Shown: in pieces, positions 1 through 33,352 of the stretch
Layout of the letters: every line of letters begins with the position of its first letter
How positions within the stretch are numbered: position 1 is the stretch's first letter
NCBI GenBank assembly: GCA_028289525.1
Contig: JANQPJ010000239.1
Span: forward strand, 1 to 33,352
DNA length: 33,352 nucleotides
Reading direction: 5' to 3'
Origin: Pirellulales bacterium
GTDB lineage: Bacteria; Planctomycetota; Planctomycetia; Pirellulales; JAGQOS01
The notes under the pieces: generated by a model
Told to the model about the DNA's origin: nothing
Databases searched by the model: none
The model's input: only the letters and a program-made list of their open reading frames with translations
Program-made: the position numbers and the translations under genes

Positions 1-71
1 GAATCGTGTACGCAGCACTAATGAACTGGTTTCATGACAATGGTTATCCACGAAAGAAGAACGGCACGTAA
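1..71 (+). CDS. C-terminal end of an unknown protein (partial)
   Basis: An open frame entering from the left edge reads IVYAALMNWFHDNGYPRKKN and two further residues before TAA at 69-71. Only about 22 residues are visible and no family can be recognised. It is followed by a promoter-like site and a strong terminator, so it may be the last gene of the unit to its left, inside the integrated element. It could also be a chance open frame, since the other two forward frames close within the first 40 bases. Confidence 0.35.
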   Translation, partial: IVYAALMNWFHDNGYPRKKNGT

Positions 72-110
72 CCAACACACTGGTTTGTTGCCAATTCAAA
101 CGACTCGCCC

Positions 111-138
111 TTGAAACTCAAATTGCAGTTGCTACAAT
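111..138 (+). promoter_or_regulatory. Sigma-70-like promoter candidate
   Basis: TTGAAA at 111-116 and TACAAT at 133-138 are separated by 16 bases, close to the bacterial consensus. A transcript from here would begin near 145 and meet the terminator at 174-212 after only about 65 bases. It would therefore be either a very short RNA or an attenuated leader for the HTH gene at 262. This is pattern matching only. Confidence 0.4.
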
Positions 139-173
139 TTAAGTGCGAGGCTGACAACGCAAAACACAAGGGC

Positions 174-212
174 AAAGGCCGCTATCCGTCTATCGACGTA
201 GCGGCCTTTTTT
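174..212 (+). terminator. Rho-independent terminator
   Basis: AAAGGCCGCTA (174-184) and TAGCGGCCTTT (199-209) form a perfect 11-bp stem around a 14-base loop, and T runs on to 212. This is one of the clearest terminators in the window. It ends either the gene whose tail lies at 1-71 or the short transcript from the promoter at 111-138. It also insulates or attenuates transcription into the HTH gene that follows. Confidence 0.85.
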
Positions 213-261
213 CGTTTAGGGGCCGCCGGATGAATTCCCTAAAACCCTGTTGGAAATTGTC

Positions 262-573
262 ATGCTCGAATTCGATGAATTGGCGGCCAGGCTCGACCGG
301 ATCGAAACCACCCTGTCCGAGTTGGTTGGTCAGCTGGTTAGCCTAACAAAATACGACAAGGAGTTTTACACGACAGCCGATGTCGCAGAGATTCTAGACA
401 GAGCCGAATTCACTGTCCGGGAGTGGTGTCGACTTGGACGAGTGCACGCTTCCAAACGTCTAAATGGCCGCGGAACATCGAAAGAGTGGGTAATCTCTCG
501 CGAGGAGTTGGGAAGAATTCAGAAGGAAGGCCTTCTTCCAGTCAAATCGTTCAGTTGTGGACGAGTCCGCTAG
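262..573 (+). CDS. MerR/excisionase-like helix-turn-helix DNA-binding protein
   Basis: A 103-residue protein. Residues about 1-30 are probably helical or coiled (DELAARLDRIETTLSELVGQ). Next comes a short winged-HTH of the excisionase/MerR type: YTTADVAEILDRAEFTVREW, then CRLGRVHASK and a WVISREEL end that matches the usual beta-wing and closing helix. The likely role is directionality factor (Xis) or regulator for the neighbouring integrase. The two genes converge and share the CTAG at 570-573 as overlapping stop codons. ATG at 262 is preferred because TGGA lies about 7 bases upstream; a TTG at 250 would add four residues. Excisionase function is inferred from fold and position. Confidence 0.75.
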   Translation: MLEFDELAARLDRIETTLSELVGQLVSLTKYDKEFYTTADVAEILDRAEFTVREWCRLGRVHASKRLNGRGTSKEWVISREELGRIQKEGLLPVKSFSCGRVR

Positions 574-1832
574 GCTTGTTGCGGGACATCGAAGACCTGC
601 TGTATTGCATTCTGTTGAACATTCGGTATCAGATGCCGATAGCGTCTGACCATATCCTCCGTTTGATGCCCGACCCAACCGTTAATGATTCGCTGATCGA
701 CGCCAGCGGCTGCTGCGTTGCTGCAAAAGCTGTGGCGAAGAACGTGAAACCCGCGAATGCGACTCCACATGCTGTCTGCAAGCGTTCGCTTGAAGTGGTC
801 GTGGGCTAGATCCTGCGTTAGCTGCGACACCATTTTGCGATGGCTTCGGCTTCTTTCAATATGGCCATCAACTGCAAACGTGAATTGTCCGCCCGGGTGG
901 TCATACAGCCATTCACCAAGCACATCGGAGAGTAGGGGAGACATTGGCACGGTCCTCGTCGTTAGAGCACCGCGTACCCGCTTCTTTTCGCGAATGGTGA
1001 TGTTGTTCGTCTGTAGGTCAATATCTTCGATTCGGGATCGAATCATTTCGCTTCGCCTTGCCCCGGTATAGGCAAGAAAGACGAGCATCGGGTAGATGAA
1101 GGGATGTCGGGCAACTTCCTGAACATGGTCGAGTAACCGCTCGATCTCGGGAAGCGTTAGAAACAGGCTGTCCCAAAGCTCTGCTTGTTGTTTTTCGGAA
1201 AAACCACCACGTTCAATCTTCCACTCAATTTCCTGCCAAGTTTGAAAACGGGGCTTTTGTTGCACCTTGGGAAATCGAAGGCCGCCCTTGGGAAGCGGCT
1301 TTGTCACATAGCCCATCCGGGTTGCCCAACGCCAAACGGTGTTCAGTGTGACGAGTTCTTTGCGGATCGTCGTTGCCGAGATTCTCTTGCCCAGATGGCT
1401 TTTTTCCTTGGCACGTTTGTCAACATAGCTTTGGAGATCATCGAAGCTCATCTCAGCAAGGCGATAGGTACTACCAAGAATTCGAATCAGGTGTTTTCGA
1501 TGCGTCCTGATGCTCCTGAGCGTGGACTCTTCAACGGAATTGTCCGGTACGCTATCGAGGTATTCGCCCACAAGTTGGTTCAGATTCGGAATGCGTTTTT
1601 GGGGCTTCTGCTTTCCGTTGGTTCGACCATCCGAAAGCAGAAAGGCCGGTACGTCCGCATCTTCTGGAATCGAGAGAGTACCAAGCTCAACGCGGCGAAG
1701 GTTATCTTCCAACCGGGCCACTGACGCGAGTGCTACTTTTTCACTTCGCGTGCGGAGCGAACGGCAATACTTGTTACCGCCAAGCCGAAAGACTACGCGG
1801 TAAACAGAGTGTCTTTTTTCGAGAGAGGCCAT
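570..1832 (-). CDS. Tyrosine recombinase / phage-type integrase
   Basis: A 420-residue site-specific recombinase. An N-terminal arm-binding-like part (about 1-75) is followed by a SAM-like core-binding domain (about 82-180) and a catalytic domain (about 220-410). Catalytic residues are recognisable: Arg259 in TGARRSE, a Lys near 284 in the beta-hairpin, His363 and Arg366 in HVLRH, His389 in VGHQ and the nucleophile Tyr398 in RRYRHL. All are present, so the enzyme looks active. It starts with ATG about 150 bases from the 3' end of tRNA-Leu, the usual arrangement for a tRNA-targeting element. It should recombine attP with an att site in or beside that tRNA. Target choice is inferred from position. 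Confidence 0.93.
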   Translation of the reverse strand: MASLEKRHSVYRVVFRLGGNKYCRSLRTRSEKVALASVARLEDNLRRVELGTLSIPEDADVPAFLLSDGRTNGKQKPQKRIPNLNQLVGEYLDSVPDNSVEESTLRSIRTHRKHLIRILGSTYRLAEMSFDDLQSYVDKRAKEKSHLGKRISATTIRKELVTLNTVWRWATRMGYVTKPLPKGGLRFPKVQQKPRFQTWQEIEWKIERGGFSEKQQAELWDSLFLTLPEIERLLDHVQEVARHPFIYPMLVFLAYTGARRSEMIRSRIEDIDLQTNNITIREKKRVRGALTTRTVPMSPLLSDVLGEWLYDHPGGQFTFAVDGHIERSRSHRKMVSQLTQDLAHDHFKRTLADSMWSRIRGFHVLRHSFCSNAAAAGVDQRIINGWVGHQTEDMVRRYRHLIPNVQQNAIQQVFDVPQQA

Positions 1833-1895
1833 GATCTAATTCTTTCCTGAGCTGCGGAAAGAACCAGCGACGTAACCTCAATGCAAACCTAGCAA

Positions 1896-1914
1896 TGTCC
1901 CCAGTTTGTCCCCA
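1896..1914. repeat. Tandem TGTCCCCA repeats, possible integrase arm sites
   Basis: TGTCCCCA occurs at 1896-1903 and again at 1907-1914, 11 bases apart (one helical turn), between the integrase start and the tRNA 3' end. Closely spaced direct repeats at this place fit arm-type integrase or Xis binding sites. Binding is inferred; only the repeat is seen. Confidence 0.4.
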
Positions 1915-1931
1915 CCTGGCGGTTTGGGCAC

Positions 1932-1966
1932 AAAAAAGGACTTGCAACTGAAAGTCGCAAGTCCTT
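1932..1966 (-). terminator. Terminator downstream of tRNA-Leu
   Basis: Read on the minus strand, AAGGACTTGC (1966-1957) and GCAAGTCCTT (1945-1936) form a perfect 10-bp stem with an 11-base loop, followed by a T run (1937-1932). It lies 14 bases beyond the 3' end of the tRNA and points the same way, so it probably ends the tRNA transcript. Confidence 0.8.
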
Positions 1967-1979
1967 ATCGCTCTTTGAG

Positions 1980-2063
1980 TACCGGACCCCGGACTCGAAC
2001 CGGGACGCCCTTGCGGGCATTGGATTTTGAATCCAACGTGTCTGCCAATTCCACCAGTCCGGC
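1980..2063 (-). tRNA. tRNA-Leu (anticodon CAA)
   Basis: The minus strand folds as a class II tRNA of 84 bases. The acceptor stem GCCGGAC/GTCCGGT closes with a G-U pair. The D arm is of the usual Leu form (GGTGGAATTGGCAGAC). The anticodon stem is TTGGA/TCCAA with loop TTCAAAA, giving anticodon CAA. The long variable arm is GCCC-GCAA-GGGC, and the T arm is CCCGG-TTCGAGT-CCGGG. The discriminator base is A and CCA is not encoded. It decodes UUG. Its 3' half faces the integrase gene and is the probable integration target. Confidence 0.96.
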
Positions 2064-2150
2064 AGGCATTTCACATCAGTCGATTAGCATAAACTCTGGT
2101 GACCTGCTTGCCTAGGGGCTAGCCTCTCTCCACCGACCAGAAGCCCCGCG

Positions 2151-2852
2151 TCAACCGCCACAAATTCCACAGGCCTGGCCCTCGCTGGACGAACAGGGGC
2201 GGCCCTCTTGGGTATTATGATAATACTTGCACCGCTCGTTGTGGCGGGCGTTGGTAGACGTGTTCAACCAGTAGCTCGACGAGGTGGCACCTGGGGTTTG
2301 GTCGACCACCAACACCGGTTGCCGATAATCCCAGGGTGGGATCGGCCGGTTGGGCGCCGACCACAAGCCGCGTTTCGCCTCACGGGCCGCCAGTTCTGCC
2401 GAAGCCAAATCGGCGTCACGCGAAAAATGTTTGAAATGCCAGGCCCAACCATCCCGGATCATTTCGTGATTGATCCAACGTTTGCCCCTGTAAATGTGGC
2501 CCAGCACCCGACCATGATCGTCGAGCTTCGACCAACGCACCGTGACGGTCTTGCCTTTCAGCTTGCGGGCAAGCATCTGGCGAGCACGCTTCCCAAAATC
2601 TTGCCCCTGTTCTGGAGAGTCGATGCCCTGCAGGCGGATCTTCTGCTGTTGACGGTCGACCGTGAGCACAATCACGCTGTCGCCATCGAGCACGGTGATC
2701 ACTCGGCCCTGCAGCGTATGAGGAAAAGCATCGGTCTGTGTTGATGAGGAGACCTGCTCGGCATTCAGTTGAAGGCTGAAACTAAACGCCGCGCCGGCGG
2801 CCGCCAGGGCCACGCAAAATAGCTCGATGTGCCGTTTGGAAGGAATCATCAT
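2151..2852 (-). CDS. Exported staphylococcal-nuclease-like (thermonuclease family) protein
   Basis: A 233-residue protein with an N-terminal signal or anchor segment (about 8-28, ELFCVALAAAGAAFSFSL), so it acts outside the cytoplasm. The SNase OB-fold domain spans about 48-168. Counterparts of the known catalytic and calcium residues are present: Asp58 in DGDSV, Arg73 in IRLQGIDSPE, Asp78, Glu81, and Arg115 in GRVLGHIY. Ca-dependent cleavage of DNA or RNA is therefore expected. The tail (about 194-233) carries four cysteines (208, 220, 228, 231) ending CGICGG, a small accessory module seen in related bacterial nucleases. ATG at 2852 is chosen for the GGAG six bases upstream; a TTG at 2894 would add 14 residues before the signal. 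It is read in the same direction as the tRNA, 87 bases away. Confidence 0.87.
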   Translation of the reverse strand: MMIPSKRHIELFCVALAAAGAAFSFSLQLNAEQVSSSTQTDAFPHTLQGRVITVLDGDSVIVLTVDRQQQKIRLQGIDSPEQGQDFGKRARQMLARKLKGKTVTVRWSKLDDHGRVLGHIYRGKRWINHEMIRDGWAWHFKHFSRDADLASAELAAREAKRGLWSAPNRPIPPWDYRQPVLVVDQTPGATSSSYWLNTSTNARHNERCKYYHNTQEGRPCSSSEGQACGICGG

Positions 2853-3221
2853 GGCGTTCTCCAAGGTTTTGAAGAGAGGCGTCAGTCTAATCAATCTTCT
2901 AGGCTAGCTTCAAGCATCTCAGGCAGCTCAATAGGAAAACTGCCAAGTCAACGATTCTACGAAAACAGTGGTCGGTGACCGCTCGCGAAACGGCTAGACT
3001 TTTGTGTTTCGCGAGCAACCATCGGTCGCTGCTTTTCGACTTTGCAATCGTCCTGGTCAGTCCAATAGGAAGCTGATTTTCCCTGGACAAGGGGGGCGGG
3101 GGTCTGTTACCCAGTCTGCAAATCAGGTAGAACGAATGTTGCGCGGTTGTGTTGAATATGGGGGTGAGCCGCCCCCGACGCCATTGGTTCTTCCCTCGCT
3201 ATTTGTTTGGATTCCGATCTC
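2853..3221. other. Intergenic region between divergent genes, with a palindromic repeat
   Basis: This 369-base gap separates the divergent nuclease and kinase-like genes and should hold both promoters, though I see no convincing -35/-10 pair. It contains the hairpin repeat at 2970-3016. A GC-rich inverted pair, GGGGGCGG (3092-3099) and CCGCCCCC (3169-3176), lies in what would be the leader of the kinase-like gene. No gene is supported here. Confidence 0.6.
2970..3016 (+). repeat. Palindromic dispersed repeat, family 3, copy 1
   Basis: GGTCGGTGACC is followed by GCTCGCGAAAC (2981-2991), a 14-base loop, and the exact complement GTTTCGCGAGC (3006-3016), giving an 11-bp perfect stem. The first 22 bases (2970-2991) recur exactly at 18502-18523. 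A diverged copy lies on the other strand near 33188. No protein is encoded; it is a mobile or structural palindromic unit in the spacer. Confidence 0.75.
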
Positions 3222-4418
3222 ATGTCTCGCAACGATGAACAAAACCACGAGCTGTCCGATCTAGAGATTAAGGACGCCCAGGTAATTTTCAAGTCGGTTT
3301 GGGAGGAATTAGAAGAGGAAATCGGACACGAAAATCTGCAGTTCCCGAAAGAGTTGATTCTGCTGGGCGGAGCACCTGGGGCTGGTAAGGGAACGCATAC
3401 CAATTTCATTCTCAAAACCCGCGGGTTAACTTGTCCGCCAATCGTGGTTAGCAATCTACTTGTGACGCCCGAGGCTCAGACCATCAAAGATCAGGGCGGC
3501 ATGGTTGGCGACAAGGAAGTGGTAGGTATTTTGTTGCGCAAGCTGCTCGAAAGTGAATTTCGAGATGGAGCAGTGCTCGATGGTTTTCCCCGCACACGCG
3601 TTCAGGTGGAATGCTTGAAGTTGCTGGTCGACGCCATTACCCAGCTTCATAAGGAATATCAAGATACTCCTCTGGCCACCAGTTTTCGTCGACCTACGAT
3701 TCACGCCATGGTGTTGTTTGTAAGCGAGCAGACCAGCATTGCACGACAGCTTCAACGTGGCCGCGAAATTGCTGCCCACAACCGCGAGGTGACCGAAACC
3801 GGCATTGGTGAGCTGCTCAGCCAACGGGCGACGGACCTCAACGCCGATACGGTGCGCCGACGCTATCGCGTGTTTAAGGAACAAACTTGGGACGCCTTGA
3901 CTTCATTAAAAGAGATTTACCACTACCATTTTGTCAATGCCGAAGGAACGATTGACGAAGTCGAAGCCAACATTCTCAAAGAATTACAGTATCAAAGTTC
4001 GTTAGAGTTGGAGGGGAGAACCTACGACCGGTTGCGGGGACTACCGCTGGCCGAGGAAATTGTGGTGCATGCCCGCCAAGAATTGGTTCGCCGGCTCGAT
4101 AGCTACGAGTTGATGCACACCGATCTGTTTGCTCGCGTGGTGGAGTTGATCGAAAAGAAATTCATCCCGATCATTCAGCGACACGCAATTTCCGGCCGCG
4201 CGATCGTCAATTCGGAAGATCCACTACTGGACGAATCGATGGCGTTGATGATGCTGATTGACACGTTTTCCGAGCGCGGCTTTCATGCGGTGATCGACAA
4301 ACGTATTCAGGACATCCCGGAACGAGTCGATCTCAAAACTGGCCAAATCGAGCGGCGGACTAAATCAGTCTATCGGATCCAGATCTATTTTCCTGGCTCC
4401 GACATTCGGCGCGGCTAG
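3222..4418 (+). CDS. Adenylate-kinase-like nucleoside monophosphate kinase with long C-terminal extension
   Basis: A 398-residue protein. Its first ~245 residues resemble adenylate kinases. The Walker A loop is GGAPGAGKGT at 49-58. The NMP-binding part follows with GGMVGDKEVV. The segment DGFPRTRVQVE at 120-130 matches the DGFPR motif, and a QLQRGRE arginine region is in place. The LID part appears rebuilt, with an insertion around 140-165. Typical adenylate kinases have about 190-220 residues, so residues ~245-398 are an extra domain without a motif I know. The protein probably phosphorylates a nucleoside monophosphate. ATG at 3222 is preferred to a TTG at 3207, though no good Shine-Dalgarno site is seen for either. 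The gene converges with the next one, sharing CTAG at 4415-4418. Confidence 0.8.
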   Translation: MSRNDEQNHELSDLEIKDAQVIFKSVWEELEEEIGHENLQFPKELILLGGAPGAGKGTHTNFILKTRGLTCPPIVVSNLLVTPEAQTIKDQGGMVGDKEVVGILLRKLLESEFRDGAVLDGFPRTRVQVECLKLLVDAITQLHKEYQDTPLATSFRRPTIHAMVLFVSEQTSIARQLQRGREIAAHNREVTETGIGELLSQRATDLNADTVRRRYRVFKEQTWDALTSLKEIYHYHFVNAEGTIDEVEANILKELQYQSSLELEGRTYDRLRGLPLAEEIVVHARQELVRRLDSYELMHTDLFARVVELIEKKFIPIIQRHAISGRAIVNSEDPLLDESMALMMLIDTFSERGFHAVIDKRIQDIPERVDLKTGQIERRTKSVYRIQIYFPGSDIRRG

Positions 4419-4852
4419 GCCGATTGGATTGTCTGGCAAAGTGGCGCGGCGCTATCCAGCGAAGGTTCTTCAACCATCAACCAAGCAAGGGCCACGCCGA
4501 GCCCCACGGCATGCAGTAAGATAATTAGCGTAGCCACTCCGTATAGGGTACGGATGCCGTCATCGACTGGTTGTCGAGCAGCACCTCGACGACGTGCTAC
4601 ATAGCTGGCTACTATGCCACAGACCCAAGTCCAGTGCAGCATGACATGCACCAGCACCGCCAAGGCCAATGCACTGAGTACGGCCATTTGAAAATCGGCC
4701 CAGGCAGAATAAGCCCACCCCCAAACCGACCAGCCATGCGATTGAGGGCCAGGTGGAAAGACAAAGTGTAAAATGGCCGAACACCAACAGAGCACCAGAA
4801 AAAGCACCAACAGCAGGATGTCGAGCCAGAAGTTGATCGCAGTGCGTGTCAT
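4415..4852 (-). CDS. Small four-helix membrane protein, DUF4405-like
   Basis: A 145-residue protein with four predicted membrane segments (about 7-29, 53-72, 76-92 and 106-128). The sequence INFWLDILLLVLFLVLCW, the WGWAYSAWADFQM segment and His residues in the second and third helices (for example VHVMLHW) resemble DUF4405, a domain related to cytochrome b-type membrane proteins. Heme binding is possible but unproven. ATG at 4852 is used; no Shine-Dalgarno site is visible. Its stop overlaps the stop of the kinase-like gene through a shared CTAG. No functional link to its neighbours is apparent. Confidence 0.75.
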   Translation of the reverse strand: MTRTAINFWLDILLLVLFLVLCWCSAILHFVFPPGPQSHGWSVWGWAYSAWADFQMAVLSALALAVLVHVMLHWTWVCGIVASYVARRRGAARQPVDDGIRTLYGVATLIILLHAVGLGVALAWLMVEEPSLDSAAPLCQTIQSA

Positions 4853-5214
4853 GACAACGCGAAATTCAGAAACCAGAAAGATGTCGCTTCGCTAGCGGCC
4901 TTCATCGTCTAGGCCACCTAGGACGGCAGTGCTAAGTCCAATGCATTTTAGCCACAGATTTACACGAATTGAACACGGATTTTCAAGGCCTGGGTGTTTC
5001 TCTGGATGGTTGACAATATGTCAGCTTGGCCATTCTAGAGCAAATTACCAAAATGCGTACCGGTGTTTCGTCGGAAAACCTCGGCGAAAACTAGGTCACG
5101 TCCGCTACGGTAAAAAGCAACTTGCTTTAGATCCTCATTTTTGGAACGACTGACTTTTAAAAAACTTCCTCCTATTGATCAGTTCTGCCGGTAGTGATTG
5201 AGCGACAGACATAG
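4853..5214. other. Intergenic region with dispersed repeats upstream of the polysaccharide locus
   Basis: This 362-base gap separates the minus-strand membrane gene from the long + strand locus, so it should contain the first promoter of the locus; I see no convincing one. It holds AGCCACAGATTTACACG and neighbouring bases (4951-4984), similar to short AC-rich sequences dispersed in many environmental genomes. It also holds the 94-bp repeat copy A (5036-5129) and a family-3 end, TTTTTGGAACGACTGAC, at 5138-5154. No gene is supported. Confidence 0.6.
5036..5129 (-). repeat. 94-bp dispersed repeat, copy A (diverged, inverted)
   Basis: The reverse complement matches copies at 8736-8829 and 33258-33351 over the same 94 bases, best in the core (ACCTAGTTTTCGCCGAGG). 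Both ends keep short inverted termini (TAGAGCAA at one, TTGCTTTA at the other). The hairpin at the 5129 end reads AAAGCAA-C-TTGCTTT. The other copies have AGAGCGA-G-TCGCTCT there, so paired positions changed together. Confidence 0.8.
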
Positions 5215-6417
5215 ATGAAAATCCTCTTTCTCCAAAAACGAATCCTCTTCCCGGTCGATGCCGGCTGGAAGATCCGTACGCTCAATGTGCTCAAACACCT
5301 GGCCCGTTGGCACGAGGTGACTTATCTGTGTAACGTACAGCCGGATGACGAACCATTTCTGAACGAAATGCGGGCATCGGGTGTCCGTTTAGAAACAGTC
5401 CCTTGGAGCGAAACACCGCGCAGCAGCCCACGTTTCTATTTTCAGTTAGCAGCCAACCTGCTCTCGAAATACCCATTCACGGCCTCGAAAGACTATGACC
5501 CGGCGCTCCGGCGTCGGGCTCAGACACTATTGGCCGAGGAGACCTACGACCTATTGATCTGTGATTTTGTGCAAATGGCCCGCAACGCGATTGGGTTGCC
5601 AGTTCGGGCCTCGGTGTTGTTCCAACACAACGTCGAAGCACAAATTTACGAGCGACACGCCCAAAATGCTCGGGGCTGGTTGAAACGCAAGTTCATGGGC
5701 CTTCAGTGGCAAAAGATGAAGCGGTTCGAGGCTGAGGCCGGTCGCCAGTTCGATGCGGTCGTCGCGGTCAGCGAAGCCGACCGACAGCACTATCATGACC
5801 ACTATGATTGGAACCACGCGCACACCATCGACACGGCCGTCGACACGGATTACTTTCAGCCAAACGGAACTGCGGAGACGGCCGACCGCGTGCTGTTCAT
5901 CGGGTCGTTGGATTGGATTCCCAACGAGGATGGCTTGGCCTATTTTGTCGAGCAGGTGTGGCCGCTTGTACGACAGGAGCGACCTCAAGCGGTATTTGAA
6001 ATCGTGGGCCGCAATCCATCGCGTGGTGTAGAGCGGTTGGCTGGGCAGCCCGGTGTCAAACTAATTGGCACCGTTCCCGACGTTCGGCCTCATCTGGCCC
6101 AAGCTACTGTGGTGGTCGTTCCCTTGCTGGTAGGCGGCGGTACGCGGATCAAAATTTTTGAAGCGATGGCGATGCAAAAAGCGGTCGTCAGTACCAGTCT
6201 GGGCGCCGAGGGCTTGGCCGTGGAGTCCGGCAAGCATTTGGTGTTGGCCGATGAGCCGGGAGAGTTTGCCGACGCGGTGGTTCGTTTGTTGCGTGATGAA
6301 GCTGGTCGCCAGGCCATCGCCAGCCAAGCGGCCCAACTTGTCAACCAGCGCTACGGGGCAGAGACCATTGCCAGGCAGTTCGAAGCAATCTGTCAGCAAG
6401 CGGCCCTAGACAAGTAA
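5215..6417 (+). CDS. GT4-type glycosyltransferase, PEP-CTERM/EPS-associated type
   Basis: A 400-residue cytosolic GT-B glycosyltransferase. The N-terminal domain (about 1-190) opens MKILFLQKRILFPVDAGWKI and includes FQHNVE at 137-141. The C-terminal donor-binding domain contains FIGSLDW (228-234), FEIVGR (261-266) and the GT4 signature GGGTRIKIFEAMA (307-319). The overall pattern resembles the sugar transferase family repeatedly found in PEP-CTERM/EpsH-linked exopolysaccharide clusters. It should transfer a nucleotide-activated sugar to a lipid-linked acceptor. It is the first gene of the + strand polysaccharide locus. ATG at 5215 is the only reasonable start; there is no Shine-Dalgarno site. 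Confidence 0.88.
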   Translation: MKILFLQKRILFPVDAGWKIRTLNVLKHLARWHEVTYLCNVQPDDEPFLNEMRASGVRLETVPWSETPRSSPRFYFQLAANLLSKYPFTASKDYDPALRRRAQTLLAEETYDLLICDFVQMARNAIGLPVRASVLFQHNVEAQIYERHAQNARGWLKRKFMGLQWQKMKRFEAEAGRQFDAVVAVSEADRQHYHDHYDWNHAHTIDTAVDTDYFQPNGTAETADRVLFIGSLDWIPNEDGLAYFVEQVWPLVRQERPQAVFEIVGRNPSRGVERLAGQPGVKLIGTVPDVRPHLAQATVVVVPLLVGGGTRIKIFEAMAMQKAVVSTSLGAEGLAVESGKHLVLADEPGEFADAVVRLLRDEAGRQAIASQAAQLVNQRYGAETIARQFEAICQQAALDK

Positions 6418-6725
6418 GTCCTCTCCTGCGAGTGACGTTCATATTTGAAATAAAGAAGTTTTGGCGCATCGTTACTTTTGAGTTGTTCCCTAGCCGCGAC
6501 GCAACGCGTCGTGAGCGCGGCTATAGGGCAAAAAACTGTGACTCAACAACAGGGTTCCAGCCCTGGCAGCGGCGGATGATTGCCACTGGCAGCGAAAATC
6601 AAGGTGCCAACTGGAGGGATTTGCCCGAATATATCGGTTGGTCGTTGTCCAGCGGCCGGGAAATTCAGGTGGAGTTGGGTCAGACGATAGCCAGCAGAGA
6701 GCTGTCGGGTAGAATAAAAGGGATT
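6418..6725. other. Intergenic region with a REP-like repeat
   Basis: A 308-base gap. An open frame runs through it into the next gene from 6432, but it crosses the palindromic repeat at 6488-6528 and shows no protein family, so I treat it as non-coding. A TAGAAT at about 6711-6716 could be a -10 box, but no matching -35 is clear. Confidence 0.55.
6488..6528 (-). repeat. REP-like palindromic repeat, copy 1
   Basis: CCCTAGCCGCGACGCAACG and following bases to CGCGGCTATAGGG form an imperfect palindrome. On the minus strand it matches the element at 17358-17387 and both arms at 24566-24695, sharing CGACGC...GCGTCGCGGCTAGGG. It belongs to the short hairpin family that recurs in the spacers of this locus. 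Confidence 0.75.
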
Positions 6726-7613
6726 ATGAAGCCCAGCTCATCCGACCCTCGTTCATTCGACGAACTTCTTCCCCAGATCCGCCAAAAGCGTCTCCAAACG
6801 CCGGAGAGGCTTTCAGGCATCGTGCGCACTCTGGTACGGTTTCACGATCCACTGGCGCGATTTCTGGTGCGGACGCGAGTCAGCGCCATCCAACTGACGG
6901 TCGTTTGGATGTTGGTGTCGCTAGTGTCATTTGCGGTCTCTGCCTATGGAACTCCGTGGACCTTTGTGCTGGGCGCGCTGTTGCTCTATGCGGCTATTAT
7001 CATTGACCTGTGCGACGGCGAAGTGGGCCGCTATCGGGCATTGTCGATGACGCCGATTGAAGATCTGACGACCTTTGTCAACGGGCTCTACTTGGATCGA
7101 GTGTTTCATTTCATTTCGAGTCAGCTGTGGCCCATCGCACTTGCTTTTGGACTCTATCAGATGCATGGTCGCCCTTGGGCTCTGGTGGCCTGCGTGCCCT
7201 GGCTCTTGTCAATCAACATTCATCGCCTGAAGCCCTATTTGGAAGGCTATTTGGTCAACCAATTTCGCGAGCGGATTCAGGCACTAGCAGCCGACGACCG
7301 ACTGCACGGCTTGCCCGACCGAGAACACATCAACGACTGGCTAATCGTTCGCACGTTTTGGTACTTGAGCACGTTAATCCGTAACGGCAAGCGGACCAAT
7401 TTTGTGGTTCTTGTAGCCGCCCTGGCAGATTGTGCGATTTGGTGGAGTTGGGAGCCTGCGGCGGCTCAGGTGTTGCACGTGACCTTTCTTGGCCTGGGGA
7501 TGGCCGCGTTGGTGATCGAAGCGTTTACGGTTTTTGGCAACGTGTTTGTGGGGACGCTGGTGCGTCGGGTATGTGCGGTGTCGCTGCCTGACGGTTGGGA
7601 CCAGCGCAAGTAA
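6726..7613 (+). CDS. CDP-alcohol phosphatidyltransferase-like membrane enzyme (atypical motif)
   Basis: A 295-residue protein with several membrane helices (about 54-74, 79-96, 130-150, 158-172, 225-245 and 250-275). The CDP-alcohol phosphotransferase motif is partly kept: Asp94-x2-Asp97-Gly98-x2-Gly101-Arg102 and later Gly120-x3-Asp124. Three departures are visible: Ala to Gly at 101, about 17 residues instead of 8 between Arg102 and Gly120, and His128 in place of the last Asp. The family joins a CDP-linked alcohol to a second alcohol within the membrane, so this enzyme may attach a polyol phosphate to lipid or polysaccharide. ATG at 6726 has AAGGG just upstream; an upstream start at 6432 would translate a repeat. 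The next gene begins 18 bases on. Confidence 0.72.
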   Translation: MKPSSSDPRSFDELLPQIRQKRLQTPERLSGIVRTLVRFHDPLARFLVRTRVSAIQLTVVWMLVSLVSFAVSAYGTPWTFVLGALLLYAAIIIDLCDGEVGRYRALSMTPIEDLTTFVNGLYLDRVFHFISSQLWPIALAFGLYQMHGRPWALVACVPWLLSINIHRLKPYLEGYLVNQFRERIQALAADDRLHGLPDREHINDWLIVRTFWYLSTLIRNGKRTNFVVLVAALADCAIWWSWEPAAAQVLHVTFLGLGMAALVIEAFTVFGNVFVGTLVRRVCAVSLPDGWDQRK

Positions 7614-7631
7614 GACCTGCTTGAAGGGGGC

Positions 7632-8738
7632 ATGAATTCGGTGAAGAAAGCCAAACGCTGGCTCATCGAGCGGCTGATCGACGTTTATCACTACGTGTTG
7701 ATTTTTCCGCTGGTTCGGCGGCGCAACCAACTAGACGCCTACACGGTGATATTGCCGGTCATTCCCGAGTTTTACGCGGTGACCGAGTATAATCTACGTT
7801 TTCTCTCGCGCTGTGATTTGTCGAATTGTCACGAAGTGATCGTGATTACCGACTCGCATAAGCATCACGCGGAAAACCGGCGGGTAGTGGCCCGCTATGC
7901 CGACAAAATGAACATTCGGCTGGTCGTCCAGCCGTTTTACCGGCGGCTATTGATGAAAATCCAACGCCGATCGTTCGTCGTCCATACAATGAACTTTATT
8001 ACGGCCATCAAAGAGTCGCGAACCAAGTATGTCTATCTGCACGACGGCGATTTTTTCCTGACGGACGGAGGACACATCGAGCGGATTTTTGCAGAGGGCC
8101 GCCGCGACAAGCTCGATATGCTTTCGACCTATTCGCGACCCTATTCCGACTATGGGTATGCCGACGAGAGTATTGTCTTTCCGGCCACGTTCGAGTTGTT
8201 GATACGCCGCGATTTTATGACCTCGAGCCCGGCCTACAAGATTTTTGCCGGCGAGGTAAACGGTAAATGGCACGGCAATTTTACGAATTATTTTCTCACC
8301 GTGCGGAATGACCGCTGTCGCATGCTCGACACGCCAGGCGGCGACCCTCGGTTCATTGACGACGACGCCGACCGCCTAGGGCCTGACGACCCGATCCCGG
8401 TGGGCCTGCATTTCAAGCATTTGTTCGAGCGTTATTGGAAGTTCCGCGACCAGGGCACTTCGTTCGACGACGGCAAATACACGATGTTCTTTCTCTACAT
8501 GATGACGGTGGCCAATCCAGATTGCGAGCACCAATATTTCCCCAGTATGGATGTCTATTTGAAAAGTGTGAAGCCGGTTTACCGGTCAAACTACTACGGG
8601 GCCTTCGAGCGATATTTTCTGCAATTTATCGCACACGACGCGCTCTCCGACAAGGAACGCGAGATGATGCGGCAAGGGTTTGAGCAACTTCAGGAGGCAA
8701 TCTTGCAAAATGAAAAATCCACTGTGGCGATCAACTAG
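7632..8738 (+). CDS. Probable GT-A-type glycosyltransferase, unrecognised family
   Basis: A 368-residue protein without a signal peptide. Residues about 36-150 look like a nucleotide-sugar-binding GT-A core: AYTVILPVIPEF, then EVIVITDSH and KYVYLHDGDFFLTDGG. The last holds a DxD-like Asp138-Gly-Asp140 at the end of a beta strand. The second half is rich in aromatic and charged residues (VGLHFKHLFERYWKFRDQG) and could bind an acceptor. AAGGGGG lies right before the ATG at 7632, one of the best Shine-Dalgarno sites here. It probably forms a unit with the CDP-alcohol enzyme 18 bases upstream. Its TAG stop (8736-8738) is the first triplet of the 94-bp repeat that follows. Confidence 0.65.
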   Translation: MNSVKKAKRWLIERLIDVYHYVLIFPLVRRRNQLDAYTVILPVIPEFYAVTEYNLRFLSRCDLSNCHEVIVITDSHKHHAENRRVVARYADKMNIRLVVQPFYRRLLMKIQRRSFVVHTMNFITAIKESRTKYVYLHDGDFFLTDGGHIERIFAEGRRDKLDMLSTYSRPYSDYGYADESIVFPATFELLIRRDFMTSSPAYKIFAGEVNGKWHGNFTNYFLTVRNDRCRMLDTPGGDPRFIDDDADRLGPDDPIPVGLHFKHLFERYWKFRDQGTSFDDGKYTMFFLYMMTVANPDCEHQYFPSMDVYLKSVKPVYRSNYYGAFERYFLQFIAHDALSDKEREMMRQGFEQLQEAILQNEKSTVAIN

Positions 8739-8829
8739 AGCGAGTCGCTCTTGACCGTAGCGGACGACACCTAGTTTTCGCCGAGGTTTTCGGACGAAAT
8801 ACGACTACGAATGATCCGAAATTGCTCTA
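8736..8829 (+). repeat. 94-bp dispersed repeat, copy B
   Basis: It runs from TAGAGCGA to TTGCTCTA (8-bp inverted ends with one mismatch) and begins with the hairpin AGAGCGA-G-TCGCTCT. By eye it differs from copy C (33258-33351) at about 9 of 94 positions. Its first three bases are the stop codon of the preceding gene. No coding potential is seen; it looks like a small non-autonomous mobile or structural element. Confidence 0.85.
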
Positions 8830-8895
8830 AAAACCAATCACTAAAAACGAATAACTAATAAACACACGCCTTTGCTTACGGAACGGAAATGATTT

Positions 8896-9765
8896 ATGAC
8901 ACCATCTTCGAATCATGCGACTGAAAAGGTTCGTTGGAAATCGCACTGGGGTGAGGTTGCCCGAGCTGTGAAGCGAGCGATCGTTTCACGTCGCGAAGCC
9001 ACGTTTGTCGGCAAACAATATCGGCTCGCCTATGAAACTCGGCACGTCCGGGAACGGGTTGACTATCGCTTCTTGAAAGAATGTGCCCGTGATAAACAGT
9101 GTGTGATGGACGTCGGCGCGAACGTTGGCGTTACGTCGTTGATTATGTCTGATGCGATTGCCGGGGGCGGAAAGATCTATGCCATCGAGCCATCCGAGGC
9201 TTCGTGCCTCATCGTGCGCGAAAACGTGCTGCTGAACAACGTGGGCAATTCAATCGAGGTGATCAATGCGATCGTCGCCGAGCGGTCCGGCTTGCCGATC
9301 GAGTATCACTGGGATCTAGTTTCATCCCGGGCGTCGATTATGATGGAGCCGCCCTCAGGCATGTCGATCCCGTTGAGCAAAGTGAGCGTTTCGCTCGACG
9401 ACCTGGTCGAGTCGCTCGAGATTCGACCCGACCTGATCAAAATCGACGTGGAAGGCGCTGAGGGCCGCGTGATTGGCGGTCTCGGGCGAGTGCTGCAAGA
9501 AATTCGCCCCATGACGATTGTCGAACTGCATGCCTGGCAGGGAATGACAATCGCGCAGAACGCAGCGGGGATTTTGGAAAATGCTCAGGCGGCCAATTAT
9601 CGCATGACCGACCTGCGGACCAAAAAAGTGGTTGAAGACCCGGCCGTGTTTGGCGATTTGGCTGCCTCGACCGATCAAGTGCAGTCGCGCGTGTGGGTGT
9701 TGCTGTTGCCGGAAGAGATGCCGATGCCAGGCTGGATCGAAGAGTTTGATACGGTGAACTTGTAG
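8896..9765 (+). CDS. FkbM-family SAM-dependent methyltransferase
   Basis: A 289-residue cytosolic methyltransferase. The SAM-binding motif is CVMDVGANVGVTS at about 69-81, followed by KIYAIEPSEAS with its acidic ribose-binding residue. LIKIDVEGAEGRVIGG, typical of FkbM proteins, lies at about 181-196, and TIVELHAWQ closes the Rossmann sheet. FkbM enzymes often O-methylate sugars, and surface-glycan clusters commonly carry one. ATG at 8896 is used; GGAA lies upstream. Spacers of 157 and 64 bases flank it, so it may be transcribed separately. Confidence 0.88.
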   Translation: MTPSSNHATEKVRWKSHWGEVARAVKRAIVSRREATFVGKQYRLAYETRHVRERVDYRFLKECARDKQCVMDVGANVGVTSLIMSDAIAGGGKIYAIEPSEASCLIVRENVLLNNVGNSIEVINAIVAERSGLPIEYHWDLVSSRASIMMEPPSGMSIPLSKVSVSLDDLVESLEIRPDLIKIDVEGAEGRVIGGLGRVLQEIRPMTIVELHAWQGMTIAQNAAGILENAQAANYRMTDLRTKKVVEDPAVFGDLAASTDQVQSRVWVLLLPEEMPMPGWIEEFDTVNL

Positions 9766-9829
9766 AGAAGTTTGACGTGTGGTTGAGGTTCAAAGTGAAC
9801 CGTGGGGTTTGCTCCTCGAAGGATAGTTT

Positions 9830-10882
9830 TTGAACTGGTTGTCAAGCGATTTGAGTCCTGCCTTGTTAGAACGGTTGTCGATCGAGCATGTAGACGAATC
9901 GGCCTATGAAGCCGACTTGTTGGGCGCATGGATTGAACAGCACGCGGCGACGTTGCGTCATGGCCAGCCGCCTCAAGGAGAGTTGGCGTTTCAATGCCGC
10001 GTTATTCAGACGGATCGCAACGTGGTTTGGCGAGTGCGAGGCACTCTGGATTGGTATCTCAAAATGCCTAGTAGTGGCGACTCAGAAGCGATTGCCCGCG
10101 AGATCATCGGGGCTCAAGTGGTCGATGGCGCCTTGACTGCGCATGATGAATATTGCCATCCTGGGGCGGTTCGCGCCTCGCTCGATCCAGCCTATCTGCT
10201 AGTTCAGCAAGTGCCAGGCCGCCCGATTCACCAACAATTGTATCGCGCTAGTTTGATGCCTTGGGGGGGCCGCAGGGAACAAGTGGTGGCTGGCTTTACC
10301 AGCCTTGGATGCGTGTTGGCAGCCATGCATCGGTGGCCGACCGAATGGGCGATTCAGCCAGCGAATCGTCCTATTCGGCCAGTGTTGGAAGCATTAGCTG
10401 CAACGCATGATACACGTGATCGAACTGCAGTAGCGATCAACCGCTGGATACAGCGTTTGCCGGCCGAGGATGGATCGGCGTGTGTATTGCACGGCAACCT
10501 CAAGATGGAAAATATTTTGCTGAATAATCGGCGCGTCTGTTTGATCGACTTTGAAAATTCTGGTTTGGGCACTGCCGAGGAAGATTTGTCTTGGGTGCTC
10601 AGTCAATTGGCCTTGGTGCAGACCGTCCGGCTTTTGCCCAAAGCGCTGGCCAGCCAGGCAGCGCGAGCCTTGTTGGCCGGTTATCGGTCCGGGGGAGACT
10701 TGGTCGACGAGCGGCTGCAGCAAGCCGTGGCGATGCGGGTAGCCCGATACTATTTAGAAATGACGGCTGGCAAATTCGGCTGGCCTCGGATCGCGGGTTT
10801 CCCGGTCGTGCTTGACCGTGTAGTCACTTTAGTAAACGAACTGCTGCAAGGGCAGGGGATTGGCGTGGTGAAGACGATATGA
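9830..10882 (+). CDS. APH-fold phosphotransferase-like protein with Asn in the catalytic loop
   Basis: A 350-residue protein with the aminoglycoside-phosphotransferase (kinase) fold. A candidate ATP-binding Lys78 lies in WYLKM and a helix-C-like Glu in AIAREII. The catalytic loop HGNLKMENIL is at 221-230 and the metal-binding IDFEN at 239-243. The family norm is HGDxxxxN, but here the catalytic Asp is Asn223 (codon AAC at 10496-10498). Asn228 and Asp240 are kept. It is therefore either a low-activity kinase or a pseudokinase that binds a ligand. The TTG start at 9830 is backed by GAAGG seven bases upstream. Its stop overlaps the next start by four bases (ATGA), so it is translationally coupled to the GT-C transferase. 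Confidence 0.8.
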   Translation: MNWLSSDLSPALLERLSIEHVDESAYEADLLGAWIEQHAATLRHGQPPQGELAFQCRVIQTDRNVVWRVRGTLDWYLKMPSSGDSEAIAREIIGAQVVDGALTAHDEYCHPGAVRASLDPAYLLVQQVPGRPIHQQLYRASLMPWGGRREQVVAGFTSLGCVLAAMHRWPTEWAIQPANRPIRPVLEALAATHDTRDRTAVAINRWIQRLPAEDGSACVLHGNLKMENILLNNRRVCLIDFENSGLGTAEEDLSWVLSQLALVQTVRLLPKALASQAARALLAGYRSGGDLVDERLQQAVAMRVARYYLEMTAGKFGWPRIAGFPVVLDRVVTLVNELLQGQGIGVVKTI

Positions 10883-12654
10883 AAGCAACTTCGGAAACAA
10901 CCGGTGAGCAACACGGTATAGCTGATGCGTGTACAGAATGCCGTTGGCGTCGTCTGATGCGTCTATTGCCGGCACTGCTGATCTATGGCGTGGTGGTGGC
11001 GACTGGATTGCGGGGGATCGACTATGGTTTCCATGCCGACGAAAAAGGTAAAAACATCAAATACTTAACCCGGATGGTGGCGACCGAAACCTTGCTGCCA
11101 GAGGACTACATTTATCCGAGTGTGATCTATTGGGTTGGTTTAGCAGCCTTAACGCCCGACGTTGCTTGGCTGTTTGTAGATCATCCACCGGAAGGCCGTG
11201 TGTCTCATTTGACGTCGATCGTTGATAGCGACGCATTTCAATTGCGAATGCGCAGTCTGTTTTTAATGATCGCCTGTTTAGCGGTCATTTGGGTTTATCT
11301 AATCGTCTTGCTATGGCGCAAGTCCGTGTGGGAAGCGTCGGTGGCCTCCGCGGCGCTAGGATGGTCGTGGGAATTTGCCTATCATGCGAGATTCATTGCG
11401 CCTGATTGCTTGGTGGTGCAGTTTGGGGCATTGACTTTGCTGTGTTGCATGTTGGCCCACTTGCGTGGTTCGCAGGCTTGGTTATATGCCGCAGCAGTGG
11501 CGGCTGGTTTGACGACAGGCACAAAGTACCCGGCCGGTTTGTTATTGCTTCCTGTAATGGTGGCTGCGCATTGGGCTTGCCCAGCTGGAGCCGACTTGAA
11601 AGCTCGAGCCATGGCGATTGGTAAGTTGCTCGCGGCTTTTGCGATTGCGTTTCTGATGTCGACGCCAGGGATGCTCTTGCGGCCGACCTATTTCTTGCAT
11701 TCGGTCCATTATGTGATGACCTGTTATAGTGAAGGTTGGTACAACTACACGGTCGCTGGTTTCGGCGACCATGTCGGCAAGCTGGGGACTTATCTGACCG
11801 GCGTACTCTTTTCGCCTTTTCCGCCGATTGCCTATGCCGTCTTTGGGTTCGCCATGTTGGGTTTGCTGGCCTTGGCGCGTGAATCGTGGCGCACGGCGAT
11901 GGTTTTCTTGATTTTTCCCGTCATCTATTTTTTGTATTTTGGTACCCAGCGGGCGATGTTGATTCGTAATATGTTGGTGTTGATGCCGTTTCTGTCAGTG
12001 TTGGCCGCGCGAGGGGCAGTGGTTACTGCAGGTTGGTTGTCAGGCATCATGGCGTCGATCGCACCAGGGCGAGTTGTGCAAGGTGGTTTTGCCTTGTTGT
12101 TAGCAGTTGGCCTGGCGATCAATGCTGGTTGGTTGGTCTATGCCGCTGAGACCATTGCCGATCGAGTGGCGCGTGGACCGCAACACCAACGCACGCCATA
12201 TGAAACGTTGATGCAACAGCATGACGAAGTATTTCTCGATCAATTGCACACGCATATGGGGGCGAAGAGCAATTTAAAGTTTGCTTTGTCGCCACGAATT
12301 CGGGCAGCACTAATCAGCAAAAAGTTATTGGCACCCGATGCTCCCCAAGTATCGCCTGACCAAGCAGACTATGTGGTGTTCTTCCGTCGGGAAGGCGTGC
12401 ATCGGCGTAGTTGGCCTACCCACCTCCCGAGGCTTTACGCCAAACAATTTGGTCCTTATGAGGTCAATTTGAACTACTATTCCAGTTGGCAGGGCGACGA
12501 CCGTATTTTGTTGATGGAGCCAGAACTGGCCAGGCAGGTTGGGCAGCTTGGTGCGATTTGGGGAAAGGAATATGGCCGCGTGTTGCCGCCCTTCTTAAAA
12601 AATGGCGTGCGTCGGACAAAGGCCACTTCGTCTTCGGTTCAATCAAAAGGCTAG
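10879..12654 (+). CDS. GT-C (PMT/ArnT-like) polytopic glycosyltransferase
   Basis: A 591-residue integral membrane protein with about ten or more hydrophobic helices (from about 27 to 430) and a soluble C-terminal part (about 430-591). The first extracytoplasmic loop has DYGFHADEKGKN with Asp54-Glu55, matching the acidic catalytic motif of GT-C enzymes that use polyprenyl-phosphate sugars. It should transfer a sugar from a lipid carrier on the outer face of the membrane. The ATG overlaps the upstream stop (10879-10882). The specific substrate cannot be read from sequence. Confidence 0.8.
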   Translation: MKATSETTGEQHGIADACTECRWRRLMRLLPALLIYGVVVATGLRGIDYGFHADEKGKNIKYLTRMVATETLLPEDYIYPSVIYWVGLAALTPDVAWLFVDHPPEGRVSHLTSIVDSDAFQLRMRSLFLMIACLAVIWVYLIVLLWRKSVWEASVASAALGWSWEFAYHARFIAPDCLVVQFGALTLLCCMLAHLRGSQAWLYAAAVAAGLTTGTKYPAGLLLLPVMVAAHWACPAGADLKARAMAIGKLLAAFAIAFLMSTPGMLLRPTYFLHSVHYVMTCYSEGWYNYTVAGFGDHVGKLGTYLTGVLFSPFPPIAYAVFGFAMLGLLALARESWRTAMVFLIFPVIYFLYFGTQRAMLIRNMLVLMPFLSVLAARGAVVTAGWLSGIMASIAPGRVVQGGFALLLAVGLAINAGWLVYAAETIADRVARGPQHQRTPYETLMQQHDEVFLDQLHTHMGAKSNLKFALSPRIRAALISKKLLAPDAPQVSPDQADYVVFFRREGVHRRSWPTHLPRLYAKQFGPYEVNLNYYSSWQGDDRILLMEPELARQVGQLGAIWGKEYGRVLPPFLKNGVRRTKATSSSVQSKG

Positions 12655-12660
12655 TTCTTG

Positions 12661-14034
12661 ATGACAGACACGATGTTGAAAGATAACACATCGGGGGCTG
12701 ACCCTGCCGTTGGCATGCCGCGTTGGAAGCGATATTTTTATCGGTTGGTTGGCGCTGAAATCTCGGCCACTTCGCGATATTACGATCGTCTGATCCAACT
12801 TCAGCCGTTGAAGTACGATCAGGGCTATTTGCTTGAACAGGTTGAGACGCCGAGCAAAGAAGCGTATGACAATGTCGAGGCGATGCCTGACTTGAGCGAC
12901 GAAAAAGATGCTCGCACAATGGTCTTGTTGAACGGGAACTTCAATTTTTCCCACAACCTTCAGGTTATGCTGGCCGACATCAAGGCGAAGCTAAGCCGCA
13001 CGTCGCGCGTAGCAGTTGTGGTGTACAATCCCTATTGGTCGTGGATTTATAAATTGGCCAGCAAGCTCGGCCTGCGTGATGGCAAAGCTCCCACGACGTT
13101 TGTGACTCAACACGATCTCAACGTCATCTGTCGATTGGCCGGCTTTGAAGTTGTCCGGATGCGGCCATCAGGTTATCTTCCAGCGGGGTTGTTTGGCCTG
13201 GGGACGCTCATTAACCGTTTGCTCCCCACCATCCCAGTGCTTAAATGGATCGGTTATGTTGGTGTGGTTGTGTTGCGTCCAATCATTCCAGACAAAGGAA
13301 CTCCTTCGGTCTCTATTGTGATTCCGGCTCGCAATGAAAAAGGGAATATCGAGGACGCTTTACGGCGTTTACCTGATCTACGAGGCGCGGAGATCGAAGT
13401 CATTTTTGTCGAGGGCAATTCGTCGGACGACACCTGGGCTGAGATTCAACGCGTTTTGCCTCTCTACAAAGATCGCTATCGGTTGGCCGCTTACCAGCAG
13501 CCAGGCAAGGGTAAAAATGATGCGGTGCGCGTTGGGTTCGCGAATGCGACTGCCGATTTGTTGGTGATTTTAGACGCTGATTTGACGATGCCACCCGAGA
13601 TGTTGACCTGGTTTTACGACGCGTATACCAGCGGCCTGGGAGATTTTATCAACGGGAATCGTCTGCTCTATCAGATGGAAGGCGAGGCGATGCGTTTTCT
13701 CAATACCTTGGGGAATACCTTTTTTGCCAAGGCGCTGAGTAATGTGTTAGGGGTACGGATCGGCGATTCGTTGTGTGGCACCAAAGTTCTTTCACGCGTT
13801 GATTATGATCGGGTAGTGGCCTGGCGAGGCGATTTTGGAGATTTTGATCCGTTTGGAGATTTTGAATTGCTGTTTGCCGCTTCGGAACTCTGTTTAGGGG
13901 TGGTTGATGTGCCCATTCGCTACGCTGCGCGAACCTATGGATCGACCAACATCAATCGCTTTCAAGATGGTTGGTTGTTACTCAAAATGACCTTGACCGG
14001 ACTGTTTCGGATGAAAAGCGGAAAAGCCTCATGA
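12661..14034 (+). CDS. GT2 glycosyltransferase fused to a degenerate methyltransferase domain
   Basis: A 457-residue protein. Residues about 210-457 form a DPM1-like GT2 domain: SVSIVIPARNEKGNIEDAL (216-234), FVEGNSSDDTW, a DAD at 305-307 in LVILDADLTMPPE, and DSLCGTKVL. The N-terminal part (about 38-205) resembles the last two thirds of the methyltransferase domain found in bifunctional methyltransferase/GT2 proteins (for example WSWIYKLASKLGLRD and CRLAGFEVVRM). The SAM-binding glycine motif is missing, so methylation by this part is unlikely. ATG at 12661 has AAAAGG about 10 bases upstream. The stop overlaps the next start (ATGA), which encodes an intact methyltransferase. Confidence 0.85.
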   Translation: MTDTMLKDNTSGADPAVGMPRWKRYFYRLVGAEISATSRYYDRLIQLQPLKYDQGYLLEQVETPSKEAYDNVEAMPDLSDEKDARTMVLLNGNFNFSHNLQVMLADIKAKLSRTSRVAVVVYNPYWSWIYKLASKLGLRDGKAPTTFVTQHDLNVICRLAGFEVVRMRPSGYLPAGLFGLGTLINRLLPTIPVLKWIGYVGVVVLRPIIPDKGTPSVSIVIPARNEKGNIEDALRRLPDLRGAEIEVIFVEGNSSDDTWAEIQRVLPLYKDRYRLAAYQQPGKGKNDAVRVGFANATADLLVILDADLTMPPEMLTWFYDAYTSGLGDFINGNRLLYQMEGEAMRFLNTLGNTFFAKALSNVLGVRIGDSLCGTKVLSRVDYDRVVAWRGDFGDFDPFGDFELLFAASELCLGVVDVPIRYAARTYGSTNINRFQDGWLLLKMTLTGLFRMKSGKAS

Positions 14035-14786
14035 CCGACTCGGGTGTAACCCAACTGGACGATCCTGGTCGTGGCGCCGAACTTTCCGATATCCTGCGCC
14101 GCAAACCAGCACTACGCCGGCTCTATCAAGAGGTGTATGCCAAATATCACGCCTGTTTGGAACGGTGTCCGCGTGAGGGGATTGCCTTGGAGCTTGGGTC
14201 TGGAGGTGGGTTTGTTCAGGAAGTAATCCCTGAAATGGTAACCTCGGATGTTTTGGAATATGAAACGGTCGATCAGGTGGTCGACGCGATGAATATGCCT
14301 TTTGCAGACGATTCGCTCCGCATGATTTGTATGTTAAATGTGTTGCACCACATTCCCGATGTCGAGGCTTTTTTTCGCGAAGCCGACCGCTGCCTGTTGC
14401 CTGGTGGTCGTATTTTCATCGCGGATCAGTATCCTGGCTGGATTAGCACTTGGATCCTTCAGCACGCTCACCATGAACCCTTTCGCCCAGAGGCCTCGGA
14501 ATGGAAATTTGAGTCGACTGGCCCGTTGTCTGGAGCAAACGGAGCACTCGCCTGGATTGTGTTTCAACGTGATCTAGAAAAATTTCATCAGCGGTTTCCG
14601 CGTTTACGCATGACTGATTTTCAACCACATACGCCGTTGCGATACTGGCTATCAGGCGGGTTGAAGACATGGTCCTTGCTGCCTGACTGGGCGTTCCTAA
14701 TTGCGACTTTGGGGGATCGATTTCTGCTCGCGTGTTCACCACGATGGGGCAGTTTTCTCGACGTCGAAATCGTGAAAACAGAATAG
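14031..14786 (+). CDS. Class I SAM-dependent methyltransferase
   Basis: A 251-residue methyltransferase. Motif I is ALELGSGGG at 52-60. The downstream part follows the type-11 pattern: MNMPFADDSLRMICMLNVLHH then FFREADRCLLPGGRIFIADQ. The ATG at 14031 overlaps the stop of the preceding GT2 fusion by four bases; an upstream frame extension to 13971 lies inside that gene and is rejected. The pairing suggests that this enzyme supplies the activity lost from the GT2 fusion's N-terminus, or methylates the sugar that the GT2 adds. Substrate unknown. Confidence 0.85.
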   Translation: MTDSGVTQLDDPGRGAELSDILRRKPALRRLYQEVYAKYHACLERCPREGIALELGSGGGFVQEVIPEMVTSDVLEYETVDQVVDAMNMPFADDSLRMICMLNVLHHIPDVEAFFREADRCLLPGGRIFIADQYPGWISTWILQHAHHEPFRPEASEWKFESTGPLSGANGALAWIVFQRDLEKFHQRFPRLRMTDFQPHTPLRYWLSGGLKTWSLLPDWAFLIATLGDRFLLACSPRWGSFLDVEIVKTE

Positions 14787-14817
14787 CCGCCAACCACTGG
14801 TAACACCGGCCAACACG

Positions 14818-15969
14818 ATGGAAATGTTTTGGTTTATTTTGTTTTGGGGCTCTGCCGTGGCGCTAGCATACATGCTGGTCGGCTACTCGGCGGTGCTATT
14901 GCTTGTCGGCCGAGTGACGCCAGGAAGAGTCCGCGGGCAATGCGAGCCGATGGTCTCGCTCATTATTCCGGCTCATAACGAGGAAAGCGTGTTGCAAGAG
15001 AAGCTGGAAAACTCGCTGGCCATTGACTATCCCAGTGAAAAACTGGAGATCCTGGTGGCCAGCGACGGCAGCATCGACCGTACCGCTGAAATTGCCGCTA
15101 GCTTTGCCGATCAAGGTGTACAACTGCTCGACATGCAGCCCAGGCGCGGCAAGGCTTCGGTGCTGAACGACGCGGCGGCAGCGGCCCAAGGCGACTTGCT
15201 ATTTATGTGTGACGCAAATGTAATGTTTGCACCCAAGGCACTTAAAAACCTAGCCGGTTGGTTTACCGATGAACAAGTAGGAGCGGCCACCGGAGTGGTC
15301 GAACTGGCTAGCGAGGAATCGAACTTTGGCCACGGCGAGAGTTTTTATTACCAGCTCGAACGGGCGATTCAAGTGGCTGAGTCTCGCATCGGCTCGATGA
15401 TGGGCGTCGATGGCGGGATGTATGTCATGCGCAAATCTCTATTTCGGCCAATCCCGGCCGATTCTCTGCTCGATGATTTTGCGATCTCGATGCAGGTGCT
15501 CCGGCAAGGTCGGCGAATCGTCTTCGATCCGGATGCGCATGCGAATGAATGTGGTACGCCCAAAGCGATTCAGGAGTTTCGGCGACGCGTGCGCATGGCG
15601 GCCGGGGTCGTGCAAGTGCTCGCGCGAGGACATTTTCCCTCGCCGCGAAATCCGATCCTATTTTGGCAATTTCTGAGCCATAAGCTGGTCCGTTGGCTCG
15701 GACCGGTGTGGTTGCCTGCGTTGTTGGTAGCCAATTGGATGCTTTGGAGCCAGGGATGGTTTTATCAGTTCTGCTTGGTGGCTCAATTGCTCACCTACGC
15801 CGTGGCAGGCATTGGAGCGTTGTCGGTCCGGTTACGCGATCGACGGTGGATTGCCATTCCCTTTTATTTTGTCTTGAGCCAGGTCGCCATGGCAGTAGGA
15901 TTAGTGCGAGGAGTGTTCCGGCTTCAAAAAGTAACCTGGGCTCAGGCGGAACGAGCGCAAGCAAGGTAA
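14818..15969 (+). CDS. Membrane GT2 glycosyltransferase (cellulose-synthase-like fold)
   Basis: A 383-residue processive-type GT2. One N-terminal membrane helix (about 5-30) precedes a cytosolic catalytic domain: SLIIPAHNEESVL (47-59), ASDGSIDRT (81-89), FMCDANVMF (129-137, DAN at the DxD position), LLDDFAIS with the catalytic-base Asp pair, and EFRRRVRMAAG in place of the QxxRW motif. Two or three C-terminal helices follow (about 295-365). It should elongate or initiate a polysaccharide on the inner face of the membrane. Start at ATG 14818; a second ATG at 14824 is equally possible. It lies 31 bases after the methyltransferase. Confidence 0.85.
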   Translation: MEMFWFILFWGSAVALAYMLVGYSAVLLLVGRVTPGRVRGQCEPMVSLIIPAHNEESVLQEKLENSLAIDYPSEKLEILVASDGSIDRTAEIAASFADQGVQLLDMQPRRGKASVLNDAAAAAQGDLLFMCDANVMFAPKALKNLAGWFTDEQVGAATGVVELASEESNFGHGESFYYQLERAIQVAESRIGSMMGVDGGMYVMRKSLFRPIPADSLLDDFAISMQVLRQGRRIVFDPDAHANECGTPKAIQEFRRRVRMAAGVVQVLARGHFPSPRNPILFWQFLSHKLVRWLGPVWLPALLVANWMLWSQGWFYQFCLVAQLLTYAVAGIGALSVRLRDRRWIAIPFYFVLSQVAMAVGLVRGVFRLQKVTWAQAERAQAR

Positions 15970-15988
15970 GTGTGAGTTCGAGACTGTT

Positions 15989-16048
15989 GGTTGTTAGGGG
16001 TTGGTTCTTGGTTTGGGGTTTATTCAGATCAACCAACGACTAACAACC
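15989..16048. repeat. Imperfect inverted repeat in the spacer before the nucleotide-sugar dehydrogenase
   Basis: GGTTGTTAG (15989-15997) pairs with CTAACAACC (16040-16048), and inside them GTTGGTT (16000-16006) pairs with AACCAAC (16031-16037). This leaves an internal two-base mismatch and a 24-base loop. The sequence is strongly biased (GT-rich then AC-rich). It may be a leader hairpin or a weak terminator without a T run. Function unknown. Confidence 0.6.
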
Positions 16049-16092
16049 AAAAACCAACAACTACTTTCACCACCCACCATGAAAGATTCACC

Positions 16093-17385
16093 GTGAAACG
16101 AGTCGCCGTGTTTGGCGTAGGTTATGTAGGCTGTGTGACGGCCGCCTGCCTGAGTCGCGATGGGCATCAGGTCATCGGCGTCGATGTCGATGCCGGGAAA
16201 GTCGAGGCGCTGCAAGCTGGCCAATCGCCGGTCTCCGAACCAGGGCTCGAGGACTTGGTCGCCGAGCAGGTGGCCGCCGGTTCGCTTCGGGCAACGATCG
16301 ATCTGGAAGCGGCGGTTGCCGAGTCGGAGATTGCGCTGGTGACCGTAGGAACCCCTTCGGCACGCGATGGCTCGGTGTCGGCCGCGGCGGTCGAAAGCGT
16401 GGTCCAGCAGATTGGTCAGCAATTGCACGGCGCCGAACGTGACTATTCGGTCGTGATCCGATCAACCTTGCTGCCAGGCTTGCTCGAAGAACGCTTGGCA
16501 CCGTTGCTCGAGGAGGCCTCTGGCAGACGCTTGGGAGACTCGTTGCGGCTGCTCAACAATCCTGAGTTCTTGCGCGAGAGTTCGGCACTCAAAGATTACG
16601 ACGCGCCGCCGTATGTGGTGGTTGGTGCCTATCAAGACGCGCCGGCCGACGATGTACTGGCCCTTTATCAAAACATACCGGCCGAACAGATCGTGACCGA
16701 TACACGAACTGCGTCGCTGGTCAAATATGCCTGCAACGCCTTTCACGCGGTGAAGGTGGCGTTTGCCAACGAGATTGGCAGTTTGGCGAAAGGACTTTCG
16801 GCCGATGGTCGACAGGTCATGGAGATTGTGTGCCGTGATACCAAGCTGAATGTCTCGCCGGCCTATTTGAGGCCTGGCTTTGCTTTTGGCGGTTCCTGTT
16901 TGCCGAAGGATTTGCGAGCCTTGATGCGGTTTGCCCAACGCGAGGCGATCGAAGTCAGCTTGCTCAATTCGATCTTGCCTTCGAATCAGGCTCACCTGCA
17001 ACGGGCGGTCGAATTGGTCAAGAGCACCGGATGCCGCAAAATTGGGCTGGTCGGTCTGTCGTTCAAGGCCGGGACCGACGATCTGCGTGAGAGTCCGTTT
17101 GTTTCTCTGGCACAAATCTTGATCGGCGAAGGGTGTGATCTGAAGATTTATGATCCTGGCGTTTCGCTGCCCCGGCTCAAGGGCCGTAACTTGGCCTACA
17201 TCGACCAACGGTTGCCGCATTTGGCCGCCTTGCTGGTCGATTCGCCGGAAGAGATCGACCAGCACGCCGAGCTGGTGATTTTGGGCACCTCGGTTGCCGA
17301 TGGATTTAGCTGGGATCAAGGGAAACAGGTAGTCGATTTGCGGAAAGAGTTGGTGTGCCCCGGCGACACGTCGTGTCGCGGCTAG
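16093..17385 (+). CDS. Nucleotide-sugar dehydrogenase, GDP-mannose 6-dehydrogenase (AlgD)-like
   Basis: A 430-residue enzyme that oxidises an NDP-sugar to the uronic acid in two NAD-dependent steps. The NAD-binding fold starts VAVFGVGYVG (4-13) with DVD at 31-33. NPEFLRESSALKDYDAPP (156-173), Lys211 and Asn215 in KYACNAFHAVKVAF, and Cys269 in GFAFGGSCLPKDLRAL are the expected catalytic features. These stretches resemble GDP-mannose dehydrogenases more than UDP-glucose dehydrogenases, so GDP-mannuronate is the likely product; UDP-glucuronate remains possible. GTG at 16093 is chosen because the frame upstream runs through the inverted repeat. The last residues (CPGDTSCRG) and the TAG stop are encoded by a REP-like repeat. 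Confidence 0.87.
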   Translation: MKRVAVFGVGYVGCVTAACLSRDGHQVIGVDVDAGKVEALQAGQSPVSEPGLEDLVAEQVAAGSLRATIDLEAAVAESEIALVTVGTPSARDGSVSAAAVESVVQQIGQQLHGAERDYSVVIRSTLLPGLLEERLAPLLEEASGRRLGDSLRLLNNPEFLRESSALKDYDAPPYVVVGAYQDAPADDVLALYQNIPAEQIVTDTRTASLVKYACNAFHAVKVAFANEIGSLAKGLSADGRQVMEIVCRDTKLNVSPAYLRPGFAFGGSCLPKDLRALMRFAQREAIEVSLLNSILPSNQAHLQRAVELVKSTGCRKIGLVGLSFKAGTDDLRESPFVSLAQILIGEGCDLKIYDPGVSLPRLKGRNLAYIDQRLPHLAALLVDSPEEIDQHAELVILGTSVADGFSWDQGKQVVDLRKELVCPGDTSCRG

Positions 17386-17387
17386 GG
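17358..17387 (+). repeat. REP-like palindromic repeat, copy 2, overlapping a gene end
   Basis: It differs from the element at 24572-24600 at two of 29 positions. The two changes are on opposite sides of the stem: CGACACG-T-CGTGTCG here, CGACGCG-T-CGCGTCG there. The hairpin is therefore preserved by a compensating pair. It contains the last codons and stop of the dehydrogenase gene. Confidence 0.8.
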
Positions 17388-17435
17388 ATTTTTGAGCAAT
17401 GGGGCACATTCGAGAACTTCGCGTCGAGTCAAGCG

Positions 17436-18467
17436 ATGTCGGAATTCGTCCAGTCACAAAATTTGTCTTTGAGTGCGACGGGTTCGAAGCCGACGGCTTT
17501 GATCGTAACGGTCGATACCGAGGAGGAAGGTCTTTGGGGAGGAGAGTATCGCCGCGAGGGCAACACGGTTAGAAACATTGCCGGGATCGAGCGGTTTCAA
17601 CAGATCTGTGATCAGTTTGAAGTGCGGCCTACCTATCTGGTCGATACCCCGGTGGTCGAAAACGACCAGTCGGCCGAACTGCTCAAGGGCATTCAGGACG
17701 CTGGCCGCTGTGAGATTGGGGCCCATCTGCATCCTTGGTGTGCTCCGCCGTTTGACGAGACGATCAGTGCGAAAAATTCGTATCAGTGTAACTTGCCTGA
17801 ATCACTGCAACGCGAGAAGATGGAGATTCTTACCGACCGGATTGAAACTCGGTTCGGCCGGCGGTCTACGTCGTATCGGGCAGGCCGGTATGGCTTGGAT
17901 ATTGTGGGGGCTCGGATTTTAGAGCAACTGGGTTATGTGGTCGATTCGAGCGTGATTTGTTTTACCAACTATGCCGACCGAGGAGGCCCCGACTTTTCGC
18001 AGGCTCCCTTCGTGCCCTATCGGGTTGGCGGTGATGATCTAGCCGTGCCCGATCCATCAGGCAAGCTTTTGGAAGTGCCGGTTTCAGTAGGATACAGTCG
18101 AGCCGGTTTTGACACCTTGCATCGCATACGCTCGCTGGCCGGCCGCTGGCCATGGCGTCATTTGCGCGCCGTGGGGATTCTCGACCGGTTAAACATCGCG
18201 CGGCGGATTAAAATGAGTCCCGAACAAGCGACCAGTCGTCGGATGCAGCAATTGGTCGACGCAATGCGAGGCCATCAGGCCCCGTGTGTGGTGATGATGT
18301 TGCACAGTTCGTCGTTGGTGACAGGCGAATCGCCTTACGCATCGAGCGTCTCGGCACTCGAAGAGTTATACACCCGGCTTAGCGAGACGTTAGAATATTG
18401 TGTTCGCCGACATGGGATGGTTGGCTCGACTCTGACCGAGTTTGCCCAGCGTTTTAACAACCCTTAG
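17436..18467 (+). CDS. Polysaccharide deacetylase-like protein (NodB/WalW type)
   Basis: A 343-residue protein with a NodB-like barrel. The first strand TALIVTVDTEEE carries Asp27 (catalytic base and metal site of the family). EIGAHLHPWC with His97 and His99 lies at the place of the metal-binding HxxxH, though with different spacing. YRAGRYGLD matches the arginine motif, and VVMMLHSSSL has the late His. It probably removes acetyl groups from an amino-sugar or acts on a polysaccharide intermediate. No signal peptide is visible, so it may act in the cytoplasm. ATG at 17436 is chosen because an earlier ATG at 17355 lies within the dehydrogenase gene and repeat. The TAG stop coincides with the start of the family-3 repeat. 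Confidence 0.82.
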   Translation: MSEFVQSQNLSLSATGSKPTALIVTVDTEEEGLWGGEYRREGNTVRNIAGIERFQQICDQFEVRPTYLVDTPVVENDQSAELLKGIQDAGRCEIGAHLHPWCAPPFDETISAKNSYQCNLPESLQREKMEILTDRIETRFGRRSTSYRAGRYGLDIVGARILEQLGYVVDSSVICFTNYADRGGPDFSQAPFVPYRVGGDDLAVPDPSGKLLEVPVSVGYSRAGFDTLHRIRSLAGRWPWRHLRAVGILDRLNIARRIKMSPEQATSRRMQQLVDAMRGHQAPCVVMMLHSSSLVTGESPYASSVSALEELYTRLSETLEYCVRRHGMVGSTLTEFAQRFNNP

Positions 18468-18589
18468 TCGTTCCAAATTTCCTGGATGGATCAGTAGCAG
18501 CGGTCGGTGACCGCTCGCGAAACAGGCAGATTTTACAAATTTTCAGAAGACAACCGCTTTTTCAAATTCTCGTTTTTGGAACCACTGAA
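18464..18589 (+). repeat. Family-3 dispersed repeat, copy 2, with inverted ends
   Basis: The left end TTAGTCGTTCCAAA and the right end TTTTTGGAACCACTGAA (18573-18589) are imperfect inverted repeats. Inside, GGTCGGTGACC and the bases to 18523 repeat 2970-2991 exactly. AGTAGCAGCGG upstream of it also matches the minus-strand copy at 33188-33250. The stop codon TAG (18465-18467) of the deacetylase gene is part of the left end. It looks like a small non-autonomous element of about 126 bp. Confidence 0.7.
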
Positions 18590-18626
18590 CCCTAGCCCTT
18601 CGGCTCTCGACTCTCGACTCAAAAAC

Positions 18627-19766
18627 ATGGCCAAACTTCGTCTCACCTATCCCACGTTTCAGCAGCCATCTCAGGTCACCTTTGGCTCGGGGTCGGTTCG
18701 CACGTTGGTCCAGGCAAGCGACATGGACGACGTGTGCTGGTTTGTCAGCGGTTCAGCCCCGGTTCGAGCAATCTTCGAACGCCAACTGGCCAAGGCCGGC
18801 CGTTCGCTCGCCCAGGTTCAGGCGATTTTCAAGCCGCCTGGCGAGCCCGATCAGGCAATGATCGACCAGGGGGCCGCTTTTTTGAAAGAGCATGCTGCCC
18901 GACGCATCGTTGGCCTTGGCGGCGGTTCGGTGTTGGATTGGTGCCGGCTGTCCTGGGCACGTTCCGCTGGGCTGCTGGACGACGACCATGCTCGCAACGT
19001 TACGGTTCCGGCCGAGATGAAGACGCCTGAGCTTTGGCTGGCGCCGACTACCTGCGCTACCGGGGCCGAAGCGGCCAGTGTGGCCGTGTATCTTGACCAA
19101 GGTGAAAAACAACCAGTCGTGTGCGACGCTTTTCTAGCCCGTCGTGTGGTGCTTGATGGCCAGTTTCTGGCCGACTTGTCAACCGGCGAACTAGCCAACT
19201 TGTTGGCCGATGCGGTGAGCCATGCGGTCGAGGCGTTCATTTCGATCGTGCCCAACTACCTGGCCAAGGAAGCGGCCGCGTCGGCCTTGGGGTTGATTTT
19301 GGAATCCTACCCGGCCGCACCAGAAGTGTCTCGCAACGAACGGCTGTTAGAGGCGGCCTACCTGGCTGGGCTGGCGGCCAGCCATTGCAGCGTGGGCGTG
19401 ATTCACGCCTTTGCACATAGCGTGGCCCGTTGGCAAGTGTCACACGGGCATGCCAACGCGCTCGGTTTGTTGCCTGGCATCGAAGCCAATGCCGAGACAC
19501 CGGCCCTGGCGCGTCTCACTCGACGGCTCGGCCTGGACGGAGTGTCGGCACTTGTCGAACGGCTCCGGCCGTTGGCCCAAACGGCCATCGGGCATGGACA
19601 GCATGACCAGCTACGTTCGGCCCTCGCGGCGGCCGATCGGTGTGCCGAACTGCGGGCGGCGATGAGCAAAGATGTTTGTCTGCGAACCTGTCCCACGACG
19701 CTGGATGAGACGGCGCTCGACGCCTACCTGGCCCGGGTTCGGGCAGGCATGGAGGCAGCCGCATGA
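18627..19766 (+). CDS. Iron-containing alcohol dehydrogenase (RfbM-like role)
   Basis: A 379-residue group III alcohol dehydrogenase. The NAD-binding loop is GLGGGSVLDWCR (96-107), and PTTCATGAEA (140-149) contacts the nucleotide. Metal ligands are Asp195 and His199 in DAVSHAVEA, His260 in VIHAFAH and His273 in SHGHANAL, so all four are present. It should interconvert an aldehyde and an alcohol. It opens a cassette of six overlapping genes, all concerned with acyl activation and reduction, and is the obvious candidate to act on the aldehyde made by the LuxC-like enzyme. ATG at 18627 is chosen over an upstream start at 18507, which would translate a repeat. The stop overlaps the next start (ATGA). 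Confidence 0.88.
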   Translation: MAKLRLTYPTFQQPSQVTFGSGSVRTLVQASDMDDVCWFVSGSAPVRAIFERQLAKAGRSLAQVQAIFKPPGEPDQAMIDQGAAFLKEHAARRIVGLGGGSVLDWCRLSWARSAGLLDDDHARNVTVPAEMKTPELWLAPTTCATGAEAASVAVYLDQGEKQPVVCDAFLARRVVLDGQFLADLSTGELANLLADAVSHAVEAFISIVPNYLAKEAAASALGLILESYPAAPEVSRNERLLEAAYLAGLAASHCSVGVIHAFAHSVARWQVSHGHANALGLLPGIEANAETPALARLTRRLGLDGVSALVERLRPLAQTAIGHGQHDQLRSALAAADRCAELRAAMSKDVCLRTCPTTLDETALDAYLARVRAGMEAAA

Positions 19767-21190
19767 AGATGTTGTTGGATGCCCTCGACACGGCCGAGCC
19801 GAGCCGGTTGGCCCTAGTTGACCGGCATGAACAAGTAACCTACGACGAGTTGCGTCGCCAGGTCGGAAAGATCGCGGCGGTGTTCTATGGAAAATATGGT
19901 GACGGACAGTTTTTAGTCCTGAGAGCAGACAACCACGTGCGGTTTGTCGTCTCGCTATTGGGCATCATGGCCAGCGGCAACACGCCAGTTCCGGTAGCGC
20001 ACGACTTACCAGACGAAGACATCGAGTACATCGTCAGTAAGAGCCAAGCGGTCGGAGTGATCGAGCCGCTCGCGGTCGAGGCCTACGAAACCTCCACGCC
20101 GGAAGATCATCGTCGGCCAGATTGTCCGGCGATCGTGATGTTCACTTCCGGCACGACCGGCTATCCCAAGGGCGTGATTATTTCTCACGCCAATCTCCGC
20201 CACTCGTGTCAGACGATTGCCGACTATTTGCACTATCGTGAGTTTCCTAGTGCGGCGGTGGTGTTGCCGTTGCACTACAGCTATGCGTTGCTTTCTCAGG
20301 TATGTTGTCAGTTGTCAATCGGCGGCACGGTTAGTCTGTTCGAGAATTTTCGCAACCCGATCAAATTTGCCCGACAGGTGACCGAGCAACAATTGCAGAC
20401 GTTTTGCGGAGTGCCGTCCACGTATCAGGCGCTGACCACGCTGCACAGCCTTTCGCCGTTGGAGTTGCCGACGGTGCGAGTTTTGTGTTCGGCCGGGGCG
20501 GCCATGAATCATGCTCGGCTGCGTGAAATTCAGACGATTTTTCCCAACGCCATGTTTTTCAACAACTATGGGATGACCGAGGCAGCCCCACGGATCGCTT
20601 ACATTCGAGATGACGACCCGCGATTCGGAGAGCCCACTTGTGGCAAGCCGATGGCGGGGGTTGAAATCAAGGTGGTCGATTCGGAAACGCATCGAACCGT
20701 TCCTGAGGGCGAACGTGGCGTGCTTGTGGTTAAGGGCCCCAACATCACGAGCGGCTATCTGAACGATCCCGAGTTGACTGCTGCCGCTTTTACCGACGAT
20801 GGGTATTTGATTTCGAACGACTTGGCCTATTTGGATCAAGGGTATTTGTTTATTTGTGGCCGGAACGACGATGTGTTCAACGTGGCTGGCGAAAAAGTGG
20901 CCCCGCTGGAAATCGAGCGGTCGTTGAACCACTTGCCAGAGGTCGACATGTCGGCCGTGACTGGGATTGCCGATGAGCAACGCGGCATGGTGCCGGTGGC
21001 TTTTGTGAAGCTGAAGTCGCCTGTCGCCAGAGACCAGTTGATTGCAGGCCTTGATGGCCACTTGCCAGCGGTGAAAATTCCTCAGCGTTATTTTGAAGTG
21101 CGCGAGTTTCCCATGACTGCCAACGGGAAACTACGACGCCATGTGCTTTCGGTTGACGACGATTCTTACGTGGTCCGTGAAATTGATTGA
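19763..21190 (+). CDS. AMP-forming acyl ligase, ANL superfamily (RfbL-like role)
   Basis: A 475-residue adenylating enzyme. Core motifs are in order: MFTSGTTGYPKG (126-137, P-loop), NNYGMTEAAP (267-276), Asp353 in SNDLAYLDQGYL, GRNDDVFNVAGEKVAP (366-381, hinge) and the catalytic Lys456 in TANGKLRR. It activates a carboxylic acid as acyl-AMP and transfers it to CoA or, more likely here, to the ACP at 23546. It is somewhat shorter than fatty acyl-CoA ligases (about 500-550), which fits acyl-ACP or small-acid ligases. The ATG overlaps the dehydrogenase stop by four bases. Confidence 0.9.
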   Translation: MKMLLDALDTAEPSRLALVDRHEQVTYDELRRQVGKIAAVFYGKYGDGQFLVLRADNHVRFVVSLLGIMASGNTPVPVAHDLPDEDIEYIVSKSQAVGVIEPLAVEAYETSTPEDHRRPDCPAIVMFTSGTTGYPKGVIISHANLRHSCQTIADYLHYREFPSAAVVLPLHYSYALLSQVCCQLSIGGTVSLFENFRNPIKFARQVTEQQLQTFCGVPSTYQALTTLHSLSPLELPTVRVLCSAGAAMNHARLREIQTIFPNAMFFNNYGMTEAAPRIAYIRDDDPRFGEPTCGKPMAGVEIKVVDSETHRTVPEGERGVLVVKGPNITSGYLNDPELTAAAFTDDGYLISNDLAYLDQGYLFICGRNDDVFNVAGEKVAPLEIERSLNHLPEVDMSAVTGIADEQRGMVPVAFVKLKSPVARDQLIAGLDGHLPAVKIPQRYFEVREFPMTANGKLRRHVLSVDDDSYVVREID

Positions 21191-22271
21191 ACCGTTTACC
21201 ACCGATGTTGGGCCGTTTGCCATGGCTCCCGAAGAGAAACAGGCATTTCTCAGCGAGCGGCTCGCTGCGCTCGTCGAGCATCATCATGCCCGTTGTGCGC
21301 CATACGCCAGATTGGTGGACGACTGGCGCGGCCGCACGACGTCCGGCTCGTTCTCGGTCGAGAGTTGCCCTTACGTTCCAGTAACGGCTTTCAAAAACTA
21401 CGACCTGCGGTCAACCGACGAGAGTGGTACCACCCTGCAATCGTCGGCCACCACCTCGGCCGTGGCGTCCAAAATTTTTGCCGACAAAGCGACTAAAAAA
21501 CGCCAGGCCCTCTCGGCCAACAAAATTTTGACCGATTTTGTCGGCAGCGAAAAACGTCCGTATCTGGTGTTCGATCTCGAAGCGACCGTGCGGGGAGCCG
21601 GCGCGATGAGCGCTCGGGCAGCAGCGATCTTAGGGCTCGCCCACTTGGCCACGGAATTTTTGTTCGTGATGCGCGAAGAAAAGGGACAATTGCGAATTGA
21701 TCGCGATGCTCTCGAACATGCCATCGAGGTGATCGGCGACGGGCCGTTTCTATCATATGGATTTACGTATATTCTCTATCAGGCTCATCGCGAGTTGGCC
21801 GAGTTGGGCATCACGTTGCCGAGGGCCCATCCCGATTCTCGTTTTCTCCACAGCGGCGGTTGGAAGCGTCTGGTGGCCCTGGCGGTCGACAAGCCGACGT
21901 TCAATCGCACGATTTCCGAACCGTGGCAGTTGGAGCCAGCCAGCGTGGTCGATTTTTATGGCGTGATCGAGCAGGCTGGCGTTCCCTATCCCGACTGCTC
22001 GGCCGGCTACAAGCACGCGCCCTATTGGGCCGAGGTTGTAATTCGCCAAAACGATTCGATGCAGCCGACCAAAACCGGCGAGACCGGGCTGATTCAGTTG
22101 ATCAACTGTCTGCCGTTGTCGGCTCCCAACCACTCGGTGTTGACCGAAGACTTGGGCCAGATTGTGCTGGACGACGGTTGTGCCTGTGGCCGGCGAGGCA
22201 AGGCGTTTATTTTTAAAGGAAGGGCGCCACGGTCGGAAACCCGTGGCTGTAGCGATGTCCCGCGCCGTTGA
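21177..22271 (+). CDS. LuxE-like acyl-protein synthetase/acyltransferase
   Basis: About 364 residues, belonging to the LuxE/PaaK-like ANL branch. Visible features are SYGFTYILYQ, LHSGGWKRL, DFYGVIEQAG (in the place of the YGxTE motif) and the C-terminal CACGRRGKAFIFKGR with Cys335 and Cys337, then SETRGCSD. In Vibrio LuxE a C-terminal cysteine carries the acyl group to the reductase LuxC; Cys335 or Cys337 is the likely equivalent. The start is uncertain: GTG at 21177 overlaps the ligase gene and keeps the family's N-terminal helix, while ATG at 21222 would drop about 15 residues. The end overlaps luxC-like by 17 bases. Confidence 0.87.
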   Translation: MKLIEPFTTDVGPFAMAPEEKQAFLSERLAALVEHHHARCAPYARLVDDWRGRTTSGSFSVESCPYVPVTAFKNYDLRSTDESGTTLQSSATTSAVASKIFADKATKKRQALSANKILTDFVGSEKRPYLVFDLEATVRGAGAMSARAAAILGLAHLATEFLFVMREEKGQLRIDRDALEHAIEVIGDGPFLSYGFTYILYQAHRELAELGITLPRAHPDSRFLHSGGWKRLVALAVDKPTFNRTISEPWQLEPASVVDFYGVIEQAGVPYPDCSAGYKHAPYWAEVVIRQNDSMQPTKTGETGLIQLINCLPLSAPNHSVLTEDLGQIVLDDGCACGRRGKAFIFKGRAPRSETRGCSDVPRR

Positions 22272-23511
22272 CATCTTATATCCTGCCGAGGCCGATGGCA
22301 CAGAACTGCCAGAGCTGATCGCGGCTGCGCAAACAGCCGGTCAGGCGTTGCTCGACGTGCCGTTGGCCGATCGGTTATCGGCGTTCGACACGTTGTCCGA
22401 TCAATTGCTCGAAGGCCGCTTGCGCCAGGTGCCGGGGATTGCGTTTCTGGCCGCCTTCTTGCGTTCGACCAATCTGCGAACGCTGATTGAACGCGAATTG
22501 ACGTTTCCCGACGCACTCAGGCAGTTTGTGCCGATCGGCGAGCGGAAGAGTGCTCGAGTTTTGCCGCAAGGTTTGGTGGCCCATTGGGTGGCCGGCAACG
22601 TGCCTTTGTTGGGCATGTTTTCCTGGGCCTTGAGCGCCGTGGTTGGTAATGCCAACGTGATTCGCCTGAGTTCAAAGCAGGAAGATGTGGTCAGCCCGTT
22701 GATTGAGTTGTTGGCCCAATCGTCCGCGGTCGGACGACAATTGGCCGCAGCGACGTTGCTGGTTTGTTTTGATCGAGAACATTCCGACGCCCACGTGCAG
22801 TTGAGCCAAGCGGCCGATGTGCGGATTGCCTGGGGAGGGCAAGAGGCAATCGAGACGATTCGCGCATTGCCCTGTCGCTGGGAGTGCGAGGACATCGCGC
22901 TCGGACCCAGGGTTAGTTATGCGGTAATCGACCCCACGGTGGCGACCGACGCAAGCATCAACCGGTTGGCCACCGACGCGGTCTATTTCGACCAACTGGC
23001 TTGCAGCTCGCCACAGTATCTCTTCTTGCGAGACCGGGGTGAACAGGCCGAAATCGAAGGGTTTGTCGAGCGATTTACGGCCGCGTTCGAGCGCCAAGCC
23101 GTCGCGATTCCGCGTCATCCGCTCGATTTTTCCGAAAGTTACCAGATCGAACTCGACCGCACTCGGGCATTGCTCGAAGGCGGCCGTTTGGCGCGCGACT
23201 CTCAGACCGAGTGGACGATTGCCCTCGTGGACCGCCCGAACGACGAGATTCGCTGCGCCAATCGTTTTGTTCAGATCATTCCTTTCCAGCGGTTTGAGAC
23301 GGTTTACGGTTGTATTCCCAGGAATATTCAGACGATAATTACCTTACTTGGCGCGGATGAGGCCGAGCAGTTTTCCGAACAGGCTGCCCGACGGGGCGTG
23401 TGCCGGTTGCCGCGTCCAGGCGAAGGAAACCTGTTTGAAACCCCCTGGGATGGCGTGCCGTTGGTGGCGCGATTGACACGCTGGACGTTGCGTAGCGACA
23501 ACCGGCGCTGA
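22255..23511 (+). CDS. LuxC-like acyl-CoA/acyl-protein reductase
   Basis: A 418-residue protein of the LuxC family in the aldehyde dehydrogenase superfamily. LVAHWVAGNVPLLGMFSW (107-124) and NANVIRLSS (132-140) form the nucleotide-binding region, and WGGQEAI follows. The catalytic Cys250 sits in FDQLACSSPQYLF, the family signature. It reduces an activated acyl group to the aldehyde with NAD(P)H, taking it from the LuxE-like partner encoded just upstream. ATG at 22255 lies inside the end of the luxE-like gene, so the two are translationally coupled. No luxA, luxB or luxD genes are present. Confidence 0.9.
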   Translation: MSRAVDILYPAEADGTELPELIAAAQTAGQALLDVPLADRLSAFDTLSDQLLEGRLRQVPGIAFLAAFLRSTNLRTLIERELTFPDALRQFVPIGERKSARVLPQGLVAHWVAGNVPLLGMFSWALSAVVGNANVIRLSSKQEDVVSPLIELLAQSSAVGRQLAAATLLVCFDREHSDAHVQLSQAADVRIAWGGQEAIETIRALPCRWECEDIALGPRVSYAVIDPTVATDASINRLATDAVYFDQLACSSPQYLFLRDRGEQAEIEGFVERFTAAFERQAVAIPRHPLDFSESYQIELDRTRALLEGGRLARDSQTEWTIALVDRPNDEIRCANRFVQIIPFQRFETVYGCIPRNIQTIITLLGADEAEQFSEQAARRGVCRLPRPGEGNLFETPWDGVPLVARLTRWTLRSDNRR

Positions 23512-23545
23512 TCCCACGCTCAGGCAACATGGAGTTGAAGGATCT

Positions 23546-23791
23546 GTGGAGAATCTGAAACAGCAATTGCTGGAACTAATCGCCGACTTGTTCAAATGTG
23601 ACGTGGCGACGCTCAGCGACGAGACTGGACCAGGCGACTTGCCGGCTTGGGACTCGTTGGGCCACGTGGCTTTGATGGCACGAGTGCAGGAGAAGTTTGG
23701 ACGGCACGTGCCGGTCGAAGACGCCATTGAAGTCGAGTCGATTGCCGATCTGTTGGAAATCCTGGAACGTCTGGTCAGCGAGTCTTCGTGA
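23546..23791 (+). CDS. Acyl carrier protein (RfbK-like role)
   Basis: An 81-residue acyl carrier protein. The phosphopantetheine attachment Ser37 is in WDSLGH, with the typical flanking helices (QLLELIADLF before, EVESIADLLEIL after). It carries a thioester-bound acyl chain, probably loaded by the ligase at 19763 and worked on by the SDR and the LuxE/LuxC pair. The GTG start at 23546 has GAAGGA four bases upstream. The stop overlaps the GTG start of the SDR gene by four bases (GTGA). Confidence 0.93.
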   Translation: MENLKQQLLELIADLFKCDVATLSDETGPGDLPAWDSLGHVALMARVQEKFGRHVPVEDAIEVESIADLLEILERLVSESS

Positions 23792-24546
23792 ACATCTCAG
23801 GCCAAGATATCATCATTACGGGGGCTGCCTCGGGCATCGGCCTGGCGATGACCAGACATCTGGCTTCGCTAGACGCTCGTGTCTGGGCAATCGACCGCGA
23901 GCGGGCGTTGCTCGATCAAGCAGTCGCCGACTCGCGTGAATCGACGTCGGCGATCCGTTGGGTTCAATGCGACGTAGGCGACGAGCGGCAAGTCATCGAG
24001 ACGGTTGCCTCGATCGAAGAAGAGTCGACCGGTATCGACGTCTTGGTCAACAACGCGGCCGTACTGCGCGACCAAACCTTGGTTTCGAAGCTTGGCCGTC
24101 GGATTAAAAAACATGCACTCGCCGATTGGGAAGAGACGTTGCGCAGCAATCTGACCGGCACCTTTTTGATGGGCCGCGAAGTGGCCGAGGCGATGGTCCG
24201 CGCCAAGCGGCCAGGCGTGATTGTCAACTTTTCGTCGGTCTCGCGCGCCGGCAACCCAGGCCAGAGCGCCTATGCGGCGACCAAAGCCGCCGTGGATGCC
24301 CTGACCGTTACCTGGTCGCAGGAATTGGCCGTCTATCGAATTCGCGTGGCGGCGATTGCCCCCGGGTTTGTCGAAACCGGCATGACCCAAGCGATTCCAG
24401 AGCTATTCCTCGATCGGATTCGCGAAAAGACTCCGCTCAAGCGCTTTGGCACTCTGGACGAGTTCTCGCACACCATTCAGTATGTGATTGAGAACGATTA
24501 TGTGAACGGACGCACGCTTGAGGTCGACGGGGGACTGCGGTTTTAG
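23788..24546 (+). CDS. Short-chain dehydrogenase/reductase, FabG-like
   Basis: A 252-residue classical SDR. TGAASGIG at 11-18 binds the nucleotide and NNAAV is at 88-92. The catalytic residues are Asn121, Ser150 (in NFSSVS), Tyr162 and Lys166 (YAATK). The end is the usual NGRTLEVDGGLRF. An acidic residue (Asp36) after the second strand suggests NAD rather than NADP. It probably reduces a 3-oxoacyl-ACP or related keto group to the hydroxy form. It starts with GTG overlapping the ACP stop and is the last gene of the cassette; a REPIN-like repeat follows. Confidence 0.92.
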   Translation: MNISGQDIIITGAASGIGLAMTRHLASLDARVWAIDRERALLDQAVADSRESTSAIRWVQCDVGDERQVIETVASIEEESTGIDVLVNNAAVLRDQTLVSKLGRRIKKHALADWEETLRSNLTGTFLMGREVAEAMVRAKRPGVIVNFSSVSRAGNPGQSAYAATKAAVDALTVTWSQELAVYRIRVAAIAPGFVETGMTQAIPELFLDRIREKTPLKRFGTLDEFSHTIQYVIENDYVNGRTLEVDGGLRF

Positions 24547-24565
24547 TGGATAAGAACGTTAGCTC

Positions 24566-24695
24566 AGGGTTCCCGGCGACGCGTCGCGTCGCGGCTAGGG
24601 GCTTCTAGTAATTCGAGTTTGTTTCAACTGCAGCAGAACACGTACAATTGAATGATGAATCCCTAGCCGCGACGCGACGCGTCGCCGGGAACCCT
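24566..24695. repeat. REPIN-like element: perfect 35-bp inverted repeat
   Basis: The 35 bases at 24566-24600 are repeated exactly as reverse complement at 24661-24695, around a 60-base centre with no open frame. Each arm contains CGACGCG-T-CGCGTCG, itself a small hairpin, then CGGCTAGGG. Single arms of the same kind occur at 6488-6528 and 17358-17387. Two REP units in inverted order is the layout of REPINs, which RAYT transposases move in other bacteria. It fills most of the gap between the acyl cassette and the next gene and could act as a terminator-like hairpin. Confidence 0.85.
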
Positions 24696-24706
24696 TGACT
24701 GCCTTC

Positions 24707-25828
24707 ATGTCTGAAAACGCCACCCACGATTCCACGAACCCGAAAAGCGATCTGCGCGGTCTGCTCCGGTTCCAGCCTGAGTTGGCCGAAGAAATTTATG
24801 CCTTTCAGCGAGCTGCCTACCCACATCGCGACGACGCCCTGGTCGAGCCACGTTGGAATTGGATGTTCTTAGAGCCGGCTCGCCGTTTAGGGATCGACCC
24901 CTACGTTTGGATTTATCGCCGCAAGGGCGAGATCGTCGCCCATCAAGGAGCCATTGGAGTTCAATTCAAACTCGGCAACACCACGCACACCACCGGCTGG
25001 TTCGTCGAGACGATGGCCTTGGAGTCGGTCCGCGGCAAGTCGATCGGCCCCATGGTGATTCAAAAGGCGCTGGAGGATTTGCCGTTCAACCTTTCGCTAG
25101 GACAGACTGAGACCATGCGGTCGTTGCAGTTTGCGCTTGGCTGGGAACAGGTAGCCCCGTTGCAAACCTATGCTCTGATGCTCAAGCCGAGCGCGGTATT
25201 GCGGCACAAGATCAACAACCCCTTGGCCCGTCTGGCCGCTGGTTGGGCGATTCAAGGGCGTCGTCAGTTGAGCAACATGCAGGCAAGACCGACCGCTCGC
25301 GGAGAGACCACGGTCAGGCAAATCGAACGCTATGACGAACGGCACGACGTGCTCTGGCGTGAGGTGGCGGATGAATTCCCTTGCACGGTGATCCGCGATG
25401 CGGCGTTTTTAAATTGGAAGTTCGTCGACCAGCCTGGGCAAGAATTCGTGCGACTGGAGGTGGCCAGCGACGGCAAGCCGGTAGGGCTGGCCGTGTTGAC
25501 CGTGCGCGAGCCAGACGAGGCGTACCGGTATCGTCGGGCATTGTTGCTCGATGTGGTTGTCTCGCCGAGCGATCCCAACGCGGTTTGGCGTTTACTGGAA
25601 GTGGTTGAGCAGACAAGCCGGCAGCTGCAGGCTGAGATGCTGTTTTTCGACCTGTTGAATCGGCCTTTGGAGAAGCAGTTGTTGCGTTATGGATTTCTGG
25701 CGCGCGAGCAAGCCCGCGTGCTATTGCTGTCGACCAAGACGCTCTCGGCGGCCGATCAGCAAACTGTGATGAACCCCGATCATTGGTTGATTACCCGAGC
25801 CGACTCGGACATCGATCGCCCTTGGTAA
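24707..25828 (+). CDS. GNAT-type acetyl/acyltransferase-like protein
   Basis: A 373-residue protein with features of two GNAT-like halves. The first (about 12-165) has WIYRRKGEIVAHQGAIGVQF, WFVETMALESVRGKSIG (acetyl-CoA-binding-type turn) and SLGQTETMRSLQFALGW. The second (about 205-350) has ATSDGKPVG-like GKPVGLAVLTVRE and LLLDVVVSPSDPNAVWRLL. Proteins of this layout are common in exopolysaccharide clusters. It could place the acyl group made by the preceding cassette on a sugar amine, but that is inference. ATG at 24707 starts 12 bases after the REPIN-like element. Confidence 0.7.
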   Translation: MSENATHDSTNPKSDLRGLLRFQPELAEEIYAFQRAAYPHRDDALVEPRWNWMFLEPARRLGIDPYVWIYRRKGEIVAHQGAIGVQFKLGNTTHTTGWFVETMALESVRGKSIGPMVIQKALEDLPFNLSLGQTETMRSLQFALGWEQVAPLQTYALMLKPSAVLRHKINNPLARLAAGWAIQGRRQLSNMQARPTARGETTVRQIERYDERHDVLWREVADEFPCTVIRDAAFLNWKFVDQPGQEFVRLEVASDGKPVGLAVLTVREPDEAYRYRRALLLDVVVSPSDPNAVWRLLEVVEQTSRQLQAEMLFFDLLNRPLEKQLLRYGFLAREQARVLLLSTKTLSAADQQTVMNPDHWLITRADSDIDRPW

Positions 25829-25857
25829 CCTATCCACGCCAGAGGATAATCGAACTC

Positions 25858-26679
25858 ATGTCGTTTTTGCGCACCTTGGCCGCAGAGCCTCCGTTTCGCC
25901 GGTTTTCGCGGCGCGTGTTGAGCCTATTGCCGGTCTCCGTCGAGACCCGAGCCCGTTGGGAGCTGGCGCCCCGCCCTCATTACCTGATGGGCGTGCTTCA
26001 GGCAGCCAAAAACGCTCAGCAACAAGACGTAAAGGAAATTTGCGTGGTTGAGTTTGGCGTGGCTGGCGGCAGCGGGTTGTTGGCGCTTGAACAGTGTGCG
26101 CAAGATGTCGCCCAGGCAACCGGGGTGTCGATTCGTGTAATCGGCTTCGATGCCGGCAGCGGTTTGCCGGAACTGTGCGGCGACTTTCGCGACCATCGCG
26201 ACCAGTGGATGCCGATGGACTACAAAATGGACGTGGACGCTTTGCGGCGTAAGCTGCGGCCTGAGACCGAATTGGTCCTAGGCAATGTGGCCGATACCGT
26301 GCCAGAGTTCGTCGCCTCGCAGCAGACCTGTCCGGTTGGGTTCGCTTCGTTCGACATGGATTTGTATTCCTCGACCATCGCGGCCTTCCAACTTTTTTCC
26401 AGACCGGACCGCAAGATGCTGCGCCGCACGACGCTCTATTTTGACGACGTCGACTTCGATTGCAGTCATCGTTTTGCTGGAGAGTTGTTGGCCATCGACG
26501 AATTCAATGCCCAAAACGAGTTGGTCAAAATCGACCGCTGGCGAAGCTGTCGAAAGAAGAGTGTTTTCAAAGAAAACCCTTGGATCGACAAAATGTATAC
26601 GGCCCATGACCTAGAGGCGATCTCTCGAGTTCAGCTCGATCGGGCTCCGGACGACGAACGGTGCCGGTTGCGAACCTAA
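25858..26679 (+). CDS. SAM-dependent methyltransferase, TylF/MycF-like
   Basis: A 273-residue protein. CVVEFGVAGGSG at 62-73 is the SAM motif. RVIGFDAGSGLPE, FASFDMDLYSSTIAAF and TLYFDDVDFD match the TylF-like (macrocin O-methyltransferase) pattern, in which the Asp residues bind a metal for O-methylation of a sugar hydroxyl. ATG at 25858 has AGAGGA about 11 bases upstream; the frame extension to 25783 lies within the preceding gene. It is 29 bases after the GNAT gene and 27 before FemAB, so they are probably one unit. Confidence 0.78.
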   Translation: MSFLRTLAAEPPFRRFSRRVLSLLPVSVETRARWELAPRPHYLMGVLQAAKNAQQQDVKEICVVEFGVAGGSGLLALEQCAQDVAQATGVSIRVIGFDAGSGLPELCGDFRDHRDQWMPMDYKMDVDALRRKLRPETELVLGNVADTVPEFVASQQTCPVGFASFDMDLYSSTIAAFQLFSRPDRKMLRRTTLYFDDVDFDCSHRFAGELLAIDEFNAQNELVKIDRWRSCRKKSVFKENPWIDKMYTAHDLEAISRVQLDRAPDDERCRLRT

Positions 26680-26706
26680 TCAGACAATGCTAGGGATTTG
26701 TGTTTG

Positions 26707-27741
26707 ATGTCGATTACGATCGTTGAAAACGAAACTAGTCAGCTGCCAGTTGCTGTTGGGGAGCAAGTGCTTCATGGGCTGTCGGAATATCCGCGCGATC
26801 GGCGATGGTTGCCGGCGGTTTGCCAGGGGCTACGTCTTCAGCCTTGGATGTTGGAAGCGCGACGCGATGGCCAAGTGGTGGGCGAGTTGCCGTTGGCTTT
26901 TGTCAAAAGCCGGCTGTTCGGACGTTTTCTGGTCAGTCTGCCGTATGTCAATTGGGCCGGCGTGCTGGGCGATGATGAAAGCGTGACCGCGATGGTCGAT
27001 CGGGCTTGCCAGCTAGCGGACCGGCTGGATGTGCGATATCTGGAGCTACGGCACGAGGTTGAGATTCAACATCCGAAGTTAACCGACCAACTTACTACCA
27101 AGTGCCATATGCGGCTGCCGCTGTCAGCGACCAGCGAAGCGTTGTGGAAGAGTTTTAGCCCCAAGGTTCGCAATCAGGTTCGCAAAGGCGAGAAACAAGC
27201 GTTCGAGATTGCCTGGGGACGTGAGGATCTGTTGCCGGAGTTTTATGAGGTGTTCAGTCGCCGCATGCGCGAGCTAGGCACACCGGTCTACGGCAAACGT
27301 CTGTTCACCAGTATTCTAAAGCAGTTTCCAGACAAAGCTGAGTTTTGTGTGTTGCGCGACGGGCGGCAAGTCGTCGGTGGAGCACTTCTGGTGCATGGAG
27401 AGAAGATATCCGAGGTTCCCAGTGCTAGCACGCTGACCTCCTACAATCCGAAAAACCCAAACATGCTGATGTACTGGCAGTTGCTACAGCGGGCGATCGA
27501 GCGTGGTCAAACGGTGTTTGATTTTGGGCGTTGTAGCCTTGAAAGCCCCACTCATCGGTTCAAGAAACAATGGGGAGCGAAGGCCTCGCCAGCGGTTTGG
27601 CAGTATTACCTGCGGCATGGCCAGATGGATGACATGCGGCCAGACAACAGCCGTTATCGACGAAAAGTCGCCGTTTGGCAGCGTTTGCCGCTCTGGTTGA
27701 CCAAATTGGCTGGCCCCTGGATCGTGCGTGGGATTCCCTGA
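26707..27741 (+). CDS. FemAB-like protein of the PEP-CTERM/exopolysaccharide type
   Basis: A 344-residue protein made of two GNAT-fold halves. Features typical of the PEP-CTERM-associated FemAB family are visible: WLPAVCQGLRLQPWML, KSFSPKVRNQVRKGEK, TPVYGKRLFTSILKQFP, SEVPSASTLTSYN, NMLMYWQLLQRAIERG, VFDFGRCSLES and a GPWIVRGIP end. True FemAB enzymes move amino acids from aminoacyl-tRNA to peptidoglycan; the role of this branch is not known to me, but it marks exopolysaccharide loci. No exosortase is in the window. ATG at 26707 is chosen from the family's N-terminus. Confidence 0.88.
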   Translation: MSITIVENETSQLPVAVGEQVLHGLSEYPRDRRWLPAVCQGLRLQPWMLEARRDGQVVGELPLAFVKSRLFGRFLVSLPYVNWAGVLGDDESVTAMVDRACQLADRLDVRYLELRHEVEIQHPKLTDQLTTKCHMRLPLSATSEALWKSFSPKVRNQVRKGEKQAFEIAWGREDLLPEFYEVFSRRMRELGTPVYGKRLFTSILKQFPDKAEFCVLRDGRQVVGGALLVHGEKISEVPSASTLTSYNPKNPNMLMYWQLLQRAIERGQTVFDFGRCSLESPTHRFKKQWGAKASPAVWQYYLRHGQMDDMRPDNSRYRRKVAVWQRLPLWLTKLAGPWIVRGIP

Positions 27742-27985
27742 TTTGTGTTTGGTCAGGTTGTGTAAAGAGCGGGTTCGATTGCTATTACTTTTCGCCGTGA
27801 GGATTTCTCGGTTTCGTGAGAGGCCACCGGGTCCTGCTTTTTTTTTCAAAAGACGACTCCTCTCGCAAGGAGACGGTTGGACGGTTGTCGAGGCCGAACA
27901 TTTGACCGATAATCAACCAGGGTGGTCATTGAGTTTTGAGTCGTATTGGTGTCTCACACGTTGAATCAACGGTTTTGGTGCCTGC

Positions 27986-28963
27986 ATGAGTCGCAACATT
28001 CTGATATCGATCGTTGTCCCCTGCTTTAACGAAGAGGAGGTGCTGCCATTAACCCATGCCCATCTTCGTTCAGTGCTAGAGAACATTCCATATGACACTG
28101 AGATTGTGTACGTGGATGATGGCAGCCGTGACAAAACTGGTGAAATGCTAGAGGCGATGCACGCCGAAGACGAACGGGTAAAAGTGTTACGGCTTTCACG
28201 CAATTACGGACATCAAATTGCGGTTACCGCCGGGCTAGACGCTGCTCAGGGTGACGCGGTCGTGCTGATCGATGCCGATCTGCAAGACCCTCCGGAAGTG
28301 ATTTTGGAGATGATCGAACGTTGGCGAGATGGCTATGATGTTGCCTATGGGCAGCGGATTGATCGAGAGGGCGAAACCGCCTTCAAACTTTGGACTGCCA
28401 AGCTGTTCTACCGTTTGATCAACCGTCTTTCGAATATCCAAATTCCACTCGATACCGGTGATTTCCGACTGATGGACCGCAAGGTCGTCGACGGCCTTTG
28501 CCTGATGCGCGAGCAGGATCGTTTTATTCGTGGGATGGTTACCTGGACTGGATTTCGGCAAACTGCGGTCCCGTACCATCGGGCATCGCGGGCTGCCGGC
28601 GAAACCAAATATCCATTCTCCAAAATGCTTCGTTTCGCGATCGATGCGATTATTTCATTCTCGACGGTTCCGTTGCGGCTTGCCACGGCCGTGGGGTTTA
28701 TCGCTTCGGCTTTTGCCCTAGTTGTCATGGGCTATTCCTTGTTGGCCGTGGTTTTGCAGTTACCGCTTGAGCCTGGCTGGGCATCGCTTTTAATTTCAGT
28801 CTCTTTCATTGGTGGGTGCCAACTCATCTGTCTGGGGATTATTGGTGAGTATGTCGGCCGAATTTACCGGGAAGCCAAGCGGCGTCCCCTCTATTTGTTG
28901 AGAACACGGCTCGGTTTGTCCTCTCCTCGATCAGCCGATGATTCGAATGAGGGACGCGAGTAA
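27986..28963 (+). CDS. Polyprenyl-phosphate glycosyltransferase (GtrB/ArnC/DPM1-like GT2)
   Basis: A 325-residue GT2. The catalytic domain (about 5-225) has SIVVPCFNEEEVLP (8-21), VYVDDGSRDKTG (41-52), LSRNYGHQIAVTAGLD and VLIDADLQDPPE with Asp96/Asp98. Two C-terminal membrane helices (about 232-258 and 265-292) anchor it. Such enzymes load a sugar onto undecaprenyl phosphate for use outside the membrane. The GT-C transferase at 29845, two genes on, is a natural user of that product. A 244-base spacer precedes it, so a new promoter is likely; none is clear. Confidence 0.9.
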   Translation: MSRNILISIVVPCFNEEEVLPLTHAHLRSVLENIPYDTEIVYVDDGSRDKTGEMLEAMHAEDERVKVLRLSRNYGHQIAVTAGLDAAQGDAVVLIDADLQDPPEVILEMIERWRDGYDVAYGQRIDREGETAFKLWTAKLFYRLINRLSNIQIPLDTGDFRLMDRKVVDGLCLMREQDRFIRGMVTWTGFRQTAVPYHRASRAAGETKYPFSKMLRFAIDAIISFSTVPLRLATAVGFIASAFALVVMGYSLLAVVLQLPLEPGWASLLISVSFIGGCQLICLGIIGEYVGRIYREAKRRPLYLLRTRLGLSSPRSADDSNEGRE

Positions 28964-28966
28964 CCA

Positions 28967-29821
28967 ATGGTCGCACATCCATCTCTTGACATTTCGGCAA
29001 TCACCGACCACCTTCAACGGGGGCAGGATGGCATCTGGTTTGCCGGTCGTCGCTCAGACATTTCCCATCCTGAAGACTGCCAAGATTGGTATCTTGCGGT
29101 CGAAGACCAATCGTACTGGTTTAAGCATCGTGCAGCGTGCATCGTCGAATGTTTGCGGCGGTTTCCGCCTCCTGGTCCGGTCTTCGACATCGGCGGCGGG
29201 AATGGGCACGTTACCTGTGCCATGAAGCAAGCCGGATACGAGACGGCCCTGGTGGAACCCTCGATCCAGGCCGCCATCAACGCGCGACAACGCGAGGTTG
29301 ACCCTGTGATCTGTGCCACGCTAGCAGACGCCCAGTTTCCTGAAGGCAGTGTGTCAGCCGTCGGTCTGTTTGACGTTTTAGAACATATCGAAGACGACCT
29401 CGCTTTTCTGCAGGAGTTACGCCGTTTGCTTGCCAGTCAGGGCCGGCTTTACCTGACCGTTCCGGCCTATCAGGCCATTTGGTCATCGCACGATGATTTG
29501 GTTGGGCATTTTCGCCGTTACACCATTGGGTCGGTGTCGGCTAGATTGCTTCAAGCGGGATTTCAAGTAGAGTTTAGTAGCTATTTATTTGCCTTATTGC
29601 CGGTTCCCATTTTCTTCTTTCGCAGTGTGCCGACACGGCTTGGGCTGCGCAAAGAAGATCATCAACAGCGGTTCGAGAAAGAACACGCAGCAGGGGCAAG
29701 CTATACCCGTACGCTAGCGGAGTGGGTGTTTGACCAAGAAAGAAAGCTTTTAAAGCGTGGTTGGCGAATTCCTTGGGGTAGTAGCTGTCTGATCGTTGCC
29801 ACCGTTGGAGTTGTGGATTAG
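28967..29821 (+). CDS. Class I SAM-dependent methyltransferase
   Basis: A 284-residue methyltransferase. Motif I is VFDIGGGNGHV at 72-82, followed by TALVEPS. GLFDVLEHIEDDLAFLQELR is the usual post-motif helix region, and LLASQGRLYLTVPAY with WSSHDDLVGHFRRYT is typical of the branch that accompanies polyprenyl-P glycosyltransferases. It begins 3 bases after the GT2 stop and ends 23 bases before the GT-C gene, so the three form one unit. Substrate not determinable. Confidence 0.85.
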   Translation: MVAHPSLDISAITDHLQRGQDGIWFAGRRSDISHPEDCQDWYLAVEDQSYWFKHRAACIVECLRRFPPPGPVFDIGGGNGHVTCAMKQAGYETALVEPSIQAAINARQREVDPVICATLADAQFPEGSVSAVGLFDVLEHIEDDLAFLQELRRLLASQGRLYLTVPAYQAIWSSHDDLVGHFRRYTIGSVSARLLQAGFQVEFSSYLFALLPVPIFFFRSVPTRLGLRKEDHQQRFEKEHAAGASYTRTLAEWVFDQERKLLKRGWRIPWGSSCLIVATVGVVD

Positions 29822-29844
29822 CCAGCAGACTTGGTGGTCAAGCA

Positions 29845-31554
29845 ATGAGTGTGAAAACCAAGGCCGAGAGCCAGTCTGAGACAGCCCTTGTTTCGGTCGC
29901 GGAAGCGTCTGGTGCCAGTGCTTTCGTTAGACTCGTGCAGAGCATGGTGCTATTGGGCACTGGGATTGGGGTGGGAGCGTATCAGGCAGACAGCACTGGA
30001 TTCTTGTGGGCCGACGCACCGCGTTACGCCAACGGCGCTGTGATGATTTATGAGTGGCTCCGGTCTGGCCAGTGGCTTCACCCTTATGAGTTCGCCAAGT
30101 CGCATTACATCCAATATCCCGGGTTTAGCGTTCCGTTTCATCCGCCCATCTACCCGGGCTTGATGGCTTTGTTCTTCTGCTTGTTTGGTGTTTCTTATGT
30201 TTCAGCGCGGCTGTTTATTGGGTTTTGTCTGGGGCTCTTAGGTTGCTGCTTTTTAAGGCTCCTCCGTCAACTAGGAGCATCCCCCATGATCGGCTTCAGT
30301 TGTTCATTGTTGCTGATCACTTTGCCTGAAATTGCCTATTGGGCGAGGACGACGATGTCCGAAGTCCCTTCTCTCTTGTTAATCTTATTTGCCTCGTCTC
30401 TATTCATCTCTTGGTATCAGACTTCGCGTCCTATCTATTGTTGGGCCATGTTTTTAGTTGCGGAGATGGCGTTCTTGTCTCGCCTCACCACGGCAGGCAT
30501 TGTTCCTGCATGGTTCTTGTACCTGATGGTCAGCCGGCAATGGAAGCGGTTGGTCGATCCGCATTTGGTTGCCTGCTCGGCGCTCTATTTGGCATTCAAC
30601 GCTGCCTGGGTAACGGCAATTATGCGGTTTTCCCGGTTCGAAACCGGGGCTCCGGTCGGCGCGCGAATTCCAGAAACTTCTCCCTGGGTTAATTTCTTGT
30701 ATTACCCAACTCGGCTGCACCTCATGGTAGGTTGGCCAACGCTTTTGCTCGCGCTAGTTGGCGTTCTGATTACCATCTGGTTGATTCGAAAAAAGCCTGT
30801 TTCGTCAGCCGGCTTTTTTTGGATTTGCTGGTTTGTTTCTTATTTTTCATTTCAAATGATGCAGTCGTTGAAACAGCACAATGAGCCGCGATATTTTTTT
30901 CTGGCTTTGCCCAGCGTGGCAGGCTTAGCGGCATTTGCCTTGAGCAAGGGACGTTCTTTGCGGATTCGGCGGGCAATCGTTTCGATTCTACTCACGATTT
31001 GCTTCGTCAGTAACGTCTTTGCGATGTTGAGAATTCCTCGTGGAGTCATTGGTTATGAAGCGGTTGCCCAAGCATTGGCGACTCGTGAGCTAAGTGGCAA
31101 TATTCTGTCTGCTTGTCCTCGCGACCAAGACTTGATCTTTCGATACACTGCTGAAAGCGATCCTCATTCCCGTCAGTTTTTGCGTGGTGATCGAACTCTA
31201 GCGGTGCGAGGGCCAAACTATGGAGGCTTCAAGACTCAGGAAAAGGCCACGACGCACGAGCACGTACTAAAGATTCTGCGGAAAGGTCGAGTTCGCTATG
31301 TCGTGACCAGTGGTGTCGCCAGTTCAAATGCCGACGAGCGCTACCCAGAGATGAAACTTGCCGACGAGGCAGTTCGTGCGGCTCCACAGGACTTCAAGCT
31401 GATCCTTTCGATACCTTTGGAGATCAGTTTATCTCAGTTTCCTCGCACCATTCCTATTTATCTTTGGGAATACCAGGGTGAGTTACCTCCTGGACCCTCG
31501 GAGCTTGTGATCCCAGTCCCTACAGCTGGTATGGTGCTTAAGCCGTCGGAATGA
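29845..31554 (+). CDS. GT-C (ArnT/PMT-like) polytopic glycosyltransferase
   Basis: A 569-residue membrane protein with about ten or more hydrophobic helices (from about 28 to 405) and a soluble C-terminal domain (about 405-569). GFLWADAPRYANGA places Asp57 in the first outer loop, where GT-C enzymes keep a catalytic acid. It probably adds the sugar loaded onto lipid by the GT2 at 27986 to a glycan or protein at the outer face. Base composition looks more AT-rich than in the acyl cassette upstream, which could mean a different origin. ATG at 29845 is used. Confidence 0.8.
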   Translation: MSVKTKAESQSETALVSVAEASGASAFVRLVQSMVLLGTGIGVGAYQADSTGFLWADAPRYANGAVMIYEWLRSGQWLHPYEFAKSHYIQYPGFSVPFHPPIYPGLMALFFCLFGVSYVSARLFIGFCLGLLGCCFLRLLRQLGASPMIGFSCSLLLITLPEIAYWARTTMSEVPSLLLILFASSLFISWYQTSRPIYCWAMFLVAEMAFLSRLTTAGIVPAWFLYLMVSRQWKRLVDPHLVACSALYLAFNAAWVTAIMRFSRFETGAPVGARIPETSPWVNFLYYPTRLHLMVGWPTLLLALVGVLITIWLIRKKPVSSAGFFWICWFVSYFSFQMMQSLKQHNEPRYFFLALPSVAGLAAFALSKGRSLRIRRAIVSILLTICFVSNVFAMLRIPRGVIGYEAVAQALATRELSGNILSACPRDQDLIFRYTAESDPHSRQFLRGDRTLAVRGPNYGGFKTQEKATTHEHVLKILRKGRVRYVVTSGVASSNADERYPEMKLADEAVRAAPQDFKLILSIPLEISLSQFPRTIPIYLWEYQGELPPGPSELVIPVPTAGMVLKPSE

Positions 31555-31643
31555 TATTTATTTTGGGGGTCGTGTCCAGGAGCAAGAGGAACATACAACT
31601 CAACATCGGGAAAGGGCAACAACCTGGTTGCCAGACAATCTAA

Positions 31644-32417
31644 ATGCTCGAATCCTTATATCGCCTGATTAACAGCCTGCTTGAGCCTTACACGTTTTGT
31701 TATGTGGTGTTGCTGGTGGGGGTGGTCAACCTTTGGCGTCGGCGAGTTGAATCCTCCCGCCGATTGTGGTTAGTCACGGCTCCATTTTTGTTGCTAACGA
31801 TTCTGCGAATTCCGGTGGTATCTTATCTCGCCCAAGGGGCGCTCGAATGGCAGAATCCGCCGCGCGCTCAGTTGCCTGAAAACACCCAGGCGATCGTGGT
31901 GCTCTCTGGCGGGATGCGCCGGCCCGACACCGTTTGGCCCAAGGCTCATTTGGCGTCTGATTCGATGTTACGGTGTCTCTTTGCGGCTGAGTTGCATCAA
32001 CAGCAGCCTGACTGCCCTATTTTCCTAACAGGCGATCGGGTGTGGTCAGACGAGCCTGGGCCATCGCTTGCCCAACTCATGAGCGAGTTTCTAATCCGAC
32101 TTGGCGTACCCCAGGAGGTGCTGCGTTTGGAGGAGCAATCGCGGTCCACTTATCAAAACGCCCGCTTCACCGCGGAAATGTTGAAAACGGCGGGCATCGA
32201 CGAGGTGGTGCTAATCACCGACGCGCTTCACCTACCACGGGCACGGCTTTGTTTCAAAAAGCAAGGAATTAAAACGATCCCCGCCGGTTCGTACTATCGT
32301 GCTACCGAGTTTGACTGGTCTTTGACTAGTTTTTTGCCTACCTCAGGCGGCGGCGTTCACAAAGTGATGCACGAGTGGCTGGGAATGTTGTACTACTGGA
32401 TGCTCGATCGGATTTAG
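31644..32417 (+). CDS. DUF218 (YdcF/ElyC-like) membrane protein
   Basis: A 257-residue protein. Two N-terminal membrane helices (about 17-32 and 41-60) precede a DUF218 domain: AIVVLSGGMRRPDT (about 83-96), PIFLTGDRVWSD, RSTYQNARFTAEML, EVVLITDALHLPRA and SLTSFLPTSGG near the end. The order and motifs match E. coli YdcF/ElyC proteins. ElyC affects envelope polymer synthesis through the undecaprenyl carrier, so a link to this glycan locus is plausible. The biochemical role is not established. An 89-base spacer separates it from the GT-C gene. Confidence 0.87.
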   Translation: MLESLYRLINSLLEPYTFCYVVLLVGVVNLWRRRVESSRRLWLVTAPFLLLTILRIPVVSYLAQGALEWQNPPRAQLPENTQAIVVLSGGMRRPDTVWPKAHLASDSMLRCLFAAELHQQQPDCPIFLTGDRVWSDEPGPSLAQLMSEFLIRLGVPQEVLRLEEQSRSTYQNARFTAEMLKTAGIDEVVLITDALHLPRARLCFKKQGIKTIPAGSYYRATEFDWSLTSFLPTSGGGVHKVMHEWLGMLYYWMLDRI

Positions 32418-32475
32418 GCTTTGTCAGAAAACTCGATAAAAGAACCATTTTTTAGCTATCATTTTTGGATCCGCG

Positions 32476-33165
32476 ATGCCTCGAACGGTTGCTATCGGTG
32501 ATATTCACGGTTGTGCCGATGCGCTCGAGGCGCTTTTGAAGATCGTCGATCCGGAGCCAACGGACACGATTGTTACCTTGGGCGACATGATCGATCGTGG
32601 GCCAGACAGCCGTGGCGTGCTCGAACAGTTGCTCGAACTGCGACAGCGTTGTCAGTTGGTGCCTTTGTTAGGCAACCATGAAGAGATGTTGTTGACTACC
32701 CGCATCGACCCGGAATCGACGGCGATGCTTTCAATGTGGCTGCGCAACGGGGGAACGGCAACGCTCGATTCCTATGGGTATGGAATCGGACCGTTGCAGC
32801 TTCCGGAGACGCACGTCGAACTGATCGAGTCGTGTCTGGAGTTTTACGAAACCGATACCCATATTTTCGTGCACGCCAACCTCGACCCAGACCTACCGCC
32901 ACGAGAACAACAGGCTTATACTCTGCACTGGCAGCCATTGACCGAACGCACGCCCGAACGCCACGTCTCTGGCAAAACGGTGGTCGTTGGTCATACCGTG
33001 CAGCGTGAAGGAAGCATTTTAGATCGTGGCTATCTGAAAGGGATTGATACCAACTGTTATGGTGGCGGTTGGCTCACGGCGCTCGATGCCGCGAGCGGCC
33101 AGCTTTGGCAAGCAAATCGCAACGGCGAAATCCGCCAACAGCCAGCTTGCTCTGAGAAAACTTGA
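32476..33165 (+). CDS. PPP-family serine/threonine phosphatase (metallophosphoesterase)
   Basis: A 229-residue cytosolic phosphatase. Its metal-binding signatures are complete: GDIHG at 8-12, GDMIDRGPDS at 36-45 and GNHEE at 66-70, followed by histidines in FVHANL and VVVGHT. It hydrolyses phosphoesters using a two-metal centre, with protein Ser/Thr or Tyr phosphates, or nucleotides such as Ap4A, as candidates. It lies 58 bases after the DUF218 gene and is the last gene in the window. Whether it belongs to the glycan locus is unclear. Confidence 0.9.
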   Translation: MPRTVAIGDIHGCADALEALLKIVDPEPTDTIVTLGDMIDRGPDSRGVLEQLLELRQRCQLVPLLGNHEEMLLTTRIDPESTAMLSMWLRNGGTATLDSYGYGIGPLQLPETHVELIESCLEFYETDTHIFVHANLDPDLPPREQQAYTLHWQPLTERTPERHVSGKTVVVGHTVQREGSILDRGYLKGIDTNCYGGGWLTALDAASGQLWQANRNGEIRQQPACSEKT

Positions 33166-33187
33166 GCATCGGCGGCAAGCTTGTTCC

Positions 33188-33250
33188 GTTTGGCGCTTCG
33201 GCCACCGGCCGCTGCTACTTGATTAACGCACCAAATTTGGAGCTACTGAA
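33188..33250 (-). repeat. Family-3 dispersed repeat, copy 3 (diverged)
   Basis: On the minus strand it reads TTCAGTAGCTCCAAATTT then ATCAAGTAGCAGCGG then GGCCGGTGGCC. This parallels 18464-18520 (TTAGTCGTTCCAAATTT, ATCAGTAGCAGCGG, GGTCGGTGACC). The small hairpin changed from GGTC/GACC to GGCC/GGCC, a compensating pair change. It lies directly before the third 94-bp repeat. Confidence 0.65.
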
Positions 33251-33257
33251 TCTTCTC

Positions 33258-33351
33258 TAGAGCGAGTCGCTCTTGACCATAGCGGACGCGACCTAGTTTT
33301 TGCCGGGATTTTCCGACGAAACACGACTACGAATTATCCGAAATTGCTCTA
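33258..33351 (+). repeat. 94-bp dispersed repeat, copy C
   Basis: It runs from TAGAGCGA to TTGCTCTA, like copy B at 8736-8829, with about 9 differences by eye. It is bounded by C on the left and G on the right, so each end reads CTAG. It is complete one base before the window ends. Confidence 0.85.
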
Positions 33352-33352
33352 G

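What the first reader, a model, noticed from the sequence alone, without database searches (positions are those of the whole stretch)
18627..24546. Luciferase-free lux-type acyl reductase cassette inside a polysaccharide locus, resembling rfbKLMN of Vibrio cholerae O1
Six genes overlap or nearly abut: Fe-ADH, AMP-ligase, LuxE-like, LuxC-like, ACP and SDR. All key residues are visible: D195/H199/H260/H273 in the ADH, K456 in the ligase, C335/C337 in LuxE, C250 in LuxC, S37 in the ACP, and Y162/K166 in the SDR. Established comparison, from memory: in V. cholerae O1 an ACP (RfbK), acyl ligase (RfbL), Fe-ADH (RfbM) and LuxC/LuxE protein (RfbN) were proposed to make the 3-deoxy-L-glycero-tetronate that acylates perosamine. 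Here the RfbN-type functions are two separate overlapping genes, an SDR is added, and the RfbO-like acetyltransferase is replaced at most by GNAT/FemAB proteins downstream. Inference: the cassette makes a hydroxyacyl or acyl-alcohol decoration for a planctomycete surface glycan.
Basis: partly seen in the sequence, partly recalled or inferred. Interest (0 to 1): 0.75.

Follow-up and report, generated by a model that had tools for sequence, protein, structure and literature searches.

The report
Six-gene hydroxyacyl-making cassette for exopolysaccharide
A planctomycete exopolysaccharide locus carries a six-gene set that probably turns a small acid into an activated hydroxy-acid and hangs it on a sugar, a relative of the cholera O1 antigen pathway that proves to be widespread in bacteria and whose product can now be tested.

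Summary
The six genes are real and intact: Fe-ADH, AMP-ligase, LuxE, LuxC, ACP and SDR, 18627-24546, tightly packed. All named residues check out except LuxE: the invariant cysteine is C370 (counted from 21141), not C335/C337. The cassette sits in an exosortase-type exopolysaccharide locus. Trees of LuxE and LuxC place it with Fe-ADH cassettes, near RfbN and far from the lux operon, so the rfbKLMN comparison holds as kinship of mechanism. Two stated differences are not unusual: separate LuxE and LuxC is the common state, and an ACP-SDR-ligase-LuxE-LuxC set is already described in Aeromonas and enterobacterial flagellin glycosylation islands. What is unusual is having both Fe-ADH and SDR; the same order recurs in two Acidobacteriota genomes and one Woeseiaceae genome. 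The GNAT gene that follows belongs to the unit in three of the four; its nearest free relative is fused behind the ACP of a polyketide synthase. Elsewhere LuxC is followed by a dehydrogenase with the malate-type arginine, pointing to malate as substrate. Best reading: acid to aldehyde to hydroxy-acid, loaded on ACP, transferred to an amino sugar; a 2,4-dihydroxybutyryl-type group is likeliest. New variant of a known kind.

The parts
18627..19766 (+). Fe-containing alcohol dehydrogenase (RfbM-like role), metal residues D195/H199/H260/H273 intact
   Evidence: Pfam; residues; 49% identical to L043 and 29% to the RfbM-type protein of L154
19763..21190 (+). AMP-forming acyl ligase (RfbL-like role), K456 intact
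   Evidence: Pfam; residues; 62% to L043, 27% to L154
21141..22271 (+). LuxE-type acyl-protein synthetase; invariant cysteine C370 (numbered from 21141)
   Evidence: Pfam; alignment with lux-operon LuxE; nearest solved structure 7xc6 LuxE, E 3e-17
22255..23511 (+). LuxC-type acyl reductase; acyl cysteine C250
   Evidence: Pfam; nearest solved structure 7xc6 LuxC, E 1e-14
23546..23791 (+). acyl carrier protein, S37 attachment site
   Evidence: Pfam
23788..24546 (+). FabG-like short-chain dehydrogenase, Y162/K166
   Evidence: Pfam; NCBIfam PRK08217 281 bits against a cut-off of 298
24695..25828 (+). GNAT-type protein, predicted acyl-ACP-dependent N-acyltransferase; likely start is ATG 24707
   Evidence: adjacent homologues in L043 and L201; fusion KS-AT-KR-ACP-GNAT in L222; Pfam GNAT hit weak
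24566..24695 (.). palindromic genome-wide repeat (35-nt arms, 60-nt spacer) lying between SDR and GNAT
   Evidence: about 203 copies of its 25-mer in the genome, 0 in the reversed control; RNA fold z -11.5
26698..27741 (+). FemAB-family protein of the XrtA/PEP-CTERM polysaccharide system
   Evidence: TIGR03019 331.6 bits against a cut-off of 260.35
15991..17385 (+). nucleotide-sugar dehydrogenase (UDP-glucose dehydrogenase family), locus context
   Evidence: TIGR03026 366.7 bits against a cut-off of 189.8
5215..6417 (+). glycosyltransferase resembling the XrtA-system family TIGR03087, locus context
   Evidence: 242.5 bits, below the cut-off of 316.65

Best explanation
The cassette makes a short hydroxy-acid, loads it on its own carrier protein and passes it to an amino sugar of an exosortase-type exopolysaccharide. 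Proposed steps: LuxE activates a small acid with ATP and hands it through C370 to C250 of LuxC. LuxC reduces it to the aldehyde. The Fe-ADH reduces the aldehyde to the alcohol. The AMP-ligase activates the remaining carboxyl and loads it on the ACP. The adjacent GNAT protein (possibly the FemAB protein) transfers the acyl group to an amine. The likeliest product is a 2,4-dihydroxybutyryl (3-deoxytetronyl) type group made from malate (this specific product about 0.4). The SDR either sets a hydroxyl on the acid, as the malate dehydrogenase may do in other cassettes, or is a second aldehyde reductase. Shown: gene content, residues, kinship, locus context and the carrier-protein fusion of the GNAT. 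Inferred: every reaction, the substrate and the acceptor.
For: Kinship with RfbN. RfbL and its neighbours are tied to 3-deoxy-L-glycero-tetronate, i.e. 2,4-dihydroxybutanoate (PMC3441752, PMC12208996). Five related cassettes carry, directly behind LuxC, a lactate/malate dehydrogenase family protein with Arg at the specificity position (TAGxxR; the Gln102Arg switch is established knowledge, from memory). All four six-gene loci lie among polysaccharide genes, with exosortase-system family matches in window, L043, L044 and L201, some of them below the curated cut-off; exosortase is present in the three genomes searched. GNAT adjacency and the PKS ACP-GNAT fusion. A phosphopantetheinyl transferase lies directly upstream of the L043 cassette. 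ACP, ligase and LuxC accompany LuxE in 64, 79 and 85 of 89 chains.
Against: No substrate has been shown for any protein here. The dehydrogenase clue comes from the SDR-type clade, not from the Fe-ADH grade of the window. Similarity of the window GNAT to the GNATs near rfbKLMN-type sets is weak (hhalign E 0.003, probability 10%). Having both Fe-ADH and SDR means the product need not equal tetronate. The window has no sugar aminotransferase; those in the genome lie on other contigs. The ligase matches many acyl-CoA ligase families without specificity.
Confidence: 0.6

Rival explanations
1. The cassette makes a fatty aldehyde or fatty alcohol, as the lux fatty-acid reductase does, for a lipid or wax-like decoration or a lipid-linked sugar.
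For: LuxC/LuxE are named fatty-acid reductases and the nearest solved structure is the LuxC-LuxE complex 7xc6. The ligase scores with long-chain acyl-CoA ligases. PMC7874193 reads the Aeromonas cassette as a 'liposugar' pathway.
Against: LuxE and LuxC group far from the lux operon and with RfbN-type proteins. No LuxD-type thioesterase or luciferase in the window. A dedicated ACP plus ligase is not needed to make an alcohol. Malate-type dehydrogenases occur next to related cassettes.
Confidence: 0.15
2. The SDR acts as a 3-ketoacyl-ACP reductase and the product is a 3-hydroxyacyl group such as 3-hydroxybutyryl. LuxE/LuxC and Fe-ADH then act on a different end or a different pool.
For: Best SDR family is 3-ketoacyl-ACP reductase, 281 bits against 298. 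The six-gene SDRs form their own clade.
Against: No ketosynthase is linked to the cassette. In the SDR-type cassettes the SDR is present where the Fe-ADH is missing, which suggests aldehyde reduction. This reading gives no reason for LuxE and LuxC.
Confidence: 0.15
3. The cassette belongs to flagellin glycosylation, like the published ACP-reductase-ligase-luxE-luxC sets, and not to an exopolysaccharide.
For: Published islands in Aeromonas and Enterobacteriaceae carry the same five families. The genome encodes flagellins.
Against: The window has no flagellar gene. Its neighbours include exosortase-system genes, as in the three other six-gene loci. Relatives occur in genomes where no flagellin was found (G395, G397).
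Confidence: 0.1

Closest known systems
Vibrio cholerae O1 rfbKLMN (wbeKLMN) tetronate genes
   Same: ACP, AMP-ligase, Fe-ADH, LuxE and LuxC functions in one compact set in a polysaccharide locus; LuxE/LuxC trees join them in the Fe-ADH grade
   Different: LuxE and LuxC are separate, an SDR is added, order is ADH-ligase-LuxE-LuxC-ACP-SDR, no perosamine genes in the window; identity to L154 proteins only 27-34%
Flagellin glycosylation island cassette of Aeromonas group II and Enterobacteriaceae (ACP, 3-oxoacyl-ACP reductase, AMP-synthetase, luxE, luxC)
   Same: same five protein families, separate LuxE and LuxC, SDR present (PMC7874193, PMC4875605)
   Different: no Fe-ADH reported; the SDR-type cassettes found here have order ACP-SDR-ligase-LuxE-LuxC and form a clade that excludes the window with strong support; linked to flagellin there
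lux operon fatty-acid reductase (luxC, luxE, luxD)
   Same: LuxE-LuxC chemistry; conserved C-terminal LuxE cysteine and LuxC cysteine
   Different: no luciferase or LuxD; has ACP, ligase, Fe-ADH, SDR; separate clade
Exosortase A (XrtA)/PEP-CTERM exopolysaccharide loci
   Same: FemAB protein above the TIGR03019 cut-off, TIGR03087-like glycosyltransferase, exosortase in the genome
   Different: no paper found here joins LuxE/LuxC with exosortase loci (best 20 of 111 listed)

Membership tests
rfbKLMN tetronate cassette | ACP, AMP-ligase, Fe-ADH, LuxE and LuxC functions together | tested here: met
rfbKLMN tetronate cassette | LuxE and LuxC fused in one protein, order K-L-M-N | tested here: not met
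   separate overlapping genes and different order; fused in L153/L154
rfbKLMN tetronate cassette | LuxE/LuxC phylogenetically with RfbN | tested here: inconclusive
   same Fe-ADH grade outside the SDR-type clade, but the nearest kin are Fe-ADH cassettes of other phyla, not RfbN itself
rfbKLMN tetronate cassette | product is 3-deoxy-L-glycero-tetronate on perosamine | not testable with these tools
   needs glycan chemistry
SDR-type cassette of flagellin glycosylation islands | ACP, SDR, ligase, LuxE, LuxC present | tested here: met
SDR-type cassette of flagellin glycosylation islands | LuxE and LuxC inside the SDR-type clade | tested here: not met
   window lies outside the 84-row LuxE clade (SH-aLRT 100) and the 82-row LuxC clade (100); named Aeromonas island sequences were not themselves in the trees
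SDR-type cassette of flagellin glycosylation islands | linked to flagellin or nonulosonate genes | tested here: not met
   no such gene in the window
lux operon fatty-acid reductase | LuxE groups with lux-operon LuxE | tested here: not met
lux operon fatty-acid reductase | luciferase luxAB and thioesterase luxD alongside | tested here: not met
XrtA/PEP-CTERM exopolysaccharide locus | system-specific marker above curated cut-off in the locus | tested here: met
   TIGR03019 331.6 against 260.35
XrtA/PEP-CTERM exopolysaccharide locus | exosortase encoded in the genome | tested here: met
   G000:C125 E 1e-54; on another contig; subtype not resolved

The most novel reading that the evidence does not exclude
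The cassette and its many relatives are a widespread natural route from malate to ACP-bound 2,4-dihydroxybutyrate (or close relatives) for glycan acylation. In the six-gene form a second reductase makes a further variant not yet seen in any glycan. The same chemistry would explain the unidentified 102-Da group on Aeromonas flagellin (C4H6O3 = 102.03).
Probability: 0.3. Interest if true: 0.75.

Novelty: new variant of a known kind. Interest (0 to 1): 0.55.

Why it matters
A proposal made for one pathogen's O antigen proves to have relatives in many phyla, including a Sigynarchaeum archaeon, so the chemistry of a large set of unexplained glycan genes becomes testable with one assay. A 2017 paper that built a synthetic malate route to 2,4-dihydroxybutyrate states that no natural pathway to it had been described (PMC5481828); cassettes of this kind are the obvious candidates for one. 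They also offer a concrete guess, C4H6O3, for the unknown 102-Da moiety on A. piscicola flagellin (PMC7874193).

Tried and rejected
A single-sequence LuxC scan of genome contigs found no relative; an alignment of eight LuxE proteins then worked. 'Split LuxE/LuxC plus SDR' as the novelty was rejected because it is common and published. Mutual exclusion of Fe-ADH and SDR is not significant by count (Fisher p 0.49), so I claim only the tree pattern. The AlphaFold model of the GNAT was too poor to search (pLDDT 44.9), so no fold search was run. GNAT as a cassette-specific marker: it belongs to a broad family found in 74 of 396 and 88 of 392 genomes, and only matches below E 1e-100 are cassette-linked or fused. 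Profile comparison of the window GNAT with the GNATs near rfbKLMN-type sets is suggestive only. A paper search for dihydroxybutanoyl on flagellin found none.
Full report
OBSERVATION. All six genes are present at the stated coordinates and on one strand. Spacing is -4, -50, -17, +34 and -4 bases, which suggests one operon. Alignments confirm the catalytic residues named for Fe-ADH, ligase, LuxC, ACP and SDR. The LuxE residues are misassigned: the only cysteine common to all 14 aligned LuxE proteins, lux-operon ones included, is C370 counted from ATG 21141, near the C-terminus. Established knowledge (from memory) puts the acyl site of Photobacterium LuxE at such a C-terminal cysteine.

SURROUNDINGS. 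The window is a whole contig, C185, of a 4.04-Mb draft genome. Planctomycete origin fits 23 PF07596 matches, with none in 14 control genomes. Around the cassette lie glycosyltransferases, methyltransferases, PMT-type membrane proteins and a nucleotide-sugar dehydrogenase. The FemAB protein at 26698-27741 passes the cut-off of the XrtA/PEP-CTERM model TIGR03019, and 5215-6417 resembles TIGR03087 below its cut-off. The genome encodes an exosortase on contig C125; its subtype is unresolved. So the locus is best read as an exosortase-type exopolysaccharide locus.

RELATIVES. An eight-member LuxE alignment found at least 509 related places in GTDB genomes; the best 80 were kept. Own profile HMMs on these and eight other loci gave 89 LuxE-anchored chains: LuxC in 85, ligase in 79, ACP in 64, SDR in 42, Fe-ADH in 9. 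The commonest order is ACP-SDR-ligase-LuxE-LuxC (23 chains). Both Fe-ADH and SDR occur together only in the window, L043 (Acidobacteriota) and L044 (Woeseiaceae), in the same order. A search of 396 genomes of the L043 phylum added L201, again in that order. The 80 loci were chosen for nearness to the window, so these counts are not an unbiased census.

TREES. In LuxE, the window, L043 and L044 form a clade (SH-aLRT 100) inside a set of Fe-ADH cassettes (95); an 84-row SDR-type clade excludes it (100). LuxC agrees on the six-gene clade (99) and on exclusion from an 82-row clade (100). The lux operon lies far away in both. All Fe-ADH cassettes in the LuxE tree, including two rfbKLMN-type sets with a fused 825-aa LuxE-LuxC (L153, L154), lie outside the SDR-type clade. 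These are quick trees with some long branches, and RfbN is not the direct sister of the window. The Fe-ADH tree is weaker but keeps the six-gene trio together (93/99).

WHAT WAS ALREADY KNOWN. PMC7874193 and PMC4875605 describe ACP, 3-oxoacyl-ACP reductase, AMP-synthetase, luxE and luxC as conserved parts of flagellin glycosylation islands. Hence separate LuxE/LuxC and an SDR are not new. PMC7874193 also reports an unidentified 102-Da group on A. piscicola AH-3 flagellin. My arithmetic: a dihydroxybutyryl residue C4H6O3 is 102.03 Da. Only a nominal mass is published there, so this is a prediction, not evidence.

SUBSTRATE CLUES. V. cholerae O1 perosamine carries 3-deoxy-L-glycero-tetronate, and wbeL (rfbL) is needed for normal O antigen (PMC3441752); RfbL is listed with 2,4-dihydroxybutanoic acid as substrate (PMC12208996). 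Independently, in five cassettes (L067, L092, L097, L104, L118) the gene right after LuxC is a lactate/malate dehydrogenase family protein. All five have Arg where lactate dehydrogenases have Gln (TAGxxR), the known malate switch (from memory). These five are in the SDR-type clade, so the extension to the window is an inference.

ACYL TRANSFER. The gene after the SDR, a GNAT-type protein, has adjacent homologues in L043 and L201, where it overlaps the SDR gene. Its nearest relative away from a cassette is fused to the end of a KS-AT-KR-ACP polyketide synthase module, directly behind the ACP (L222). That fusion supports use of ACP-bound acyl groups. L044 has instead a GNAT/FemAB-type protein just upstream. 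In the window SDR and GNAT are separated by a palindromic repeat with about 203 copies of its core in the genome, which accounts for the gap. A phosphopantetheinyl transferase precedes the L043 cassette.

MECHANISM. Acid + ATP on LuxE, thioester to LuxC, NADPH reduction to aldehyde, Fe-ADH to alcohol, ligase to ACP thioester, GNAT to amine. The SDR supplies or alters a hydroxyl, or is a second aldehyde reductase. Each reaction is inferred from family knowledge; gene content, residues, order, kinship and context are shown.

VERDICT. A new variant (Fe-ADH plus SDR plus GNAT) of a known kind of cassette. It works like rfbKLMN but is not filed as a member, since fusion and order differ and the product is untested.

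Noticed in passing
window 24566-24695, also 17359-17390 and 6487-6511: A palindromic repeat whose 25-mer core occurs about 203 times in the genome (0 in the reversed control), sometimes as facing pairs; it folds very stably as RNA (z -11.5). Some predicted gene starts overlap it (24695, 17355), so true starts are probably later.
   Followed up: partly
window 5035-5131 (-), 8735-8829, 33257-33351: A second dispersed repeat of about 95-97 nt with at least 40 copies in the genome; one copy ends the contig, so it probably breaks the assembly.
   Followed up: partly
window 570-2063: A phage-type integrase on the minus strand next to the 3' end of a tRNA-Leu(CAA); an island, if any, would extend left, away from the polysaccharide locus.
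   Followed up: no
window 8896-9765: FkbM-type methyltransferase that also passes the Pfam cut-off for V. cholerae RfbT (29.2 against 27.9), the enzyme that methylates O1 perosamine.
   Followed up: no
L222:1-7662: Acidobacteriota PKS module KS-AT-KR-ACP with a C-terminal GNAT domain close to the window's GNAT, an unusual off-loading arrangement.
   Followed up: partly
L067, L092, L097, L104, L118: L-LDH-family dehydrogenases with a malate-type arginine directly behind LuxC.
   Followed up: yes
L048: An ACP-ligase-Fe-ADH-LuxE-LuxC cassette on a contig assigned to an Asgard archaeon (Candidatus Sigynarchaeum); its LuxE is sister to that of Clostridium cassettes.
   Followed up: no
L153:4384-5373, L154:10636-11703, L097:14270-15367: GNAT proteins sharing a C-terminal GDQDRPN-type tail near rfbKLMN-type and Lachnospiraceae cassettes; the window GNAT ends DSDIDRPW.
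   Followed up: partly
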